Of a DNA stretch of 64,000 bases, positions 1 through 64,000 are shown in pieces. The stretch lies in the NCBI RefSeq assembly GCF_002954265.1, contig NZ_PPSL01000003.1, forward strand, positions 682,001 through 746,000. Direction: 5' to 3'. The notes under the pieces were generated by a model. The model was not told the origin of the DNA and did no database searches. It was given only the letters and a program-made list of their open reading frames with translations. The translations under genes and the position numbers were made by a program. Source of the DNA: Flavipsychrobacter stenotrophus. Lineage in GTDB: Bacteria > Bacteroidota > Bacteroidia > Chitinophagales > Chitinophagaceae. Position 1 is the first letter of the stretch, and every line of letters starts with the position of its first letter.

Positions 1-769
1 TGGTGCAGTATTGGCAGTTCTTGACGCAGCGGCAATAGAACAGCAGATAGGTGCTGCTACCACACAACTAAACCTTGCAAAAACACTGTACGAAAAGCAG
101 GAAAACTTGTGGAAGCAGAATATTGGTACTGAAGTACAATTATTGTCTGCTAAAACGCAGTATGAATCTGCGCAGAAAAATGTCGCAATTCTACAGGCGA
201 ACCGCAACATGTCAAAAATTGTAGCACCTATAAGTGGTACAGTTCAGGACGTAAAGCTGACAGTAGGTTCAGTAGTTAGTCCGGGGATGATTGGTATACA
301 AATAGTAGGTGGTGATAAGCTAAAGGCTACTGCCATGATCGGCGAAAATTACCTGGGTAAAGTAAAGGTAGGGGACCCGGTAAAAGTGATATTAGCTAAT
401 GCAGATGATTCTATGACCGCTAAAGTTAGTTTTGTAGGATCTGCTGTAAACACGTTGTCTCGTTCATTTGAAGTGCAGGTACAGTTGCCAAACAACGGTA
501 AGTTGCACCCTAATATGTCGTGCATCATGAAGATAGCTAACTATACTAACCCTAGTGCTATTGTAGTGCCGGTATCTGTAGTGCAAAAAACATCAGAAGG
601 TCAGATAGTTTATGTGGCAGATGGTACAAAAGCAAAGGCTGTGCCGGTAACAACCGGTAGAAATTCTAATGGTAATATAGAGGTGCTGAGTGGTCTGAAT
701 GCAGGAGACAAGGTAGTAACTGCCGGCTACGAAGAAATGGAGAACGGCCAGAACATTATCATACAATAA
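1..769 (+). CDS. RND efflux periplasmic adaptor subunit (HlyD/MFP family), 5' truncated
   Basis: This is the C-terminal 255 or so residues of a membrane-fusion protein that links an inner-membrane RND pump to an outer-membrane channel. The reading frame is open to the left edge (codons from base 2), so the TTG at 11 is not the true start. The visible part begins in the coiled-coil hairpin (Q-, L- and A-rich heptads, roughly the first 65 residues), then the second half of the lipoyl-like domain (IVAPISGTVQDV), the beta-barrel (about residues 95-170) and the membrane-proximal domain ending GLNAGDKVVTAGYEEMENGQ. The pump gene follows 44 bases downstream, so the two form an operon; an outer-membrane factor may lie upstream of the window. 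The substrate cannot be told from the sequence. Confidence 0.88.
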   Translation, partial: GAVLAVLDAAAIEQQIGAATTQLNLAKTLYEKQENLWKQNIGTEVQLLSAKTQYESAQKNVAILQANRNMSKIVAPISGTVQDVKLTVGSVVSPGMIGIQIVGGDKLKATAMIGENYLGKVKVGDPVKVILANADDSMTAKVSFVGSAVNTLSRSFEVQVQLPNNGKLHPNMSCIMKIANYTNPSAIVVPVSVVQKTSEGQIVYVADGTKAKAVPVTTGRNSNGNIEVLSGLNAGDKVVTAGYEEMENGQNIIIQ

Positions 770-813
770 GAAACAACACACACTAACAAGACAATTGTCT
801 CAACATATTTCTC

Positions 814-3800
814 ATGAAAGACGTATTTAAAGAGTTTAAGCCATCGAGCTGGGCTATTGATAATCGTACGGCTATTTATATAGTTACGATCCTCATTACC
901 CTGGCCGGACTTATGGCCTATCTTAGTTTGCCCAAGGAACAGTTTCCTGAAATTAAGATACCGAATATAATAGTACAAACAGTTTACCCTGGTACCTCTC
1001 CTGAGAACATGGAGAACCTGGTATCTAAGCCTATTGAAAAGCAGGTGAAGAACCTTACAGGTGTCAAGAAGGTAACCAGTACCTCATTCCAGGACTACTC
1101 TGTAGTAATAGTGGAATTTAACACTGACGTAAAGATCGATAAGGCCAAGCAGGATGTAAAGGACGGAGTAGACAAGGCAAAGCAAGACTTGCCTAAGAAC
1201 CTTCCTTATCAGCCTGAGGTAAAAGATATTGACCTTTCTGAACTGCCGATATTATCTGTGAATATCTCCGGTAACTATGACCTGAAGCGCCTGCGTAAGT
1301 ATGCAGATAAGGTGAAGGACAACATAGAGGCGATGAAGCAGATAAAGCAGGTGAATCGTGTTGGTGCACTTGACAGGGAAATACAGATCAATGTTGACAT
1401 GTTCAAGATGCAGGCCGCGGGTATCACGTTTGATGATATAGACCACGCCATAGCCGGTGAGAACGTATCTACTACTGCCGGTGAGGTGGGTATGAATAAC
1501 CAGAAGCGTGTATTGAGTATCAGGAATGAGTTCAAGTCGGCTGATGAGATCAATAATATTATTGTAAAGAACGGATCTGGTGGAAGTGTTTACCTACGCA
1601 ATATAGCACAGGTAGTAGACAGCTTTGCTGAGCAGAAGAGTTATGCGCGACTGGACAACAAAAATGTTATCACGCTGAACATTATCAAAGCAAAGGGTGC
1701 CAACCTTATTGAGGCAAGTGACAAGATACAGGAGTTGGTAACCAAGATGCAGAAGAGCGGTGACTTACCAAAGGACCTGACCATAGTAACTACAGGAGAT
1801 CAGTCTCAGACCACACGTAATACGTTGCACGATCTGATCAATACTATCATCATCGGTTTCTTGCTGGTGACTATTATCCTTATGTTCTTTATGGGCGTTA
1901 CCAATGCGTTGTTCGTAGCATTGTCTGTGCCTTTGTCTTGCGCCATTGCGTTCCTGGTGCTCCCTACAATCGGGTTCACGCTGAACATGATCGTGTTGTT
2001 CTCATTCCTGTTGGCACTGGGTATAGTGGTGGATGATGCCATTGTGGTAATTGAGAATACTCACCGTATTTTCGACAATGGTAAGATGAGTATAACCAAG
2101 GCTGCCAAGCTGGCTACAGGAGAGGTGTTCCTGCCAGTATTGTCGGGTACAGCTACAACGCTGATGCCGTTCATACCATTGGCATTCTGGAAGGGTGTTA
2201 TTGGTAGCTTCATGTTCTTCCTGCCTATTACCCTGATCATTACGCTGGTAGCATCATTGCTGGTGGCATATATCATCAACCCGGTATTCGCGGTATCATT
2301 CATGAAGCCTGAGAGCCATGAAGAGCACCATGCTAAGCGGAGGATAAGCCTGAGAGATAAGGTACTTGCAGTGATATTTATTGCTATCGCAGCTATCTTC
2401 TACCTGTCGGGCAATATATCTGTTGGTAACTTTGTAATGTTTATTTATGTTTTCATTTTAATGGAGAAGTTCATCTTCTCTAAATGGATCCATAGTTTCC
2501 AGAACAAGGCATGGCCTGCTTTCCGCGACTGGTATACAAGAGTATTGAAGATGGCACTAAGAAGGCCGGGAATGGTATTGGTAGTTACTTTGGTGCTTTT
2601 GCCATTATCTATATTCCTGTATGTACTGCGTAAGCCACCGTTTGTATTCTTTCCATCTGCACAGCCGAACTTTGCTTATGTATACCTGAATCTGCCGGTA
2701 GGAACTGACCAGGCATTTACCAATGAGGTAATGAGGAAGCTGGAAGCGAAGGTGAATACAGTATTGATAGATCCTAAGACAGGTAAGAGAACGGATATTG
2801 TTAAGTCTGTAATCTCTAACGTAACCGTGGATGCGGTTGACCCTAATGCAGGTGAGATCGGAGACTTCCCTAACAAGGGTAAAATATCTGTTGCCTTCGT
2901 TGACTTTGCAGAGCGTCATGGTATATCATCTGCCGACTACCTGGAAAGGATACGTAATGTGGTAAGGTCTTACCCTGGTGCTGAGATAACAGTGGATAAA
3001 GAAGGTGGCGGACCACCATTGCCTAAGCCCGTAGTAATTGAGATAACAGGTGAAAATCTGGATACTTTGGTAGCTACAGCTGAGCGCATGAAGCGCTATC
3101 TGAAAGCTAAGCAGGTGCCGGGTGTGGAAGAGTTGCGTAGTGACTTTGATGCGCACAAACCAGAGATAGTATTCGATGTGAACCGCGAGCATATGAATAA
3201 CGAGAGCATCTCTACCTATGCGGTAGCTATGAATCTGCGTACTGCCATATTTGGTAAGGAAGTATCGCGCTTCAGAGATGTGAATGATGATTATCCGATC
3301 AATCTCCGCCTCATACAATCACAGAGGAATAACATTGATGCGGTGAAGAATATGCCGATAGTGTTCCGTGATATGGGTATGGGAGGTATGATAAGATCGG
3401 TACCGGTAAGTGCATTTGCAGATATACACTATGGTAGCACTTATGGTGGTATCAAACGTAAGAACCAGAAGCGTATCATATCGCTGTCATCTAATGTGAT
3501 AGCAGGCTTTGACGAGAATGATGTAGTGGCAGCAGTGCAGCGCGAGATCAATGATTTCCACTACTCTTCATTGATCACAGTAAAGATGGGTGGACAGCAG
3601 GAAGAGCAGGCGGAAACAATGAGCTTCCTGGGTAATGCGATGTTGATATCTATGATGTTGATATTCCTTATCCTCATATTGCAGTTCAACTCGCTGAGCC
3701 GTACTGTTATTATTATGAGTGAAGTGTTGTTCAGTATCACGGGTGTGTTCCTGGGTTACGCGGCATTTGGCAATACCTTTAGTATGGTAATGAGTGGTAT

Positions 3801-4239
3801 CGGTATCATAGCATTGGCTGGTATAGTAGTGCGAAACGGTATCTTGCTGGTAGAGTTTATGGACATGATGCTGCATGAAGGCATGACACCATATGACGCT
3901 ATAGTAGAAGCAGGCCGTACACGTATGACGCCTGTATTGCTTACAGCTACAGCAGCTATACTGGGACTTGTGCCATTGGCCGTTGGTCTGAATATAGACT
4001 TCGGTACATTGTTGTCTGAATTTAACCCACATATCTTCTTTGGTGGTGATAGTGCTGAGTTTTGGAACTCACTGGCATGGACAATGATCTATGGTCTGTC
4101 TTTCGCAACAGTTCTGACGCTCATAGTTGTGCCATGTATGTGCTTGCTCAGCTTCCGCTTTAAGGATTGGGTAAAGAAAGTTTCCGGTAAGGCTGGTGCA
4201 GCATTAGCTGCCGATGATAAGCTGGATGAAGTAGCATAG
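814..4239 (+). CDS. RND efflux transporter permease (AcrB/MexB family)
   Basis: Proton-driven inner-membrane exporter, 1,141 residues, slightly longer than AcrB (1,049). TM1 lies near residues 18-37, the first porter region at about 45-330, a bundle of TM helices at 340-500, an extra hydrophobic stretch with a charged linker at about 505-560, the second periplasmic loop at 620-950 and the last TM bundle at 955-1120. The proton-relay pair of TM4 is present as D407-D408 in the context GIVVDDAIVVIENTHR. The additional insert and the PNAGEIGDFPNKGK loop are differences from classical multidrug pumps. It follows the adaptor gene by 44 bases and ends at a strong terminator. The family is certain; whether it exports drugs, lipids or siderophores is not. 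Confidence 0.95.
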   Translation: MKDVFKEFKPSSWAIDNRTAIYIVTILITLAGLMAYLSLPKEQFPEIKIPNIIVQTVYPGTSPENMENLVSKPIEKQVKNLTGVKKVTSTSFQDYSVVIVEFNTDVKIDKAKQDVKDGVDKAKQDLPKNLPYQPEVKDIDLSELPILSVNISGNYDLKRLRKYADKVKDNIEAMKQIKQVNRVGALDREIQINVDMFKMQAAGITFDDIDHAIAGENVSTTAGEVGMNNQKRVLSIRNEFKSADEINNIIVKNGSGGSVYLRNIAQVVDSFAEQKSYARLDNKNVITLNIIKAKGANLIEASDKIQELVTKMQKSGDLPKDLTIVTTGDQSQTTRNTLHDLINTIIIGFLLVTIILMFFMGVTNALFVALSVPLSCAIAFLVLPTIGFTLNMIVLFSFLLALGIVVDDAIVVIENTHRIFDNGKMSITKAAKLATGEVFLPVLSGTATTLMPFIPLAFWKGVIGSFMFFLPITLIITLVASLLVAYIINPVFAVSFMKPESHEEHHAKRRISLRDKVLAVIFIAIAAIFYLSGNISVGNFVMFIYVFILMEKFIFSKWIHSFQNKAWPAFRDWYTRVLKMALRRPGMVLVVTLVLLPLSIFLYVLRKPPFVFFPSAQPNFAYVYLNLPVGTDQAFTNEVMRKLEAKVNTVLIDPKTGKRTDIVKSVISNVTVDAVDPNAGEIGDFPNKGKISVAFVDFAERHGISSADYLERIRNVVRSYPGAEITVDKEGGGPPLPKPVVIEITGENLDTLVATAERMKRYLKAKQVPGVEELRSDFDAHKPEIVFDVNREHMNNESISTYAVAMNLRTAIFGKEVSRFRDVNDDYPINLRLIQSQRNNIDAVKNMPIVFRDMGMGGMIRSVPVSAFADIHYGSTYGGIKRKNQKRIISLSSNVIAGFDENDVVAAVQREINDFHYSSLITVKMGGQQEEQAETMSFLGNAMLISMMLIFLILILQFNSLSRTVIIMSEVLFSITGVFLGYAAFGNTFSMVMSGIGIIALAGIVVRNGILLVEFMDMMLHEGMTPYDAIVEAGRTRMTPVLLTATAAILGLVPLAVGLNIDFGTLLSEFNPHIFFGGDSAEFWNSLAWTMIYGLSFATVLTLIVVPCMCLLSFRFKDWVKKVSGKAGAALAADDKLDEVA

Positions 4240-4262
4240 TTTTAGAATAAATAGTAAGAGAA

Positions 4263-4291
4263 GGGTCGCGGTAATTCGCGGCCCTTTTTTT
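4263..4291 (+). terminator. Rho-independent terminator of the RND efflux operon
   Basis: An 8-bp GC-rich stem (GGGTCGCG / CGCGGCCC, one G-T pair) with a six-base loop is followed by a run of seven T. It lies 23 bases after the pump stop codon. Confidence 0.85.
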
Positions 4292-4295
4292 GTTT

Positions 4296-4303
4296 TAATT
4301 TTG
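4296..4303 (+). promoter_or_regulatory. Bacteroidota -7 promoter element (TAATTTTG)
   Basis: Exact match to TAnnTTTG, 40 bases upstream of the Crp/Fnr start and directly after the preceding terminator. No clear -33 TTTG was found at the usual spacing. Confidence 0.45.
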
Positions 4304-4343
4304 GACAGCGTCACCTAACTTTATTTAACTTAATAATTGTTTC

Positions 4344-4931
4344 ATGTCTACTCCCGAAAATACATTAAGAGCTCAGATAGAAAAGCTGGTGCCACTAAGT
4401 GATGCTGACTGGGACTTGCTTTTGCCACACCTTGAGCTGAGAATGGTGAAGAAGAACACACTATTTGCAGAAGAAGGTAAAATGGGTAAAGAGGTAGGCA
4501 TGATACTGGAGGGTTGCATGCGTCACTACTATACCAGAGATGGAGAAGAAAGATCTACCTATTTCTATTTCGAGAATGCATTGGTAGGGCCATACCTTAG
4601 TTGTATTACCGGGCAGCCATCGCAGATAAGTATTGATGCACTGGCCGATACGCAGCTTATCGTATTTCCGTATAAGCGGCTGGCAGAGCTGTTTGATGCT
4701 AACAAGACATGGGAACGATTTGGCCGTAAGCTGGCTGAATGGGCACTCATAGGTGTGGAGGAACGTATGGTGGGCTTGCTCACACTTAGTCCCGAGGAAA
4801 GGTACAATCAGCTATTGGCCGGTAATAAACAAAAGATCATAGAGCGAATACCGCAGCATTTGATTGCCAATTATCTGGGTATAACTCCTGTAAGTCTTAG
4901 TCGTATCAGAAATAGGATAACAAAAAAGTGA
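4344..4931 (+). CDS. Crp/Fnr family transcriptional regulator
   Basis: A 195-residue protein with an N-terminal cyclic-nucleotide-binding fold (about residues 25-120; LFAEEGKMGKEVGMILEGCM is the typical beta-roll start) and a C-terminal winged-helix region around residues 165-192 (HLIANYLGITPVSLSRIRNR). The HTH is short, as in the many Bacteroidota Crp/Fnr proteins that end soon after the recognition helix. No Fnr-type cysteine cluster is visible, so it is not an iron-sulfur oxygen sensor. It is followed on the same strand by the interrupted SRPBCC gene, which may be its target, but that is inference. Effector unknown. Confidence 0.9.
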   Translation: MSTPENTLRAQIEKLVPLSDADWDLLLPHLELRMVKKNTLFAEEGKMGKEVGMILEGCMRHYYTRDGEERSTYFYFENALVGPYLSCITGQPSQISIDALADTQLIVFPYKRLAELFDANKTWERFGRKLAEWALIGVEERMVGLLTLSPEERYNQLLAGNKQKIIERIPQHLIANYLGITPVSLSRIRNRITKK

Positions 4932-5020
4932 TCTGCCGTTTTCTTGTCTTTTGTTATCGTTTTGAGCCGGTGTGTTGACCGAATTTTGTGTCAACAAATC
5001 GCCCCTAAAAAACAAACAAA

Positions 5021-5500
5021 ATGAACAACAAGTCAAATGCCTACGGACAAGTAATTAAGAACAGTAAACAGCTCTACACAGAGATCACTATCAAGGCAGC
5101 ACCCGAAAAGGTATGGACAGTATTAACAGACTTTGCAGCCTATCCTTCGTGGAATCCTTTTGTCAAATCTATTATAGGAACACCCGTAGTTGGTAAGCCA
5201 ATTGAGGTGCTGTTGTAGCCGGAAGGATCGAAAGGGATGAAGATGCAGCCGGAAGTAATAAATTATGAAGCGAATAGGGAATTGCGCTGGATAGGTAAAC
5301 TATTTGCCTCACACATATTTGATGGTGAACATGCCTTTGTACTGCATGATAATGGCGACGGAACGACAACCTTTATGCAGTATGAACACTTCAGGGGGAT
5401 ACTGGTGCCCTTTCTTAAGAAGATGCTGGATGTGGATACAAAGGCTTCTTTTATGCAAATGAATGAAGCGTTGAAGAAGAGGGTAGAATCATCGAACTAA
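5021..5500 (+). pseudogene. SRPBCC domain protein interrupted by an in-frame TAG
   Basis: One frame encodes a complete SRPBCC/polyketide-cyclase-like protein of 159 codons if a single TAG at 5216-5218 is read through. The N-terminal half (ITIKAAPEKVWTVLTDFAAY, SWNPFVKSI) and the C-terminal half (MQPEVINYEANRELRWIGKL, HAFVLHDNGDGTTTFMQYEH) are both well conserved in type and lie in the same frame, so no indel is needed. The stop falls where relatives usually have a residue in a surface strand; CAG to TAG is the simplest change. Either it is a recent nonsense mutation, a sequencing error, or two fragments remain. These proteins bind small hydrophobic ligands; the role here is unknown. Confidence 0.8.
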
Positions 5501-6210
5501 TCTGTGCTCTTGTCGATCAGTCCTTCTGAGTCTTTATTGATATTTCTTCCTTTGCCGAATAGGAAGCCTGCAGAGATACCCCACATCTTGTTCTTACTTA
5601 CTTCTGATGGAATGAGGCTTATGTCTTTTACTCCCGATGTGTAATAGAGTTTGAAATAAAGCCCTGTGGGCATTTCATAACCTATAAAGAATGTGGCACC
5701 AATATCGAATTTGCGTAGTATCTGGTCGGGTGCAGTTTTGGTATATCTGGTAAATAGGGTGTCGTTGTAAGAGCCATGTGCGTTAAAGGTATTGCTGCCC
5801 CCCATAAGATAAGACATAGTTGCGCCCATGCCCAGTATTGCCCTGCCCTTGCCTTGTGAGCGGGTTTTGTAGACCATAGTCAGCGGCAGGTCTATATAGT
5901 TCAATACAAGCGATCTGCTCTCATAATCGTTAAGGCTGTCGCTTACATAAAATGAGTAATTGCGGTTCCCACCTTTGTGCGATATGGATAAGCCCGATTG
6001 GAAATAAATGTGCTTGCTGAAAGGCGCATCGATAACACCGCCAAACTTGTAAGAGAATATGCTCGATGTGCTGGACGATGTAAATGCACTATTGGGCACG
6101 AAGCGCACATTACTGCTACCCAGGCTTGCTTCCGGACCAAAGCCAAGTTGCGCATATGAAGAAGAGCAGATAAAAAGGCCGGCTATAAGTGCAAGTGTTT
6201 TCATACGCAT
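5497..6210 (-). CDS. Outer-membrane beta-barrel protein (PorT-like fold)
   Basis: Secreted protein of about 237 residues with a clear signal peptide (MRMKTLALIAGLFICSSSYA, cleavage before Q) followed by alternating strands typical of small Bacteroidota barrels (LGFGPEASLG, KFGGVIDAPF, IYFQSGLSISHKGG, IDLPLTMVYKT). ATG at 6210 is chosen because upstream codons in frame begin only with TTG at 6225. It ends in a convergent 4-bp overlap with the broken SRPBCC gene. It begins 16 bases after the aminotransferase stop, so both are probably co-transcribed. Function is not evident; the family includes PorT-type and adhesion barrels. Confidence 0.8.
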   Translation of the reverse strand: MRMKTLALIAGLFICSSSYAQLGFGPEASLGSSNVRFVPNSAFTSSSTSSIFSYKFGGVIDAPFSKHIYFQSGLSISHKGGNRNYSFYVSDSLNDYESRSLVLNYIDLPLTMVYKTRSQGKGRAILGMGATMSYLMGGSNTFNAHGSYNDTLFTRYTKTAPDQILRKFDIGATFFIGYEMPTGLYFKLYYTSGVKDISLIPSEVSKNKMWGISAGFLFGKGRNINKDSEGLIDKSTD

Positions 6211-6226
6211 GGTTTGAAGCGGCAAC

Positions 6227-7039
6227 TTAAAATAATTTATTCGTTAGCGACTTGGTAAACGTGTTAAAGTATTGTTTATTACCTACGCTGCCTATCCACC
6301 TTATCTTCCTTATGGCATTGGTAAGGAATACTTCATCAGCATGCATCAGTGTGTCGATGTTCAATGCCTGTTCCTTTACTGTTACAGAAGCCATCACATG
6401 CCTGCGCATTACACCTTCTATGCAGCCTTCTGATAATGGTGGTGTATAGATGATGCCTTCTTTTATCCAGAAGATGTTGGCGATCGTACTTTCTATGATG
6501 TTGCCGGCGGTATTGCATACTAGTGCATCATTCCATTTGTTGGCCTTAGCTTGTCTTGCGGCCATGGCATAAATGAGCGCATTACAAGATTTCAGATTGG
6601 CCAGGCTATCGGCGCTTTTATTCAATCCTTCAGCTATGCCCAGTGTTAGTCCATTTTCGTTAAACAAAATAGCCTCCTCGTTCAGCTCAAAACACTCTAT
6701 GATATATCCCGGTTTTGCTGCATCCTGTCCAAACATGCCCCCGCCACCGGCGTATACCTGTAGTCTTACCCTGCACAAATGTTCGAGGTTATTCTTTTTG
6801 ACTGTTTTAAGTACTTGCTCGGCAATGACTCCTGGTTTCATTAAAGAGGGTACGTCAAATGATAGCTGTTGCATGCCTGCAAACAACCGGTCCATATGAT
6901 ATTCCTGAAGCCTTATTGTGCCATTCTGCACCAGCAGCGTCTCAAACAACCCAAAGCCATACCTGAAAGCACCATTATCTACAGGAAGCATTGCTTTGTC
7001 TGAAGCCTGTATTCTACCATTTATGTTTACGTAATTCAA
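6227..7039 (-). CDS. Class IV aminotransferase, aminodeoxychorismate lyase-like
   Basis: PLP enzyme of fold type IV, about 270 residues. The start motif FRYGFGLFETLLVQNGTIRL, the YAMAARQAKANKWNDALVCN segment carrying the PLP lysine, and GNIIESTIANIFWIKEG are characteristic of the PabC/BCAT/D-amino-acid transaminase family. No ATG lies before residue 20 of the conserved region; TTG at 7039-7037 gives (M)NYVNINGRI, the usual family start, so TTG initiation is proposed, with another TTG at 7081 as alternative. Aminodeoxychorismate lyase (4-aminobenzoate synthesis) is the likeliest role and would fit the PabA-type amidotransferase at 60.7 kb, but branched-chain aminotransferase activity cannot be excluded. 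It is divergent from the lpxD-like gene. Confidence 0.8.
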   Translation of the reverse strand: MNYVNINGRIQASDKAMLPVDNGAFRYGFGLFETLLVQNGTIRLQEYHMDRLFAGMQQLSFDVPSLMKPGVIAEQVLKTVKKNNLEHLCRVRLQVYAGGGGMFGQDAAKPGYIIECFELNEEAILFNENGLTLGIAEGLNKSADSLANLKSCNALIYAMAARQAKANKWNDALVCNTAGNIIESTIANIFWIKEGIIYTPPLSEGCIEGVMRRHVMASVTVKEQALNIDTLMHADEVFLTNAIRKIRWIGSVGNKQYFNTFTKSLTNKLF

Positions 7040-7114
7040 TAGCTGATTGATTAATACCCCGAAATTAGTTGAAAGAAACAATACACTTAGCTAAAACGTG
7101 CAGAGGCAAATTTG

Positions 7115-7122
7115 TATTTTTG
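7115..7122 (+). promoter_or_regulatory. Bacteroidota -7 promoter element (TATTTTTG)
   Basis: Exact TAnnTTTG match ending 16 bases before the ATG of the LpxD-like gene, in the short divergent gap with the aminotransferase. Confidence 0.45.
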
Positions 7123-7138
7123 CGCAAACTTTTTCCGA

Positions 7139-8086
7139 ATGCAGTTTGAACAAGCGATTCCCGTGCAGTGGCTGGCCGAATTTATTGGTGCCGAATTGAG
7201 AGGTGATACAGAACAATTGGCCACCGGTATCAACGAGATCCACATGGTCACTCCGGGTGATATTTCTTTTGTTGATTTTGAAAAGTACTATGATAAATGC
7301 CTTAATTCGGCAGCTACCATTATCATCATCAACAAAGATGTGGAGTGCCCTGCAGGAAAGACCTTGTTGGTTTGCAAAGATCCATTCGATGCCTACATCA
7401 AAATAGTAAAGCGTTTCCGTCCGTTTGAGCCTGCTACTAAAATGATCAGTGACAGTGCTGTGATAGGCGAGGGTACACACATACAGCCGGGTGTATTTGT
7501 AGGTAATCACGTACGCATAGGCAAAGACTGTTTGATACACCCCAATGTGACCATCTACGATCACACCATCATTGGCGACAATGTGGTGATACACTCGGGT
7601 ACGGTAATAGGTGCGGATGCATTTTATTTTAAGCGTTACAAGGCGCGCGATACCCAATATGAGAAGATGGTAAGCTGCGGTAGGGTAGTGCTGGAAGATG
7701 ATGTGGAAATAGGCGCCTGCTGTACAGTAGATCGTGGCGTAAGCGGAGATACGGTCATCGGCAAGGGTACCAAGTTGGATAATCATATACAGGTAGGGCA
7801 TGATACAGTAGTGGGCAAAAATTGCCTGTTTGCATCGCAGGTAGGTGTGGCAGGTGTGGCGCATATAGAAGATGAGGTGATACTTTGGGGGCAAGTGGGC
7901 GTGAATAAGGACCTGACCATAGGCAAGGGAGCAATTATTTTGGCGCAGTCGGGTGTTCCTTCTAGTGTTGATGGAGGAAAAGTGTATTTTGGTTCTCCGG
8001 TAGAAGAAGCAAAGACAAAGATGAAGGAGTTGGCATGGATTAAACGCCTTCCCGAGATCTGGCAAAAGCTGAACAACACTAAATAA
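7139..8086 (+). CDS. LpxD-like UDP-3-O-acylglucosamine N-acyltransferase
   Basis: Left-handed beta-helix acyltransferase of 315 residues. An N-terminal uridine-binding domain (about 1-100) is followed by hexapeptide repeats (VIGEGTHIQPGVFVGNHVRI onward), the segment DNHIQVGHDTVVGKNC with the catalytic-type histidine, and a C-terminal helix (PEIWQKLN). This family adds the N-linked acyl chain in lipid A synthesis. The true start is ATG at 7139; the frame opens from a TTG at 7112. The cysteine-rich stretch GACCTVDRGV and the absence of lpxC, fabZ or lpxA neighbours suggest a second, stand-alone LpxD paralogue, which many Bacteroidota carry. Acyl-chain specificity is unknown. Confidence 0.88.
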   Translation: MQFEQAIPVQWLAEFIGAELRGDTEQLATGINEIHMVTPGDISFVDFEKYYDKCLNSAATIIIINKDVECPAGKTLLVCKDPFDAYIKIVKRFRPFEPATKMISDSAVIGEGTHIQPGVFVGNHVRIGKDCLIHPNVTIYDHTIIGDNVVIHSGTVIGADAFYFKRYKARDTQYEKMVSCGRVVLEDDVEIGACCTVDRGVSGDTVIGKGTKLDNHIQVGHDTVVGKNCLFASQVGVAGVAHIEDEVILWGQVGVNKDLTIGKGAIILAQSGVPSSVDGGKVYFGSPVEEAKTKMKELAWIKRLPEIWQKLNNTK

Positions 8087-8097
8087 TTTTGTTACAC

Positions 8098-8131
8098 CTT
8101 CCTCTCCTTTGGAGAGGGCCGGGGTGAGGCC
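8098..8131. repeat. Dispersed intergenic palindrome, family E copy 1
   Basis: GC-rich element whose core contains CTCTCCTTTGGAGAG followed by GGCCGGGGTGAGGC. The same sequence in the opposite orientation lies at 43508-43540 with only a few changes. It sits just after the LpxD-like stop codon. Confidence 0.7.
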
Positions 8132-8143
8132 CAATTAACCAAA

Positions 8144-8698
8144 ATGGTATCTATACCCGTAAACGACAATATTACCCTGCGCACCTACGTAAGAGAGGAC
8201 GCTGATGCCTTGTTTGCTGCGGTCAATGGTATGCGGTCACATTTAGGCCCGTGGTTAGACTGGGTGGGGTATACCACTAAGCCCGAACATTCATTGCAGT
8301 TTATACAAGACTCTTTGCACCAGCTGGAAATGCAGGAAGCACTGGCTATGGGTATTTTCTATGACGGAGTAATAATTGGCGGTATTGGTATGCATCAGTG
8401 GGATCACAGGGTGAAAAAAGCCCAGATAGGTTATTGGCTTACCAAAGACCATGAGGGCAAGGGCATACTTACCGAAAGCCTGAAACACTTCTTTGATTTC
8501 CTGTTTGGTAAAATAGGACTCAACAAAATAGAGATACACTTTGTTGCAGCCAATAAACGCAGTGCAAAAGTAGCCGAACGCATGGGCTGCCAGATAGAAG
8601 GAGTGCTCCGCCAGAGCGCAGTAAGAAATGGCAGCATAGAAAATGTGGTCATCGCCGGCCTGTTGAAAACAGAATGGATGGCGGCGGTCAAAGCTTAG
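8144..8698 (+). CDS. GNAT family N-acetyltransferase (RimJ/RimL type)
   Basis: A 184-residue GCN5-related acetyltransferase. The N-terminal part ITLRTYVREDADALFAAVNG is the typical beta1-alpha1 start; GIGMHQWDHRVKKAQIGYWL and KDHEGKGILTESLKHFFDFL carry the acetyl-CoA pyrophosphate loop (EGKGILTE); NKIEIHFVAANKRSAKVAER followed by MGCQIEGVLRQS is the hallmark C-terminal region. Relatives acetylate ribosomal protein N-termini or small amines and amino acids. Substrate unknown. Confidence 0.9.
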   Translation: MVSIPVNDNITLRTYVREDADALFAAVNGMRSHLGPWLDWVGYTTKPEHSLQFIQDSLHQLEMQEALAMGIFYDGVIIGGIGMHQWDHRVKKAQIGYWLTKDHEGKGILTESLKHFFDFLFGKIGLNKIEIHFVAANKRSAKVAERMGCQIEGVLRQSAVRNGSIENVVIAGLLKTEWMAAVKA

Positions 8699-8723
8699 CC
8701 AAGGCACGCTCTCCAATCAAATA

Positions 8724-8758
8724 ATTGCCAAATTGTCGAATTGCCGAATTGTCAAATT
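8724..8758. repeat. Octamer array ATTGYCRA, copy 1
   Basis: Four consecutive 8-bp units (ATTGCCAA, ATTGTCGA, ATTGCCGA, ATTGTCAA) followed by ATTTT. It begins 25 bases after the acetyltransferase stop codon. Related arrays lie at 22103-22180 and 25137-25155. Confidence 0.8.
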
Positions 8759-8818
8759 TTACATTTCTTTAAGTATTATAATCTTTAATTTTACTAGCAA
8801 CTAAATATACCACTACCC

Positions 8819-9526
8819 ATGACCAAACCAGCCAGAGCCTCAATATTGGTAGCCGAAGATGAAGAAAGCCTTAGAGAAGCACTGAAGCTGAATCTGGAGT
8901 TGGAAGGGTATGAAGTGACAACTGCCGAAACAGGCCCGGGAGTAATGAAAATGGTCAAGAACGAATACTTCGATCTGATCATCCTGGATATCATGTTGCC
9001 CGAAATGGACGGCATTACTGTTTGTGAGACCATAAGGATGCAGCACAATGATGTGCCTATCATGTTTCTCAGTGCGCGTAATACCAGTGCCGACAGGGTA
9101 GAAGGATTGAAGAAGGGTGGTGATGACTACATGACCAAGCCCTTTAACCTGGAAGAACTACTGCTGCGTGTAGACAAGCTGATCACGAAAAATAAGAAGA
9201 TAAGAGAGCCACAAAGCATAGGCGATACCTATGAATTTGATGGCTGTAAAATAGACTTCTCTGCACATGAATGTATTGACAAATCAGGCGCGGCACAGGA
9301 ACTAAGTAAGAAAGAAGCAGCACTGCTTAAGCTATTGGTAGAGCATGAAGGCGAAGTGGTAAGCCGTGAGCAGATATTGCAGATAGTGTGGGGGTACAAT
9401 GTTTACCCTACAACCCGCACCATCGATAACTTCATTCTTAACTTCCGCAAATACTTCGAGATCGACAGCCGCAACCCTACTCATTTTCATTCTATTAGAG
9501 GTATCGGCTACAAGTTTACTAAGTAA
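8819..9526 (+). CDS. OmpR/PhoB family response regulator
   Basis: A 235-residue two-domain regulator. The receiver domain (about 7-122) has the acidic pocket (AEDEE), the phospho-acceptor D57 in FDLIILDIMLPEMDG, and the conserved lysine in GGDDYMTKPFNLEELL. The C-terminal winged helix (about 140-233) has the OmpR pattern EAALLKLLVEHEGEVVSREQ and TTRTIDNFILNFRKYFE, ending SIRGIGYKF. No sensor histidine kinase is adjacent, so this is an orphan regulator whose partner lies elsewhere. Confidence 0.95.
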   Translation: MTKPARASILVAEDEESLREALKLNLELEGYEVTTAETGPGVMKMVKNEYFDLIILDIMLPEMDGITVCETIRMQHNDVPIMFLSARNTSADRVEGLKKGGDDYMTKPFNLEELLLRVDKLITKNKKIREPQSIGDTYEFDGCKIDFSAHECIDKSGAAQELSKKEAALLKLLVEHEGEVVSREQILQIVWGYNVYPTTRTIDNFILNFRKYFEIDSRNPTHFHSIRGIGYKFTK

Positions 9527-9559
9527 AAATGCAAAACTAAATTGTGGACTAAGCTAGAG

Positions 9560-9607
9560 CGCCTGCTGTCGGTCTCCGACCGACGGCCATCGGGCCGGTT
9601 CTCTTTG
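9560..9607 (-). repeat. Dispersed repeat family I, copy 1
   Basis: Read on the minus strand it runs AAAGAGAACCGGCCCGATGG, then CCGTCGGTCGGAGACCGACA and GCAGG. A diverged copy in the other orientation is at 27891-27938. The inner part can form a GTCGGT/ACCGAC stem. Confidence 0.55.
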
Positions 9608-9649
9608 ATTGTGTAACAAAATATCCCACAAGTCAACGAGAGCGCCCAT

Positions 9650-9967
9650 TCACCATTTAAGATCCTGATCAACATCCTTCCCGCCACCCTTAAAAAACGC
9701 CCTACTGCGAATTTTCTGCAATTGGCGGTCGTAGATAAGTCGTGCTATTTTTTCTGCAACATCGGGAGTGCCTATAGCCTCATTTAGCTTTCTTTCAGAA
9801 ATATCCAGCCGGTACATCATCTGGAAGAACGCTTCAGCCCCTCTGTCTACCAGCACCGCTACCCGCTCAGCCAACCTTTTCAGTATTGTTTCCTCCGATA
9901 TTTCATCCGGCACCTGTAGCCCGTAATCCTGCTGTAGGGCTATAGCCGTTTCCTGTAGTTCATTCAT
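9650..9967 (-). CDS. Hypothetical protein, small and helical
   Basis: A 105-residue cytosolic protein without signal peptide or TM segment. It is rich in A, E, L and R and predicted almost entirely helical (ISEETILKRLAERVAVLVDR, PDVAEKIARLIYDRQLQKIR), ending in a basic then acidic tail. I do not recognise the family. ATG at 9967 is the only sensible start. It is convergent with the response regulator and divergent from the FAH gene, so it forms its own transcription unit. Coding appears likely because the reading frame is uninterrupted with ordinary composition. Confidence 0.65.
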   Translation of the reverse strand: MNELQETAIALQQDYGLQVPDEISEETILKRLAERVAVLVDRGAEAFFQMMYRLDISERKLNEAIGTPDVAEKIARLIYDRQLQKIRSRAFFKGGGKDVDQDLKW

Positions 9968-10064
9968 GAAAAATCGTTCATTTGTTCGTGTAAATTAATG
10001 TTATTCCAATAAACGTACTATTTGTCAGCGTAACAATTAATTTTACACCTCAAACTGAGAATTC

Positions 10065-11072
10065 ATGAAACTGGTTACATACCTGAAGAACGGAGTGCCG
10101 CAACTGGCCATTTATGCTAATGATATGCTTTTCGATACCAATGCGGTGAATCATAGACTGCCGGTATCAATGGCCGATGCGCTGAATAACTGGGATGCCA
10201 ACAGCGAGTTGTTGCACCGTGCCGATGAAGACATAAAGGCAGGGAAATTCGCAGAGCAGGGTCTTGCGTATGCTTCCGCACACATCATTGCTCCGGTTAA
10301 CAAACCTACCTCATGCCGCGATGGTTATGCTTTTCGTCAGCACGTAGCTGCTGCGCGCCGCAACCGTAAAGTAGATATGATAGCCGAGTTCGATCAGTAT
10401 CCAATTTTCTACTTTACCAATCACAATGCAGTACAAGGTCCCGGCAACATACCCGTTATGCCCGATCACCTGAAGAGGCTTGACTTTGAACTGGAAGCAG
10501 CAGTAGTGTTGGGTCGCAAAGGCCGTAATGTACGTGCTGCAGATGCAGATAAATACATTGCCGGCTACATGATCATGAACGACATGAGCGCCCGTACCCT
10601 GCAAATGGAAGAAATGTTGCTGAACCTTGGCCCTGCAAAGGGTAAAGACTTCTCAACAGTCGTAGGTCCGTGGATGGTCACTCCTGATGAACTGGAACAA
10701 TACAAGACGGCTGCTAAGCCAAATCATACCGGCGCAGCGTATAATCTTACCATGACCTGCACTGTTAACGGTATTGAAGTGAGCCGTGGCAGTGTAGCCG
10801 ATATGGACTGGACATTTGCCGAGATCATAGAGCGTTGCGCTTATGGTGCAGACATTCTTCCCGGCGATGTAATAGGCAGCGGTACAGTAGGCACTGGTTG
10901 CTTCCTGGAGCTTAATGGTACTGGCAAACTGAATAACCCTGACTACAAAGAGCAATGGCTGCAGGTAGGCGACGTGGTAGAAATGGAAATTGATGGCCTG
11001 GGTAAGTTGTCTAATACCATCACACTCGAAGACCCAAGCTGGAGCATATTGGCTGAGAAGAAGATGGCGTAA
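10065..11072 (+). CDS. Fumarylacetoacetate hydrolase family protein
   Basis: A 335-residue FAH-family enzyme that hydrolyses a C-C bond in beta-diketo acids. The family's divalent-metal motif is visible as DFELEAAVVLG (about residues 142-152), with RDGYAFRQHVAAARRNR upstream, GYMIMNDMSARTLQ, and PGDVIGSGTVGTGCFLELNG near the C-terminus. The length and the GPAKGKDFSTVVGPWMVTPDE segment resemble the short bacterial fumarylacetoacetases of tyrosine/homogentisate degradation, which is the favoured assignment. Other FAH-family hydratases or decarboxylases remain possible because no homogentisate gene is adjacent. Confidence 0.85.
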   Translation: MKLVTYLKNGVPQLAIYANDMLFDTNAVNHRLPVSMADALNNWDANSELLHRADEDIKAGKFAEQGLAYASAHIIAPVNKPTSCRDGYAFRQHVAAARRNRKVDMIAEFDQYPIFYFTNHNAVQGPGNIPVMPDHLKRLDFELEAAVVLGRKGRNVRAADADKYIAGYMIMNDMSARTLQMEEMLLNLGPAKGKDFSTVVGPWMVTPDELEQYKTAAKPNHTGAAYNLTMTCTVNGIEVSRGSVADMDWTFAEIIERCAYGADILPGDVIGSGTVGTGCFLELNGTGKLNNPDYKEQWLQVGDVVEMEIDGLGKLSNTITLEDPSWSILAEKKMA

Positions 11073-11100
11073 GTTGCTTTATGTTTGATAAAAACAGGTT

Positions 11101-11457
11101 ATGAAACTGAAAATAATCCAAACAAAAAAAGAGTACAGTGTATACCTTGACTGGGTTGACGAATTATTTGATAAAAAAGTTTCGACTAATAGTCCGGAGG
11201 GACAAGACCTCCAGGTTGCACTGCTACTAATAAAGCAATATGAACATCTCAATTATCCGATACCCCTTCCTGATCCAATCGACGCAATTCGCGCTAAAAT
11301 GGAAGAAATGGGGATGAAGAACAAAGATCTCGTGGGGATGATTGGAACCAAAGGCTACGTGTCCGCATTGTTAAATAAGAGAAAGCCATTGAATTTAGAA
11401 CTGGCGAAAATATTTCATCGAGAACTGGGTATACCTGCAGACGTACTGTTAGCATAG
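11101..11457 (+). CDS. HigA-like antitoxin/XRE-family regulator without adjacent toxin
   Basis: A 118-residue protein with an N-terminal helical domain (MKLKIIQTKKEYSVYLDWVD) and a C-terminal HTH (residues about 60-115: IRAKMEEMGMKNKDLVGMIG, YVSALLNKRKPLNLELAKIF). This two-part form matches HigA antitoxins whose partner HigB mRNA interferase is normally encoded immediately upstream. Here only 28 bases separate it from the FAH gene, so no toxin is present. It could be an orphan antitoxin or a repurposed repressor. The 3-hydroxyacyl-CoA dehydrogenase follows 41 bases later. Confidence 0.85.
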   Translation: MKLKIIQTKKEYSVYLDWVDELFDKKVSTNSPEGQDLQVALLLIKQYEHLNYPIPLPDPIDAIRAKMEEMGMKNKDLVGMIGTKGYVSALLNKRKPLNLELAKIFHRELGIPADVLLA

Positions 11458-11498
11458 CAGGAACGACCGGCAGAATACAGAAAGAACAACACACCAAA

Positions 11499-12671
11499 AT
11501 GCAAAAACAAATAATCGGCATCATAGGTTCAGGGGCTATGGGTGCGGGCATAGGGCAGGTAGCTGCTATGGCTGGCCATAGCGTTGTGGTCTATGACAAT
11601 AACAAGGCATCGCTCGATAAGGCTAAAACAAGCCTGGCTGCTACATTACAGAAGCTGGAAGAAAAAGGTAAGATCACCTCAGCTGCTGATGTGCTGCATA
11701 GGCTCATATTTGTAGACGATATCCACGCCTTTGCTACTTGCGAGCTTATTATAGAAGCTATTGTAGAAAAGCTGGAAGTAAAGAAAGCTGTCTTTGCCGA
11801 AGTGGAAAAAGTAGTAAGTGATACCTGCATACTGGCCAGTAACACGTCTTCATTGTCAATTACGTCTATAGCCGCAGCATGTACTAATCCATCCAGGGTT
11901 ATGGGGCTGCATTTCTTCAACCCTGCGCCGTTAATGGCCCTGGTAGAGGTAATACCGGCTATACAAACTGATCCTGAGTTGGTGACCATGGCTGCAGGCT
12001 TGATGAAAGAATGGGGTAAGGTAGCTGTACTGGCAAAAGACACCCCCGGCTTTATAGTTAACCGTGTAGCGCGCCCATTCTACGGCGAGGCTATCCGTAT
12101 CTATGAAGAGCGTATTGCCGATATGGCAACTATCGATTGGGCTATGACCGAAATAGGTGGTTTTAAAATGGGGCCATTCACATTAATGGACTACATAGGC
12201 CATGATGTCAACTATGTGGTTACAGAAACTGTATTCCAGTCGTTCTTCTACGATCCGCGTTATAAACCCTCATTTTCACAAAAGCGTTTGCTCGAAGCCG
12301 GTTGGCTGGGCCGCAAAAGTGGACGTGGCTTTTACAACTATGCCGCAGGAGTTACAATGCCCGAGCCAAATAAGGATCAGGTATTATGTAAAAAAATATT
12401 TGACCGTATTCTGGCCATGCTGATCAACGAGGCCGTTGATGCGTTGCACCTGAATGTAGCATCTGCTGCCGACCTGGAAACCGCTATGACAAAGGGTGTT
12501 AACTACCCTAAAGGCTTGCTGCAGTGGGCCGACGAGTGGGGAGCAGCCAATTGTCTGGCTCAATTAGACGCACTTTATAACGACTACCACGAGGACAGAT
12601 ATAGGGCAAGTGTGCTGTTGAGAAAACATGTATTTGCAAATGAGAAATTAATTTCTAATTTTACGAAATGA
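11499..12671 (+). CDS. 3-hydroxyacyl-CoA dehydrogenase (PaaH/FadB-like)
   Basis: NAD-dependent dehydrogenase of 390 residues. The Rossmann motif GIIGSGAMGAGIGQVAAMAG is at the N-terminus, followed by LASNTSSLSITSIAAAC and MGLHFFNPAPLMALVEVI (with the catalytic histidine), KDTPGFIVNRVARPFYGEAI, and a duplicated C-terminal 3HCDH domain ending TKGVNYPKGLLQWADEWGA. The duplicated C-terminal domain is typical of PaaH-type enzymes of phenylacetate and fatty acid degradation, and other phenylacetate genes lie in the window. Its stop overlaps the next start by four bases (ATGA), implying translational coupling with a beta-barrel gene, an odd partner. Confidence 0.9.
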   Translation: MQKQIIGIIGSGAMGAGIGQVAAMAGHSVVVYDNNKASLDKAKTSLAATLQKLEEKGKITSAADVLHRLIFVDDIHAFATCELIIEAIVEKLEVKKAVFAEVEKVVSDTCILASNTSSLSITSIAAACTNPSRVMGLHFFNPAPLMALVEVIPAIQTDPELVTMAAGLMKEWGKVAVLAKDTPGFIVNRVARPFYGEAIRIYEERIADMATIDWAMTEIGGFKMGPFTLMDYIGHDVNYVVTETVFQSFFYDPRYKPSFSQKRLLEAGWLGRKSGRGFYNYAAGVTMPEPNKDQVLCKKIFDRILAMLINEAVDALHLNVASAADLETAMTKGVNYPKGLLQWADEWGAANCLAQLDALYNDYHEDRYRASVLLRKHVFANEKLISNFTK

Positions 12672-13357
12672 AGAATATTTTACTAATTGCCCTTTTTCTG
12701 GGTCTTTCGACATATTCCTTTGCTCAAAACAGGATCGGTTTAGAGTTTGGTGCATCGGGTTGCACATTCTCCGGACGTTCTGATAACCAGACGATTGGAT
12801 CGACACAGTCGGTTATTATCAAGCCTAATGTGGCCTTGTCTTACATGCGTAAATTAGACCGCCATGTATACCTTGGTGTTAAGCTGGGTTTGGAAGCCAA
12901 TTCCTTCTTTTACAGCAAAACCAATGGTACTAAGGTGCAGATAGACCACAACAGTTCTTATTTTACTGTTGCGCCAACAGTAGATTTCGGTTTGGGCCGC
13001 TATCAGTATATGCACATCTTCGTGGCTATGAACATGGGCTTCCTTACCAATGGCAACCAGACTACCAGCGAGTACATCAATGCTGCGGCATCTGTGCCAT
13101 ACACTACTTACAATTCAGCTTCTACTATCAGCAGCTTTATATTCCGTCCGGGTTTTGGTTTGAAGCAGCATTTTCCTATCAGCAGAATGTGGCATGTAAC
13201 TATGTCTGAAGCATTCTACTATATGGCTACAGACCTTACGCATCTGGGTAATACCAACGATGAAGCGATCCATCCGGGTTATTTCAGTCTGCAAATGGGT
13301 ATCATGCGTAAATTCCACAGACCAAAACATCACCTTGCGGTTAAAACAGGAGAGTAA
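12668..13357 (+). CDS. Outer-membrane beta-barrel protein, paralogue 1 of 3
   Basis: A 229-residue secreted protein with signal peptide MKNILLIALFLGLSTYSFA and mature start QNRIGLEFGASG. Strands with alternating aromatic residues run to a C-terminal FSLQMGIMRKF. It closely resembles the protein at 14263 (shared NRIGLE, HFAP/FTVAPT-DxGxG, GFGLKQHFP, HPGY motifs), so they are paralogues. The start overlaps the dehydrogenase stop by four bases. Function unknown; the fold suggests a small porin- or OmpW/OmpA-like barrel. Confidence 0.85.
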   Translation: MKNILLIALFLGLSTYSFAQNRIGLEFGASGCTFSGRSDNQTIGSTQSVIIKPNVALSYMRKLDRHVYLGVKLGLEANSFFYSKTNGTKVQIDHNSSYFTVAPTVDFGLGRYQYMHIFVAMNMGFLTNGNQTTSEYINAAASVPYTTYNSASTISSFIFRPGFGLKQHFPISRMWHVTMSEAFYYMATDLTHLGNTNDEAIHPGYFSLQMGIMRKFHRPKHHLAVKTGE

Positions 13358-13376
13358 CTATACTCAATAATATTGT

Positions 13377-13403
13377 AAAGCCTGCTGAAAAGCAGGCTTT
13401 TTT
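13377..13403 (+). terminator. Rho-independent terminator after the first beta-barrel gene
   Basis: A perfect 10-bp stem (AAAGCCTGCT / AGCAGGCTTT) with a GAAA tetraloop and continuing T run. Confidence 0.9.
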
Positions 13404-13410
13404 AGTGCCC

Positions 13411-13456
13411 TGATGCCAGTTTTGACAACTTTTCAACGTTGTCAAAACTGGCATCA
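13411..13456. repeat. Perfect 19-bp inverted repeat with 8-bp loop, family G copy 1
   Basis: Arms 13411-13429 and 13438-13456 are exact reverse complements; the core reads TTTTGACAAC / GTTGTCAAAA and the loop is TTTTCAAC. It lies directly after a terminator. Related palindromes with the same loop length lie at 36600-36633 and 52413-52436. Confidence 0.9.
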
Positions 13457-13535
13457 ACAAGCGTAGATTTTGCCACCGGCAAATTAAATGCGAACAAAGT
13501 ATACATTAAAATCAAAATTTTATTAATTTTCAGTC

Positions 13536-14189
13536 ATGAAACGAATATCACTTATTACGCTATTCACGCTCCTGAGTTTTACAGGATTTTCCGCTACGTT
13601 TTTCCAGATATGGGGTGGTGCCGGTATAGCCACTAAGCATAACTATGATGCCGGTATATCGGCGGGAATGAGCTTTTTTAAAGGATTTCCTTATCGGGTT
13701 AATGTTGGCGCTTCTATTTTCCTACAGCAGTATAATCTTTACTACGATAGAGAGAACAGCCAGCTGGTAGGCGGGAGCATCAGGCACAACAGTACTTATG
13801 CGTTTGTCTCGCCAGTCATAGATCTGCGCATTGGTAAATACGGTAATACGCATTTTTATCTTACCGCTGGTCCCGGCTTTAATATGAATGCAGTTGACAC
13901 ACTCCACAAGTGGGACCGTCAGGGGGCAGTTACTTATGATAGCACTATAGGCAAGCCGGAGAATATTAATAAAATGGTAGTTCGGTTAGGTATGGGGCTT
14001 AGCGAATATTTCCCTATCAGTCAGAAATTATACATGAATATTACCGAAGATGTAGGCTTTCTTGCCAACAAACTCAGTGAGACCAACGACCCGTCAGACG
14101 CCAAGATCAACAACAATGTAGGCCAGATATTCAGGCCAACTTACATTTCTATAAGGATAGGGTTTGGGTGGAAGTTTGCTAAAAAGTAG
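13536..14189 (+). CDS. Outer-membrane beta-barrel protein, divergent member of the trio
   Basis: A 217-residue secreted protein with signal peptide MKRISLITLFTLLSFTGFSA. The mature part has amphipathic strands (GGAGIATKHNYDAGISAGMS, VNVGASIFLQQYNLYYD, DLRIGKYGNTHFYLTAGPGF) and ends with the aromatic strand ISIRIGFGWKF, typical for outer-membrane insertion. It shares the general plan (tyrosine-rich loop, GMGLSEYFPIS resembling GFGLKQHFPIS) with the flanking paralogues but is more diverged. It stands alone between a terminator/palindrome and a 73-base gap. Function unknown. Confidence 0.8.
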   Translation: MKRISLITLFTLLSFTGFSATFFQIWGGAGIATKHNYDAGISAGMSFFKGFPYRVNVGASIFLQQYNLYYDRENSQLVGGSIRHNSTYAFVSPVIDLRIGKYGNTHFYLTAGPGFNMNAVDTLHKWDRQGAVTYDSTIGKPENINKMVVRLGMGLSEYFPISQKLYMNITEDVGFLANKLSETNDPSDAKINNNVGQIFRPTYISIRIGFGWKFAKK

Positions 14190-14262
14190 CCATTACCCCC
14201 GAAACTCAAATAATTCTTCAGTTTTTCTCGCTTACAAATGAAAATTTGCTTATTTTTCGCCC

Positions 14263-14985
14263 ATGAAATGTAAAATACTTACACTACTATTATTGGTTTG
14301 TGCTGGTTATTCCTTTGCTCAAAACAGGATAGGGCTTGAGTTGGGAGCCGGAAGACCTACTTTCAGCAATGGTGCTAATTCATCTGTTGCAGTGCCTGAA
14401 TACAATGTGCGATATACACTTACAGGCGATTTTTACTACCTCCGCAGGGTAGCTCACCATTGGTACCTAGGTGCTAATGCAGGCTTTGAGCAATATTCTT
14501 TTGAGTATGAAAAGAGAGTGCCTGATGCTACTAACAGTGGTGTTGTAGGTACTAATGTGATACACAAAAGTTCTTATGTGCATTTCGCACCTACTATAGA
14601 TCTTGGCGTGGGTAAGTTTCGCGAATACCTTCACTTCTATGCATTTGCTTCAATAGGCTTTAAGGTATCTGGCGATCAGACTACACGCGAGTATCATACT
14701 TCATCATTTACCGGTGGTATCTTACCACTGTATGATTCTACTTATGCCAGCGGTTACAGGGTTAATCCTGTTGCCTTACGTTTCGGATTTGGTCTGAAGC
14801 AGCACTTCCCGTTGACAAAAACATGGCAGGCTACTATCAATGAAGGTTTCAGTTTTATGCCTGCAGGCGATCTGAGCCAGCCCGATGCTACTGCCGGTGC
14901 TAATTTCCATCCTGGTTACCTTACACTTACTTTTGGTGTAATGCACAAGTTCAAAGACACTTACAGAAGAGAACGTGATAAATAA
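14263..14985 (+). CDS. Outer-membrane beta-barrel protein, paralogue 3 of 3
   Basis: A 240-residue secreted barrel, clear paralogue of the product at 12668. It has signal peptide MKCKILTLLLLVCAGYSFA and then QNRIGLELGAGRPTFS; later VHFAPTIDLGVGKFREYLHF, RFGFGLKQHFPLTKTW and NFHPGYLTLTFGVMHKF line up with the other copy. The duplication with a diverged relative between suggests an old local tandem duplication. A near-match promoter (TATTTTTC) lies just before the start. Function unknown. Confidence 0.85.
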   Translation: MKCKILTLLLLVCAGYSFAQNRIGLELGAGRPTFSNGANSSVAVPEYNVRYTLTGDFYYLRRVAHHWYLGANAGFEQYSFEYEKRVPDATNSGVVGTNVIHKSSYVHFAPTIDLGVGKFREYLHFYAFASIGFKVSGDQTTREYHTSSFTGGILPLYDSTYASGYRVNPVALRFGFGLKQHFPLTKTWQATINEGFSFMPAGDLSQPDATAGANFHPGYLTLTFGVMHKFKDTYRRERDK

Positions 14986-15007
14986 GTTCATTCTGAACAA
15001 CATATAC

Positions 15008-15041
15008 ATACCCTGCATTATTTATGCAGGGTATTTTTTTT
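15008..15041 (+). terminator. Rho-independent terminator after the third beta-barrel gene
   Basis: A perfect 11-bp stem (ATACCCTGCAT / ATGCAGGGTAT) with a 5-base loop and seven to eight T. Confidence 0.9.
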
Positions 15042-15095
15042 GTATAAATTGTGGATTACTGACCATGATCTTATTCTTTTACACCCCCTTTTAAG

Positions 15096-15103
15096 TAACT
15101 TTG
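15096..15103 (+). promoter_or_regulatory. Bacteroidota -7 promoter element (TAACTTTG) of the lpxH-like operon
   Basis: Exact TAnnTTTG match only seven bases before the ATG, so the transcript would have almost no leader. Confidence 0.55.
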
Positions 15104-15110
15104 CACCCTC

Positions 15111-15869
15111 ATGGAATTGCCAAAAGGTAAAAAGGTATATTTCGCCTCCGATTTTCATTTGGGGATTCCCGATCGTGCTACCAGCATAGAGCGTGAAAAG
15201 CGCTTGTGCAACTGGCTCGACGAGATAGAAGCCGATGCCCATATCCTATACCTTGTGGGCGATATATTCGACACCTGGTTCGAATACAGGCATGTGGTGC
15301 CCAAGGGCTTTACCCGTTTCCTCGGTAAGCTGGCCGCACTGAGTGATAAGGGTTTACAGATAGAAGTATTTACCGGTAATCATGACCTGTGGATGCAGGG
15401 CTATTTTGAGGAAGAAATGAAGGTGCCGGTACATTACGGACCTATAGTGAGAGAGTTTAACGGTAAGCGCTTCTTCATAGGTCATGGCGATGGCCTTGGC
15501 CCCGGAGATCATGGCTACAAGATCCTCAAAAAAGTAATGAGCAATAATTTCTCGCAGTGGCTCTACCGCAGGCTCCACCCCGATACTGGTGTGGGTATGG
15601 CAGGATGGCTGAGCAGGCTGGGACCCAAACACGCAGATACGCCGGAAGTGAAATTCCTGGGCGAAGAGGAGTGGCTGGTGCAGTTTGCCAGAGAAGAACT
15701 AAAGAACGAACCTATTGATTATTTTATATTCGGGCACAGGCATATTGCAATAGAATATCCCTTGACTGATAAAAGTATGTATGTTAACCTTGGAGACTGG
15801 ATACGGTACGATAGTTATGCCGTGTTTAATGGAGAACAACTGAATTTAAAATTTTATAAGGCCAGGTAA
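15111..15869 (+). CDS. lpxH: UDP-2,3-diacylglucosamine hydrolase-like metallophosphatase (LpxH family)
   Basis: A 252-residue calcineurin-like phosphoesterase. All metal-binding motifs are in order: SDFHLG (near residue 14), GDIFDTW, FTGNHDLW, GHGDGLGPGD and FGHRHIAIE. LpxH removes UMP from UDP-2,3-diacylglucosamine in lipid A synthesis at the inner membrane; Bacteroidota relatives of this length are the usual LpxH candidates. It is the first gene of a tight operon: one base separates it from the SixA-like gene, which in turn overlaps the kinase/RapZ fusion. The symbol rests on family resemblance, not on a test. Confidence 0.82.
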   Translation: MELPKGKKVYFASDFHLGIPDRATSIEREKRLCNWLDEIEADAHILYLVGDIFDTWFEYRHVVPKGFTRFLGKLAALSDKGLQIEVFTGNHDLWMQGYFEEEMKVPVHYGPIVREFNGKRFFIGHGDGLGPGDHGYKILKKVMSNNFSQWLYRRLHPDTGVGMAGWLSRLGPKHADTPEVKFLGEEEWLVQFAREELKNEPIDYFIFGHRHIAIEYPLTDKSMYVNLGDWIRYDSYAVFNGEQLNLKFYKAR

Positions 15870-15870
15870 T

Positions 15871-16371
15871 ATGCAACGCACTTTAGTGATGATCAGGCAT
15901 GCCAAATCGAGCTGGGCAAATCCGCTGCAAAGCGATTTCGACCGTCCGCTTAACGAGAGAGGCAAAAGAGAGGCGCCGGAAATGGCGGAAAAGTTGAAAG
16001 AGGCAGGTATTATGCCCGATCTTATTATTTGCAGTACGGCCAAGAGAACACGGCAGACTGCCAAGAGAATATCGGAGGTGTTGGGCTACGATCTGGCCAA
16101 TATCCGCTGGGAAGAAAAGTTGTATCATTGCATACCTTCTGTTTTTGAAGAGTTGCTGTATGAGGTTAGTGATAAGGTGAAGACCGTGTTTATCATTGCG
16201 CACAACCCCGGAATAACAGAGTTCGTTAACCAACTGTCGCCCGATTTCAGCACAGACAATATGCCACCATGCGGCATGGTAGCCACAAGGTTCAAAGCCG
16301 AAGAATGGAACAGGTTTCCATTAGCAGAAAGAAAAGTAATTTTATTTGAATACCCTGAAAAGAAAGCATGA
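15871..16371 (+). CDS. Phosphohistidine phosphatase SixA-like protein
   Basis: A 166-residue member of the histidine phosphatase (phosphoglycerate mutase-like) superfamily. The catalytic RHA motif is in MIRHAKSSWANPLQSDFDRP, followed by LNERGKREAPEMAEKLKEAG, STAKRTRQTAKRISEVL, and the second catalytic histidine in FIIAHNPGITEFVNQL. SixA removes phosphate from phosphohistidine of phosphorelay or PTS proteins; many Bacteroidota copies are uncharacterised. It sits between the LpxH-like gene (1-base gap) and the kinase/RapZ fusion (4-base ATGA overlap), so it is made together with both. Confidence 0.92.
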   Translation: MQRTLVMIRHAKSSWANPLQSDFDRPLNERGKREAPEMAEKLKEAGIMPDLIICSTAKRTRQTAKRISEVLGYDLANIRWEEKLYHCIPSVFEELLYEVSDKVKTVFIIAHNPGITEFVNQLSPDFSTDNMPPCGMVATRFKAEEWNRFPLAERKVILFEYPEKKA

Positions 16372-17849
16372 CACCCACTAAAACTATAGTACAGATATCT
16401 TCTATATTAGAAAAGCTTTTTGAAGAGCATTTTGAAAAAAAGGTAGAGGAGATGGAAGCCCTTGCCGTTTCAGGCTCAGACAGGCGCTACTACCGCATTT
16501 CAGGCGGTGGGTCGGTGGCAATAGGCACGTACAATGCCAATGTAGCCGAGAACAACACCTTTTTCTATATTACCGAGTTATTCCGCAAGCATAAAGTAAA
16601 TGTTCCCGAGGTTTATAAGATCAACAAAGACAGGCGCGCCTACCTGCAGCAGGATCTGGGCAAGACCTCTTTGTTCGACCTGGTAATAAAGGATGGCTTT
16701 ACCGATAAGAACCGTAAGCTGTATCATGCTGCCATGGCTCAGTTGGCCAAGGCCCAATGGATAGCAGGTCGCGAAGCTGATTTCAAACAGTGTTTCGCAT
16801 CTAAGCAGTTTGATGAGAAGGCGATCATGTCCGATCTGCTTTACTTCAAATACTACTTTGCCGATCTGCAGAATATCCAATACGACCGTTCATTGCTCAT
16901 AAGCGAAATGGAATTGCTGAGTAAAGACCTGGGTCGTGTACAGCCGCAAACATTAATGTATCGCGACTTCCAGAGCCGCAACATAATGGTGTATGAAGGC
17001 AAGATCTACTTTATCGACTACCAGGGCTTTATGCAGGGCCCGCCGCAGTACGATATTGCATCCCTCCTTTGGCAGGCACGAGCACAGCTGCCTGCTGCCT
17101 GGAAGGAAGATCTGCTGAATGGCTACATCAGCACCCTAAATGAATTGCATGTACCTCGTATGGATGAGATTTACTTCCGCAGGGGCTATGTGCAGTTTGT
17201 GTTGGTAAGATTGCTGCAGGTATTGGGTGCTTATGGCTTCCGTGGCTTGTTGCAGCACAAGGCGCACTTCATTAACAGCATAGGTCCGGCATTGAAGAAT
17301 CTCGAAATATTCCTTGCAGATCATCCTCAGACACCGGCATACCCAGAATTAAGATCATTGCTGGAAAAAATGTCTGCACCCGATATGCAGGACAAATATG
17401 CGACTACCCGTGGCAGTGAGCAATCAAAGCTCACCATACAGGTGTCCAGCTTCTCTTATAAAAATGGCATACCTAAGTCTGCCGGTCAGCATGGCGGTGG
17501 TTATGTGTTCGATTGTCGGGGTATCCTTAATCCGGGCAGATATGCTACCTATAAGCACCTGACTGGTAATGATGAAATGGTACGCCAGTTCCTGGAGCGC
17601 GAAACACGTATGCCCGACTTTATGAACCATGCCAATGCATTGGTAGCCATTAATGTAGAGGATTATATGGCGCGTGGTTTTGAGCACCTGGATATTGCAT
17701 TTGGTTGCACAGGTGGTCAGCATAGGTCGGTATATGCCGCTAACCAGATGGCGGAATATCTGCGCTCACGTTACAATCTTGAGGTTACAGTAAGCCATCT
17801 CAATGAAAAGAAGTGGGTATTGCCTGATGCGGCCAAGACCGAAGAATAG
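16368..17849 (+). CDS. Amino-sugar kinase-like (AmgK/APH) domain fused to RapZ C-terminal domain
   Basis: A 493-residue two-domain protein. Residues about 20-345 form an aminoglycoside-phosphotransferase-like kinase: SGSDRRYYRISGGGSVAIGT (nucleotide loop), catalytic D200 in MYRDFQSRNIMV, metal-binding D217 in FIDYQGFMQGPPQYDIASLL. This pattern is closest to AmgK, the kinase of the MurNAc/GlcNAc cell-wall recycling route. From residue 354 on it matches the C-terminal half of RapZ, with HGGGYVFDCRGILNPGRY and the signature GCTGGQHRSVY (446-456), the part that in Enterobacteria senses glucosamine-6-phosphate and binds small RNA. The N-terminal RapZ P-loop domain is replaced by the kinase. A MurU-type nucleotidyltransferase is not adjacent. 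Confidence 0.88.
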   Translation: MTPTKTIVQISSILEKLFEEHFEKKVEEMEALAVSGSDRRYYRISGGGSVAIGTYNANVAENNTFFYITELFRKHKVNVPEVYKINKDRRAYLQQDLGKTSLFDLVIKDGFTDKNRKLYHAAMAQLAKAQWIAGREADFKQCFASKQFDEKAIMSDLLYFKYYFADLQNIQYDRSLLISEMELLSKDLGRVQPQTLMYRDFQSRNIMVYEGKIYFIDYQGFMQGPPQYDIASLLWQARAQLPAAWKEDLLNGYISTLNELHVPRMDEIYFRRGYVQFVLVRLLQVLGAYGFRGLLQHKAHFINSIGPALKNLEIFLADHPQTPAYPELRSLLEKMSAPDMQDKYATTRGSEQSKLTIQVSSFSYKNGIPKSAGQHGGGYVFDCRGILNPGRYATYKHLTGNDEMVRQFLERETRMPDFMNHANALVAINVEDYMARGFEHLDIAFGCTGGQHRSVYAANQMAEYLRSRYNLEVTVSHLNEKKWVLPDAAKTEE

Positions 17850-17940
17850 TGTGCTCAAAACAAATTAGCATATAAAATTTATCTCAGATATTATCAACAA
17901 ATAAAATTGATGTGTATCTTTCAACTTTAAAAGACAACAA

Positions 17941-18654
17941 ATGAGAAATTGCGTTTTACTTTCATTGCTCACTTTGACCCTGTTGGCAGGTTCTTGCTCT
18001 AAAAGCAGCACCAACCCGCCAATATCTATTCTTGTTGATACAGTGACCAATGCATACCTTAACCATGACGATTCTCTTCACCTGCCTTTTGAGGTGAGGT
18101 TTCTGACCGGTAACTTTAACGAAGAGGTTTCTTTGACCATAGAAGGCTTGCCACCAACAGTAAAGATGGTGTATGATACCATTAAGGGTATACCTACATT
18201 CACTGCCGATTTCGTTTTATACACTACTTCAGCTGCTGCTCCATTGGGTTACTATCCGGTAAGACTGGTTACTTACAGCTATTCTACTGGGTACAAAACA
18301 TACGATTTCACATTGGGAGTAGTGCACTACAACTGTTCTTCTTTCCTTACCGGTAGCTATACCTGCCAGAATGCATGTGCCACCAGCAACTATAACTACA
18401 CAGCTTCTGCATCAGCATCAGGCAACAACATACTGAATGTGGTAAACTTTGGTGGATATGGTTTGAACACCAATACCCGCATCAACCTGGATTGTAATAC
18501 AGATTCTGTTACCATTACAAGGCAGCTGATCGGTAATGGTGTAACCGTTACAGGCCATGGCCACTTTGAAGCTAACAAGCTGGTGATCGCTTATACAGCT
18601 GAGAACATTCCTACAGGCGGCAATGATAATTGCACCGTTACAATGAACAAATAA
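17941..18654 (+). CDS. Lipoprotein of unknown function
   Basis: A 237-residue predicted lipoprotein: signal peptide MRNCVLLSLLTLTLLAGSC with lipobox LAGSC and the KSS following. The mature part is beta-rich with an immunoglobulin-like stretch (FEVRFLTGNFNEEVSLTIEG, YPVRLVTYSYSTGYKTYDFT) and a C-terminal cysteine-containing domain (SCTxxNACATSNYNYTA style; several cysteines that could pair). The family is not recognised. A near-consensus promoter (TATCTTTC) lies about 35 bases upstream, and a terminator follows, so it is monocistronic. Confidence 0.8.
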   Translation: MRNCVLLSLLTLTLLAGSCSKSSTNPPISILVDTVTNAYLNHDDSLHLPFEVRFLTGNFNEEVSLTIEGLPPTVKMVYDTIKGIPTFTADFVLYTTSAAAPLGYYPVRLVTYSYSTGYKTYDFTLGVVHYNCSSFLTGSYTCQNACATSNYNYTASASASGNNILNVVNFGGYGLNTNTRINLDCNTDSVTITRQLIGNGVTVTGHGHFEANKLVIAYTAENIPTGGNDNCTVTMNK

Positions 18655-18680
18655 CTACGCACACACAATCATAAAAACTG

Positions 18681-18715
18681 AAAGGCATACAGCAATGTGT
18701 GCCTTTTGTTTTTTG
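18681..18715 (+). terminator. Terminator after the lipoprotein gene
   Basis: AAAGGCA / TGCCTTT stem with an imperfect inner part, followed by TTTGTTTTTT. Confidence 0.6.
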
Positions 18716-18725
18716 GGAATAACGA

Positions 18726-18977
18726 CTATCGTGGCTTCATCTCTTCTTCCGTTGGCTTTCTCACGTGTTCTTTAAACTGTAATTCAACAACCTCATATTG
18801 CTTATAATTCGCTTTTGCTTCCTTCAATGAAACGTGATTCGGGCCGCCACTATCATCTGGATCTTCATTCTGGACCGCACAGTCTTCCCAAAAGCAGACA
18901 GGACATATATCATAGATTGATCCCTCTCCCAGAGTATAATATCCACAACATGCGCACTGTGTGTCTTTACCATTCAT
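18726..18977 (-). CDS. CPCC-type cysteine-rich protein
   Basis: An 83-residue protein of the CPCC cysteine-rich family. It has CACCGYYTLGEGSIYDICPV, CFWEDCAVQNEDPDDSGGPN and VSLKEAKANYKQYEV; the two CxxC-type pairs probably hold a zinc ion, and GGPNxVSLxEA is the family signature. The first motif is CACC rather than CPCC. Members often occur as predicted immunity proteins in polymorphic toxin loci. Its neighbours on the same strand are an acidic hypothetical protein and a YwqK-like repeat protein, both of which fit that setting. Confidence 0.85.
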   Translation of the reverse strand: MNGKDTQCACCGYYTLGEGSIYDICPVCFWEDCAVQNEDPDDSGGPNHVSLKEAKANYKQYEVVELQFKEHVRKPTEEEMKPR

Positions 18978-19005
18978 TTCCTACTGATTGATTGTTCTTA
19001 ATAAT

Positions 19006-19566
19006 CTACCTCCCAATTGTTTTATGCCGCCAAACCGCAATAATATTGGTGTCTGCATGATACTCATCCGGGCTGTTCTCTAATAGTCGTTCACGAATAT
19101 CGAGTGCCTTGTCTATATCATCTATAAGACCAAATTCATTGATATCGCTTGGCGTGTAGGTCTCCCAAAAACCACCGCAATTGCTTAGCGCACTGGTAGT
19201 ATAATCCTTGTCCAGCAGCTCATAACCCATGAACTCATACCCCTCAAGAACTACATCCTTACAATCATCTTCCGGCTCTACAATCACAGCCAGCATATTG
19301 AATTTTTCCTGCGGTTTTATGTGCGCAAGTGCATACTCAGGCGTACTGAAGAAACTGGTGATCATTTCATCATCTACGATGCTATGTGCCCAATACTCTT
19401 CTGCATCATAGTCATGCGTAACCAGATCTTCATTCAGCGCCTGGTCCAGCGACACCAGTTCTGTAAGATGATCCAGATGGCTCCATTCCAGGTAACTCTT
19501 CCAGTCGGCTTTATCGCCTGTATTTGTTGCACTATAGGGAGCACGTGCGGTATAGTAAAAGGTCAT
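19006..19566 (-). CDS. Acidic hypothetical protein, possible immunity protein
   Basis: A 186-residue cytosolic protein with strong negative charge (many D and E, e.g. YDAEEYWAHSIVDDEMITSF, VEPEDDCKDVVLEGYEFMGY) and no signal peptide. The family is not recognised. Size, acidity and position between a CPCC protein (29-base gap) and a YwqK-like protein (42-base gap) resemble immunity genes of contact-dependent or secreted toxins, but no toxin gene is present in the window, so that role is inference. Confidence 0.65.
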   Translation of the reverse strand: MTFYYTARAPYSATNTGDKADWKSYLEWSHLDHLTELVSLDQALNEDLVTHDYDAEEYWAHSIVDDEMITSFFSTPEYALAHIKPQEKFNMLAVIVEPEDDCKDVVLEGYEFMGYELLDKDYTTSALSNCGGFWETYTPSDINEFGLIDDIDKALDIRERLLENSPDEYHADTNIIAVWRHKTIGR

Positions 19567-19608
19567 GTGGTTATGTTATTGTGGGTAAAGTTCGGGGATT
19601 GTTTTATG

Positions 19609-21012
19609 TTATGGTTGTTCATGCTTCAATCTTTCCAAAACCATCTCTTCGTCATTGCCAGATATAATTCTAAAATGATAAGTTTTTACTCCTTTCTTTG
19701 TTTTGTAATCTAGTGTGAGCTTGTCAGCTATGATGTGCCATTTCAATACGTCATAGCTAATATCCTTGCCACATTCAAGATAATCTATCTGTTCTACTGT
19801 GTTATCAAATCCAAATACTAGTTTGGGTGTCACCATCAACATAGGCCTGGAAGAAAATACAACTTTTCGTTTATTAATAGATCTATTAACGAACCAGAAA
19901 TGGTCTGTAAGAAGTGTAAGGTATTCAGTGCGAAGTGTGTTATTTACTTCGTGGCCAATGCTGTCATAATGATGCCATTCGTTGTTGCTATAGTCCGCTG
20001 ATGTTCGCGGTTGTCCGTTTTTATAGTGCCAGTTCCACTGCCCGAATCGTACCCCCTCTTTGTAATATCCATCGTAGGCCACGACACCATTAGCGAATGT
20101 CATTAGCCAGTGATTATTGCGTTCCGGAATATCACTAAAAAGCATTTCAACCACAGGAAAATCATGATAACTGTCTATGGAAGTGCAGCAACCAATGGTG
20201 TCAATGTGGTCGGCATGAGGATAGCTCCATGCGGATGAGAATTTATTGCCATACTCATCTATACGATATCGGCTCACTAGTTTACCCGCTTTCTTTATTT
20301 GCTCATCATATGTATCATTATTTCCTATCCTGCGATACTTAGGGTGCTTGTTTTGATCAAAAATGGTCTTACCAGTTAATACCCCGTTTTCATAATACTC
20401 GTCAGCGGTGTCTATAACTATCGAATTGCCATTCCCTACAGTTTGTCGGCCATCTTTGGTCCAGGAATTTAGCAATAGCATTTTGTTATTCACGAATCTA
20501 TATTGCGACGATATTCTTTCCGTATCTTTTAAACACTTTTCATCATAATAATAAGTCCAGATACTGTCCTTGAAGCCATGTTTTATAGAGCCTTTATAAA
20601 CAATTTTGCCATTCTCCGAATAAATTACAAACGGACCATCTACAACTCCGTTTTTGTATATGACACGATGCTCCACATTGCCATTGGAGTGGTATCCTAT
20701 TTCTTCTCCATTCCTCACGCCCTGCGCCCAGTTTGCATCCAGATATCTAAGCGTATCTCTGAAATAATAGTGGCTCTCTCTACCGTTCTTTAGTCCATTT
20801 ACAATTAACACCCCGGAGGAAGGAAATTGTTTATACTCTTCCTTCGAATCATAAGAGCGATAATACCCGTCTTTAAGGTGGTTATTGAAAGTCCATACTT
20901 TATTCTCCCTATGCATGTACCGCTTATAGCCTTCATTCACCCAAATGGTATCTTGTGCCAATGCACGGGTGCAGTAGGCAGAAAAGAGGACTATGGTAAT
21001 CAGAAGGCGCAT
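19609..21012 (-). CDS. Secreted YwqK/MORN-repeat protein
   Basis: A 467-residue protein with signal peptide MRLLITIVLFSAYCTRALA. The mature part contains repeated units of the YwqK/MORN type, each about 20-25 residues with a G/N-rich turn and aromatic residues: GEEIGYHSNGNVEHRVIYKN, VVDGPFVIYSENGKIVYKGS, KDSIWTYYYDEKCL, YYENGVLTGKTIF, YDGYYKEGVRFGQWNWHYKN. YwqK-like proteins are annotated as antitoxins in some Firmicutes loci, but in Bacteroidota many are secreted proteins of unknown role. The C-terminal 120 residues (LLTDHFWFVNRSINKRKVVF onward) lack repeats. The start at 21012 gives an ordinary signal peptide. Confidence 0.85.
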   Translation of the reverse strand: MRLLITIVLFSAYCTRALAQDTIWVNEGYKRYMHRENKVWTFNNHLKDGYYRSYDSKEEYKQFPSSGVLIVNGLKNGRESHYYFRDTLRYLDANWAQGVRNGEEIGYHSNGNVEHRVIYKNGVVDGPFVIYSENGKIVYKGSIKHGFKDSIWTYYYDEKCLKDTERISSQYRFVNNKMLLLNSWTKDGRQTVGNGNSIVIDTADEYYENGVLTGKTIFDQNKHPKYRRIGNNDTYDEQIKKAGKLVSRYRIDEYGNKFSSAWSYPHADHIDTIGCCTSIDSYHDFPVVEMLFSDIPERNNHWLMTFANGVVAYDGYYKEGVRFGQWNWHYKNGQPRTSADYSNNEWHHYDSIGHEVNNTLRTEYLTLLTDHFWFVNRSINKRKVVFSSRPMLMVTPKLVFGFDNTVEQIDYLECGKDISYDVLKWHIIADKLTLDYKTKKGVKTYHFRIISGNDEEMVLERLKHEQP

Positions 21013-21040
21013 AGTGATATAGATTTACTATTATTCAAAT

Positions 21041-21259
21041 TTACAAACGTCGTTTACTAAAAGACCATGTGCTTCGTGAATTAGTCGGCTTCGTATTCTG
21101 CTTGGCACGAATGCAGCTCAATATTAAATTGATCCTCCTATCGCTTTCCTCTGCACTAACAGCCTTTTCGCTACCATCCTTATAAGCGGCATACCTTCTA
21201 TCAAGCTCTCTTCTAAACTCAGCGCTGTATACTGTAGTTTTCTTTTTTCTTCGTATCAA
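21041..21259 (-). CDS. Small ORF resembling an addiction-module antitoxin, doubtful
   Basis: A 72-residue frame whose middle (YSAEFRRELDRRYAAYKDGS, then VSAEESDRRINLIL) looks like the small addiction-module component proteins that pair with RelE/ParE toxins. There is no ATG: the frame starts at TTG (21259) with a poly-lysine head, and the last 15 residues look non-coding. No toxin lies next to it. It may be a decayed antitoxin gene. It lies 29 bases upstream of the YwqK-like gene. Confidence 0.35.
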   Translation of the reverse strand: MIRRKKKTTVYSAEFRRELDRRYAAYKDGSEKAVSAEESDRRINLILSCIRAKQNTKPTNSRSTWSFSKRRL

Positions 21260-21290
21260 AGTATCCCAAATTTACCAAATCCTTTCCAAC

Positions 21291-21318
21291 AAAAAAGGCC
21301 ACGCATCCATGCATGGCC
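21291..21318 (-). terminator. Terminator after the AhpD-like gene
   Basis: On the minus strand GGCCATGCAT / ATGCGTGGCC (one G-T pair) is followed by six T. Confidence 0.75.
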
Positions 21319-21378
21319 CTATTCTCTTTTCCTATTTGGAAACTCATTTTCACATTTTCATATTTTCACACTTTCACA

Positions 21379-21969
21379 TTAAATCGTCACACACAACCCC
21401 TTTATTACAGCACCCAGGCGAATGGCATCATAGATACGTGGTTCGCTCGCGCCCTGCTCCTTTACTGAATGTTCGTGAGAGGTTACACAACGCTCACAGC
21501 CATTTATAGCAGAGAGCACAAGACTTATCAACTCAAACAAGCCTTTACCCATTACCGGGCTCATCATCACACTCATGCGCAGTCCGGCAGGTGTTTTGTC
21601 ATAATATTCGTTACCACCCATAAAATGGCGGAAACGATAGAAGATGTTGTTCACGTTCATGATAGATACGCACGCATGTACCTCAGCTATTTCTTCATCG
21701 GTTGCGCCTTCTTTCTTGGCCAGGTTTTCAAAAGCTACAGTAAGCACATCATGCTTTTCATTAGCAGCGGCAGATAGGGCAACCATGTAGGCTTCCTTCT
21801 TCGTCATGTTCTTGCTGTTCAGCATGCCGCTTACATTCAGCTTCAGGTCGCGTATGCTTTTGCTATCTACGGCAGCCATGCGGGCAAGCGGTATAGAAGT
21901 ATGTTCCGGATCGATACCCAAGTCCTGGAACAGGTTCATTATTGTTTCATTATTCGTAAGTGTACTCAT
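21379..21969 (-). CDS. AhpD-like carboxymuconolactone decarboxylase family protein
   Basis: A 196-residue all-helical alkylhydroperoxidase-type protein. The AhpD redox motif is present as GCERCVTSHEHSVKEQGASE (CxxC plus downstream histidine). AhpD serves as a disulfide reductase for AhpC in bacteria lacking AhpF. The AhpC-type peroxiredoxin lies directly upstream on the same strand (214 bases away), which supports an AhpC-AhpD pair. N-terminal MNLFQDLGIDPEHTSIPLAR begins at an internal ATG; the first ATG at 21969 is used. Confidence 0.88.
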   Translation of the reverse strand: MSTLTNNETIMNLFQDLGIDPEHTSIPLARMAAVDSKSIRDLKLNVSGMLNSKNMTKKEAYMVALSAAANEKHDVLTVAFENLAKKEGATDEEIAEVHACVSIMNVNNIFYRFRHFMGGNEYYDKTPAGLRMSVMMSPVMGKGLFELISLVLSAINGCERCVTSHEHSVKEQGASEPRIYDAIRLGAVIKGLCVTI

Positions 21970-22031
21970 ATCTATGGTTGATTTTTTTTTAAGTCGCGGA
22001 GTAGAAAAACATACATCCTCTCATAAATTAC

Positions 22032-22060
22032 AAAAGGTGTGCAGCCAAGCTGCACACCTT
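22032..22060 (-). terminator. Hairpin terminator between ahpC and ahpD
   Basis: A perfect 11-bp stem (AAGGTGTGCAG / CTGCACACCTT) with a 5-base loop; on the minus strand a short TTTTG run follows. Confidence 0.65.
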
Positions 22061-22102
22061 CTATTTTCATTGGTTTATTTAGTCACTGAACAATGAACAC
22101 TC

Positions 22103-22180
22103 ATTGTCAAATTGTCTCATTGCCGAATTGCCAAATTCTAATTGAGCCATTAAGCCATTGCGCAATTGAGCCATTCCAGG
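22103..22180. repeat. Octamer array ATTGNNNN, copy 2
   Basis: Four units (ATTGTCAA, ATTGTCTC, ATTGCCGA, ATTGCCAA), a 6-base break (ATTCTA), then five units (ATTGAGCC, ATTAAGCC, ATTGCGCA, ATTGAGCC, ATTCCAGG). It ends three bases before the stop codon of the peroxiredoxin gene at 22184. Confidence 0.85.
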
Positions 22181-22183
22181 CGA

Positions 22184-22729
22184 TTAGCCCAGCGTTTCTT
22201 CACCCTTGGTCCAGTTGCATGGGCAAAGCTCGTCTGTCTGCAAAGCATCCAATACACGCAATACCTCATCTACATTACGGCCTACGCTCAGGTCGTTGAT
22301 AGATACCCAGCGAACAATGCCTTCCGGATCAATGATGTAGGTAGCACGGTAAGCAACCTTTTCGTCTTCTGTAAGAATACCCAGTTCTTCAGCCAGGCTC
22401 TTAGAAGTATCAGAGATCATAGGGAAGCGCAGGTCCTTAAGATCTTTGTGGTTCATTCTCCATGCGTGGTGCACGTATTCGTTGTCTGTTGACGCGCCAA
22501 GCAATACAGTATCGCGGTCTGTGAAATTGTTGAAGTTCTTGTTGAACTCAGCGATTTCAGTTGGACACACAAAAGTGAAGTCTTTAGGCCACCAGAACAT
22601 TACAGCCCACTTACCCTCAATATCCTGGTTGCTGATGTTCTTGAATTCTTTGCCTTGCTCCAATCCTACTACCGATTTCTTGTCAAATTGGGGGAACTTA
22701 GCTCCCACAGAAACGAAATTGTTTGCCAT
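22184..22729 (-). CDS. ahpC: AhpC-type 2-Cys peroxiredoxin
   Basis: A 181-residue peroxiredoxin that reduces hydrogen and alkyl peroxides. The peroxidatic cysteine is C55 in KDFTFVCPTEIAEFNKNF; the C-terminal LCPCNWTKGEETLG carries the resolving cysteine region. GASTDNEYVHHAWR and RATYIIDPEGIVRWVSIND are typical. The ATG at 22729 (MANNFVSVGAKFPQF) is preferred over an upstream in-frame start because the upstream part has no family similarity and is rich in F, C and Y. It is paired with the AhpD-like gene downstream. A near-consensus -7 element (GACCTTTG on the minus strand) lies upstream. Confidence 0.9.
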   Translation of the reverse strand: MANNFVSVGAKFPQFDKKSVVGLEQGKEFKNISNQDIEGKWAVMFWWPKDFTFVCPTEIAEFNKNFNNFTDRDTVLLGASTDNEYVHHAWRMNHKDLKDLRFPMISDTSKSLAEELGILTEDEKVAYRATYIIDPEGIVRWVSINDLSVGRNVDEVLRVLDALQTDELCPCNWTKGEETLG

Positions 22730-23021
22730 AATATTTTGTTCTTTTGTTTTGTTTGCACAAAGGTCGCTGTAAAAACAGAGAATACACAAAGAATGACTAT
22801 TCTGTTTAGCTATGAAAAAATAAGAAAATTCAATAAGGCCACGTGTGGCGCGGGTTTCAGCCAATCAGCCGGAAACTACTGATGTTCGTCATTGGTAAAT
22901 AGAAGATATATATTTATCAGTATCTGGTAGTCGCTGTACGTACATGCTTTTATTATTGCGCCGATTGTTAATGATGGCATTGATTATCAGGAAATCATTA
23001 CTTTCGTAGCGTTACCGAACT

Positions 23022-23729
23022 ATGTGGCTACTCGATCTATTTAAAAATAAAGGAAAGGCTTCTGCCGAACAGAGTACTCAAGCTTCTTTTGAAGAGAACC
23101 TGCTCAAGCAGAGCGTGGACTTCATTCCCAGTCATTTCCGCAATTCGCAGACTTACGCCAACATCGTTGAGTTTTTGTCGCACAACCAACTGGATCTTGC
23201 CCTGAAAAACCTGGTGAAGCTGGGAGATCAACCGGGTTACTTTTTTAATAACGATTACTGGATAGAACTTTCGCTTGCCGCACAGCGCCTTAATATGCAG
23301 GCAGAATACCAGTTGTGCCAGCAAAAGCTGGAGATCAACAAGATCAATAACATCGTCCTCTACAAGGGTATAGTGATCGAGAAGATATCTGATGATACTT
23401 ACAAGCACTATATCTCTGACTACCTTACCAACGAAAAGAATGAGGAGCGCAGGGCTAAAGACGGCCTGAACGAAATAAGGGGCACTAACGGCTTCCATAT
23501 GCGGAGTTACGGCAAGGAAGGCACTATTTACTACATCACCAACAAGCGGGTATGCGAGATAAAATACCAGCTCTCTCGTCCGCATGGTGGTATTATCATT
23601 TACAAGTATTCTTATGAGTACTGGGTATTGCCTATTCGCCAGCGCATGAGCGACCACGAGAAGGAAGAACTGCAAAAGGAACTCACCGAATGGCTGAAAA
23701 CTGAATTCCTCACCCCCGAATTTGAGTAA
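23022..23729 (+). CDS. Hypothetical protein of unknown family
   Basis: A 235-residue protein without signal peptide. The N-terminal MWLLDLFKNKGKAS is short and basic. The first half is helical (IVEFLSHNQLDLALKNLVKL, YWIELSLAAQRLNMQAEYQL) and looks like a helical-repeat region; the middle has GIVIEKISDDTYKHYISDYL; the C-terminal part is mixed and acidic (EKEELQKELTEWLKTEF). I do not recognise it. A promoter-like TACTTTCG lies about 22 bases before the ATG. It is flanked by repeat DNA on its 3' side. Confidence 0.65.
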   Translation: MWLLDLFKNKGKASAEQSTQASFEENLLKQSVDFIPSHFRNSQTYANIVEFLSHNQLDLALKNLVKLGDQPGYFFNNDYWIELSLAAQRLNMQAEYQLCQQKLEINKINNIVLYKGIVIEKISDDTYKHYISDYLTNEKNEERRAKDGLNEIRGTNGFHMRSYGKEGTIYYITNKRVCEIKYQLSRPHGGIIIYKYSYEYWVLPIRQRMSDHEKEELQKELTEWLKTEFLTPEFE

Positions 23730-23760
23730 CATTTATCGAACCTCAGCTGCAAACAGGTAC

Positions 23761-23788
23761 GTAGAGACGCAAGATTTTGCGTCTTCAC
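23761..23788. repeat. AGACGC palindrome, family F copy 1
   Basis: GAGACGCAAGATTTTGCGTC forms an inverted repeat; related copies at 31856-31874 and 33706-33729. Confidence 0.6.
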
Positions 23789-23941
23789 ATAACACGAGTC
23801 ATCGGGATGTATTCGTTTTGTGGCACTCAGCAGCTCTTCGCGCGCTCTGCCTATACATAAGCGAAAACTGAACTTTGCGCCCTTTGCTTGAAACTACAGA
23901 ACACATACCACAAATGGGCTCAAATAATATCCTTATTTGTT

Positions 23942-23949
23942 TACCTTTG
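23942..23949 (+). promoter_or_regulatory. Bacteroidota -7 promoter element (TACCTTTG) of paaE
   Basis: Exact TAnnTTTG match eight bases before the ATG of paaE. Confidence 0.55.
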
Positions 23950-23957
23950 CCCCGCTT

Positions 23958-25046
23958 ATGTCTGCACTTAAATTTCATACTTTAAAGGTTACTAACGTCC
24001 GCCCGGAGACCGCTGATTGTATTTCTGTATCGTTGCAGGTACCGGAAGACAAATCCGAACTGTTTCGATTCATTCCTGGTCAGTATCTTACTTTCCGCAC
24101 TACACTCGATGGCGCTGAGCTTCGCCGCTCCTACTCTATCTGTTCCAGTCCTAAGGATGGTGAACTGAGAGTGGCTATCAAGAAGGTAGAGCAAGGCAAA
24201 TTTTCTACCTATGCGCATGGATCGCTGAAGGCGGGAGATATGCTGGAAGTAATGCCGCCAATGGGTAAGTTCACACCAAAGCCATCGGAAGGGAAAGCTA
24301 AGTCTTACCTGGCATTTGCAGCCGGTAGCGGTATAACGCCTATCATGAGTATCATGAAGACTGTGTTGGAAGATGAGCCCAACAGCACATTCACCTTGGT
24401 ATATGGCAACCGCTCCAAGAACTCTATCATCTTCCGTGAGGCTATTGAAGCACTGAAGAACACGTATATGCAGCGTATGCGACTGTACTATGTGCTTAGC
24501 CGCGAGTATATGGATATTCCATTGTTCAGCGGACGTATCAATGCTACCAAGGCACGTGAATTCTGCTCTTCACTTATAGACCTGGGTACTATAGATGAGG
24601 CGTTTCTTTGCGGCCCGGAAGACATGATCTTATCACTGAAAAGTGAGTTGGCCGATATGGGCATGCCCGTAGAAAGAATACACCTTGAGTTATTCACTTC
24701 TCCCGATCAGCCAAAGGCAACACATGAGAAATGGGCTAAGGAACATAGCGAGGATAAAGGCCCGATGAGTAAGGTATCTATAACGCTGGATGGTACTACC
24801 ACTATTATGGATGTGCCTTTCAACAATGAGAGCATACTGGACGCCGCACTACGCAATGGTCTCGACCTGCCGTATGCCTGCAAGGGTGGTGTATGCTGCA
24901 CCTGCCGCGCTAAGGTAATGGAAGGTGAAGTAGAGATGGAAGTAAACTATGCATTGGAGCACTACGAAGTAGAACAGGGCTTTGTACTTACCTGCCAGTC
25001 GCACCCCCGCACAGAGACAGTAGTCATCGACTTTGACCAGAGATAA
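23958..25046 (+). CDS. paaE: Phenylacetyl-CoA epoxidase reductase subunit PaaE
   Basis: A 362-residue flavin and iron-sulfur reductase that feeds electrons to the ring-1,2-phenylacetyl-CoA epoxidase PaaABC(E). The FAD-binding motif RRSYSICSSP, the NAD(P) motif AFAAGSGITPIMSIMKTVL and CGPEDMIL show the ferredoxin-reductase fold; the C-terminal plant-type 2Fe-2S domain has CKGGVCCTCRAKVMEGE and FVLTCQSHP. The ATG at 23958 (MSALKFHTLKV) is preferred to the upstream TTG at 23937. It stands alone here, with a promoter directly upstream and a terminator after it; paaC and paaD lie 19 and 23 kb away, and paaA/paaB are not in the window. Confidence 0.92.
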   Translation: MSALKFHTLKVTNVRPETADCISVSLQVPEDKSELFRFIPGQYLTFRTTLDGAELRRSYSICSSPKDGELRVAIKKVEQGKFSTYAHGSLKAGDMLEVMPPMGKFTPKPSEGKAKSYLAFAAGSGITPIMSIMKTVLEDEPNSTFTLVYGNRSKNSIIFREAIEALKNTYMQRMRLYYVLSREYMDIPLFSGRINATKAREFCSSLIDLGTIDEAFLCGPEDMILSLKSELADMGMPVERIHLELFTSPDQPKATHEKWAKEHSEDKGPMSKVSITLDGTTTIMDVPFNNESILDAALRNGLDLPYACKGGVCCTCRAKVMEGEVEMEVNYALEHYEVEQGFVLTCQSHPRTETVVIDFDQR

Positions 25047-25086
25047 TTTGAAACGTAGATTTCGCGAATGATAAATGAGAATAAAA

Positions 25087-25124
25087 AAACGTGGCACCAT
25101 AGGTAGCCACGTTTATTTATTTTT
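25087..25124. terminator. Bidirectional terminator between paaE and galE
   Basis: AAACGTGGCACC / GGT-GCCACGTTT stem with one bulge; A-run before and T-rich run after allow use in both directions by the convergent genes. Confidence 0.8.
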
Positions 25125-25136
25125 ATCAGTTTTTTC

Positions 25137-25155
25137 ATTGAGCCATTGAGCCATT
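25137..25155. repeat. Octamer array ATTGAGCC, copy 3
   Basis: Two exact units of ATTGAGCC and a partial ATT that runs into the galE stop codon (25154-25156). Confidence 0.75.
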
Positions 25156-26194
25156 ATACTGCTTTCTCCTTCGCCGCTTCAGCCAGTATCTTTTCCCATT
25201 TCCATGATGTATCCATCATTGCGTCAAGATCATATTTAGTTTCCCAGCCCAGCAGCTTGCGCGCCTTGTTATTGTTGGCATAAACCTCTACCACATCTCC
25301 ATCTCTACGCGGACCTACATTGTAGTTGAGCTTCAGGCCCGATACTTTTTCAAAAGCTGTTATCAGTTCCAATACCGATACACCATTACCTGTACCCAGG
25401 TTGAAGATCTCGCAGTTACTCTTGTTGCGGTCGTCCATAATGTACTGTAGCGCACGTGTGTGTGCATTGGCAATATCACATACGTGAATGTAGTCACGCA
25501 CGCATGAGCCATCTTTGGTATCATAGTCTGTACCAAATACTGTCATTGATTCGCGCTTGCCTATAGCTGTTTGTGTGATCACCGGAACAACGTTTTCTGG
25601 CTTCTCCATAAACTCACCTATAAAGCCACTTGGGTGTGCGCCCGCAGGATTAAAGTAACGTAGCAGTATGGTATTGAAGTGCTTGTTTACATTGGTAAAA
25701 TCTTCGCAGATAGCCTCACCCACCTGCTTGGTACGCGCATATGGCGACTCTGCCGGGGCGAAAGGAACTTCCTCAACTACCGGCAACTGGTTGGTATTAC
25801 CATATACCGAGCATGATGAAGAGAACACAAAATTGGTCACATCAAATTCTTCGGCACACTGCAACAGGTTGATGAGTGAATTGAAGTTGTTCTTGAAGTA
25901 CATCAGCGGGTCTGCTACCGACTCTGGTACGCTCTTGTAGGCCGCAAAGTGGATAACACCGGCAATATCCGGATTCTCCAGAAATATAGCCTCGGTATCA
26001 TCAATGTTACAAAGATCTACCTTGTAATTCTTAATTGGCTTGCCCACTATCTTTTCTATACCTGCCAGCATCTTTGCCGATCCGCGCGACATATTATCTG
26101 CAGATATTACCTCGAAACCATTTTGTATGAGGTCAACTATTGTGTGCCCGCCTATATAGCCGCAACCTCCTGTAACCAATATCTTCTTACCCAT
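25154..26194 (-). CDS. galE: UDP-glucose 4-epimerase
   Basis: A 346-residue short-chain dehydrogenase-type epimerase interconverting UDP-glucose and UDP-galactose. The NAD motif VTGGCGYIGGHT is near the N-terminus, catalytic SSSCSVYG and Y-x-x-x-K (YARTKQVGE) are present, and GDGDxxxDYIHVCDIANAHT-type and NLGTGNGVSVLELI segments are typical of GalE. It supplies galactose for surface polysaccharides. It is convergent with paaE and has an upstream exact -7 element. Specificity for N-acetyl sugars is possible. Confidence 0.93.
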   Translation of the reverse strand: MGKKILVTGGCGYIGGHTIVDLIQNGFEVISADNMSRGSAKMLAGIEKIVGKPIKNYKVDLCNIDDTEAIFLENPDIAGVIHFAAYKSVPESVADPLMYFKNNFNSLINLLQCAEEFDVTNFVFSSSCSVYGNTNQLPVVEEVPFAPAESPYARTKQVGEAICEDFTNVNKHFNTILLRYFNPAGAHPSGFIGEFMEKPENVVPVITQTAIGKRESMTVFGTDYDTKDGSCVRDYIHVCDIANAHTRALQYIMDDRNKSNCEIFNLGTGNGVSVLELITAFEKVSGLKLNYNVGPRRDGDVVEVYANNNKARKLLGWETKYDLDAMMDTSWKWEKILAEAAKEKAV

Positions 26195-26216
26195 TGTAGT
26201 AGTAGTTTGTGTATTG

Positions 26217-26224
26217 CAAATATA
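26217..26224 (-). promoter_or_regulatory. Bacteroidota -7 promoter element (TATATTTG) of galE
   Basis: Exact TAnnTTTG on the minus strand, 22 bases before the galE ATG. Confidence 0.45.
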
Positions 26225-26357
26225 GGGTTATGCAAAATTCAAAAGCCAAATCCTCAGCATCACGCATTAAAAAGATAAACACAGACTTCATAGAGGCTGA
26301 ATACGATATAAAGCGAATGTAATGGTGGAATAGAGATGCTCGATGTTGTAAAAATTC

Positions 26358-26390
26358 AAAAAGTCCACCCGTGCGGATGGACTTTTTTTG
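26358..26390 (-). terminator. Terminator after mqnC
   Basis: AAAAAGTCCACC / GGATGGACTTTTT stem with a GC-rich loop, 23 bases after the mqnC stop; T runs occur on both strands. Confidence 0.8.
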
Positions 26391-26412
26391 ATTTAAATCT
26401 TATAATATTTAC

Positions 26413-27534
26413 TTAGTATGTTATTACCTGCTCTTCCATTTTAGGCATGGCGCGGAATTCGTATTGCTGGTTGCGGAGTTGTGGCTCGAAGCCGGCTTCT
26501 CTTATAGCGTCCTGTATACCCTGCGCGGTGAAGCGGTGCGGGGCTCCTGCGGCACTTACTACGTTCTCCTCTATCATGATAGAGCCGAAGTCGTTGGCGC
26601 CCGCATTGAGGCACATTTGCGCTACCTGCTTACCCACTGTAAGCCATGATGCCTGTATGTTCTTCACATTAGGCAACATGATACGGCTCATAGCGATCAT
26701 ACGGATGTACTCTTCAGGGGTAGTGAGGTTCTTAGTACCACGGATACGCTGTAACAGTGTATCTACGTCCTGGAATGTCCATGGAATGAAGGCGATGAAA
26801 CCCTTTGCGCCTTCGGGCTTTTTAGCCTGTACTTCGCGCAGCTTTACCAGATGTTCGAAACGCTCTTCGATGGTCTCTACATGGCCAAACATCATAGTAG
26901 CGCTGGTTGTAAGCCCTTGCTTATGTGCTTCGTGCATAATGTCTAACCACTCCTGTGCACCACATTTACCGTTAGATACCAGGCGGCGTACACGATCGTT
27001 CAAGATCTCAGCACCAGGGCCGGGAAGGCTATCCATACCTGCTTCGATCAACGCCTTGATCACATCATGGTGATTGCTCTTTTCCAATTCAGTGATGTGC
27101 GCGATCTCGGGCGGTCCTAAAGCATGCAACTTCAGGTTAGGGAACATGCTTTTCAATTGCTTGAACAGGTCTGTGTAGTAAGCCAGACCTAAACCAGGGT
27201 GGTGGCCACCCTGCAACAACAGCTGCTCTCCACCATATTTGAAGGTCTCTTCGATCTTCTCTTTGTAGGTGGCAATATCCGTTACATATGCCTCAGCATG
27301 ACCGGGTATGCGGTAAAAATTGCAAAACTTACAATTGGCCACACAAACATTGGTTGTGTTCATGTTACGGTCAATGATCCAGGTGACCTTACCATGTGGT
27401 ACCTGTATCTTACGGAGCTCATTGGCCACATAAGTTAACTCGGCAAGAGGGGCATGTTCAAACAGGTACATTCCCTCTTCTATGCTGAGAAACTCAAAGC
27501 GCATGGCCTTGGCATATAGATCTGATAATTGCAT
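26413..27534 (-). CDS. mqnC: Cyclic dehypoxanthine futalosine synthase MqnC
   Basis: A 373-residue radical-SAM enzyme that cyclises dehypoxanthine futalosine in the futalosine route to menaquinone. The iron-sulfur motif is CVANCKFCNFYRIPG (CxxxCxxC), after WIIDRNMNTTNVC. MqnC hallmarks follow: GGEQLLLQGGHHPGLGLAYY, DSLPGPGAEIL, SATMMFGHVETIEERFEHL, GFIAFIPWTFQ, NIQASWLTVGKQVAQM and GANDFGSIMIEENVVSAAG. These separate it from the related MqnE. The gene is monocistronic here; other mqn genes are elsewhere. Confidence 0.93.
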   Translation of the reverse strand: MQLSDLYAKAMRFEFLSIEEGMYLFEHAPLAELTYVANELRKIQVPHGKVTWIIDRNMNTTNVCVANCKFCNFYRIPGHAEAYVTDIATYKEKIEETFKYGGEQLLLQGGHHPGLGLAYYTDLFKQLKSMFPNLKLHALGPPEIAHITELEKSNHHDVIKALIEAGMDSLPGPGAEILNDRVRRLVSNGKCGAQEWLDIMHEAHKQGLTTSATMMFGHVETIEERFEHLVKLREVQAKKPEGAKGFIAFIPWTFQDVDTLLQRIRGTKNLTTPEEYIRMIAMSRIMLPNVKNIQASWLTVGKQVAQMCLNAGANDFGSIMIEENVVSAAGAPHRFTAQGIQDAIREAGFEPQLRNQQYEFRAMPKMEEQVITY

Positions 27535-27610
27535 TAAAACAATAAATTAGGCTGTAAAATTACTGAATTACTATCATGCAAGTGATAAGTATTAATAATG
27601 GTGGTATTTA

Positions 27611-27647
27611 ACAAAGTAAAAAGTAAAAACTTAAAAGTAAAAAGTGG
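27611..27647. repeat. A-rich heptamer array (GTNAAAA), family C
   Basis: Repeats of AAAAAGT/TAAAAGT about every 7-8 bases, about 75 bases upstream of the mqnC start. Other arrays at 30561, 32900, 34254, 36539, 48735 and 61226. Confidence 0.7.
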
Positions 27648-27691
27648 TTGCTTAATGATTATGCGGTAGTAACTCAGGGCCTTCTTTCAAT

Positions 27692-27873
27692 GTACAAAAC
27701 GAATACGTCCGCTTGCGAGACTGCTTCGTTCCTCGCAGTGACGGCTTAATGAGCTACAAAACGAGTACGTCCTTACGTGAGATTGCTTCGCGAAGGGCTC
27801 GCAATGACACGCCTCTTTTTGCTTTCTGTCATTGGATTATGATTGCGGGAACCCGAATAGCTCCTCGCAATGA
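27692..27873. repeat. Family D repeats: two tandem copies and a remnant
   Basis: Copy 1 (27692-27743) and copy 2 (27755-27812) both begin TACAAAACGA-TACGTCC and end with a CTCGCA-TGAC core. A remnant core (CTCCTCGCAATGACCCGCC) is at about 27860. Copy 2 shares a 35-bp exact match (27776-27810) with the copy at 32096-32171. Confidence 0.8.
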
Positions 27874-27890
27874 CCCGCCAAGGTGGAACT

Positions 27891-27938
27891 CAAAGAGAGC
27901 CGGCCAGATGGCTGTTGGTCAGTAGATGCAACAGCAGC
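27891..27938 (+). repeat. Dispersed repeat family I, copy 2
   Basis: Begins CAAAGAGAGCCGGCCAGATG, continuing GCTGTTGGTCAGTAG; it aligns with the reverse complement of 9560-9607. Confidence 0.55.
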
Positions 27939-27964
27939 AGAGTTGGCCATCCGGCGATCTTTCA

Positions 27965-27997
27965 AGATGTGGCATACCTTAAAGGTGTACCACATCT
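27965..27997 (-). terminator. Hairpin after the GH10-like gene
   Basis: AGATGTGG..ACCTT / AAGGT..CCACATCT stem-loop, close to the stop codon at 28002; the T run is poor. Confidence 0.45.
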
Positions 27998-28001
27998 CTG
28001 T

Positions 28002-29501
28002 TTACTTTTGAATGGGTAGTGTTATACCGTTGCTCATTTTGCTTTCGTTCCAGCTTCTGTCGAGGGCGGTAACGACGTAGACGCACTGTTTATAGTTTTT
28101 GGAGGCTGCATCGGTAAAAGATGAGGCCTGCTGAATAGATACGATCCTGTCGGTGCGTTCAAGGTTTATTGCTTCGCCATTGGTAAACCTGTATACTGCA
28201 TATTTCAAAGGCTCCTTTTTAGGATTCGCAGTTTCCCATTCCAGTACGTTACCATTGGTTGTAGGGGTAGCTTTTACAACAGGTGCTGCTGGGGCAACGC
28301 TGTCTATCCACTTCATAACAGGCGGAAATGCAGGGTATTTGTTATAGACATTACACAGACTGTCTTTTGTAGGTTGTCCTATCTTATTGAAGCAAGATGT
28401 GCTGTAGTAACTACAGCCTGATGATGTACAATACTGGCGGATATCTCTTATCTGCCACAACAATTCATTAGGGCTTTTCCATGGGCCTACAGGCTTTTCA
28501 GACATGCGATAAACGCCAAGACCGAAGTACATGTGCCTGCCATAGGCATGTGCATTCCACCATGGGAGTAGTATGTTGAAGGGAGCTGCTTTGTGGCCAT
28601 GTTCCCAATAGAGTTGCGGCATGAGGTAATCTACCCAACCCTTCTTGGTCCAGAGTATAACATCAGAATACAGATCATCGTAGCAGCTGGTACCGGCTGT
28701 AGTAGCAGATCCCTCGGGGTCTTTGGTTATGTTTCTCCATACACCAAAAGGACTGATACCGAACTTCACATAAGGCTTCACCATTTTTATTTTGGTATTG
28801 AGCTGCATAACGAACTGATTTACGTTGTCGCGTCTCCAGTCTTCCTTATTAGCGCCCTGTCCGTATTTCTGATAGCTTTTATTATCGCCGAAAGCTTGCC
28901 CCGGCACCTTGTAAGGGTAGAAGTAATCATCGAGGTGAACACCATCAATGTCATAGCGTTTAACCACATCCATGATCACAGTGATCACATAATCGCGTGC
29001 AGGCCACTGCCCCGGATCTATGTATGATTTGCCACCGTAGCTAATGATCCAGTCCGGGTGGGTGTGCGTAATATGGTTGGCAGGATTAGGATTCTGCTTG
29101 CTATCTACCAATGCCCTGAACGGATTGAACCAGGCATGAAACTCCATATTGCGCTTATGTGTTTCAGCGATCATGAACTCAAGCGGATCGTAATAGGGCA
29201 CCGGTGCAACACCTTGCTTGCCTGTAAGGTAGTGGCTCCACGGCTCCAGTTCAGACGCGTACAAGGCATCGCTGGAAGGGCGTATCTGCACAATTACAGC
29301 ATTGCAACCCAACGCCTTTAGTTCTTCCAACCTGGTTATAAATTGTTGCTGCTGCTCGCCGGAGGAGAGCCCCTGTTTGCTGGGCCAGTCGATATTCGCC
29401 ACCGTGGCTATCCATGCCGCGCGGAGCTCGCGCTTTACAGGTGCTGCATTAGCAGTTGTGGCAATGAACAAACACAATAATAAAATGAGGTATCTACGCA
29501 T
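28002..29501 (-). CDS. GH10-like family glycoside hydrolase (DUF187/YngK type), secreted
   Basis: A 499-residue protein with signal peptide MRRYLILLLCLFIATTANAA. Residues about 25-350 are a TIM-barrel 'glycosyl hydrolase-like 10' domain: RELRAAWIATVANIDWPSKQ, LGCNAVIVQIRPSSDALYAS, HAWFNPFRALVDSKQNPNPA, DGVHLDDYFYPYKVPGQAFG and YLMPQLYWEHGHKA. The C-terminal 100 residues look like a fibronectin type III domain (SVAPAAPVVKATPTTNGNVL). Relatives act on peptidoglycan or polysaccharide but few are tested. An exact -7 element lies 49 bases upstream. Confidence 0.9.
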   Translation of the reverse strand: MRRYLILLLCLFIATTANAAPVKRELRAAWIATVANIDWPSKQGLSSGEQQQQFITRLEELKALGCNAVIVQIRPSSDALYASELEPWSHYLTGKQGVAPVPYYDPLEFMIAETHKRNMEFHAWFNPFRALVDSKQNPNPANHITHTHPDWIISYGGKSYIDPGQWPARDYVITVIMDVVKRYDIDGVHLDDYFYPYKVPGQAFGDNKSYQKYGQGANKEDWRRDNVNQFVMQLNTKIKMVKPYVKFGISPFGVWRNITKDPEGSATTAGTSCYDDLYSDVILWTKKGWVDYLMPQLYWEHGHKAAPFNILLPWWNAHAYGRHMYFGLGVYRMSEKPVGPWKSPNELLWQIRDIRQYCTSSGCSYYSTSCFNKIGQPTKDSLCNVYNKYPAFPPVMKWIDSVAPAAPVVKATPTTNGNVLEWETANPKKEPLKYAVYRFTNGEAINLERTDRIVSIQQASSFTDAASKNYKQCVYVVTALDRSWNESKMSNGITLPIQK

Positions 29502-29549
29502 AGTTGTGAGACTTAGAAGTGCCGTGGGTGGTTAGCAGGCGGCATAATG

Positions 29550-29557
29550 CAAAATTA
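29550..29557 (-). promoter_or_regulatory. Bacteroidota -7 promoter element (TAATTTTG)
   Basis: Exact TAnnTTTG on the minus strand, 48 bases before the ATG of the GH10-like gene. Confidence 0.4.
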
Positions 29558-29652
29558 TTCTAATTAGCCGTAATAGAAAATGTAAAACTTTGGCTTAGCG
29601 GGTTAAAATCCTATGTTCCAACCTAGCCTTAATTATCGGCGGACTATAAAGT

Positions 29653-29740
29653 TATTGCGCCCCTGCAGGGCTTGACGATCTTTATTTTCCAGACCGGGGG
29701 CTTCACCCCCGGCTGTTATATTACGCCCCTTCAGGGCTTA
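29653..29740. repeat. Three-hairpin composite repeat, family A copy 1
   Basis: Order: hairpin GCCCCTGCAGGGC, then ACCGGGGGCTTCACCCCCGG, then CGCCCCTTCAGGGCTT. The central and right parts are nearly identical to copy 2 at 36875-36963. Confidence 0.85.
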
Positions 29741-29889
29741 TCATCGCAATTAAAGTCAATGTCATTGAGGAAACCAACGCTAACCGATCTTAACATTTTC
29801 ACTGTGTTATCTTGTTAATGGTAGCTGTAATGGTCTTAGCTGGAGATTGTTACCATAACGAATATAAATGAGGCTTCAATATAAATGGG

Positions 29890-29897
29890 TAGCTTTG
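29890..29897 (+). promoter_or_regulatory. Bacteroidota -7 promoter element (TAGCTTTG) of the 27-residue ORF
   Basis: Exact TAnnTTTG match four bases before the ATG at 29902. Confidence 0.5.
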
Positions 29898-29901
29898 TGT
29901 C

Positions 29902-29985
29902 ATGTTGTACTTCTTCCTGCTGATAGGTGCTATTGCCGCGGTAATTGTGGTGGTGATAAGGTTTCAAAAAGAGCCTAAAGACTGA
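29902..29985 (+). CDS. Small single-pass membrane protein, 27 residues
   Basis: ATG at 29902 to TGA at 29985 encodes MLYFFLLIGAIAAVIVVVIR followed by FQKEPKD. It is one hydrophobic helix of about 19 residues with a charged C-terminal tail, a form expected for a real membrane miniprotein (positive residues on one side). An exact -7 element sits four bases upstream, so the transcript would be nearly leaderless. It is not recognised, and it is too short for standard gene calling. The next gene starts 74 bases downstream and may be co-transcribed. Confidence 0.5.
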   Translation: MLYFFLLIGAIAAVIVVVIRFQKEPKD

Positions 29986-30059
29986 TGATTATTTGCCGTT
30001 AGCGTATTGATGGATGTCATGATGGCTTCCGCTAAAAATTGATATATTTACAAGGCATT

Positions 30060-30563
30060 ATGGACCTGAGTAAATTTAAGATCAAAGCTGCGAGAAAGAA
30101 AAAAGCCCTGTCAGCTTTTCTCTTAAAACTGGATGACATTGTTCCGCATGATATGCCTGAACTGGTAGCCAAAGTAGATGCGACAGTGTGGCAGGATACA
30201 AATTGTACCGCATGTGCCAATTGCTGCAAAACAATGACGCCCACTTATCTACAGGCAGATATTGACAGGATCTCCGCCCACCTGGGGATGCCTTCCGCAA
30301 CATTCATTGACCAATGGCTGAAGAAAGAAGAAGGTTCTGAAGACTGGGTAAATACCACTCAACCGTGCCAGTTCCTGGTAAATGACATGTGCTCTATTTA
30401 CGATGTTCGCCCGGCCGATTGTGCTGAATTTCCGCATCATGACAAGAAACCATTTGATGCCTATAACGAGACATTTACCAACAACCTTATGCACTGCCCG
30501 GCAACATTTACTTTGGTAGAGCGCCTGAAAAAGGTTGTAGAGCGAGAGTATGAATGGCTTTAA
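30060..30563 (+). CDS. YkgJ family cysteine-cluster protein
   Basis: A 167-residue protein with the YkgJ zinc/iron cluster pattern: CTACANCCKTMTPTYLQ (CxxCxxCC), then QPCQFLVNDMCSIYDVRPAD followed by CAEFPHHD and a later LMHCPATF. The eight or so cysteines probably bind a metal cluster. The lysine-rich N-terminus (KFKIKAARKKKALSAFLLKL) is amphipathic. ATG at 30060 (MDLSKFKIKAAR) is chosen over TTG at 30039. Function of the family is unknown; it is widespread in Bacteroidota. Confidence 0.88.
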   Translation: MDLSKFKIKAARKKKALSAFLLKLDDIVPHDMPELVAKVDATVWQDTNCTACANCCKTMTPTYLQADIDRISAHLGMPSATFIDQWLKKEEGSEDWVNTTQPCQFLVNDMCSIYDVRPADCAEFPHHDKKPFDAYNETFTNNLMHCPATFTLVERLKKVVEREYEWL

Positions 30564-30599
30564 AAAGTAAAAACTCAAAAGTGAAAAGTTAAAAGTGGT
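30561..30599. repeat. A-rich heptamer array (GTNAAAA), family C
   Basis: Overlaps the YkgJ stop codon; units such as AAAAAGT, AAAACTC, AAAAGTG, AAAAGTT. Confidence 0.65.
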
Positions 30600-30762
30600 T
30601 TATTGCAGTTAACCACCTCCTTCGTCAAAAGGAGGAGAGTGTGCTACGCAAGCGTTATGTAGTTTAAGCACAATTAGAACAATTAACTGTAAGCGTGAAA
30701 GTTAAAGCCATTGAGCAGTCATGGCATTATGATTGTAACAATGATTAAAATGGATCGATTAA

Positions 30763-31692
30763 ATGGCATTTGAATTCCGCAAATACTTTCATGTACTCAA
30801 AGAGGCCGGTATTGAGTTTGCCAATGATAATGGCACCAAACTGAGTGCATCGCTGGCTTACTATACTATCTTTTCAATAGGCCCTTTGCTGCTGGTGGTG
30901 ATATCTGTGAGTAGTATTTTTTATAAAAGAGCAGATATTACCACGAAGATACTAGACCAGGTGAGCGCGTTGGTGGGCACAACAGGTGCTGACCAGATAA
31001 GAACGATGCTCGATAATACCAAGACACAGGGTAATACCACACTCTTCAGCATTATAGGCATTGTGGTGCTGATATTTGGCGCCACGGGGATATTTACCGA
31101 GATACAAAGTTCCATCAACTATATATGGTCTATAAAAGCTAAGCCCAAAAAGGGATGGCTGAAGTATATAACCGACAGGCTTTTGTCGTTCTCTCTTATC
31201 ATAGGCAGTGGCTTTTTAATGTTGGTCACGCTTCTCATTAACCTGCTGATGGACATACTGTCTGACCACCTGCAGCGTATACTGGGTGACGCCAACATTA
31301 TACTACTAAAAGGACTGAACATAGGGCTGTTGTTTGTGGTGGTGACATTTCTTTTTGCCGTTATCTATAAGGTACTGCCCGATGCTGTTATTAAGTGGAA
31401 AGACGCATTGGTGGGTGCTGCGTTTACCGGTGTGCTCTTTCTGATAGGTAAATTTCTCATCGGCTATTACCTGGGTGCATCTAAGAGTATCAGCACTTAT
31501 GGCGCCGCAGCATCGCTTATCCTGTTGTTATCATGGGTGTACTATTCTTCTATCATATTGTACTTCGGGGCCGAGTTCACCAAGGTCTATGCGCTTAGGC
31601 TAGGCAGTGGCATAACGGTGTATGATACGGCAGTATACATTGTAAAAAGAGAGGCTAAGGAACATCCGGAGGTGAAGCATCCGCATATGTAG
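30763..31692 (+). CDS. YihY/virulence factor BrkB family membrane protein
   Basis: A 309-residue inner-membrane protein with about six TM helices. The family signature is the start of the first helix, TKLSASLAYYTIFSIGPLLL, followed by the large helices TLFSIIGIVVLIFGATGIFT, LLSFSLIIGSGFLMLVTLLI, LLFVVVTFLFAVIYKVLPDA, and SLILLLSWVYYSSIILYFGA. Once thought to be RNase BN, this family is now regarded as a membrane protein of unknown transport role. It is monocistronic and followed by a 727-base gap. Confidence 0.92.
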   Translation: MAFEFRKYFHVLKEAGIEFANDNGTKLSASLAYYTIFSIGPLLLVVISVSSIFYKRADITTKILDQVSALVGTTGADQIRTMLDNTKTQGNTTLFSIIGIVVLIFGATGIFTEIQSSINYIWSIKAKPKKGWLKYITDRLLSFSLIIGSGFLMLVTLLINLLMDILSDHLQRILGDANIILLKGLNIGLLFVVVTFLFAVIYKVLPDAVIKWKDALVGAAFTGVLFLIGKFLIGYYLGASKSISTYGAAASLILLLSWVYYSSIILYFGAEFTKVYALRLGSGITVYDTAVYIVKREAKEHPEVKHPHM

Positions 31693-31855
31693 GCGTTTGA
31701 ACAGCTGATCTACTTGATTGGTGGATCGCCTAAAACGAATAATTCCCGATGTTCGGGTCAGAGACCCGTTATACTAGTCGTCACGAGAGCGCTGCGCTAA
31801 CTCTCGCGACAGGTTTGTATTTATTTACTGTTATTTTGTTAGCCCAGTCGCTGTG

Positions 31856-31874
31856 TAGACGCAATTATGCGTCT
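31856..31874. repeat. AGACGC palindrome, family F copy 2
   Basis: TAGACGCAATTATGCGTCT: inverted AGACGCA / TGCGTCT arms. Confidence 0.55.
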
Positions 31875-31902
31875 TTACCAGAGAATTTTATTGTTGTTTG
31901 TA

Positions 31903-32053
31903 TAAAAGTGGCAGTTTTTGCTAAAAGTGGCAGTTTTCTCTCTCTTGTTTTACTGGAACACCTATTGGGTAAGGGTTTTGTCGATTTTAACAAACTGCCA
32001 CTTTCTGCCACTTATTGCCACTTTCTGCCACTTTTTTCGTGGAAAGTAGCAGT
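31903..32053. repeat. 10-bp tandem array CTGCCACTTT x4 with upstream inverted copies
   Basis: Four head-to-tail units at 31995-32034 (CTGCCACTTT, CTGCCACTTA, TTGCCACTTT, CTGCCACTTT). Inverted copies AAAGTGGCAG lie at 31905-31914 and 31924-31933, and a degenerate AAAGTAGCAG follows at 32043-32052. The arms could pair over a loop of about 60 bases. Confidence 0.85.
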
Positions 32054-32095
32054 GTGCTTCGCGTGCCTTCCAATGACAGAGTGCAAATAGCGACC

Positions 32096-32171
32096 CAAAA
32101 CAAATACGTCCCTGCCTACCGGCAGGCAGGCTTGCGTGAGATTGCTTCGCGAAGGGCTCGCAATGACACCG
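32096..32171. repeat. Family D repeat, copy 3
   Basis: Shares a 35-bp exact match with 27776-27810. It carries an extra internal palindrome CCTACCGGCAGGCAGG (about 32115-32130) not present in the other copies. Confidence 0.8.
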
Positions 32172-32419
32172 CTTGGGACGGTTGTTGCAGGGCTGAAAAT
32201 TCTTCAGCCCCCAAGGGTTTTGGGTGTTGTTGATAAGGCCTATATGTCAAAGAACAGGATCAGGGTTTCACCTAATTTGAGTGTAAATTAATGTGGTAAA
32301 ATGGGTTGGAAAAATAAAGATATTCACAAAAATGTGGACATATTGTGTTACTTAAAGGAATGTCAATGAGTTGTAATGGCTACTTGAAGTGAAATATTTT
32401 TTTTTTGGCGATAGGATCA

Positions 32420-32890
32420 TTAAACCACCTTCCGCCACTCTTCTGTTTCAGCGAAATGTTTGACCATGTTGAATCGGTCTACGAGAAAACGCGTCATGTA
32501 TTTTTTTAAGATCAGTTTATCGAATATTTTGCCAATGATGCCGAATGGCGATTCGTAAGTGAACATTTCTGTCATTAAAGTGGCACCGCCGCTTTCTTCA
32601 AAAAAATGTTGGTGATGGAAACTTTTGAAGGCTCCTTTCACCATCCTATCGGTGAAGTAGGTGGGTGATTCCATTTCTTCGATAACAACAGTGAGTTGCT
32701 GGCGAATAAAGAAGTGGGTAGCCTCCCAGGTAACAGTTTCGCCCCTGCTGATGAGCCCGGAAGTTTTGCCGGCTATGGCTATTTCATTGGTTTTGGAGGT
32801 AGAAAGCATGTGCAACTCTATGCTGCGGGAGAGGTCGAAGCAGCGTTGGGCAGGTGCATTTACATAAGCGGAAAGGAAGATCTTAGGCAT
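32420..32890 (-). CDS. SRPBCC family protein
   Basis: A 156-residue START/SRPBCC-fold protein of the cyclase/dehydrase type. The N-terminal IFLSAYVNAPAQRCFDLSRS, GETVTWEATHFFIRQQLTVV, YFTDRMVKGAFKSFHHQHFF and LMTEMFTYESPFGIIGKIFD are typical strands and the last helix (LVDRFNMVKHFAETEEW) is long. This one is intact, unlike the two other SRPBCC genes in the window. Ligand unknown. Confidence 0.88.
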   Translation of the reverse strand: MPKIFLSAYVNAPAQRCFDLSRSIELHMLSTSKTNEIAIAGKTSGLISRGETVTWEATHFFIRQQLTVVIEEMESPTYFTDRMVKGAFKSFHHQHFFEESGGATLMTEMFTYESPFGIIGKIFDKLILKKYMTRFLVDRFNMVKHFAETEEWRKVV

Positions 32891-32899
32891 AGCTTTTTC

Positions 32900-32926
32900 A
32901 AAGTTAAAAGTTAAAACCTAAAAGTG
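32900..32926. repeat. A-rich heptamer array (GTTAAAA), family C
   Basis: AAGTTAAAAGTTAAAACCTA directly upstream of the SRPBCC start. Confidence 0.7.
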
Positions 32927-33116
32927 CCGACATGATTGGGAGGTTTGAGTGAATAGTTTGTTGGTTGGATGTATAACTATGTTGCCCCTGAATGCAACGT
33001 CATTAAGAATTGTTCGCTTAATTAAACATCCGAAACCTTCGGCATCGTTTCAAAACTACTATATGATTTTACTATAGACATCTGATACCTTCGGGATCAC
33101 TAGTGACAGAAATAGG

Positions 33117-33596
33117 TTATGGTTTGGCAACATTAAATGAGCCATCGGTAACGACAGTAGAATCTACGGTAAAGTTGAAAGTACCGATCATTGCATAGGG
33201 GCTGTCGGATTCTATATTTATCTCCCCAAGTGTAGCATAGTGCCGCTCGCCATTGATGTAGTAAGTGGCAGATACGTTAGGGGGATCGATGAGGTAGTTT
33301 TTGGGACCTGTATAGTTAACAATGGAAAATGAAATAGTACTAGTTGTATCGTTTACTTTACGCGTGGCATTGATGTAGAGATCTGACATTACGCTATCAT
33401 TTGCATACCTGATGCGATAAGCATAGGCCGAGTCGGTAGTCCATGCATGCCCATTAATGGTGGCATTCATGCCTACAGCGGTATCCTGGTTATTGTTTTG
33501 CTGCACGCTGTTGGTAACAGGATAGTGCTTTTTTTTCTTGCAGGCCACAAATGCCAACAAAGAAATTACCACTAATACTGCTACAATTCTTTTCAT
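33117..33596 (-). CDS. Lipoprotein, paralogue of the next gene
   Basis: A 159-residue predicted lipoprotein: signal MKRIVAVLVVISLLAFVAC with lipobox FVAC and a lysine run (KKKK) after the cysteine. The mature domain is beta-rich: MNATINGHAWTTDSAYAYRI, TISFSIVNYTGPKNYLIDPP, ATYYINGERHYATLGEINIE, IGTFNFTVDSTVVTDGSFNV. This plan (tiny domain with N-G-x-x-W start and G-x-F-x-F-T near the end) is typical of the DUF6252-type Bacteroidota lipoproteins and is shared with the gene at 33771. Role unknown. Confidence 0.82.
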   Translation of the reverse strand: MKRIVAVLVVISLLAFVACKKKKHYPVTNSVQQNNNQDTAVGMNATINGHAWTTDSAYAYRIRYANDSVMSDLYINATRKVNDTTSTISFSIVNYTGPKNYLIDPPNVSATYYINGERHYATLGEINIESDSPYAMIGTFNFTVDSTVVTDGSFNVAKP

Positions 33597-33633
33597 ACTC
33601 AGTATATAACGTTATTGGGATGTTTTTTATTGT

Positions 33634-33662
33634 AATAAGGAGCGCTAGTGGCGCTCCTTATT
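33634..33662 (+). other. Perfect 12-bp hairpin between the two lipoprotein genes
   Basis: AATAAGGAGCGC / GCGCTCCTTATT arms with loop TAGTG. The T run (GTTTTT) is on the + side, which does not match the minus-strand genes around it; it may still stop transcription of the 33771 gene, or belong to an unseen antisense RNA. Confidence 0.5.
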
Positions 33663-33705
33663 GTTTTTAAATTATTATCTACAGCTAGATGGCTCGTATT
33701 ATGTG

Positions 33706-33729
33706 GGAGACGCAAAATCTTGCGTCTCT
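33706..33729. repeat. AGACGC palindrome, family F copy 3
   Basis: GAGACGCAAAATCTTGCGTC then TC: arms GAGACGCAA / TTGCGTCTC are perfect (9 bp). Confidence 0.7.
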
Positions 33730-33770
33730 ACGCACTTGCATCCGAAGTTAGGTTTGAATTGATAGATATT

Positions 33771-34229
33771 CTAATAAACCCATGGCTTGCCGCAAACGTA
33801 GTTGCCATTAAGAATAGTAACACCGCTGGTACTTGTAAAGTTGAAGTAACCACTGATAACGTTGGTGCTTGCATCTTTAATAGCAACAATACCGCCGGTA
33901 GCCTGGTATTTTACACCATTGTGCAAGTAGTAGGCGCTTGCCTGTCCCTGAACAATAGAATAGGTGCCCGGATTGCCCGTGTATTTGGTAACAGTAATTT
34001 CTATTTTGTCGCCTGAGCTGCGCTCGTAGCCATCCATGATCAATGTAGTACCGGTATCTGCGATCTGCGATTTCTGCAGGCGCGGCTCGATATAGTCAGC
34101 ATTAAAGGTATAGGATGCTATAGTTGCAGACATGGACGGTTCAATAGTAGGCGTACCTGTTTTAGTACATCCCGCGAACATAAATCCACAGCTTAGAATA
34201 ACAATTATAGAAAATATGCTTTTTTTCAT
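33771..34229 (-). CDS. Lipoprotein, paralogue of the preceding one
   Basis: A 152-residue predicted lipoprotein: MKKSIFSIIVILSCGFMFAGC with lipobox FAGC and a TKTG start. The mature part runs parallel to the 33117 product (ITVTKYTGNPGTYSIVQGQA, AYYLHNGVKYQATGGIVAIK, ISGYFNFTSTSGVTILNGNY). The two genes are tandem on the same strand, so they are probably an old duplication. They are separated by 174 bases including a hairpin and a family F palindrome. Role unknown. Confidence 0.82.
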   Translation of the reverse strand: MKKSIFSIIVILSCGFMFAGCTKTGTPTIEPSMSATIASYTFNADYIEPRLQKSQIADTGTTLIMDGYERSSGDKIEITVTKYTGNPGTYSIVQGQASAYYLHNGVKYQATGGIVAIKDASTNVISGYFNFTSTSGVTILNGNYVCGKPWVY

Positions 34230-34253
34230 ACCTGATATTTGTGCTAAGATAGC

Positions 34254-34278
34254 TTAAAAAGTTAAAAGTCAAAAGTTG
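34254..34278. repeat. A-rich heptamer array (GTTAAAA), family C
   Basis: TTAAAAAGTTAAAAGTCAAA upstream of the 33771 lipoprotein gene. Confidence 0.65.
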
Positions 34279-34375
34279 GCCTAGTAGAAAGTCTTAAGTA
34301 ATAAGTAGAAAGCAACAACCTGCGAGTAAAAGAAGGATTCTAATCCCACTATTTTCAACTTACCAGCTTGAATAG

Positions 34376-34465
34376 TTATTTCGCCCTTACAGGGCTAATA
34401 CCCGGTTGTTTCTATTTCGAGGGGTTGAAACCCCTCGCTTTTTATTTCGCCCTCACAGGGCTTAT
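34376..34465. repeat. Three-hairpin composite repeat, family A copy 3
   Basis: CGCCCTTACAGGGCT, then CGAGGGGTTGAAACCCCTCG, then CGCCCTCACAGGGCTT. Same order and spacing as copy 1 but a different central stem. Confidence 0.8.
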
Positions 34466-34522
34466 TCTACTTCTTTCTTTTCGGAATCACCTAATGCCCA
34501 ATAGAATTGCTCTTCTATTCAA

Positions 34523-36502
34523 CTAGTAGTTCATCAATTTCTTTACAGCTTCGTCTAAACGTGAAGATGCCAGGAAATTTTGCTCCAGAATTACAGAGAA
34601 AGGCACCGGTGTATCGAGGCTGGCACAACGCACTATTGGCGCATCCAGGCTTTCGAAACAATGTTCGCCTATCCATGCAGCAAGCTCTCCACCTAATCCA
34701 CCTGTCAATGTGTCTTCGTGCAGTATCAGCACCTTACCTGTGCGCTCTACAGCTTCTTTAATTGCTGTATAATCTAATGGCAACAAAGTTCTGAGATCGA
34801 GTATATCGATAGATAATTCGGGATGTTTGTCGGCATAGGCCTCTGCCCAATGTACGCCCATACCATAGGTAATGATGCTGAGATCGGTACCCGTTCTTGC
34901 TACTCTTGCTTTACCGATTTCAATAGCATAATACTCATCGGGCACCAGGCCGGAAACACTTCTGTACAATGCCTTATGCTCGAAGAACATTACCGGGTTA
35001 GGATCTGCCAATGCGGCGATCAGCAAGCCTTTAGCATCAGCGGGAGTAGAAGGATAAACAACCTTTAAACCCGGTGTGTGCGTAAACCAAGCTTCATTGC
35101 TCTGTGAGTGGAAAGGACCGGCACCTACTCCGGCACCCGTAGGCATACGGATAACGACATCGGCATTCTGGCCCCAGCGATAATGAATTTTAGCCAGGTT
35201 GTTGATGATCTGGTTAAAACCGACTGTCACAAAGTCAGCAAACTGCATTTCCATCATTGCCTTATACTTTTTGATGGATAAACCCAGCGCAGAACCAACT
35301 ATTGCACTTTCGCAAAGCGGTGTATTGCGTACTCTTTCTTTACCAAATTTCTCTACAAAACCTTCTGTTACCTTAAATGCACCACCATATTCCGCAATAT
35401 CCTGTCCCATAAGAACAAGATTTGGCAGCTGCTCCATGCTCTGGCGCAAACCTTCGCTGATGGCCTGTATAAATTTCTTTTCTGTTCCGGCAGTTGTAGG
35501 ACCTGGAATGGGTGCATGTGTTACCGGCGCATATACGTCGGCTACTTCTTCTGCTGTATCTGCAACAACGGCAGGTGCTGCAAAACCAACAGCTATACCG
35601 TGTTCTATTTCTTTTTGAATTGTTTCCCTGATGGCTTCTATTTTAGCAGGATCAAGTACGCCCTGTGCGATCAAAAAAGCTTCATAATTGGCAACAGGGT
35701 CTTTTTTGCCCCACTCTTCAAACAATTCTTTAGGCACATATTTTACACCACTGGCTTCTTCATGGCCTCTCATACGGAAGGTCATACACTCCACCAGTAT
35801 TGGTTTCTGCTCTGTAATGCAATATTCGCGGGCAGCCTTCATCTGGCTATATACCTCCAGAATATTGTTCCCATCTATTGTTATTCCCTTCATGCCGAAG
35901 CCCGGTGCTTTGTCGGCAATCTGCTTGCAAAGAAATTGTTCGTCGGAAGGAGTGCTCAAGCCATAACCGTTATTTTCTACAATGAAAATAACCGGCAAAC
36001 CCCATACAGCAGCTACATTGAGCGCCTCGTGAAAGTCGCCTTCGCTGGTAGCGCCATCTCCGCTGAATGCCAGAGATACTTTATTTTCCTTTTTAAGTTT
36101 ATGTGCGAGGGCAATACCATCGGCAATGGCCAGCTGCGGGCCAAGGTGAGATATCATTCCGCAGATGTGGTATTCATTAGCGCCAAAGTGGAAAGAACGC
36201 TCGCGTGCCTTGCTGAAACCGTCTTTTGCACCCTGCCATTGCATAAATAATTTATCGAACGGCATTTTACGGGCAGTGAATACACCAAGATTGCGGTGCA
36301 TAGGCATTATATATTCATCTGCATCGAGTGCGAGGGTAGCACCAATAGATATGGCCTCCTGACCAATACCACTGAACCACTTGCTGATCTTACCCTGCCT
36401 GAGCAGAATAAGCATTTTCTCCTCTATCATGCGTGGGCGCAGTAACTCAGTATAGATATTAATGAGTTCATTATCGGCTAAACCGCGCTTATCGAATTCC
36501 AT
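34523..36502 (-). CDS. Fused alpha/beta E1 component of a 2-oxoacid dehydrogenase complex
   Basis: A 659-residue fusion of E1-alpha and E1-beta. The alpha half (about 1-330) has the thiamine diphosphate motif SGDGATSEGDFHEALNVAAV to NNGYGLST and the HRNLGVFTARKMP region; the beta half (about 345-659) has MGQDIAEYGGAFKVTEGFVE, PLCESAIVGSALGLS and a transketolase C-terminal domain (DLRTLLPLDYTAIKEAVERT, HEDTLTGGLGGELAAWI). Such fused E1 proteins in Bacteroidota are usually annotated as branched-chain (2-oxoisovalerate) or pyruvate dehydrogenase; substrate cannot be fixed by eye. ATG at 36502 replaces an upstream in-frame TTG at 36520. E2 and E3 are not adjacent. Confidence 0.92.
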   Translation of the reverse strand: MEFDKRGLADNELINIYTELLRPRMIEEKMLILLRQGKISKWFSGIGQEAISIGATLALDADEYIMPMHRNLGVFTARKMPFDKLFMQWQGAKDGFSKARERSFHFGANEYHICGMISHLGPQLAIADGIALAHKLKKENKVSLAFSGDGATSEGDFHEALNVAAVWGLPVIFIVENNGYGLSTPSDEQFLCKQIADKAPGFGMKGITIDGNNILEVYSQMKAAREYCITEQKPILVECMTFRMRGHEEASGVKYVPKELFEEWGKKDPVANYEAFLIAQGVLDPAKIEAIRETIQKEIEHGIAVGFAAPAVVADTAEEVADVYAPVTHAPIPGPTTAGTEKKFIQAISEGLRQSMEQLPNLVLMGQDIAEYGGAFKVTEGFVEKFGKERVRNTPLCESAIVGSALGLSIKKYKAMMEMQFADFVTVGFNQIINNLAKIHYRWGQNADVVIRMPTGAGVGAGPFHSQSNEAWFTHTPGLKVVYPSTPADAKGLLIAALADPNPVMFFEHKALYRSVSGLVPDEYYAIEIGKARVARTGTDLSIITYGMGVHWAEAYADKHPELSIDILDLRTLLPLDYTAIKEAVERTGKVLILHEDTLTGGLGGELAAWIGEHCFESLDAPIVRCASLDTPVPFSVILEQNFLASSRLDEAVKKLMNY

Positions 36503-36517
36503 AAAAAAAATTTGGCG

Positions 36518-36525
36518 CAAAAATA
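36518..36525 (-). promoter_or_regulatory. Bacteroidota -7 promoter element (TATTTTTG) of the E1 gene
   Basis: Exact TAnnTTTG on the minus strand, 15 bases before the ATG. Confidence 0.5.
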
Positions 36526-36538
36526 GGTTTAATATTTA

Positions 36539-36570
36539 AGTTAAAAGTCAAAAGTTAAAACCCAAAAGTG
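36539..36570. repeat. A-rich heptamer array (GTTAAAA), family C
   Basis: AGTTAAAAGTCAAAAGTTAA continuing AACCCAAAAGTG: four units of exactly 7 bp. Confidence 0.75.
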
Positions 36571-36599
36571 TGTGATTGCAGCGCATGTGGCATCTGGTT

Positions 36600-36633
36600 A
36601 GATTTGACAACTCATTAGAAAGTTGCCAAATCT
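36600..36633. repeat. Palindrome with 8-bp loop, family G copy 2
   Basis: AGATTTGACAACT / AGTTGCCAAATCT arms (13 bp, one mismatch) with loop CATTAGAA. Confidence 0.75.
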
Positions 36634-36720
36634 GAGATTTGCTTAGCGCGGGCAATCACAAGGGATTGCCCCTAGATAGAATATCATTGACTTAATGATT
36701 TTGTTGGTAGCACAAATTGG

Positions 36721-36812
36721 AGTGCGCCCTTACAGGGCTTTGTTATTGGCGTTTTGCCCACGTAGGGCTAGCGCCCTACGTTATTGAGTTTGCCCTTTCA
36801 GGGCAATAAGTT
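36721..36812. repeat. Three-hairpin composite repeat, family A copy 4
   Basis: GCGCCCTTACAGGGCTT, then CGTAGGGCTAGCGCCCTACG (perfect stem), then TGCCCTTTCAGGGCA. Confidence 0.8.
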
Positions 36813-36874
36813 TAGCGTATTAAAATATAACGGCAATGACATTGGATTAAGGATATGTAGATTAATACCAAAGT

Positions 36875-36963
36875 TGTTTCGCCCCTTCAGGGCTTTGTTT
36901 TTTGTACCATATTTAACCGGGGGCTTCACCCCCGGCTGTTATATTTTGCCCCTTCAGGGCTTG
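36875..36963. repeat. Three-hairpin composite repeat, family A copy 2
   Basis: CGCCCCTTCAGGGCTT, then ACCGGGGGCTTCACCCCCGG, then TGCCCCTTCAGGGCTT; nearly identical to copy 1. Confidence 0.85.
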
Positions 36964-37027
36964 CTAAAATTCCTCTCGGTTGCCCGTACAATTTCATTAT
37001 GCTAACACGCAACTAACCCAAATAAAT

Positions 37028-37061
37028 AAGCGAAACGACCAACTGAGTGGTCGTTTCGCTT
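37028..37061 (-). terminator. Terminator after the triple-repeat gene
   Basis: A perfect 14-bp stem (AAGCGAAACGACCA / TGGTCGTTTCGCTT) with a 6-base loop; the minus-strand side continues ATTTATTT. Confidence 0.75.
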
Positions 37062-37081
37062 ATTAATATGCTTGTTAGTTA

Positions 37082-37618
37082 TTAAAGTTGATCGTAGATC
37101 GGAGCATCTACGTTACGGTAGATACCATAGTACTGGTATGTTTTGCGGTGGAAACCTTTCTTGATCAGGCCATCTGTATCGCCTTCTTCAGGAACTGTGA
37201 TCCATGCACCACGCTTGTTGAGCAACCAGCGATAGATACAAACAGTGTTAGCACCACGACGTGTCAATGCATAGAACTGCAGGTGCTTCTGAGTGTAACC
37301 CCACTTCAACATCTGATCGTCTGTGAATTCATCTTCGCAGATAGTGATGTGTGCACGAGTTACAGGGTTTGACCAGCCATATACTGCTACGCGGCCCGGA
37401 CCAGGAGTGCGGTAAGCGAAGAATAAAAGTGTTTTATTGTTCCAACCCCAGTTGATCAACTGACCGTCCTGATATTCTCCGTCAGCTACCGTTACAAACT
37501 GAGCGTCCTGAGGAACATACCAGCGAAAAACGCGTACCAGGTCTTCCTGGGCGTAGGTCTTTGTGGTTAATAAGATAGTAGCTAATACCGTTGCAACTAG
37601 AATGATGGTTCTTTTCAT
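37082..37618 (-). CDS. Secreted protein built of three tandem repeats of about 47 residues
   Basis: A 178-residue protein with signal peptide MKRTIILVATVLATILLTTK and mature start near AQEDLVRVFRW. The rest is three repeats: VRVFRWYVPQDAQFVTVADG.., VAVYGWSNPVTRAHITICED.. and VCIYRWLLNKRGAWITVPEE.. . Each has a V/Y/R-W opening, an I/V-T strand, an acidic E-x-D stretch, a GW/GY/GF turn and a final K-T/H-aromatic-Y pair (WGWNNKTLLFFAYR, WGYTQKHLQFYALT, KGFHRKTYQYYGIY). This resembles the beta-trefoil-like or DUF5648-like repeats but I cannot name the family. The ATG at 37618 fits the signal peptide; the upstream 49 codons are not signal-like. Monocistronic. Confidence 0.75.
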   Translation of the reverse strand: MKRTIILVATVLATILLTTKTYAQEDLVRVFRWYVPQDAQFVTVADGEYQDGQLINWGWNNKTLLFFAYRTPGPGRVAVYGWSNPVTRAHITICEDEFTDDQMLKWGYTQKHLQFYALTRRGANTVCIYRWLLNKRGAWITVPEEGDTDGLIKKGFHRKTYQYYGIYRNVDAPIYDQL

Positions 37619-37894
37619 GTTTGCTTTAATTTTCAAAAACTGCTCCAAAATACATAAAAATTTTCTTGACGAGCAAATTATTGTCCTAATTTTTTTTTCG
37701 TCATGCCACACCAGCCACTTTTTAACTTGTTCAAATGCTTCGTTTGGCGTAGTTTTGACGCCCACTGTGTCATCGTGTCAGGTTAATGGCTATAGCACGG
37801 ATTTTGATACAAATCTACAGCAATTTGAGTGTAAAAAACTTTTTCTGCTTTTTAATTAATTAATCTAAGGTAGCACTTTTAATAACATTTTATA

Positions 37895-40800
37895 ATGATA
37901 GGTTTTCTTTCTAAATTATTTGGTGGCAGTAAGTCCGATAAAGATGTTAAACTCATTCAACCCCTTGTAGGAGAGGTGAATGAACATTTTGCCGGCATGG
38001 CGTCGTTATCAAACGATCAGCTTCGTAATAAGACCCAGGAATTCAGGGCACGCATCAAGGAATATCTTGTAGATATAGATGCCCAGATAGCGGATAAAAA
38101 AGCGGAAGCAGACCAGCTGGAAGATTTCCAGGACAGAGAAGCCATCTATAATGATGTAGATAAACTGATCAAAGCACGCGACCAGCAGATAGAAGTAGCG
38201 CTGAAGGATATAATGGCAGAGGCATTTGCCGTGGTAAAAGAAACTTCGCGCCGCTTTACCAATAACACCGAAATGATCTCTACTGCCACAGACCTGGACA
38301 GGGAACTGGCAATAGACCGACCACATATCACCATCAACGGTGACCAATCTACATTTAAGAACACCTGGGATGCAGCGGGCAGCACAGTGACCTGGAACAT
38401 GGTACACTATGATGTGCAGCTGATAGGTGGTGCAGTACTGCACAGTGGCAAAATTGCCGAAATGGCTACGGGTGAAGGTAAAACCCTCGTCTCTACATTG
38501 CCTGCCTACCTGAATGCACTGGCAGGAGAAGGTGTACATATTGTAACTGTGAATGATTATCTGGCCCGTCGTGATCAGGAGTGGAATGCGCCAATATTCG
38601 AATGGCTGGGATTGACAACCGATTGTATAGATAAGCACGAGCCAAACTCTCCGGAGCGTCGCCAGGCATATCTTGCAGATATCACTTATGGTACCAATAA
38701 CGAATTTGGTTTTGACTACCTGCGTGATAACATGGTACACCACCCTGAAGAAATGGTGCAGCGCAAACACCACTATGCAATGGTGGATGAGGTGGATAGT
38801 GTATTGATAGATGATGCACGTACACCGCTGATCATATCGGGACCAATACCAAAGGGCGATGAGCAACAGTTTCATATGCTGAAGCCACGTATTGAAAAGC
38901 TGATGGAAGCACAGAGAAGGTTCATCAACGCCAGTCTTACTGAAGCCAAGAAGCTGATAGCAGAAGGTAAAACTGATAAAGAAGCGGGTGGCTTGCACCT
39001 GTATCGTGCTTATCGTGGATTGCCAAAGAACAGTGCTTTGATCAAGTACCTGAGCGAAGAAGGCCACAAGCAGATACTACAGAAAACAGAAAATTACTTC
39101 ATTGGTGAGCAGCAGCGTAACATGCCTAAGGTAGATGCGGAACTGTTCTTTGCTATTGACGAAAAGAATAACAGTGTAGACCTTACAGAAAAGGGAACAC
39201 AGCTGATAACCGGTGCCGGCGAAGATGCAGGATTCTTCGTATTGCCTGATATAGGCAGCGAGTTAGCTGAGATAGAAAAACTGACCATTTCTGCTGATGA
39301 AAAGAAGCAGCGTAAAGATCTTTTACTGCAGGATTACGCAGTAAAGGCCGACCGTATACATTCATTGCAGCAATTGCTGAAAGCATATACTTTGTTTGAT
39401 AAAGACATTGAGTATGTGGTAATGGAAGGCAAAGTAAAAATTGTAGATGAGCAGACCGGCCGTATAATGGAAGGTCGCCGCTACAGTGATGGTCTGCACC
39501 AGGCTATTGAAGCGAAGGAAGATGTAAACGTAGAAGCAGCAACACAGACATTTGCTACGATCACTTTGCAGAACTTCTTCCGTATGTATCATAAGCTGGC
39601 GGGTATGACCGGTACAGCGGAAACTGAAGCAGGTGAGTTCTGGACGATATACAAGCTGGATGTGGTAACTATACCAACTAACAGAAATGTAATCCGTAAA
39701 GATCAGCAGGACCTTGTATACAAGACCAAGCGTGAAAAATATAAGGCTGCGATAGATGAGATAGAAGCACTGGCCAAGGCGGGTCGCCCGGTACTGGTGG
39801 GAACTACATCTGTTGAAGTATCTGAATTGCTGAGCCGTATGCTACAGCAAAAGAAGATAGCACATAATGTATTGAATGCGAAACAGCACTCACGTGAAGC
39901 ACAGATAGTTGCTGAAGCGGGCTTGCCGGGTGCAATTACGATAGCAACCAACATGGCCGGTCGTGGTACCGATATCAAGCTGGGACCCGGGGTTAAAGAA
40001 GCTGGTGGTCTGGCAATTGTAGGTACAGAGCGTCATGAAAGTCGCCGTGTGGATCGCCAGTTGCGTGGTCGTGCGGGTCGCCAGGGAGATCCGGGAACAT
40101 CACAGTTCTTCGTATCGCTGGAAGATGACCTGATGCGTTTGTTCGGCTCTGAGCGTATAGCCTCATTGATGGACAAGATGGGCCACAAAGAAGGTGAAGT
40201 ATTGCAGCATGGTATGATCTCTAAGTCTATTGAGCGTGCACAACGTAAGGTGGAGGAGAACAACTTTGGCATTCGTAAGAACTTGCTGGAATATGATGAT
40301 GTAATGAATGCACAGCGCGATGTTATCTACAAGCGTCGTAACCACGCATTGTTTGGCGATCGTTTGTCTATTGACCTGGATAATGCCATGTATGCGGTTT
40401 GCAGCAGCTATGCAGAGCAATATGCACTGAACAGAGATAAGGAAGCGTTTACCATAGAGGTAATGCAGCACCTGGCTATCGAGCCTGAGATCAGCGATGC
40501 CGATATGGCTAAGGGCGATGCTAATGTTATAGCAGAACAACTATACAACCAGGTCAAGGATTTCTACACCAGAAAGATGCAGGCATTGCGCGAGCATATG
40601 CTGCCAAACCTGGCACAGTTGCTGCAGGAGCATGGTGACAGGATAGATAATATCTCTGTTCCGTTTACCGATGGCCTGCGTGGTATGCAGTTGTATGTTC
40701 CGCTGAAAGATGCAGTAATGTTTGAAGGTCACCCTATAACACAGACACTGGAAAAGAACATTACCCTTGCAATGATAGATGATGCATGGAAGAACCACCT

Positions 40801-41206
40801 GCGTGCTATGGACGATCTGCGTCAATCAGTGCGTATGGCGTCTTACGAGCAGAAAGATCCATTGTTGATCTATAAGTTTGAAGGCTTCAACCTGTTCAAG
40901 CAGATGATGCTTGAAACAAATGGCAGTATCATATCGTTCCTTTTGCGTGCAGGCATACCAATGCAGGAAGTACCGCAGGAAGCGATAGAAATCCCTTCTC
41001 AGCATACCGACATGAGCCAGATGCGCGTGAACAAGGTAGATGAAGAAATGGGCCAGGAAGAATACTATACCGAGACGCATAATGAACCTCAGCAGGAAGT
41101 AAAGCGCCAGCCAGTAGTTTCAGGACCGAAGATCGGCCGCAATGATGATTGTCCTTGCGGTAGTGGTAAGAAATTCAAGAACTGCCACGGCAAGGGAATG
41201 AATTAA
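37895..41206 (+). CDS. secA: Preprotein translocase ATPase SecA
   Basis: A 1,103-residue SecA, normal for Bacteroidota (E. coli is 901). Walker A K196 is in [18 protein letters not shown]; the [20 protein letters not shown] segment carries Walker B and the preprotein-binding start; [31 protein letters not shown] and [15 protein letters not shown] are canonical. Between residues about 340 and 500 lies the Bacteroidota-type insertion ([40 protein letters not shown]). The C-terminal metal-binding tail [16 protein letters not shown] binds zinc and SecB-type partners. It is monocistronic with a terminator at 41231. Confidence 0.97.
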   Translation: [1103 protein letters not shown]

Positions 41207-41230
41207 TCAATAATAGCTTTAGAATAATGA

Positions 41231-41266
41231 CAACCCCGACGAGATTCGTTGGGGTTGTTTGTTTTT
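41231..41266 (+). terminator. Terminator after secA
   Basis: CAACCCCGACG / CGTTGGGGTTG stem (one G-T pair), followed by TTTGTTTTTA. Confidence 0.8.
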
Positions 41267-41285
41267 ATATATGTCAACTTAAGTT

Positions 41286-41293
41286 TACCTTTG
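41286..41293 (+). promoter_or_regulatory. Bacteroidota -7 promoter element (TACCTTTG) of the toxin-antitoxin pair
   Basis: Exact TAnnTTTG, 19 bases before the antitoxin ATG. Confidence 0.5.
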
Positions 41294-41312
41294 ATATAGT
41301 AAAATAAGAACA

Positions 41313-41543
41313 ATGAATATCACTTCATGGAAAGACCGTATAACAGTTGACGCACAAAAATGTGGCGGCAGACCTTGCATAAGAGGAATGAGAATCCGCG
41401 TTGTTGATATATTAGACCTGCTGGCATCGGGTCTTACACAAAAACAAATTTTGGAAGAGCTTCCTGACCTGGAGCATGAAGATATTGAAGCAGCTTTGAG
41501 ATATGCCAGTATGCGCTTTGATCACCCTGTAATCGCTGCATAA
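41313..41543 (+). CDS. DUF433 antitoxin
   Basis: A 76-residue DUF433 protein (VapB-like antitoxin). Motifs ITVDAQKCGGRPCIRGMRIR, VVDILDLLASGLTQKQILEE and LPDLEHEDIEAALRYASMRF cover almost the whole protein and are diagnostic; the helix-turn-helix binds the operator of the pair. It is followed 10 bases later by a DUF5615 PIN-like toxin, a standard arrangement. The pair lies between secA and an isolated membrane-protein gene. Confidence 0.92.
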   Translation: MNITSWKDRITVDAQKCGGRPCIRGMRIRVVDILDLLASGLTQKQILEELPDLEHEDIEAALRYASMRFDHPVIAA

Positions 41544-41553
41544 TTTCTATTTT

Positions 41554-41895
41554 ATGCAGATATGGATCGATGCTCAGCTATCGCCTTCATTAGCCTTATG
41601 GATCAATCAAAATTTTCAGAGCATCAGTGCATTTGCTTTGAGGGATCTTGGTCTCAGAGATGCTGTTGATTTCGAGATCTTTAAACAAGCAAAAATACAA
41701 AAGGCAACTATCATGACAAAAGATGTTGACTTTTTGCAATTGCTAGAACACCATGGTCCTCCACCACAAATTATTTGGGTAACTGTTGGTAATACAAGTA
41801 ATGCGAAGATGAGCGAAATTTTATCTAAACACCTTCAAACAGCAATTGATTTACTGTTAAAAGGAGAATCTGTGGTTGAAATAGGTGATATATAA
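41554..41895 (+). CDS. DUF5615 PIN-like toxin
   Basis: A 113-residue PIN-fold protein (Mut7-C-like), presumed RNase toxin of the upstream DUF433 antitoxin. The acidic residues of the active site are visible: D6 in MQIWIDAQLSPSLALWI, the ALRDLGLRDAVDFEIFKQAK segment with D and E residues, and TKDVDFLQLLEHHG. It uses its own ATG 10 bases after the antitoxin stop. No frameshift, so the pair looks functional. Confidence 0.9.
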   Translation: MQIWIDAQLSPSLALWINQNFQSISAFALRDLGLRDAVDFEIFKQAKIQKATIMTKDVDFLQLLEHHGPPPQIIWVTVGNTSNAKMSEILSKHLQTAIDLLLKGESVVEIGDI

Positions 41896-42003
41896 ACAGT
41901 ACCTACTTGCCAGCGTGATTTGTTGGGTTTGTTTGTAAAAAGCTCTTTTTGCCGATTTTTCTTTTGTTGTAAATTTTCTATACTTCAATAATAATCAATC
42001 ACT

Positions 42004-42528
42004 ATGACCAATAAAACAGAAATTCTAAACAAACTAACTGATGCCAAATTGATTGATGTAGTAAAGAACTACAGGCAATATGGGTATGATGATACGTTAA
42101 GAAATGCAGCAATCTCTATCCTCAACGAACGAGGATTAACAGTAGACGATTTGATATTCGGCGGCAACTTTACTAATACACAGTACGACAATGCAACAGA
42201 ATATTACCAATCCTACAATCAAAATTCCCAAAGAGCATTTATTCTCTATTCTTTATCGCTTGCATCAATTATCGTGCTTCCCTGGATAACAATGCCAAGC
42301 GATGCGATTGCCAAAACGTTAGTTATTGTAAACATCATTCTCAATATCAGCTTTATTGTTTTCCTTATAAAGGCCTACATCAGCCACTCAGAATTTTATA
42401 CCGCAATGGGCAAAAAACTGGCCAAAGGAGATCAATTAATATTCTTTATTGTAGGTATCCCTTTTTATATTCTTATGTACTTCTTTTACCGTAGCCAAAT
42501 GAAGGAAGAAATGAAAGCGATACAATAG
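42004..42528 (+). CDS. Membrane protein of unknown function
   Basis: A 174-residue protein. The first 60 residues are soluble and helical (EILNKLTDAKLIDVVKNYRQ, NAAISILNERGLTVDDLIFG). Three TM helices follow: AFILYSLSLASIIVLPWITM, VIVNIILNISFIVFLIKAYI and LIFFIVGIPFYILMYFFYRS. The N-terminal part recalls the helical hairpins seen in other Bacteroidota membrane proteins (compare NKLKTIVAESNDYAYENVLV in the 57258 product). Not recognised further. Monocistronic. Confidence 0.75.
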   Translation: MTNKTEILNKLTDAKLIDVVKNYRQYGYDDTLRNAAISILNERGLTVDDLIFGGNFTNTQYDNATEYYQSYNQNSQRAFILYSLSLASIIVLPWITMPSDAIAKTLVIVNIILNISFIVFLIKAYISHSEFYTAMGKKLAKGDQLIFFIVGIPFYILMYFFYRSQMKEEMKAIQ

Positions 42529-42648
42529 GCATACAGTTAACTAAGTGTATTATTTACACTTTTTACGGCCCAGCTATTTATTAGTTTCATCCATATCGGC
42601 ATTCACAAATAAAAAAACCTCATATTCCTATAATCCCTGTGCATTTTA

Positions 42649-42656
42649 TACTTTTG
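42649..42656 (+). promoter_or_regulatory. Bacteroidota -7 promoter element (TACTTTTG) of paaC
   Basis: Exact TAnnTTTG, 26 bases before the paaC ATG. Confidence 0.45.
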
Positions 42657-42682
42657 GGCTGTTCTTTTGACTTTTATTTATT

Positions 42683-43498
42683 ATGAAATTACCATACATA
42701 CTCCGTCTTGCAGATGATGCGCTTATAATTGGACAACGCCTGGGCGAATGGACCGGTCACGGACCTATACTGGAACAGGACATAGCGCTGACCAATGCCG
42801 CATTGGACCATGTAGGCCGTGCGCGTAGCCTGTATCAATATGCTGCGGAGGTGTTTAACCAATTGCCAAAGGAACAGCAGTTGACCTACTTTACCTCAAT
42901 GGCTATTCAAGAGAAGATAAAAGCCGGAGAAAGTATTGATGAAGATACACTTGCTTATCTGCGTGATGGATGGGATTTCAAGAATGTACTGCTGGTAGAG
43001 CGCCCCAACATAGACTGGGCCTACACCGTAGCCCGTGGTTTCTTCTTTGACGCATTTAATTTCTTTTACTTCACAGCGCTTTCCAAAAGCACAGATGCTA
43101 CAATAGCCGCTGTAGCCGAAAAATCATTGAAAGAAGTAACGTATCACCTGCGCTGGAGCAGCGAGTGGGTAATACGCCTGGGAGATGGTACCGACGAAAG
43201 CCACGAGAAGATGCAGCTGGCGATCAATGAAACATGGCCTTTTACAGGCGAATTATTTGTAGCTACAGATTATGAAGCCGCAATGACTGCTGAAGGTGTT
43301 GCCCCTAATCTGCAACAGATACAAACCCTGTGGACAGCAAGAGTAAATGAAGTGCTGGATGAGGCTACCCTTACCCTACCTGCTGCCGGTGCATGGATGC
43401 AACAAGGTGGTAAAAAAGGTATTCATACTGAGGAACTGGGCTATATGCTTACTGAACTACAGTTTATGCAGCGTACCTATCCCAATATGCAATGGTAA
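42683..43498 (+). CDS. paaC: Phenylacetyl-CoA epoxidase structural subunit PaaC
   Basis: A 271-residue ferritin-like helical protein that partners the catalytic PaaA subunit in opening the aromatic ring of phenylacetyl-CoA. Diagnostic stretches are GQRLGEWTGHGPILEQDIAL, TNAALDHVGRARSLYQYAAE, LLVERPNIDWAYTVARGFFF, SEWVIRLGDGTDESHEKM and the C-terminal KKGIHTEELGYMLTELQFMQ. PaaC has lost most of the iron ligands of the fold. It lies upstream of a glycosyltransferase gene (160 bases) with a family E repeat between, not next to paaA, paaB, or paaD as usual. Confidence 0.93.
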   Translation: MKLPYILRLADDALIIGQRLGEWTGHGPILEQDIALTNAALDHVGRARSLYQYAAEVFNQLPKEQQLTYFTSMAIQEKIKAGESIDEDTLAYLRDGWDFKNVLLVERPNIDWAYTVARGFFFDAFNFFYFTALSKSTDATIAAVAEKSLKEVTYHLRWSSEWVIRLGDGTDESHEKMQLAINETWPFTGELFVATDYEAAMTAEGVAPNLQQIQTLWTARVNEVLDEATLTLPAAGAWMQQGGKKGIHTEELGYMLTELQFMQRTYPNMQW

Positions 43499-43507
43499 CC
43501 GCATAGA

Positions 43508-43540
43508 GCCTCACCCCAGCCCTCTCCAAGGGGAGAGGGA
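43508..43540. repeat. Dispersed intergenic palindrome, family E copy 2
   Basis: GCCTCACCCCAGCCCTCTCC then AAGGGGAGAGG; reverse complement of 8098-8131 with a few changes. It sits just after the paaC stop codon. Confidence 0.75.
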
Positions 43541-43658
43541 GAGCCAAAGTCCACGCTGTCGCGTGGTGTAATGCTAATATTTCCAGTGCAAATTATTTGG
43601 CTATAACCAATAATTTCACGTTAATATCGTTATACAATAAACATATAAGTACTCCCTG

Positions 43659-44369
43659 ATGAACGTATCTCTTATCTTACCCTGTTACAACCCGCCACAG
43701 GACTGGGAGAGAAATGTCTATACCAATTATGTTGCCTTCTGCGATCGAATCAATGACAAGGCAGAACTGATAATGGTAATAGATGGTGTGAGTGAATCAA
43801 TAACGGGAGAGCAACTGATATACCTGCAGCAAAACATCCCCCTGCTGAAGCTGATACAATATGCAGAAAACAGGGGCAAGGGGTATGCATTAAGGCAAGG
43901 CGTAGCGGCAGCAACCGGCAACATCATATTGTATACCGACATAGATTTCCCGTATACAATAGAGAGTATGTATGCCGTGTATAACGACCTGAAGAACGAC
44001 TTCCATGATGTAGCTATAGGGGTAAAGAATGAAAGCTACTACACGCATATACCACCCGTACGAAAGGCTATCTCGCAAGCACTGAGGGCAATGATCAAGA
44101 CCTTTCTGTCATTACCGGTAACAGATACCCAATGCGGATTGAAGGGATTCAAGCAAACCGTAAAGCCACTATTCCTTAAGACTACCATAGACCGATACCT
44201 GTTTGACCTGGAGTTTGTGCGTAACTGCTACGGTAGCAGGCACCACACGATACACCCGATACCCGTAGCGCTGAACGAGCAGGTACACTTCCGCAAGATG
44301 AACTACCGTATATTACTGCCTGAATTGCTGAACTTTGCAATGCTGCTGACAAAGAAACCGAATGAATAA
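43659..44369 (+). CDS. Glycosyltransferase family 2 (polyprenyl-phosphate type)
   Basis: A 236-residue GT-A enzyme. SLILPCYNPPQDWERNVYTN, ELIMVIDGVSESITGEQLIY, RGKGYALRQGVAAATGNIIL, the DxD-type YTDIDFPYTIESM and the DTQCGLKGFKQTVKPLFLKT segment are typical of the dolichyl/polyprenyl-phosphate glucosyl- and mannosyltransferase branch. Such enzymes make the lipid-linked sugars used by membrane GT-C transferases, and two large membrane proteins follow. Its stop overlaps the next start by eight bases. Confidence 0.9.
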   Translation: MNVSLILPCYNPPQDWERNVYTNYVAFCDRINDKAELIMVIDGVSESITGEQLIYLQQNIPLLKLIQYAENRGKGYALRQGVAAATGNIILYTDIDFPYTIESMYAVYNDLKNDFHDVAIGVKNESYYTHIPPVRKAISQALRAMIKTFLSLPVTDTQCGLKGFKQTVKPLFLKTTIDRYLFDLEFVRNCYGSRHHTIHPIPVALNEQVHFRKMNYRILLPELLNFAMLLTKKPNE

Positions 44370-46698
44370 TATAGGGTCAAAGACGGGGTTGCTCATTACT
44401 ATTGTTTTCGCAATAGCAGTGACCACTTTTGCGCTTGGCGGCATTGTTACCCATCCGTGGCATATGATGACCGAGCTGGGTGCCGATGGCGGCAAGAATA
44501 TCTTTACCTACCTCTATCATTCGCTTTATGGTATGGGCCTCTGGTTCACCGGTATGAACTACCCTTATGGTGAACATATTGTATACACAGACGGTCAGCC
44601 ACTATTATCAGTTCCACTGAGTTATCTGAAAGGACACGTAACTATAGAAAGCGCACTGACAATAATGTGGTGGGCTATATCGCTGAGCTATGTTCTATCG
44701 ATTGTGTACTGCTATAAGATCCTTGTACAATTCAAAGTGCCGTGGTTACCGGCAATGTTGTTCGCCGCATTGATATCTCTTTGCAGTCCGCAGTTGATGG
44801 GCATTTCGGGCCACTATGCATTGGCGTACTGCTGTTTTCTGCCCATGCTCTTTTATTACACCCTACAATATCACTTAACGGGAAAATGGAAGTACCCGGC
44901 CTTTATATTCATCATGGGTTGTATCAGCATACTCTTGCACCCCTATTTTGCCGCTGTAGCACTGATTTGGGCTGGTGGTTACACACTCGGGCACTTCTTT
45001 ACGATCAAGGCCGGGATATGGCCTAAAATAAAGCATGTACTTCCCTTACTGATAAGTACAGGTGCTGTATTGGTGCTCTTCGGCATATTCATGAAGGTAA
45101 CGGACCCTTTTGCCAAAGAGCGCCCCGCAATGCCATTTGGCATGCTGGCCAACTGTACGCATATTAAAGATATTTTCAGCTCGGTATATTCACCATTCTG
45201 GGGGGTAGTAAAGGATCATACCCGATTTACTAAAATAAGTGCCGGTGGTGAAGGATTTATATACCTTGGGCTAGCCGTGATCTTTGCTGTTGGGTATGCG
45301 ATGCTTATCGCTATCAGGAAGCTGATATCAAAAGATCCAGCAACTTTACTGACACCGACATTCCAACCTATCTGGCTGATCATGGCTACATTGGCGTTGT
45401 TGTTCGGTATGGGCGTGCCCTTTATCTGGCATATGGAGTGGCTGCTGGATTATGCTTCTGCGTTCCGTCAATTCCGCACACTGGGCCGTTTTAGCTGGAT
45501 ATTTTACTACATCATTACCATCTATGGCGCGGTGGTCATATACTCATTATATGCCCGTTACCTGGCCAATAACAAGAAGACAATCGCTTATGCAATTATC
45601 ACAGCTGGAATAGGTATTTGGACAATAGAGACGAACGGATACTTAAAGCGCTCCCGCAATGCTGCGAAGGAAGGCTACAACAATTACAACATCTTCCTTT
45701 CTAAGAGTGAACTTAACAATAAGCAATGGGGAGAGTTTGTAGCCAAGCCAGATGAGATAGTTTCATGGCAGGAGTTTCTCGCCGCGCATAATTATACCAA
45801 AGACTCTTTTCAATCAATACTTGTACTGCCCTTCTTCGCCACTGGCAGCGAAAAGCTATGGGTGTGCAGCGATGAGAATATAAGCGCGTGGTCTGTTGCT
45901 ATGGCAGCAAAGGCAGGCATACAGTTACATCTGCCTGTAGTAGACATTATGATGTCGCGCAGCTCATGGGTGCAAACTTTTAAGCAGGTAAAAATAGCAG
46001 GCGGTCCGTATGCAGAGAAGCCAATGGTAAATGACCTGCACAGCAATAAGCCATTCCTGCTGCTGCACACTGACTATTCAACACTTAATCCAGATCAGCA
46101 GTACCTGCTTAACTTATCTAAGCCGCTTGGGCATTTTCTGCACTGTACAGTATATGTGTGCTACCCTGAACAGATAAAAAAGAACGATGATTACTATAAT
46201 TATTCTGCACATTTTAGTTGTACCAATGCCAATTCAATAAAGGGCAACTTCTACTTTGATCACTTTAGTAAGGGGAGTTTTCATTCACCATTCAATGATG
46301 GAGCAATGCCCTTAAAGGAAATAAAGGAAACGATTTGTGATGTACCACTTACCCCTGTAAAAGATAACCAGTTGTATGAATTTTCATGCTGGTTCAGAAC
46401 ACCGGAAGATAATTATAAAAGCCCTGATTGCATGCTGTACGCTCTAAATAGCAAAAATACAATTATCGATTCATTCCCCGCACGCTCTATAGAAAGTGTT
46501 GACAACTTTGGAGTGTGGTTGCGATGCAACGCTTATTTCACATTATCAGCAGCCACAAGGCATATCAGATGTAGGATGCTTAACTTTGCAGACCAGCCAT
46601 GTCTGGCAATGGATGAATTGATGATCCGGCCGGCAGATTCAGTGATGATTAGTAATGGCAGGATCAATAACCACTGGCTAAATCGAAGGTATGAATGA
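44362..46698 (+). CDS. Large polytopic membrane protein, GT-C-like, unknown
   Basis: A 778-residue protein with about ten or eleven TM helices in the first 440 residues (for example TIVFAIAVTTFALGGIVT, WWAISLSYVLSIVYCY, YPAFIFIMGCISILLHPYFA, VLPLLISTGAVLVLFGIFMK, WLIMATLALLFGMGVPFIWH) and a soluble C-terminal domain (about 440-778) with a carbohydrate-binding-like beta region (FSCWFRTPEDNYKSPD). The first loop contains ELGADGGKNIF, an acidic site as in GT-C transferases. It overlaps the GT2 gene upstream and paaD downstream by eight bases each, so it is made in a coupled unit. Family not recognised with certainty; polysaccharide or glycoprotein synthesis is likely. Confidence 0.78.
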   Translation: MNNIGSKTGLLITIVFAIAVTTFALGGIVTHPWHMMTELGADGGKNIFTYLYHSLYGMGLWFTGMNYPYGEHIVYTDGQPLLSVPLSYLKGHVTIESALTIMWWAISLSYVLSIVYCYKILVQFKVPWLPAMLFAALISLCSPQLMGISGHYALAYCCFLPMLFYYTLQYHLTGKWKYPAFIFIMGCISILLHPYFAAVALIWAGGYTLGHFFTIKAGIWPKIKHVLPLLISTGAVLVLFGIFMKVTDPFAKERPAMPFGMLANCTHIKDIFSSVYSPFWGVVKDHTRFTKISAGGEGFIYLGLAVIFAVGYAMLIAIRKLISKDPATLLTPTFQPIWLIMATLALLFGMGVPFIWHMEWLLDYASAFRQFRTLGRFSWIFYYIITIYGAVVIYSLYARYLANNKKTIAYAIITAGIGIWTIETNGYLKRSRNAAKEGYNNYNIFLSKSELNNKQWGEFVAKPDEIVSWQEFLAAHNYTKDSFQSILVLPFFATGSEKLWVCSDENISAWSVAMAAKAGIQLHLPVVDIMMSRSSWVQTFKQVKIAGGPYAEKPMVNDLHSNKPFLLLHTDYSTLNPDQQYLLNLSKPLGHFLHCTVYVCYPEQIKKNDDYYNYSAHFSCTNANSIKGNFYFDHFSKGSFHSPFNDGAMPLKEIKETICDVPLTPVKDNQLYEFSCWFRTPEDNYKSPDCMLYALNSKNTIIDSFPARSIESVDNFGVWLRCNAYFTLSAATRHIRCRMLNFADQPCLAMDELMIRPADSVMISNGRINNHWLNRRYE

Positions 46699-47179
46699 CG
46701 TCAATGAGGAAAGAGTATACGAATGGCTGGCGGATGTAAAAGATCCGGAGGTGCCTGCATTGTCTATCCTTGATCTGGGCATAGTGCGCAATGTAGCAGT
46801 AACCGACAATTCAGTTAATGTAACCATCACACCCACCTACAGTGGCTGCCCGGCAATGGATGTCATTTCCATAGGCATACGAATGGCTCTTGCAGGACAC
46901 GGTATAAAACAGATAACAATAGACCAGCAGCTTAGTCCGGCGTGGACAACAGACTGGATGACGGAAGACGGGAAAAGAAAGCTAAAAGAGTATGGCATAG
47001 CGCCACCCAACCGGAAAGCATTCAGTTCACTAGGGTTGTTTGAAGAGGAAGAGATACAATGTCCCCGCTGCAATTCTACCCATACCGAGATGGTGAGCAG
47101 GTATGGCCCAACATCGTGCAAGGCACTCTACAAGTGCCTGGATTGCAAAGAACCATTTGAACATTTTAAATGCCATTGA
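46691..47179 (+). CDS. paaD: Phenylacetate pathway iron-sulfur maturation protein PaaD
   Basis: A 162-residue PaaD. The MIP18/DUF59 domain (VYEWLADVKDPEVPALSILD, LGIVRNVAVTDNSVNVTITP, TYSGCPAMDVISIGIRMALA) is followed by the C-terminal zinc ribbon unique to PaaD: CPRCNSTHTEMVSRYGPTSC to CLDCKEPFEHFKCH. PaaD is thought to help assemble the cluster of PaaE or the di-iron centre of the epoxidase. The gene overlaps the preceding membrane-protein gene by eight bases and is followed by another membrane protein after 23 bases; normally it sits between paaC and paaE. Confidence 0.94.
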   Translation: MNDVNEERVYEWLADVKDPEVPALSILDLGIVRNVAVTDNSVNVTITPTYSGCPAMDVISIGIRMALAGHGIKQITIDQQLSPAWTTDWMTEDGKRKLKEYGIAPPNRKAFSSLGLFEEEEIQCPRCNSTHTEMVSRYGPTSCKALYKCLDCKEPFEHFKCH

Positions 47180-47202
47180 CCTTTTAATAAAACCCGCTTT
47201 GA

Positions 47203-48738
47203 ATGTCTTTTATTAAGAAATATTTTCCCGGTGTTATGCTCTTCCTGATCTTTTTGGTCATAGGGTTGATGCACTATAAAGATTATGGGCTGGGTTGTGA
47301 TGAACCTATACACCGCATTATTGGCAATGTCACCTATGATTATATTTTCAAGGGAGACATGAACTTGAAAACTATAGAATTCCGCAACCTGGGTACTGGC
47401 TTTGAGATGCCCCTTATATTTATAGAAAAGTGGTTTCATCTTACCGACTTCAGAGACATATACCTGATGCGGCACCTGGTAACGCATATCTTCTTTCTCT
47501 TTGGCGCTTTCTCACTTTATGTACTCGCCTTCCGGCATTTCAATCACCGCTCCATAGCATCGTTGGCATTCCTTATGATGGTATTGAATCCGAGGCTATA
47601 CGCACACTCTTTCTTCAACTCTAAAGACATTCCCTTTTTAGTTTCCTTCATACTGGCATTTACAGTATGGCATGCAGCCGATACCAAACAAAGGAAATAT
47701 CTTTACTTGTTGGTTGGTGCAGCATGTGGTTATGCTACTAGTATAAGAGTAATGGGGGTGCTGCTTGTTCCCTGCTTCTTGTTTTTCGTTGCTTTCGACA
47801 TATTGCGATACATGAAGAACAAGGCAGAATTGAAGGCTATCTTAATGAAAGTGCTGCTATTCTCTGCCGGCTTTTGCATAACGCTATATATCTGCTGGCC
47901 TATACTATGGAGCAACCCTATCTTCTATTTTCACGAGCAGTTCTCATCATTGGCACATGTGCACTGGGAAGGAGAGGTATACTTTAAAGGACAGAACATT
48001 CCGGGATCTAAACTGCCGCTCTCCTACCTACCTGTATGGATGTCAATGACTATACCGGAAGTATGGCTGATAGGGGGCATTGCTGGTTGTGTCGCTGTCG
48101 CTGTTACGTTCCTGTGTAAGCCGGTTAGCTTTCTGACAGATATGACCAACAGAAACTTCGCCTTATACCTCGCCTGCTTTGCCGGGCCGTTGCTGGTAGT
48201 TGTAGCGCTTGGCTCTGTTAACTATGACGACTGGCGCCACCTCTACTTTACCTACCCGCCACTTATGCTGCTGGGGCTATTCCTGATCAATAAATTATAC
48301 AACACCAGCTCAAGGATATTTGTCTATATACTTTGTGTGGGCCAGTTGGTGTTCACCACGGTCTTTATGGTCAATAACCACCCGCATCAATATGCCTACT
48401 TCAATAATTTTGTTAGTCATAAAGACCAGTACCTGCTGAACAATTACGATCTTGACTATTGGGGCGTGACCTACAGTGAAGGTGTAAAGTATATACTGGA
48501 TCACGACAAATCGGATACGATACGGATAAATGGCACCACCATGTTGTTGGGTAATGCAAGTATGAAAATGACTCCGGCAGACAGACGGCGTATCAAGATA
48601 GTGGATAAGGGCGAGCACCCCGATTACTTCATTACCAACTTCCGTAACAACCACCGGGAAGACTACCGCTATCCTACTATTTTTTATGAGGTCAAAGTGT
48701 TGAACTCAACAATTATGAGGGTGTATAAAACTAAGTGA
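47203..48738 (+). CDS. GT-C family membrane glycosyltransferase (PMT/GT39-like)
   Basis: A 511-residue polytopic membrane protein. The first loop after TM1 has the acidic pair GLGCDEPIHRIIGN, the usual catalytic position of protein-mannosyltransferase-like GT-C enzymes; SLAFLMMVLNPRLYAHSFFN and SKDIPFLVSFILAFTVW are typical second-loop motifs. About ten to eleven TM helices fill residues 8-430, and the last 80 residues are a small soluble domain (DYWGVTYSEGVKYILDHDKS). It is the last gene of the GT2 / membrane / paaD / GT-C unit. It probably transfers a polyprenyl-linked sugar to a surface acceptor. Confidence 0.82.
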   Translation: MSFIKKYFPGVMLFLIFLVIGLMHYKDYGLGCDEPIHRIIGNVTYDYIFKGDMNLKTIEFRNLGTGFEMPLIFIEKWFHLTDFRDIYLMRHLVTHIFFLFGAFSLYVLAFRHFNHRSIASLAFLMMVLNPRLYAHSFFNSKDIPFLVSFILAFTVWHAADTKQRKYLYLLVGAACGYATSIRVMGVLLVPCFLFFVAFDILRYMKNKAELKAILMKVLLFSAGFCITLYICWPILWSNPIFYFHEQFSSLAHVHWEGEVYFKGQNIPGSKLPLSYLPVWMSMTIPEVWLIGGIAGCVAVAVTFLCKPVSFLTDMTNRNFALYLACFAGPLLVVVALGSVNYDDWRHLYFTYPPLMLLGLFLINKLYNTSSRIFVYILCVGQLVFTTVFMVNNHPHQYAYFNNFVSHKDQYLLNNYDLDYWGVTYSEGVKYILDHDKSDTIRINGTTMLLGNASMKMTPADRRRIKIVDKGEHPDYFITNFRNNHREDYRYPTIFYEVKVLNSTIMRVYKTK

Positions 48739-48761
48739 AAAGTCAAAGGTTAAAACCAAAA
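48735..48761. repeat. A-rich heptamer array (GTTAAAA), family C
   Basis: GTGAAAAGTCAAAGGTTAAA followed by ACCAAAA, overlapping the stop codon of the preceding gene. Confidence 0.6.
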
Positions 48762-48823
48762 ACCTGGTAGTTAATCCTTGTTTTTCAGAAAACTATAAAA
48801 CAAGCAAGACTTTCTATTCAATA

Positions 48824-48853
48824 ATAAAGGCGCACCGATTGGTACGCCTTTAT
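48824..48853. terminator. Bidirectional terminator between the convergent genes
   Basis: ATAAAGGCGCACC / GGTACGCCTTTAT stem (one G-T pair) with loop GATT. Confidence 0.75.
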
Positions 48854-48878
48854 CAAATACACTAACCACGACAACTAA

Positions 48879-49673
48879 TTAAAATCCATCACCATCCAGC
48901 AGGTTGCCAAGGCCGCCAAGTATACTGCCTTCTTCTTTCCTTCTGCTGCCTGAACCATAGGCCAATATTCTGCCCGCAAGGCGGCTGATAGGTAATGTCT
49001 GTATCCATACTCTTCCGGGGCCCTGTAGCGTTGCATAGAACACACCCTCACCACCAAACAACGTATTCTTGATACCGCCTACAAACTGTATGTCATAATG
49101 CACACCTGATGTAAAAGCAACGATACAACCGGTATCTATCTTCAACACTTCACCGGGCTGCAGGTCGCGGCTCAATACATGGCCACCGGCATGCACAAAG
49201 GCCAGTCCGTCGCCTTCCAGCTTTTCCATAATAAAACCTTCGCCGCCCAACAGGCCGGTGCCCAGTTTTTTCTGAAACTCTATACCTATAGATACACCCT
49301 TCGCTGCGCATAGGAATGCATCTTTCTGACAAATAACCTTGTTGCCCAATACCTGCAGATCCAGCGCAATGATCTTACCAGGGTATGGCGATGCAAATGA
49401 TACGCGCTTCTTTCCATAACCAATGTTGGTGTATGCCGTGAGGAATAAATTCTCCCCTACCAGCAGGCGCTTACCGGCACTGAACAGCTTACTCATCAAA
49501 CTACTGTTCTGGGCTGCACCGTCGCCCAGTATCGTATCCATCTGTATTCCGTCATCCATCATCATAAAGCTGCCCGGCTCTGCTATTGCAGACTCCTGCG
49601 GATCGAGCTCTACTTCTACATACTGCATCTCTTCACCAAAAATGCGGTAGTCTATTTCATGATTATTACGCAT
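48879..49673 (-). CDS. TIGR00266/AIM24 family protein
   Basis: A 264-residue beta-barrel protein of the AIM24 family. MQYVEVELDPQESAIAEPGS, FMMMDDGIQMDTILGDGA, YTNIGYGKKRVSFASPYPGK, AFLCAAKGVSIGIEFQKKLG and FGGEGVFYATLQGPGRVWIQ to TLPISRLAGRI are typical. The family has a double-psi-like trefoil of three units; its biological role is unknown. ATG at 49673 (MRNNHEIDYRIFG) fits; the longer upstream frame lacks similarity. The C-terminal glycine-rich tail is short. Monocistronic. Confidence 0.88.
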   Translation of the reverse strand: MRNNHEIDYRIFGEEMQYVEVELDPQESAIAEPGSFMMMDDGIQMDTILGDGAAQNSSLMSKLFSAGKRLLVGENLFLTAYTNIGYGKKRVSFASPYPGKIIALDLQVLGNKVICQKDAFLCAAKGVSIGIEFQKKLGTGLLGGEGFIMEKLEGDGLAFVHAGGHVLSRDLQPGEVLKIDTGCIVAFTSGVHYDIQFVGGIKNTLFGGEGVFYATLQGPGRVWIQTLPISRLAGRILAYGSGSRRKEEGSILGGLGNLLDGDGF

Positions 49674-49813
49674 GTCCTTATTTATTTTTATCAAACGTAC
49701 AGCAAAATATAATTCCCTATATGCCCTGCTTTTAAAAAATTCGTTAATAAATAAGGGCAATAAAAAGCCGTAACTACCAACCTTTTATAAATAATTGTAT
49801 TTTTAGCCCTTAA

Positions 49814-50317
49814 ATGAAGATTATGCGTAACGGTTTACTACTTTCCTGCCTGGCAGCTACTTTAATGACCACGTCATGTGGTTTTCAGAAAAAACTACAG
49901 CTACAGGATACTTATAGCAAGATAACAGTAGTTAATGACTCACTGGATAAGCTCACCAGTCAGTGGCATACTCTGCGCGACCAGGCATCGATCAGTAAAA
50001 ACTACACCGCGCTGGCACCTGCACGTATAGCACTCGGTTCTTTCATTAGCCGCGGCCGTGCATCAGTTGCCAATATTGTTGTTACACCCGAGAACGAAGC
50101 TGTTATGAATGAGGAAGACCAGCTTTTACTAAACCAGTCTACCCTGGTGGCAGAGGTATATCCCAACTTTGAACAGTTCAACGAATACACACCTAAGGAA
50201 ACAATGGACAAAAATGTAAGCCTGATAACGAATGACCTGATGAACGTAAAAGAAAAAGTGGCTTCAATAAAAAAGATGCTTGAAAAATTCGCCGCTAAGA
50301 ATAACATCAAGAAATAA
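49814..50317 (+). CDS. Lipoprotein, small helical
   Basis: A 167-residue predicted lipoprotein. The signal is MKIMRNGLLLSCLAATLMTT with SC following (lipobox TTSC); an internal ATG at 49823 would also give a good signal peptide. The mature part is mostly helical with a coiled-coil appearance (KLQLQDTYSKITVVNDSLDK, LTSQWHTLRDQA, DLMNVKEKVASIKKMLEKFA). It might sit at the inner leaflet of the outer membrane as a structural spacer. Family not recognised. A terminator follows. Confidence 0.75.
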   Translation: MKIMRNGLLLSCLAATLMTTSCGFQKKLQLQDTYSKITVVNDSLDKLTSQWHTLRDQASISKNYTALAPARIALGSFISRGRASVANIVVTPENEAVMNEEDQLLLNQSTLVAEVYPNFEQFNEYTPKETMDKNVSLITNDLMNVKEKVASIKKMLEKFAAKNNIKK

Positions 50318-50344
50318 TAACCGTCATAGACAAAATATATTCTT

Positions 50345-50379
50345 AGAAGGGCTGAAATATCAGCCCTTCTTTTATTTTT
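50345..50379 (+). terminator. Terminator after the helical lipoprotein gene
   Basis: A perfect 11-bp stem (AGAAGGGCTGA / TCAGCCCTTCT) with loop AATA and a TTTATTTTT tail. Confidence 0.9.
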
Positions 50380-50519
50380 AGAAACATGCAAATAGCCCTC
50401 CTGAAAACTAAATCAGGCACAAAACTTGCAGCTTATTACCTGTAGCACGGTTTTTATATAATTACCGGCAGGCTATTGCTCAATAAACGATTACTTTATA
50501 ATTATTAAGAAATACTACT

Positions 50520-52379
50520 TTGACCCTTAAGTGCCGGTACATACTGCAATTACTGGGATGCATGCTGCTCATTTCGGGCAATGCACATGGGCAGGTATTG
50601 AGCAGACTGGACAGTATAAAGTTGAATAAACTTCATTTTACGCACAATAAGTTTGTCAATAATATCTTTCAGCAAGCCATGAATTCGGTAAGAAAAAGTC
50701 CTGAGGCCGGCCCGGACCAGAGCGTGCTAAACGGGAAAAGTGAGGACCCATACATGCCCTATCAGGGCAAGATCATCCGCCACATCTACATAGACCCGCT
50801 TAATTTCGACAGGTCTTTCGACGATACGTCCAAGGTGGATAACAGCTTTGGTACCAGGGTGGGTAAACGGTTTCACAAGACCACGCGCAAATTTGTGATC
50901 AGAGACAATCTGTTCATTAAAGAGAATACACCACTTAACGCGTTTAAACTGGCAGATAATGAGCGTTACCTGCGTACACTGGAGTATATACGTGATGCCC
51001 GCATTATTGTGGAACCTGTAAAGAAATACCCCGATTCTGTAGACATACTCATTTACACCAAAGACTTCTTCAGTATTGCGGGAGGGGCGGCACTACAGGG
51101 ACTGGACCATATGAATGCCAACCTTTATGAGACCAACCTGGCGGGTATGGCGCAGCGGGTAGAGATCAGCGGACTGTATGTTGGTAACAGAAGCCCGGCG
51201 GTGGGCTACGGCGGTAGCTATAAGAAGGGCAACCTCTTTCATACGTTTATTGATGGCACCATTGCCTATAGTACCATGACCAATAACCCGCTCACGAGAG
51301 AGGAAGAATCATCTGAATCTATAGCACTCAGCAAACAATTGGTATCTCCCTATAGCCGCACCGCAGGTGCGCTTACCCTCAGCCACAATGAATCTTATAA
51401 CATATACAATGGATCTGATACGACCTTCTTTAAGTATAGGTATGACCTCATAGATGCATGGGCCGGCTATAGCATTGGGATAAAGAAACTAACCGCCACC
51501 AATAATACCATACGTGACAGGCGCTTCTTTGCATTGCGATATACTAATCGTGCCTTTCATGAAGTACCAACACAAGTAGGTAACAGGTTCGACCCTATTT
51601 ACAACACCACACAATCTATACTTGGCCAGTTCACTTTCTTCAGACAGGATTACTTTAAGACGCAGTATATCTATGGCTTTGGTACCACAGAAGATTTCCC
51701 TTATGGATACAACATATCTGTAACGGCAGGATGGCAAAAACAGCTGGACCTGGAACGTCCTTACGCCGGATTTAAAGTACAATATTATATTGCCAGCAAC
51801 TACGGCGACTTCATACAACTTTACCTGAAATCAGGCGCGTACCTGCATGACAACAAAGTGCAGGATGGAAGTATGCTGATAGGCGCAACTGCATTCAGCC
51901 GGATCATCTTCTGGAATACGACCAAGATAAGGCAGTATGTTAACGTCAATTACACGCATTTATATAACAGAGTTACCTACCCGCAATTGCGCATAGATAA
52001 TGGCTATGGTATAAGAGGCTTCCTGTCAGACAGCGCATATGGCACGCGCCGCCTGAGCATACAGCTGGAAACAGAATTTTATTTAAAGCGCAAGATCCTT
52101 GGCTTTAAATTTGCGCCATTTCCTTATGCAGATTTTACCATCATCACCCCAGAGCACGGCCCATATTCCAAGTCGTCTTTGTACACAAGCTTAGGTGGTG
52201 GCATACGTGTCCGCAATGAAAATCTTGTCTTCCAGACCATTGAAGCCAGAGCTTACTTCTTTCCGATCGCCCCTGATAACATGAGAGGGTTCAAGATCAT
52301 ACTTACCGATAATGTCCGCTTCCGTTATTCGAGTACGTATGTGTCGGCACCGGATGTTGTGCAACTGAATGCTGATTAA
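50520..52379 (+). CDS. Outer-membrane barrel protein with POTRA-like N-terminus
   Basis: A 619-residue secreted protein with signal peptide LQLLGCMLLISGNAHGQ. The segment at about 80-175 (GKIIRHIYIDPLNFDRSFDD, NLFIKENTPLNAFKLADNER, YLRTLEYIRDARIIVEPVKK, DSVDILIYTKDFFS) is similar to a POTRA domain, and the rest (about 180-619) is a 16-stranded-type barrel with many aromatic strands, ending LTDNVRFRYSSTYVSAPDVV. This plan is that of the BamA/TamA/Omp85 superfamily, though only one POTRA is visible. No ATG is available in frame before the signal sequence, so TTG at 50520 is the proposed start. Monocistronic. Confidence 0.78.
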   Translation: MTLKCRYILQLLGCMLLISGNAHGQVLSRLDSIKLNKLHFTHNKFVNNIFQQAMNSVRKSPEAGPDQSVLNGKSEDPYMPYQGKIIRHIYIDPLNFDRSFDDTSKVDNSFGTRVGKRFHKTTRKFVIRDNLFIKENTPLNAFKLADNERYLRTLEYIRDARIIVEPVKKYPDSVDILIYTKDFFSIAGGAALQGLDHMNANLYETNLAGMAQRVEISGLYVGNRSPAVGYGGSYKKGNLFHTFIDGTIAYSTMTNNPLTREEESSESIALSKQLVSPYSRTAGALTLSHNESYNIYNGSDTTFFKYRYDLIDAWAGYSIGIKKLTATNNTIRDRRFFALRYTNRAFHEVPTQVGNRFDPIYNTTQSILGQFTFFRQDYFKTQYIYGFGTTEDFPYGYNISVTAGWQKQLDLERPYAGFKVQYYIASNYGDFIQLYLKSGAYLHDNKVQDGSMLIGATAFSRIIFWNTTKIRQYVNVNYTHLYNRVTYPQLRIDNGYGIRGFLSDSAYGTRRLSIQLETEFYLKRKILGFKFAPFPYADFTIITPEHGPYSKSSLYTSLGGGIRVRNENLVFQTIEARAYFFPIAPDNMRGFKIILTDNVRFRYSSTYVSAPDVVQLNAD

Positions 52380-52412
52380 CACAACAATTTGATCAACTTT
52401 GCGTTATAAACC

Positions 52413-52436
52413 TGACAGCTTTTGAAACAGCTGTCA
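52413..52436. repeat. Palindrome with 8-bp loop, family G copy 3
   Basis: TGACAGCT / AGCTGTCA (8 bp perfect) with loop TTTGAAAC, between the barrel gene and the next gene. Confidence 0.6.
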
Positions 52437-52506
52437 AACGTTTGTGTGTACCGGGACGTGTTGTGGATTTTGAAACAATTTGTATCTTAAATCTAAACCA
52501 TCGCTT

Positions 52507-54027
52507 ATGTTTCGCCGGATAGCAATTATCGCTCTGTTGTCACTATTTACAGCCAACTCATTTGCCCAGGAATTTAAGGAGTACAGCAATGGGCTGATAT
52601 ACAGTGATACAACTATGAAAGAACTGCGCTTCATAGTTGACTCTATGAATCTCAAGTACAAAAAGTGCGATCCGTGGAAAGATTATTATAGCGTATCGCA
52701 GGCGATCTGTAATGTTGTTACCCTCGATACGGGCGACATAAAAGGAGCGAAAAGGGACATTGAAAACAATATCAGCTTCGATGCTTTTTGTAAGAAATAC
52801 CCTAAGGCTGCGGTTCACCGGCAGTTATTGGTATTGAGAGCGATAGAAACCGATGGCGACAATGACCGCATTGTCCAATTCTCCACTATTGAGCCGGGAA
52901 ATGACTATGGCCCCTCACTTAGTTTTACAGATACGACATTATTCAATAAAGATTTGAAAGGAAAATGGCTGTATAAATACAACACCAAACAAAAGTACTA
53001 CAGAGAACAAGTGGAGGCATTCTTTTTCGAGAGTGAATTTAAAAGAACAAAACTGGCAGACAGATATGCGCGTATGATACAGTATGCCGATTGTATGATA
53101 GATACAAACAGCAGGATCTTTACCGAAAGTGCCAGAGAAAATTACAGGAGAGGCTGGTTGCCTGCAGAGGAAAGTAAAAAGAAGAAAGCGTCAGTACTTT
53201 CTGCCGGAGATACTCTTCGCTCTTACGTGGCTGCACATACCGCTATGCCCGAAAAGAAGCAGTATAAAGCAGACTCATTATATTACAAGGCTTACTACAG
53301 GTGGTTGTATGATAAGGATTCAATTGTAGATGCTACACTTGGCAAAAATCCGGACTTTATCAGTTTGCTCAAAAACGCTATTGCTGATGCCATAAAGATC
53401 GGCAACTCAGATGCTGACCTGGAACGTTGGGCTGAACTGTATGACACTAAGTCTAATGCACTACAACTGAAACGAAACAGGATAGTTGTAGGCGGTTGCA
53501 GCCAGGATAGTCGTCCGAGATCGCATGCCTTAGCTATTGCCCGTCTTTCAGCGGAAACTGTGAACTGGGATATATTCTTGAGAGCGCATCTGGATATAAT
53601 GAACGACAGGTTTGCAAGAGTATCCGATGGCAGCTACGCCTACGGACGACGTAAGACTTATATAAGGGAACTGGAACAATTGGAGTTTGATGTCAATTCC
53701 CTGATGATGGGTATATCACTGAGAATAGAAAACCCATCCGGCAACCACTATTTCGGATCAATAGGAAGGCTGGGGAGGGCACTGGCAGAGTCGAATAAAA
53801 TAACCGAGATAGAAACATTGATGGCGGAAATGATCAGCGACAGAGAACTGGATGACTATAACAGGCTACTTATCTTCTACCTCTATCGCAATTGCCTTTA
53901 TTATATCGCAGACGGAGCTACGCAGAAAGCAGGTATTGCACAGCTACGCACAGCAGTAGCTGCACTACCATCGCACCTATCAAGCAGGATAGAAATTAAA
54001 GACTCTGATTATGAAAGGCAGAAATAG
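52507..54027 (+). CDS. Secreted protein of unknown function
   Basis: A 506-residue protein with signal peptide MFRRIAIIALLSLFTANSFA and mature start QEFKEYSNGLIYSDT. The mature part is mostly helical with a repeat-like (TPR-like) texture: FDAFCKKYPKAAVHRQLLVL, ADRYARMIQYADCMID, YYKAYYRWLYDKDSIVDATL, AIADAIKIGNSDADLERWAE, DDYNRLLIFYLYRNCLYYIA. I do not recognise the family. The upstream in-frame codons (MYLKSKPSL) do not extend the signal sensibly, so ATG at 52507 is preferred. Monocistronic. Confidence 0.7.
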   Translation: MFRRIAIIALLSLFTANSFAQEFKEYSNGLIYSDTTMKELRFIVDSMNLKYKKCDPWKDYYSVSQAICNVVTLDTGDIKGAKRDIENNISFDAFCKKYPKAAVHRQLLVLRAIETDGDNDRIVQFSTIEPGNDYGPSLSFTDTTLFNKDLKGKWLYKYNTKQKYYREQVEAFFFESEFKRTKLADRYARMIQYADCMIDTNSRIFTESARENYRRGWLPAEESKKKKASVLSAGDTLRSYVAAHTAMPEKKQYKADSLYYKAYYRWLYDKDSIVDATLGKNPDFISLLKNAIADAIKIGNSDADLERWAELYDTKSNALQLKRNRIVVGGCSQDSRPRSHALAIARLSAETVNWDIFLRAHLDIMNDRFARVSDGSYAYGRRKTYIRELEQLEFDVNSLMMGISLRIENPSGNHYFGSIGRLGRALAESNKITEIETLMAEMISDRELDDYNRLLIFYLYRNCLYYIADGATQKAGIAQLRTAVAALPSHLSSRIEIKDSDYERQK

Positions 54028-54092
54028 ATAACCGGGATTATATCAGCCGGGTTAACAGAGCAGGGTATCGATTAATCGAGCAACCTCGCCGC

Positions 54093-54526
54093 TCAATCCA
54101 TATTTTCTACTACTTCCTTTAGCTTACCAAGCACCATCTTCCAGTTGCCGGTGGCATGTTCCTTTTCCTTTTCATCTTTTACGTTATCCTGCGTGAGGGT
54201 CACTATAGTCTTACCGTCTACCTCTTTTAGCTTGTAGGTCACTACATTATAGTTCTCAGGCTTATCTTCTTTGCCACCCATTGAGCTCCAGTAAGTACTC
54301 TGGAATAGTTTGTTCTTTCTACTTTCTGTATGGCGCCCTTGTCCTTATATGCCTTGCCCTCATATTCACCCTCATAGCTTATAGCGCTTCCCTCTTTCCA
54401 ATCAGTTTTTATGGTTGTATTCATCAGGTATTTCTTTACGGTAGCGGGCGTGGTAATGGCCTTCCAAACTTCTGCGGCTGGTGCGTGAATGGTTATCTGT
54501 GTTTCGGCAATTAGTTTGTTGCTCAT
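54093..54526 (-). pseudogene. SRPBCC (AHSA1-like) protein with a one-base frameshift
   Basis: The N-terminal part (54242-54526: LIAETQITIHAPAAEVWKAI, TTPATVKKYLMNTTIKTDWK, ISYEGEYEGKAYKDKGAIQK, then VERTNY and nonsense) and the C-terminal part (54093-54313: KLFQSTYWSSMGGKEDKPEN, YNVVTYKLKEVDGKTIVTLT, ATGNWKMVLGKLKEVVENMD) are in different frames but join into one ordinary AHSA1 domain if one A is restored near 54311-54316. The 62-residue downstream frame alone cannot fold. Either a real inactivating deletion or a sequencing error in an A-rich stretch. Confidence 0.8.
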
Positions 54527-54625
54527 GGTTGATATTGTTTGAGTTTAAGGGAGCAATAAAGTTGTGCCAAGTGGCTATAGGCCTATAGCCAACCGTTGGT
54601 TTAATTTTTATAACTTCCCTATCCT

Positions 54626-55663
54626 ATGCTTACGTTCGACAAATGCGGAATATACTGCGCACAGGCAGGCATCTATATTGACCCATGGAAACCGGTGGAT
54701 AAGGCGATCATTACTCATGCACATTCCGACCATGCACGGTGGGGCATGAAGGCCTATGTAGCACACAGGCTGGCGGTACCGGTAATGAGATTAAGGCTGG
54801 GTGCTGATATTAATGTGCAGTCTGTTGAATATGGAGAAGTGCTGAACATCAATGGGGTAAAGATAAGCCTGCATCCTGCCGGGCACATATGGGGTTCGGC
54901 ACAGGTAAGACTGGAATATAAAGGCGAAATATGGGTAGTAAGCGGCGACTATAAACTGCAGGCAGATGGCATAACCACACCATTCGAACATGTCAAATGC
55001 CACAGCTTTATTACCGAGAGTACGTTTGGCCTGCCTGTGTATAAATTCCCCACATCGGAGGAGGTGTATGCAGATATCAATGCCTGGTGGCAGAAGAACC
55101 GTGATGAAGGAAAGAACTCGGTAATACTTGCTTATGCCCTGGGTAAGGCGCAACGGGTACATGCGCATCTTAACACCACCATTGGCGACATATACCTGCA
55201 TGGCGCCGTTGACAATATCAATAAAATATACGAAGAAAATATTGGCGCCTTACCCATTGCAAAGCGCATAGATGCCTCTGTCAACCGGAAAGATATAAAG
55301 GGAGCTATGATCATAGCGCCACCGTCGGCCGCGGATACCCCTTGGCTGCGGAGTATGCAGCCCTACAAGCTGGGCATTTGCAGCGGATGGATGCAATTAC
55401 GGGGTACGCGTCGCAGGCGTGGAGCAGACAGGGGCTTTGTGTTATCAGACCATGCCGACTGGGAGCAACTCAATACTGCGGTAAGGGAAACAGGCGCCCA
55501 AAACGTCTATGTTACTCATGGCTATAAGAGCATTTACTCCCGCTGGCTCGAAACCAATTACGGACTAAATGCCACAGAAGTAGATACGCTGTACACAGGC
55601 GAAGCACTGGACGACACCACTGATTCTGAAACTGCTGAAAACAAACCTGATGAAAGCATTTAG
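54626..55663 (+). CDS. Ligase-associated MBL-fold DNA exonuclease
   Basis: A 345-residue metallo-beta-lactamase-fold nuclease. The metal motif is HAHSDHARWG (HxHxDH), then AGHIWGSAQVRLEY and VVSGDYKLQADG, the latter with a metal-bridging D, and a C-terminal SDHADWEQLNTAV block with the CPSF-like histidine. This subtype is encoded next to an ATP-dependent DNA ligase in many bacteria and is thought to process broken DNA ends. Its stop overlaps the ligase start by 14 bases, so they are translated together. The basic stretch GTRRRRGADRG probably binds nucleic acid. Confidence 0.9.
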   Translation: MLTFDKCGIYCAQAGIYIDPWKPVDKAIITHAHSDHARWGMKAYVAHRLAVPVMRLRLGADINVQSVEYGEVLNINGVKISLHPAGHIWGSAQVRLEYKGEIWVVSGDYKLQADGITTPFEHVKCHSFITESTFGLPVYKFPTSEEVYADINAWWQKNRDEGKNSVILAYALGKAQRVHAHLNTTIGDIYLHGAVDNINKIYEENIGALPIAKRIDASVNRKDIKGAMIIAPPSAADTPWLRSMQPYKLGICSGWMQLRGTRRRRGADRGFVLSDHADWEQLNTAVRETGAQNVYVTHGYKSIYSRWLETNYGLNATEVDTLYTGEALDDTTDSETAENKPDESI

Positions 55664-57254
55664 CCAACTCTTCACCAACATAGACCAGACCACATCTACC
55701 AACGAAAAAATAGATGCGCTTGTGACATACCTGGATACTGCTGATGAGCAGGATGCCATATGGTGTGTAGCATTGCTGTCGGGGCGCAGGCCAAAGCGAA
55801 CTATTAAAACAAGCGAACTATGGGAATGGAGCGGAGAGCTGAGCGGGCTGCCATCGTGGTTATTAGCTGAATCATACCATATCGTAGGCGATCTTGCAGA
55901 AACAATATCACTGGTAATTCCTCCGAGTAATGATGAGCGGGATCACCCGCTGCACGAGATCATCAACGCATTGATAGCATTAAAAGACAGTGACGAACAA
56001 CAGCGCAAAGCCTACATCACAGATATGTGGCAACACTTTGGCCGGCAGGAGTTATTTGTATTTAATAAGCTCATCACCGGTGGTTTCCGTATGGGTGTAT
56101 CAGACAAGATAGTGATCAAGGCACTGGCAAAGCATTACAAGGTTGATGAGAACATAATTGCACACCGCCTTACTGGCAACTGGGAAGCACATAATAATAC
56201 CCTACCCAAGCTACTAGCTGCCGGTGATAGTGGTGACGACATCTCCAAGCCATATCCTTTTTACCTGGCCTACCCGCTGGAAACACCACCTCAGGAATTA
56301 GGGTCCGTTGGTGACTGGATCATAGAACGAAAGTATGATGGTATTCGCGGGCAGATCATTGTCCGCAATCAACAGTTATTTGTGTGGAGCCGCGGCGAAG
56401 ACCTGCTTACAGAAAAGTTCATTGAGTTTGAAGGGCTGATAAATATCCTACCGAACGGCACGGTGATAGATGGTGAGATCTTACCCGTGAAAGACGGGAA
56501 GTTCCTCCCTTTCCATGTTATGCAAACACGCATAGGCCGCAAGAACGTAACGAAGAAAGCCTTACAAGAGGCACCCCTTGTGATGGTGTGTTACGATATT
56601 ATAGAGCACAATGGCACAGACATTCGACATCTCAGCATGCAGGAGCGCAGAACAGTACTGGAAGGGCTTCTTACAACACTGAAGGAACAGCATCCGGAGT
56701 TACCACTGCAATTGTCACCATTGGTACAATGTACTACGTGGGATGAAGTCGCCGAAGAGCGGGCAAGATCGCGTGAGTATGTGTGCGAAGGACTGATGTT
56801 GAAAAGAAAAAGCAGTGAGTACAAAACCGGCCGTCGCCGCGGCGACTGGTGGAAATGGAAGGTCGATCCACTCTCTATAGATGGGGTGCTGCTATATGCG
56901 CAGCGGGGCCATGGCAGAAGGGCCAATCTCTATACCGACTTTACATTCGCGGTATGGGATGGTGATGAGCTGGTGCCATTTGCCAAGGCATATTCGGGCC
57001 TTAGAGACAAGGAACTGCTGGAGGTGGATGCCTGGATAAAGAAGAATACGATAGATAAATTCGGCCCTGTGCGCAGTGTTACACCCACGCTGGTGTTTGA
57101 GCTGGGGTTTGAGGGCATCAGCCCTTCCCCACGTCATAAATCTGGTATAGCGCTACGCTTTCCGCGCATACTGCGGTGGCGGCAGGACAAGGGCGTAAAA
57201 GAAGCAAATACAAAAGCAGATCTGATAGAGTTGCTGAATGCTTACAGGGAATAA
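55650..57254 (+). CDS. ATP-dependent DNA ligase
   Basis: A 534-residue ligase of the LigB/Lig1 ATP type. N-terminal DNA-binding helical domain about 1-200; adenylation domain with motif I K228 in WIIERKYDGIRGQI; GEILPVKDGKFLPF (motif III) and VCYDIIEHNGTDIR; the OB-fold with GRRRGDWWKWKVDPLSIDGV (motif V) and PSPRHKSGIALRFPRILRWR at the end. The gene partners the upstream exonuclease. The Lhr helicase and phosphoesterase that often complete this four-gene group are not in the neighbourhood. It serves repair rather than replication. Confidence 0.93.
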   Translation: MKAFSQLFTNIDQTTSTNEKIDALVTYLDTADEQDAIWCVALLSGRRPKRTIKTSELWEWSGELSGLPSWLLAESYHIVGDLAETISLVIPPSNDERDHPLHEIINALIALKDSDEQQRKAYITDMWQHFGRQELFVFNKLITGGFRMGVSDKIVIKALAKHYKVDENIIAHRLTGNWEAHNNTLPKLLAAGDSGDDISKPYPFYLAYPLETPPQELGSVGDWIIERKYDGIRGQIIVRNQQLFVWSRGEDLLTEKFIEFEGLINILPNGTVIDGEILPVKDGKFLPFHVMQTRIGRKNVTKKALQEAPLVMVCYDIIEHNGTDIRHLSMQERRTVLEGLLTTLKEQHPELPLQLSPLVQCTTWDEVAEERARSREYVCEGLMLKRKSSEYKTGRRRGDWWKWKVDPLSIDGVLLYAQRGHGRRANLYTDFTFAVWDGDELVPFAKAYSGLRDKELLEVDAWIKKNTIDKFGPVRSVTPTLVFELGFEGISPSPRHKSGIALRFPRILRWRQDKGVKEANTKADLIELLNAYRE

Positions 57255-57257
57255 GTC

Positions 57258-57851
57258 CTATGCCTCTCTTAGCTTCATCCCTGCCTTAGCGAGTTTATAC
57301 ACTACGGCACCAAATGCAAGTAACAAAAGAACCCCCTGCATCAGTAAGGTAAAGAGCAAACTGCCCGGTGTTTCCTTTCCTGCGGCAATATCCAACATTT
57401 TAAACTGCCAGTACATAGCCACGCAAAAAGTCAGTATAAAGTTGATAACTATCCAAATGGCGGCGCCTATAAGCGCGCTACCGGCCTCCCTTATGCTGGC
57501 ATTGCCACCACCGCTGTTATATTGTTGCTGCGCCGGCTGGTGCTGCATAATGGGCTGCTGATAGGTACTTTGCGGCAATGGCGCTTGTGTGGGTTGATTG
57601 CCATAAGTGCTTTTCCGGTAGTACTCTTCGTAAGAGGTCACATTGTTGCCTTTAAAAAAGTCAGCCATGCCGGCCTCTATACCCGGCAGTCGGTACTTTA
57701 TACAAAACTCCTCAATGTCCGATTGTGGTATATCAATGCCGCGCTGGCGTAGCTCACATATGGCTACCAGCACATTTTCATAGGCATAGTCGTTAGACTC
57801 TGCCACTATGGTTTTCAGTTTATTAACGGTGGCGTTCTTATAGTCGATCAT
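57258..57851 (-). CDS. Membrane protein with cytosolic helical head, unknown
   Basis: A 197-residue protein. A soluble helical N-terminus (KNATVNKLKTIVAESNDYAY, ENVLVAICELRQRGIDIPQS) is joined by a Q/P-rich linker (TYQQPIMQHQPAQQQYNSGG) to two TM helices at the C-terminus: GAAIWIVINFILTFCVAMYW and TLLMQGVLLLLAFGAVVYKL. The head resembles that of the 42004 product in its first 50 residues. Not recognised. It converges with the ligase gene (3-base gap). Confidence 0.72.
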   Translation of the reverse strand: MIDYKNATVNKLKTIVAESNDYAYENVLVAICELRQRGIDIPQSDIEEFCIKYRLPGIEAGMADFFKGNNVTSYEEYYRKSTYGNQPTQAPLPQSTYQQPIMQHQPAQQQYNSGGGNASIREAGSALIGAAIWIVINFILTFCVAMYWQFKMLDIAAGKETPGSLLFTLLMQGVLLLLAFGAVVYKLAKAGMKLREA

Positions 57852-58006
57852 GAAGAGTGGGTGATAATAGAAAATAGAGGATAAAAATAATAATCCTTTT
57901 CGGTAAAAAAAATCAAATTAGACACCTCGCAGATAATAGAGACACCGCAATAGACAGACGATAAACTACCAGCATCTGTTATGAAATCATTATTTTTACA
58001 GCACAC

Positions 58007-58645
58007 ATGCCTCACTTACCACAAGAGATCATAATAAAACTAATTGCCTCTATTCTCCTCGGCGGAGCTATAGGGCTGGAGCGGGAACTGCGCAGTAAGT
58101 CTGCAGGTTTCCGTACCATGATATTGATCTGTTTGGGAGCAACCATGTATACGCTATTCTCACAGTATCTCGGCCACCGCACCTCTCCTGACCGTATTGC
58201 GTCTAATATTGTTGTAGGCATTGGCTTTCTCGGCGCGGGTGTTATCTTCCGCAGTAATAGTTCAGTAACCGGCATTACTACTGCTGCCACTATATGGCTA
58301 ACAGCTGCTGTAGGTGTAGCTATTGGTATTGGCTGGTACTCTGTGGCCGTAGCCGCTTGCCTTATGATATTAGTAGTATTGGTACTCTTCTCTTTTATGG
58401 ATAAGGCAATAGACCGGGTAAACCAATTGAGGGAATACAAAATTGCGTACCCTTATGAAGAACATAAACAGCATAAATACGAACAACTGTTTAAACATTA
58501 TAAGCTCTCTATTAAGACCGGCTCGCAAAGCAAAGTGGGTAATATAATAACCGGCACATGGCTTGTTGCAGGAAATGAAAAGAAACACCATGCCTTCATT
58601 GAGCAGATACTAAAAGATGCCACTGTTACAGCATTCAACTTTTAG
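58007..58645 (+). CDS. MgtC/SapB family membrane protein
   Basis: A 212-residue MgtC-type protein. LLGGAIGLERELRSKSAGFR, TMILICLGATMYTLFSQYLG, DRIASNIVVGIGFLGAGVIF and ITTAATIWLTAAVGVAIGIG are hallmark helices and loops, and the last 75 residues form a soluble ACT-like domain. In Salmonella MgtC modulates F-ATPase and magnesium homeostasis; distant homologues outside pathogens are of unknown role. It is followed by the WYL regulator after 20 bases, so the two may be co-transcribed. Confidence 0.92.
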   Translation: MPHLPQEIIIKLIASILLGGAIGLERELRSKSAGFRTMILICLGATMYTLFSQYLGHRTSPDRIASNIVVGIGFLGAGVIFRSNSSVTGITTAATIWLTAAVGVAIGIGWYSVAVAACLMILVVLVLFSFMDKAIDRVNQLREYKIAYPYEEHKQHKYEQLFKHYKLSIKTGSQSKVGNIITGTWLVAGNEKKHHAFIEQILKDATVTAFNF

Positions 58646-58665
58646 TCTTTATCTTAGCCGCTACC

Positions 58666-59355
58666 ATGAACAGGATAGACAGGCTTTTTGGCATCCTCAC
58701 CTTACTGCAATCAAGAAAGTATGTACCCGCAGAAAAAATTGCGGAGAAGTTCAACATGAGTGTACGCACAGTGTACCGCGATATTAAGGCACTCTGCGAA
58801 CAGGGCATACCTGTGAGCTTTGAGCAGAATAAGGGGTACTTTGTGGTAAAGGATTATTTCCTTGCTCCCGTATCATTCACTACAGATGAGGCCAATGCAT
58901 TCTTACTGATGGAAGCCCTTGTTTCAGGGTTTGCAGATAAGTCTATACAGACACATTATTCAAGCGCTTTGAATAAGGTAAAGTCAGTTTTGCGCCACTC
59001 ACAAAAGGAGAAGCTGGAACTGCTCAACGACAACATCAAGCTACAGGTACCGGCCTTCATTAATCACGATTATGAATACCTCTCACCTCTTCAATCAGCA
59101 ATATCATCTCGCACTATAATAGAGATAGGTTACAAGAATAATAATGGCGAAGTGAGCAAACGTTCTATGGAACCGATTGGCTTAATATTCTACGCATTTA
59201 ATTGGCACCTAATAGCCTGGTGCCACAATAGAAAAGAGTATCGCGATTTCAGGGTATCTCGCATCATTAATATAAAATGCACAGACAACCCGTTCATAAA
59301 GACCGATCACATTGATCTGAACGATTACTTGAAATCATTACCGGTTAGTTGGTAA
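58666..59355 (+). CDS. YafY-type HTH/WYL transcriptional regulator
   Basis: A 229-residue regulator. The N-terminal HTH (RLFGILTLLQSRKYVPAEKI, AEKFNMSVRTVYRDIKALCE) binds DNA; the C-terminal WYL domain has RTIIEIGYKN, MEPIGLIFYAFNWHLIAWCH and EYRDFRVSRIINIKC. The W-Y-L triad appears as F/N-W-H/L, so the ligand pocket is slightly atypical. Relatives control DinB or small-molecule binding genes, and a DinB and a GyrI-like gene follow on the same strand. It is 20 bases downstream of the mgtC-like gene. Confidence 0.9.
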   Translation: MNRIDRLFGILTLLQSRKYVPAEKIAEKFNMSVRTVYRDIKALCEQGIPVSFEQNKGYFVVKDYFLAPVSFTTDEANAFLLMEALVSGFADKSIQTHYSSALNKVKSVLRHSQKEKLELLNDNIKLQVPAFINHDYEYLSPLQSAISSRTIIEIGYKNNNGEVSKRSMEPIGLIFYAFNWHLIAWCHNRKEYRDFRVSRIINIKCTDNPFIKTDHIDLNDYLKSLPVSW

Positions 59356-59474
59356 TGCAGCACTAAAATAAATTTCCGAAAATATTTTCACCTCAGTTTT
59401 CAGACTGCCATAGGGTTGTCAGTGGGCGTATGTTCCTTTGTGGTATCAAATCACAGTCATAACAAACAAAACAC

Positions 59475-59972
59475 ATGAACATCATCCCGATTTTAATGAA
59501 AGAAATGGCCAATGAGGCAGTGATCACCCGCAAAATGCTGTCTATTATTCCTGAAGACAAGTACGACTGGCAGACACACCCAAAGAGCATGACCATCAGG
59601 CAGCTGGCTTCGCATATTGCAGAACTGCCGGGTTGGGCGGCTATGGGCCTTACTACTCCCGAGCTCGATTTTGCGGCTACTCCGTATACCCCGCAGCCAA
59701 TAAATAATAATGCCGAGTTGCTGGCGTTCTTTGAAGAAAAACAAAATCAAGGGCTGGCAGAATTGGAAAAAGCTACTGAAGAACAGCTACTTGAACCATG
59801 GACGCTGCGCAACGGCGAGATGATCCTGGCCAAGTACCAGAAGCATGAAGTAGTGCGCGTAGCGCTCGATCAGACCACACACCACCGTGCACAGTTGGGG
59901 GTGTATCTCCGTCTTTTAGATGTGCCTATTCCCGGCAGCTATGGCCCAAGTGCCGATGAGTTAGGTAAGTAA
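59475..59972 (+). CDS. DinB family protein
   Basis: A 165-residue four-helix DinB/YfiT-type protein. Metal-binding histidines are in TIRQLASHIAELPGW, and the C-terminal pair DQTTHHRAQLGVYLRLLDVP is standard. Members bind a metal ion and often act as thiol- or detoxification-related enzymes. It lies 120 bases after the WYL regulator and 60 bases before the GyrI-like gene. Confidence 0.92.
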   Translation: MNIIPILMKEMANEAVITRKMLSIIPEDKYDWQTHPKSMTIRQLASHIAELPGWAAMGLTTPELDFAATPYTPQPINNNAELLAFFEEKQNQGLAELEKATEEQLLEPWTLRNGEMILAKYQKHEVVRVALDQTTHHRAQLGVYLRLLDVPIPGSYGPSADELGK

Positions 59973-59998
59973 TATTTCAATCCCTGCTGTTGTCTGCA

Positions 59999-60006
59999 TA
60001 CCTTTG
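59999..60006 (+). promoter_or_regulatory. Bacteroidota -7 promoter element (TACCTTTG)
   Basis: Exact TAnnTTTG, 25 bases before the ATG of the GyrI-like gene. Confidence 0.45.
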
Positions 60007-60031
60007 CAGGCAACAGCTTTTTATCTCCAGA

Positions 60032-60661
60032 ATGAACATGGAAAAACTAGATCTCACCAAAAAGTACAAAAGCTACTACACCGCTAAACTAAAACCGGAA
60101 CTGATCAATGTAGAAGCTGCACAGTTTCTATCGATACTTGGGAAAGGAGACCCATCAGGCGCGGAATTTGGCGTGAGTATAAGTGCCCTTTATACGGTAG
60201 CCTACGTTATTAAATTCATGTGCAAAGCAGAAGGCAACGACTTTACAGTAGCCAAGCTGGAAGGCTTGTGGTGGTATGATGAGGAAAAGTACAAAGATGT
60301 TTCTATTTCAGAGACACCTCTTCAGATACCGCGCAGTGAATGGTACTACAGATTACTGATTCGCCTGCCTGAATTTGTAAACGCAGCACACATTGCAATG
60401 GGCATCACTACTGCCATTGACAAGAAACAGGTGGTTGCTGCAAAAGATGTGGAGCTGCACCTTATGGGTGCGCACAAAGCAGCGCAGATGATGCATATAG
60501 GTCCGTTCGATAAAGAATCAGAAACGCTGTTACAGATCAATGAGTTTATGCAGGCCAACAACCTTCCCAGGAATGGATTGCACCATGAAATTTACCTCTC
60601 AGACTTCCGGAAAACAGCCCCTGATAAACTCAAGACCATAATACGGGAACCCACTATTTAA
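60032..60661 (+). CDS. GyrI-like small-molecule-binding domain protein
   Basis: A protein of 209 residues covering a single GyrI-like/SHS2 domain: MEKLDLTKKYKSYYTAKLKP, AAQFLSILGKGDPSGAEFGV, WWYDEEKYKDVSISETPLQI, LPEFVNAAHIAMGITTAIDK, HLMGAHKAAQMMHIGPFDKE, LPRNGLHHEIYLSDFRKTAP. Relatives bind drugs or lipids, sometimes as part of transcription factors. The start ATG at 60032 (MNMEKL) is chosen over the TTG at 59990. It ends in a 4-base convergent overlap with the amidotransferase gene. Confidence 0.88.
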   Translation: MNMEKLDLTKKYKSYYTAKLKPELINVEAAQFLSILGKGDPSGAEFGVSISALYTVAYVIKFMCKAEGNDFTVAKLEGLWWYDEEKYKDVSISETPLQIPRSEWYYRLLIRLPEFVNAAHIAMGITTAIDKKQVVAAKDVELHLMGAHKAAQMMHIGPFDKESETLLQINEFMQANNLPRNGLHHEIYLSDFRKTAPDKLKTIIREPTI

Positions 60662-61221
60662 AATTTCATTGCCGCCCAGTTTTTCAACAACTGCAAACCA
60701 TGCTCAGTACCTACTGATTCAGGATGGAACTGCACCCCCATGACCGGATATTTCTTATGTGCTAATGCCATAATAATACCATCCCCTGTTGTGGCTATTA
60801 CGTCCAGTTCTGTGCCTGCGATACCCTCTATTGCCAATGAGTGATACCGCATAACCGTGAACGGTGACATTATACCTTTAAACAGTTCGTGCCCCTTATG
60901 ATCTACTTTACTAGTCTTGCCGTGCATGGGAGCCGCATGCACCAGCTGAGCACCAAAATACATACCCAATGCCTGGTGGCCAAGACATACGCCCAGTATG
61001 GGCAGCTTGTCGCGAAAATGAGCGATCACGTCCATTGTAATGCCTGCCTGTAGCGGTGTTTCAGGGCCGGGAGAAATGATGATACGTTCAGGATTCAATG
61101 CTATCAACTCATCTATGGTTACCTCATCATTTTTATACACCACACACTCATGCCCGGTCTGCAGCAGGTAGTGATGCAGTATATAGGTAAATGAGTCGTA
61201 GTTATCAATGAGTATGTACAC
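60658..61221 (-). CDS. Glutamine amidotransferase of anthranilate/aminodeoxychorismate synthase (PabA/TrpG)
   Basis: A 187-residue class I amidotransferase that supplies ammonia to TrpE or PabB. Typical motifs are LIDNYDSFTYILHHYLLQTG, ISPGPETPLQAGITMDVIAH, catalytic cysteine in ILGVCLGHQALG, and the histidine/glutamate in GVQFHPESVGTEHG. The start codon is GTG at 61221 because no ATG lies near; the family always begins M-x-x-L-I-D-N-Y-D-S-F. No TrpE or PabB gene is adjacent. The PabC-like aminotransferase at 6.2 kb would be its functional partner if the role is folate synthesis. Confidence 0.9.
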   Translation of the reverse strand: MYILIDNYDSFTYILHHYLLQTGHECVVYKNDEVTIDELIALNPERIIISPGPETPLQAGITMDVIAHFRDKLPILGVCLGHQALGMYFGAQLVHAAPMHGKTSKVDHKGHELFKGIMSPFTVMRYHSLAIEGIAGTELDVIATTGDGIIMALAHKKYPVMGVQFHPESVGTEHGLQLLKNWAAMKF

Positions 61222-61225
61222 GATG

Positions 61226-61264
61226 AAAAAACTTAAAACCTAAAAGTAAAAACTTAAAAAACTT
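61226..61264. repeat. A-rich heptamer array (family C)
   Basis: AAAAAACTTAAAACCTAAAA continuing GTAAAAACTTAAAAAAC, directly upstream of the amidotransferase start. Confidence 0.6.
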
Positions 61265-61333
61265 GTCACTGCTTCTTTATAACGGCACCCTATGCACTTA
61301 CCTTGTAGCCTGTCACTTGTCTCTATATTAAGA

Positions 61334-61363
61334 AGTCCCGATGTACAATCATACATCGGGACT
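61334..61363 (-). terminator. Hairpin terminator after purL
   Basis: A perfect 12-bp stem (AGTCCCGATGTA / TACATCGGGACT) with loop CAATCA; the minus-strand side continues TCTT. Confidence 0.65.
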
Positions 61364-61402
61364 CTAATTGATTAATTTATTGCAGTTCATTCAGCCATTA
61401 AA

Positions 61403-63604
61403 TTATGCCAGTAGCTTCTCCAGCGCAGTATCATATGCTTCCTTCCAGTCGCTTATATAGCCCCAGCTCTGGCCATCTACACATATTTCTTTATGTGCGT
61501 TTACTATACCCAATTTAGTGAATGGCAATCCCTTCAATTCTGCTTCAAATAAAGCGCAAAGATCTGTATTTACAGATACCACAACACGGCTCTGTGCCTC
61601 ACCAAACAGCATAGCATCCTTACGCAGGTTGGCATCTGTTGTCATGTTGAAACCAAGGCCATTAGCCATAGCACTTTCCAGCATGCAGGCAAACAATCCA
61701 CCTTCAGAAATATCGTGAGCAGACTTTACCAGCTTCATTGAAATAAGGTTAGCTACGGTCTGTTGCAGCACATACTCTTCTTCCAGTTCAAAATGTGGTG
61801 CAGGGCTGTGCGATTCGCCGATTATGTGGTGCAGGTATTCAGAACAATTAATGTCATTGTAATTAGTACCCAGCATGTATATGGTATCGCCCGGGTGTTT
61901 AAAGCCAAGCGACATCTTCTGATTAATATTTTCCAGTACACCCACCATACCAATTGTAGGCGTAGGATACACGGGGCCGTCTTCGCTCTGGTTGTAGAAG
62001 CTCACGTTACCACCTGTTACGGGGGTATCGAATTTGCGGCACGCTTCACCCATGCCCTGTATAGCTTCTACAAATTGGTAGTACACTTCAGGGTTATAAG
62101 GATTACCAAAGTTCAGGCAGTTGGTAATAGCCACTGGCAAGCCACCACTGCAGACAATGTTTCTTGCAGCTTCACTCACAGCTATCATAGCTCCTTTGCG
62201 GGGATTGGCATATACATAACGGCTGTTACAGTCGGTAGTCATGGCCAGTACCTTTTCTGTGCCGTGTACACGTACTATTGCCGCGTCACTAGGCTCATTG
62301 GTCTGCGTGTTACCAGTACCTACCATGCTGTCGTACTGCTCGTAGATCCAGCGCTTAGAGGCAATGTTAGGCAATTGTATCAGTTGGTAAGCTATCTCCT
62401 TCAGATCGGCAGGCTGCGCAACATTATTGATGTCGAACTTGTTGATCTCCGCGAGATAAGCAGGTGTTGTGAACTGGCGCTCATAGATAGGCGCACCGCC
62501 ACCCAGCACCAGGCTCTCAGCAGGCACATCGGCTATCAGCTCACCATTCATGTAGTACTTCAGGTTCAGGTCTTTGGTTACCTCACCTATCTGCACGCAG
62601 TGTATATCCCACTTGTCAAATATGGTCTGTACTTCGCTTTCTCGGCCTTTCTTTACTACTATCAGCATACGCTCCTGGCTCTCGCTCAGCAGCATTTCCC
62701 ATGGCTTCATATTGGCCTGGCGGGTAGGCACCTTATCCAGGTGTATGATCATGCCATGCTCGCCCTTGGCGCTCATTTCGCTGGTGCTGCAGGTAATACC
62801 CGCTGCACCCATATCCTGCATACCTATCAATGCACCGGTAGGTATCATTTCAAGGCAGGCCTCTAATAACTTCTTTTCTTCGAATGGATCACCTACCTGT
62901 ACTGAAGGCAGTTGCTCTGCGCTGTTCTCACTGATATCTGCAGATGCAAATGATGCACCACCAATACCATCTTTACCTGTAGACGCACCAACTATAAACA
63001 CAGGATTGCCTTCTCCGTACGATGTTGCAGAAACTGTCTCTCCTACGCGCACAACACCTACGCTCATAGCGTTTACAAGTGGGTTGGTCTGGTAGCAACT
63101 TTCGTAGTAAACCTCACCTGCCACTGTAGGTACACCAAAGCAGTTGCCATAGTGGCCAATACCTTTTACCACACCCTTTATCAACCATTTGGTCTTAGGG
63201 TTATCTACCTTACCAAAACGGAGTGAGTTGAGGGAAGCTATGGGACGTGCACCCATGGTAAATATATCGCGGTGTATGCCGCCCACGCCGGTTGCCGCAC
63301 CCTGGAAGGGCTCAATAGCAGACGGGTGATTATGAGACTCGATCTTGAATACGCAACCCCAGCCATCGCCTATATCTACCAGTCCGGCATTCTCTTCACC
63401 TGCCTTTACCAGCAGTTTATCACCATCGCGGGGGAGGGTTTTAAGCCATGTAATGGAGTTTTTGTAGCTGCAGTGCTCACTCCACATTACGGAGTACATA
63501 GCAGTTTCAGTAAAATTGGGCGTGCGGCCCAGTATCTCCTTTATCTTTTCAAATTCTTCTTCGCGTAGCCCCAGTTTAGTGGCCTGCTCGAGTGTGGCGA
63601 TCAT
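61403..63604 (-). CDS. purL: Phosphoribosylformylglycinamidine synthase subunit PurL
   Basis: A 733-residue small-type PurL, the synthetase subunit of the FGAM synthase that needs PurQ and PurS. MYSVMWSEHCSYKNS, SHNHPSAIEPFQGAATGVGG, IHRDIFTMGARPIASLNSLR, IGMQDMGAAGITCSTSEMSA, GNVSFYNQSEDGPVYPTPTI and SAHDISEGGLFACMLESAMA are the standard ATP- and metal-binding segments. The ATG at 63604 (MIATLEQATKLGLR) is preferred; the upstream in-frame sequence is not conserved. An exact -7 element sits four bases upstream, so the mRNA would be nearly leaderless. purQ and purS are not adjacent. Confidence 0.94.
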   Translation of the reverse strand: MIATLEQATKLGLREEEFEKIKEILGRTPNFTETAMYSVMWSEHCSYKNSITWLKTLPRDGDKLLVKAGEENAGLVDIGDGWGCVFKIESHNHPSAIEPFQGAATGVGGIHRDIFTMGARPIASLNSLRFGKVDNPKTKWLIKGVVKGIGHYGNCFGVPTVAGEVYYESCYQTNPLVNAMSVGVVRVGETVSATSYGEGNPVFIVGASTGKDGIGGASFASADISENSAEQLPSVQVGDPFEEKKLLEACLEMIPTGALIGMQDMGAAGITCSTSEMSAKGEHGMIIHLDKVPTRQANMKPWEMLLSESQERMLIVVKKGRESEVQTIFDKWDIHCVQIGEVTKDLNLKYYMNGELIADVPAESLVLGGGAPIYERQFTTPAYLAEINKFDINNVAQPADLKEIAYQLIQLPNIASKRWIYEQYDSMVGTGNTQTNEPSDAAIVRVHGTEKVLAMTTDCNSRYVYANPRKGAMIAVSEAARNIVCSGGLPVAITNCLNFGNPYNPEVYYQFVEAIQGMGEACRKFDTPVTGGNVSFYNQSEDGPVYPTPTIGMVGVLENINQKMSLGFKHPGDTIYMLGTNYNDINCSEYLHHIIGESHSPAPHFELEEEYVLQQTVANLISMKLVKSAHDISEGGLFACMLESAMANGLGFNMTTDANLRKDAMLFGEAQSRVVVSVNTDLCALFEAELKGLPFTKLGIVNAHKEICVDGQSWGYISDWKEAYDTALEKLLA

Positions 63605-63608
63605 AATG

Positions 63609-63616
63609 CAAACGTA
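63609..63616 (-). promoter_or_regulatory. Bacteroidota -7 promoter element (TACGTTTG) of purL
   Basis: Exact TAnnTTTG on the minus strand only four bases before the ATG. Confidence 0.5.
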
Positions 63617-63725
63617 CAAATTTTTTACCTGAGGAAGATAATTACTGCGCCTAATATCCTTCTGCGTAGAATTAAGTTTAAATAGATATAGTAGAACAGT
63701 ATTACTCACCCCTCTTTAGACAGAT

Positions 63726-63751
63726 AAAGGCTATCATTTCTGATAGCCTTT
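63726..63751 (-). terminator. Hairpin after the T9SS cargo gene
   Basis: A perfect 11-bp stem (AAAGGCTATCA / TGATAGCCTTT) with loop TTTC; the T run is weak. Confidence 0.6.
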
Positions 63752-63772
63752 ACGTTATATAAATTATATTTT

Positions 63773-64000
63773 TTATTCTTTTATCAACTTCTGAACAGCT
63801 ACTCTGTTACCTGACTCATCAAATAACATGATAACGTACATACCCGCAGATAAGTTGCTGATATCCATTGTATGGGCGTTTGCTTGCTCGGCAACAACCT
63901 TGCCATCTAGGCTGCTGATCACTGCTTTTACAGATACAGGGGAAATGATAGACACTAGTCCGGTAGTAGGATTAGGATGTACTGAAATAGCCTTACTCAG
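63773..64000 (-). CDS. T9SS type A sorting-domain protein, C-terminal part
   Basis: The frame is open to the right edge, so only the last 75 residues are seen. They form a type IX secretion C-terminal sorting domain: VHPNPTTGLVSIISPVSVKA, VISSLDGKVVAEQANAHTMD, ISNLSAGMYVIMLFDESGNR and the final VAVQKLIKE. This domain is recognised by the PorU sortase machinery and sends the protein to the cell surface. The passenger domain lies beyond the window, so the function is unknown. This is the strongest marker of phylum in the window. Confidence 0.9.
   Translation of the reverse strand: MSKAISVHPNPTTGLVSIISPVSVKAVISSLDGKVVAEQANAHTMDISNLSAGMYVIMLFDESGNRVAVQKLIKE

Follow-up and report, generated by a model that had tools for sequence, protein, structure and literature searches.

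In Flavipsychrobacter stenotrophus, an AmgK-like sugar kinase is fused to the C-terminal domain of RapZ (RapZ_C), and the P-loop domain of RapZ is gone. We place this protein with considerable confidence in the AmgK-MurU pathway of MurNAc salvage, and conclude that in part of the Bacteroidota RapZ_C most likely handles a sugar phosphate, not RNA. Our fullest account, in which RapZ_C serves that salvage as a binder and probably a hydrolase of a sugar 6-phosphate, leads the alternatives, although we hold it only tentatively. An earlier note, made by reading the same DNA without database searches, had described the fusion and tied it to amino-sugar sensing, RNA control and neighbouring phosphatases; that interpretation is partly supported.

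A kinase joined to the C-terminal domain of RapZ

The fusion without the RapZ P-loop domain is confirmed. The window, that is, the whole 64,000-nt stretch of DNA analysed, holds it as the last gene of a three-gene cluster (Table 1). Pfam recognizes APH (PF01636, 48.4 bits against a cut-off of 23.2) and RapZ_C (PF22740, 110.9 bits against 27) in the protein and no further domain, the HAD domain as in MupP being absent, and the predicted helices of the kinase run on to about residue 343, past the Pfam span. The AmgK-like character proposed earlier for the N-terminus is borne out, and AmgK is the top NCBIfam kinase model, at 60.4 bits, far under the curated cut-off of 550. Neither AmgK equivalog cut-off (NF045759/NF045698, 60.4/550 and 32.8/500 bits) is reached, nor that of the full-length RapZ model NF003828 (101.3/244 bits). 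AmgK is the anomeric MurNAc/GlcNAc kinase of Pseudomonas; our protein resembles it in its APH fold, in its best kinase model and in the MurU-like neighbour of the fusion's relatives, but differs in its low score and its extra RapZ_C domain.

Two aspartates, D200 and D217, which by analogy with APH kinases we take to be the catalytic base and the metal ligand, are invariant in alignment A1 (30 rows: the window's protein with those of 29 among the 48 remaining census genomes) and in alignment A2 (42 rows). So is C447-T-G-G-Q-H-R-S454, and the GCTGGQHRSV signature is intact, as had been stated. Structure prediction, which the earlier note had recommended, gave a full-length AlphaFold2 model with a mean pLDDT of 89.2 and a pTM of 0.75, whose best PDB match by Foldseek is 3csv (TM 0.79 by target, 19% identity).

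Table 1. Features of the fusion gene and its surroundings, in positions of the window
Feature	Position	Strand	Remarks
Terminator-like hairpin ahead of the cluster of three genes	15008..15034	+	11-pair stem, then seven T; consensus match only
LpxH-like metallophosphoesterase, the cluster's first gene	15111..15869	+	PF00149; lineage-specific neighbour
SixA-like histidine phosphatase	15871..16371	+	PF00300; 4-base overlap with the fusion; lineage-specific neighbour
AmgK-like kinase / RapZ C-terminal domain fusion	16368..17849	+	493 aa, ATG start
APH/AmgK-type kinase domain	16473..17132	+	residues 36-255, PF01636 span
D200, predicted catalytic base, in R-D-F-Q-S-R-N	16965..16967	+	invariant in A1 (30/30) and A2 (42/42)
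D217, predicted metal ligand, in I-D-Y-Q	17016..17018	+	invariant in A1 (30/30) and A2 (42/42)
RapZ C-terminal domain	17430..17801	+	residues 355-478, PF22740
N388-P-G-R391	17529..17540	+	Gly at the E. coli H190 position, Arg at W191
C447-T-G-G-Q-H-R-S454, predicted phosphate-binding loop CX5RS	17706..17729	+	from residue conservation and the E. coli RapZ pocket

The LpxH-like and SixA-like genes do lie directly upstream of the fusion on the same strand (junctions 15869/15871 and 16368-16371), and both fall under the NCBIfam cut-offs of their namesakes (71.9/134 and 56.2/74.5 bits). Such neighbours occur at one of 48 census loci, and among the best 80 of 591 relatives' loci in the genome_contigs set LpxH adjoins in 8 and SixA in 9, the loci that bear them being the nine closest matches to the window. 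We therefore reject the two as family-wide partners, regarding them as a local arrangement, and the proposed link to lipid A and phosphohistidine signalling is not supported.

Distribution across the Bacteroidota and the MurU partner

A phylogenetic profile was drawn from a census of 395 genomes of the phylum. RapZ_C is present in 49, fused to the kinase in 37 and as a separate gene in 12; since the fusion recurs in 37 sampled genomes and in named records besides, it is not a product of chance. Every one of the 49 carries an AmgK-like kinase (E <= 1e-10) and a MurU-like nucleotidyltransferase (E <= 1e-20), whereas neither was found in any of 20 controls drawn from the 346 RapZ_C-negative genomes; the same controls served for AnmK, MurQ, NamZ and the RapZ N-domain. 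In 38 of the 49 (38 of the 48 loci besides the window's), MurU follows immediately downstream. In the window's own genome it lies on another contig, which is why the first reading missed it; the link to amino-sugar metabolism was rightly drawn. The RapZ P-loop domain (PF03668) was found in 0 of the 69 genomes tested, the window's own included. Kinase and MurU in all 49 genomes, MurU adjoining in 38 and the lack of the RapZ N-domain together place RapZ_C in AmgK-MurU salvage. At the two loci read with a separate RapZ_C gene, it sits between kinase and MurU, while in G180, G271 and G306 the three genes are scattered and yet all present; among the MurU matches, those of G391 and G306 are partial and that of G271 contains one stop.

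Kinase and MurU were also sought across all 395 genomes. The kinase occurs without RapZ_C in 85 of the 346 RapZ_C-negative genomes (84 of family f18, plus G009), so the route does not require RapZ_C, and MurU (E <= 1e-20) occurs without the kinase in five (G038, G100, G227, G231, G377). Among the best 80 of 591 relatives' loci, a set that overlaps with the census (L148 and G012 are very likely one record), all have RapZ_C, with MurU adjoining in 51 and not in 29, two of which end too soon. In the RapZ_C tree, whose deep branches are weak, there are three changes between fused and separate states, and well-supported branches require two of these. Two more loci, L165 and L167, were read; at the former a related kinase-MurU pair without RapZ_C is followed by a NamZ muramidase and a sodium symporter, a gene order which points to MurNAc. 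No shared pathway was found among the neighbours at four further loci, in which ten proteins were scanned.

A rival reading has the kinase act on another sugar or a small alcohol, the nucleotidyltransferase making another NDP-sugar and RapZ_C being tied to that route. The APH fold is broad, no curated NCBIfam cut-off is reached for AmgK or MurU, the MurU-like proteins also match other sugar-1-phosphate nucleotidyltransferase models, and NamZ does not discriminate (47/49 RapZ_C genomes against 19/20 controls). We nevertheless consider such a substrate improbable, for AmgK is the best kinase model of the window's protein and of the two separate kinases checked, and MurU is the best match of three MurU-like genes from RapZ_C genomes at 138-147 bits (that of L080 scores 138.5 of 250 against NF045761, under the cut-off). 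Within the phylum, the AmgK-MurU route has been observed in Tannerella forsythia (PMC13046382, 2026), whose AmgK and MurU are reported in a preprint to function as a pair with MurNAc probes in E. coli (PMC13041923). The fusion itself, with MurU adjoining, is found in a Tannerella sp. MAG (L159), and may or may not extend to the T. forsythia AmgK. From the MurU partner we infer that the kinase half would phosphorylate MurNAc or GlcNAc at the anomeric position.

The RapZ_C pocket and its RNA-contact positions

The modelled RapZ_C domain (pLDDT 92.7) matches the E. coli RapZ C-terminal domain 5o5s at Z 19.7 (rmsd 1.7, 123 aligned) and 37% identity, and differs from it by five residues inserted ahead of the second strand. 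In E. coli RapZ the CTGGxHRS loop is described as the pocket (PMC5737377, PMC9841335), and the domain is reported to bind GlcN6P (PMC9841335, PMC7199280). The Cys, Thr, Gly, Gly, His, Arg and Ser of this loop are invariant in 49/49 RapZ_C genomes. The earlier note had named loss of sugar-phosphate-binding residues as the observation that would count against it, and here the outcome is divided: C247, T248, G249, H252 and R253 (E. coli numbering) are kept, and D182, R184, N188 and P189 are common to the set, but H190, which is needed in E. coli RapZ, is Gly in all 49 rows, and W191 is Arg or Lys in 48.

The same comparison bears on the RNA and GlmS part of the earlier note, and on whether RapZ_C acts as in E. 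coli, as an RNA-binding regulator that reaches glmS or other mRNAs by way of small RNAs. Fold and identity are those of a close relative, and the pocket residues also contact RNA in the cryoEM structure of E. coli RapZ (PMC9841335). Of the seven basic surface residues that this source names as RNA contacts, three are mostly kept in the set and four replaced. The position of K170 is Lys or Arg in 47/49 rows and that of R196 in 44/49, R184 is retained in 49/49, and position 236 acquires an Arg in 45/49. Against this, the position of the pocket residue K251 is Gln in 48/49 (Arg in one), that of R238 aromatic in 49/49, that of K194 basic in 9/49, that of R211 basic in 6/49 and that of K270 non-basic in 49/49, where the alignment is uncertain; the C-terminal basic residues 281-283 are covered in 3/49 rows, the domain ranges ending earlier. 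The RapZ N-domain, described as one tetramer interface in E. coli (PMC5737377), is missing from all genomes tested, and an Rfam scan of the window detected neither GlmY nor GlmZ. An E. coli-like regulator is accordingly quite unlikely, and the invariant CX5R loop, the constant Gly at H190 and the four replaced contacts favour a sugar-phosphate role. We are confident that RapZ_C here is no presenter of small RNAs of the GlmZ kind, a judgement tempered by the three basic contacts that are kept.

The loop CX5R[ST] (94-101 of the domain model) lies between a strand (87-94) and a helix (100-116), as does the C-X5-R-S loop of PTP/DUSP cysteine phosphatases, to which the RapZ pocket has been likened in a paper that also proposes GlcN6P hydrolysis (PMC7199280). 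For the fold as a whole, the closest match after RapZ itself is a phosphofructokinase subdomain, and the cysteine phosphatase DUSP18 stands at rank 45 with Z 5.0 (rmsd 4.3, 92 aligned), at noise level. No general acid for hydrolysis by RapZ_C was identified, and catalysis is a prediction.

A candidate third component of MurNAc salvage

We propose that the kinase half would perform the AmgK step by phosphorylating C1 of MurNAc and perhaps of GlcNAc, and that the MurU-like enzyme encoded elsewhere in the genome would convert MurNAc-1P to UDP-MurNAc. The RapZ_C half would be a dedicated third component of this salvage and not an RNA regulator, its CX5R pocket binding a sugar 6-phosphate. Its single most likely action may be to hydrolyse MurNAc-6P and so supply MurNAc to the kinase joined to it, a step for which our belief is tentative. 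By analogy with the AnmK-MupP-AmgK-MurU route of Pseudomonas, with which the kinase and uridylyltransferase pair is shared, RapZ_C would stand at the MupP step, doing that job with a cysteine-type loop; MupP is described as a HAD-like phosphatase (PMC5371407), to which RapZ_C is unrelated.

The distribution of MurNAc-6P enzymes agrees with this proposal in part. In the genome of the window, 98.85% complete, AnmK is found and MurQ has no full-length match, so MurNAc-6P would need another exit there, and 16 of the 49 RapZ_C genomes fall in this class. Loss of murQ is described as causing MurNAc-6P to build up in E. coli K-12 (PMC5371407). AnmK, however, is present in 32/49 RapZ_C genomes against 20/20 controls, where a tie to MurNAc-6P would predict the opposite. 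MurQ is likewise rarer (20/49 against 20/20), counted at E below 1e-88 (40 genomes, two just under the curated cut-off), with weaker matches taken as other SIS-domain proteins. Both enzymes are absent from 13 of the 49, which therefore have no obvious source of MurNAc-6P; 11 of these 13 have a frame for a kinase of the BadF type, about 300 aa long. For that kinase, 8 of the 20 controls were compared, and the NamZ, MurQ and BadF-type searches also took in G009 and three f18 genomes.

Nearly as likely as hydrolysis is that RapZ_C is a pure sensor, binding GlcN6P, MurNAc-6P or MurNAc-1P and tuning the kinase or MurU allosterically without catalysis. The GlcN6P binding reported for the E. coli domain (PMC9841335, PMC7199280) and the largely intact pocket speak for it, and regulation would fit a domain that does not accompany the kinase in f18 or G009 and is kept where no source of MurNAc-6P is evident. 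The direct coupling of sugar phosphorylation to sensing imagined in the earlier note is, in the fusion, possible. A cysteine invariant in 49/49 would, however, be unexpected for mere phosphate binding, and direct allostery on the kinase would require a complex where the RapZ_C gene is unlinked (G180, G271, G306). That RapZ_C merely serves dimerisation or stability of the kinase is very improbable, since this would explain neither the invariant CX5R loop nor why separate, unlinked RapZ_C genes are found in the same genomes as AmgK and MurU.

Beyond hydrolysis in salvage, a bolder and rather doubtful extension is that RapZ_C is a Cys-dependent sugar-6-phosphate phosphatase with an ancestral role in amino-sugar metabolism, its MupP-like step fused to AmgK in Bacteroidota, where the changes of H190 to Gly and W191 to Arg or Lys would create space and charge to suit the lactyl group of MurNAc. 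If RapZ_C were such a phosphatase, the RNA control of E. coli RapZ would have put the same pocket to use at a later stage. The association of RapZ_C with AmgK was not found in the open-licence papers searched, and the fate of GlcN6P at the RapZ pocket is treated as an open question in print (PMC7199280, PMC9841335). Joined as it is to a sugar kinase whose chemistry is likely known, and free of the RapZ N-domain, the RapZ_C domain of these bacteria makes that question directly testable, and through it the AmgK-MurU salvage of the Bacteroidota gains a third component.

Architecture of the fusion protein and its surroundings

The fusion gene encodes an APH kinase domain followed by the C-terminal domain of RapZ (RapZ_C). 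For the kinase half the nearest NCBIfam models are those of AmgK, with scores well under the AmgK cut-offs, and the RapZ half reaches 101.3 of 244 bits against full-length RapZ, covering only model positions 148-275. In phmmer searches of the PDB, the C-terminal half led to E. coli RapZ and the N-terminal half to 3csv, an aminoglycoside phosphotransferase by name, which is also the top Foldseek match of the full-length AlphaFold2 model. This model, built on an alignment of 42 sequences, has a mean pLDDT of 89.2 and a pTM of 0.75, with an interdomain weak spot at residues 348-350; modelled alone, RapZ_C reaches a pLDDT of 92.7 and matches the C-terminal domain of E. coli RapZ (5o5s) with a Z of 19.7 and an rmsd of 1.7 over 123 aligned residues.

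Features of the window, the fusion protein and two other loci
Feature	Sequence	Location	Strand	Details
Fusion gene	window	16368-17849	+	493-aa product
APH kinase domain	fusion protein	residues 36-255		Pfam, above curated cut-off
RapZ C-terminal domain	fusion protein	residues 355-478		Pfam, above curated cut-off
Three successive small exported-looking genes	window	12668-14985	+	third matches PF13568, outer-membrane beta-barrel family
Acido-Lenti-1 RNA (RF01687) match	window	29694-29738	+	41.3 bits; gathering score 37
Acido-Lenti-1 RNA (RF01687) match	window	36917-36961	+	38.1 bits; gathering score 37
Candidate MurNAc salvage cluster	L165 (genome G063, family f18)	2798-7351		AmgK-like kinase, MurU with hexapeptide (LbH) tail, NamZ exo-muramidase, sodium:solute symporter
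Kinase and RapZ_C as separate genes	L020 (genome G031)	472-1896		separated by a stop and restart, in frame

The gene is tightly packed on one strand with lpxH-like and sixA-like genes, downstream of a terminator-like hairpin. Such neighbours recur at one of the 48 other census loci (L068). Among the best 80 of at least 591 relatives in named contig records, SixA lies upstream in L084-L092, the nine loci that match the window best among the matches listed (47-80% identity), as does LpxH in all but L085; MurU is adjacent in none of the nine. We read the LpxH/SixA arrangement as a local rearrangement. Elsewhere in the window, the first and third of the exported-looking genes look like paralogues, both with SFAQNRIGLE near the N-terminus.

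Linkage of RapZ_C with AmgK and MurU

RapZ_C occurs in 49 of the 395 sampled Bacteroidota genomes, always as a single copy and under 12 family labels, although the sample holds related genomes and these presence counts are therefore not independent. Judged by open-frame length, the domain is fused in 37 genomes (476-524 aa) and a separate gene in 12 (134-169 aa); at two loci, L020 and L077 (genome G012), such a gene is flanked by an AmgK-like kinase and a MurU-like nucleotidyltransferase, all three on one strand. Every one of the 49 carries a MurU-like gene (E <= 1e-20) and an AmgK-like kinase (E <= 1e-10), compared with none of 20 RapZ_C-negative control genomes, and the RapZ N-domain was found in none of these 69. 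MurU follows within 600 bases on the same strand at 38 of 48 census loci (window locus excluded) and adjoins downstream in 51 of the best 80 of at least 591 relatives in named contig records; with both partly overlapping sets pooled, 16 of 89 adjacent pairs show a 4-base overlap with MurU, its start being set mechanically at the nearest in-frame ATG. The window's own genome has MurU on another contig (L080), its protein 46% identical to that of L077, and in G180, G271 and G306 the kinase, RapZ_C and MurU are scattered, yet each genome has all three.

Within this sample every genome found to have RapZ_C also has AmgK and MurU, but these two are met in other genomes without RapZ_C. AmgK-like kinases are present in 134 of the 395 genomes, namely the 49 above, G009 (E 3.6e-51) and, in divergent form (E 7e-29 to 2e-11), 84 members of family f18; MurU-like genes are present in 131. 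Kinase-MurU pairs without RapZ_C were seen in G009 (L167) and at L165, where NamZ and a sodium symporter follow in a compact candidate MurNAc salvage cluster; f18 gene order was read at L165, the remaining f18 genomes being known from search matches alone.

As separate observations, the kinase and RapZ_C are fused in G124 (L019), which shares its genus label with G031, so that the G031 genes either split recently or look split through an error in sequencing. The fusion is also present in contigs of metagenome-assembled genomes (MAGs), L126 (labelled Candidatus Delongbacteria) and L137 (Calditrichia), with mis-binning possible, and L108 (labelled Williamsia) and L115 (Comamonas) are probably mis-binned, judging from the label alone.

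Conservation of the phosphate loop and RNA-contact surface

For E. coli RapZ, PMC5737377 describes a pocket of H190, T248, G249, H252 and R253, with C247 alongside, that binds sulfate or malonate; PMC9841335 reports that the pocket contacts the RNA backbone, that activity is lost in H190A, G249W, R253A, C247A, C247S and K170A, and that seven basic surface residues (K170, R184, K194, R196, R211, R238 and K251) contact RNA. We counted residues, in E. coli numbering, in an alignment of E. coli RapZ with all 49 census domains. C247, T248, G249, G250, H252, R253, S254, D182, R184, N188 and P189 are conserved in all 49, and H190 is glycine in all, with Arg or Lys as the next residue in 48. Of the other RNA-contact positions, K170 is retained as Lys or Arg in 47 and R196 in 44; a basic residue persists at K194 in 9 domains, at R211 in 6 and at R238 in none, all 49 being aromatic there, and K251 has become Gln in 48 and Arg in one. 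The K270 position, where the alignment is loose, is never basic, and position 236 is Arg in 45. The phosphate loop is therefore conserved without exception, but conservation does not extend to one pocket residue or to about half of the surface that contacts RNA.

The C-X5-R-S loop of RapZ_C resembles that of cysteine-dependent tyrosine phosphatases. Because PMC7199280 had already pointed out this likeness in E. coli RapZ, and also suggests GlcN6P hydrolysis as possible, the idea is prior; what is added here is to locate the loop within a fusion to a kinase and within the AmgK-MurU route.

A possible role in MurNAc salvage

We favor a role in which RapZ_C would act on a sugar phosphate of the AmgK-MurU route; of this mechanism, the architecture, linkage and conservation are directly supported. 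In the most economical version, which we put forward tentatively, RapZ_C would hydrolyze MurNAc-6P to MurNAc, and the attached kinase would convert this to MurNAc-1P, the substrate for MurU. Kinase specificity for MurNAc is proposed because of the MurU partnership and because AmgK and MurU from T. forsythia have been put to work in E. coli, as described in PMC13041923 (a preprint) and PMC7670621. A Tannerella sp. MAG (L159, a genus-level record) has the fusion with MurU adjoining.

AnmK was found in 32 of the 49 RapZ_C genomes and a full-length MurQ match in 20, versus all 20 controls for each. Both enzymes are assigned to 16 genomes (G216 through a partial match where a contig ends), AnmK without MurQ to 16, including the window's genome, MurQ without AnmK to 4, and neither to 13. 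This last class has no evident MurNAc-6P source; a BadF-type kinase frame (296-331 aa) is present in 11 of the 13, and the BadF-type family can include sugar 6-kinases. RapZ_C might instead be a sensor without catalysis, which would better account for this class and for the absence of RapZ_C from f18; we rate it almost equal to hydrolysis. Genomes with AnmK and no MurQ have no etherase for MurNAc-6P made by AnmK; in this they resemble Pseudomonas, where MupP dephosphorylates MurNAc-6P (PMC5371407 and PMC5371409). A simple MupP role is counted against, because AnmK is rarer, not commoner, in RapZ_C genomes.

APH kinases and RapZ_C are both known families, and their pairing may already figure in Pfam or InterPro. 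We found no paper joining RapZ with AmgK in the open-licence literature searched, nor the fusion in the titles or shown abstracts among the open-licence papers listed. The novelty lies in the combination of domains and in its association with AmgK and MurU.
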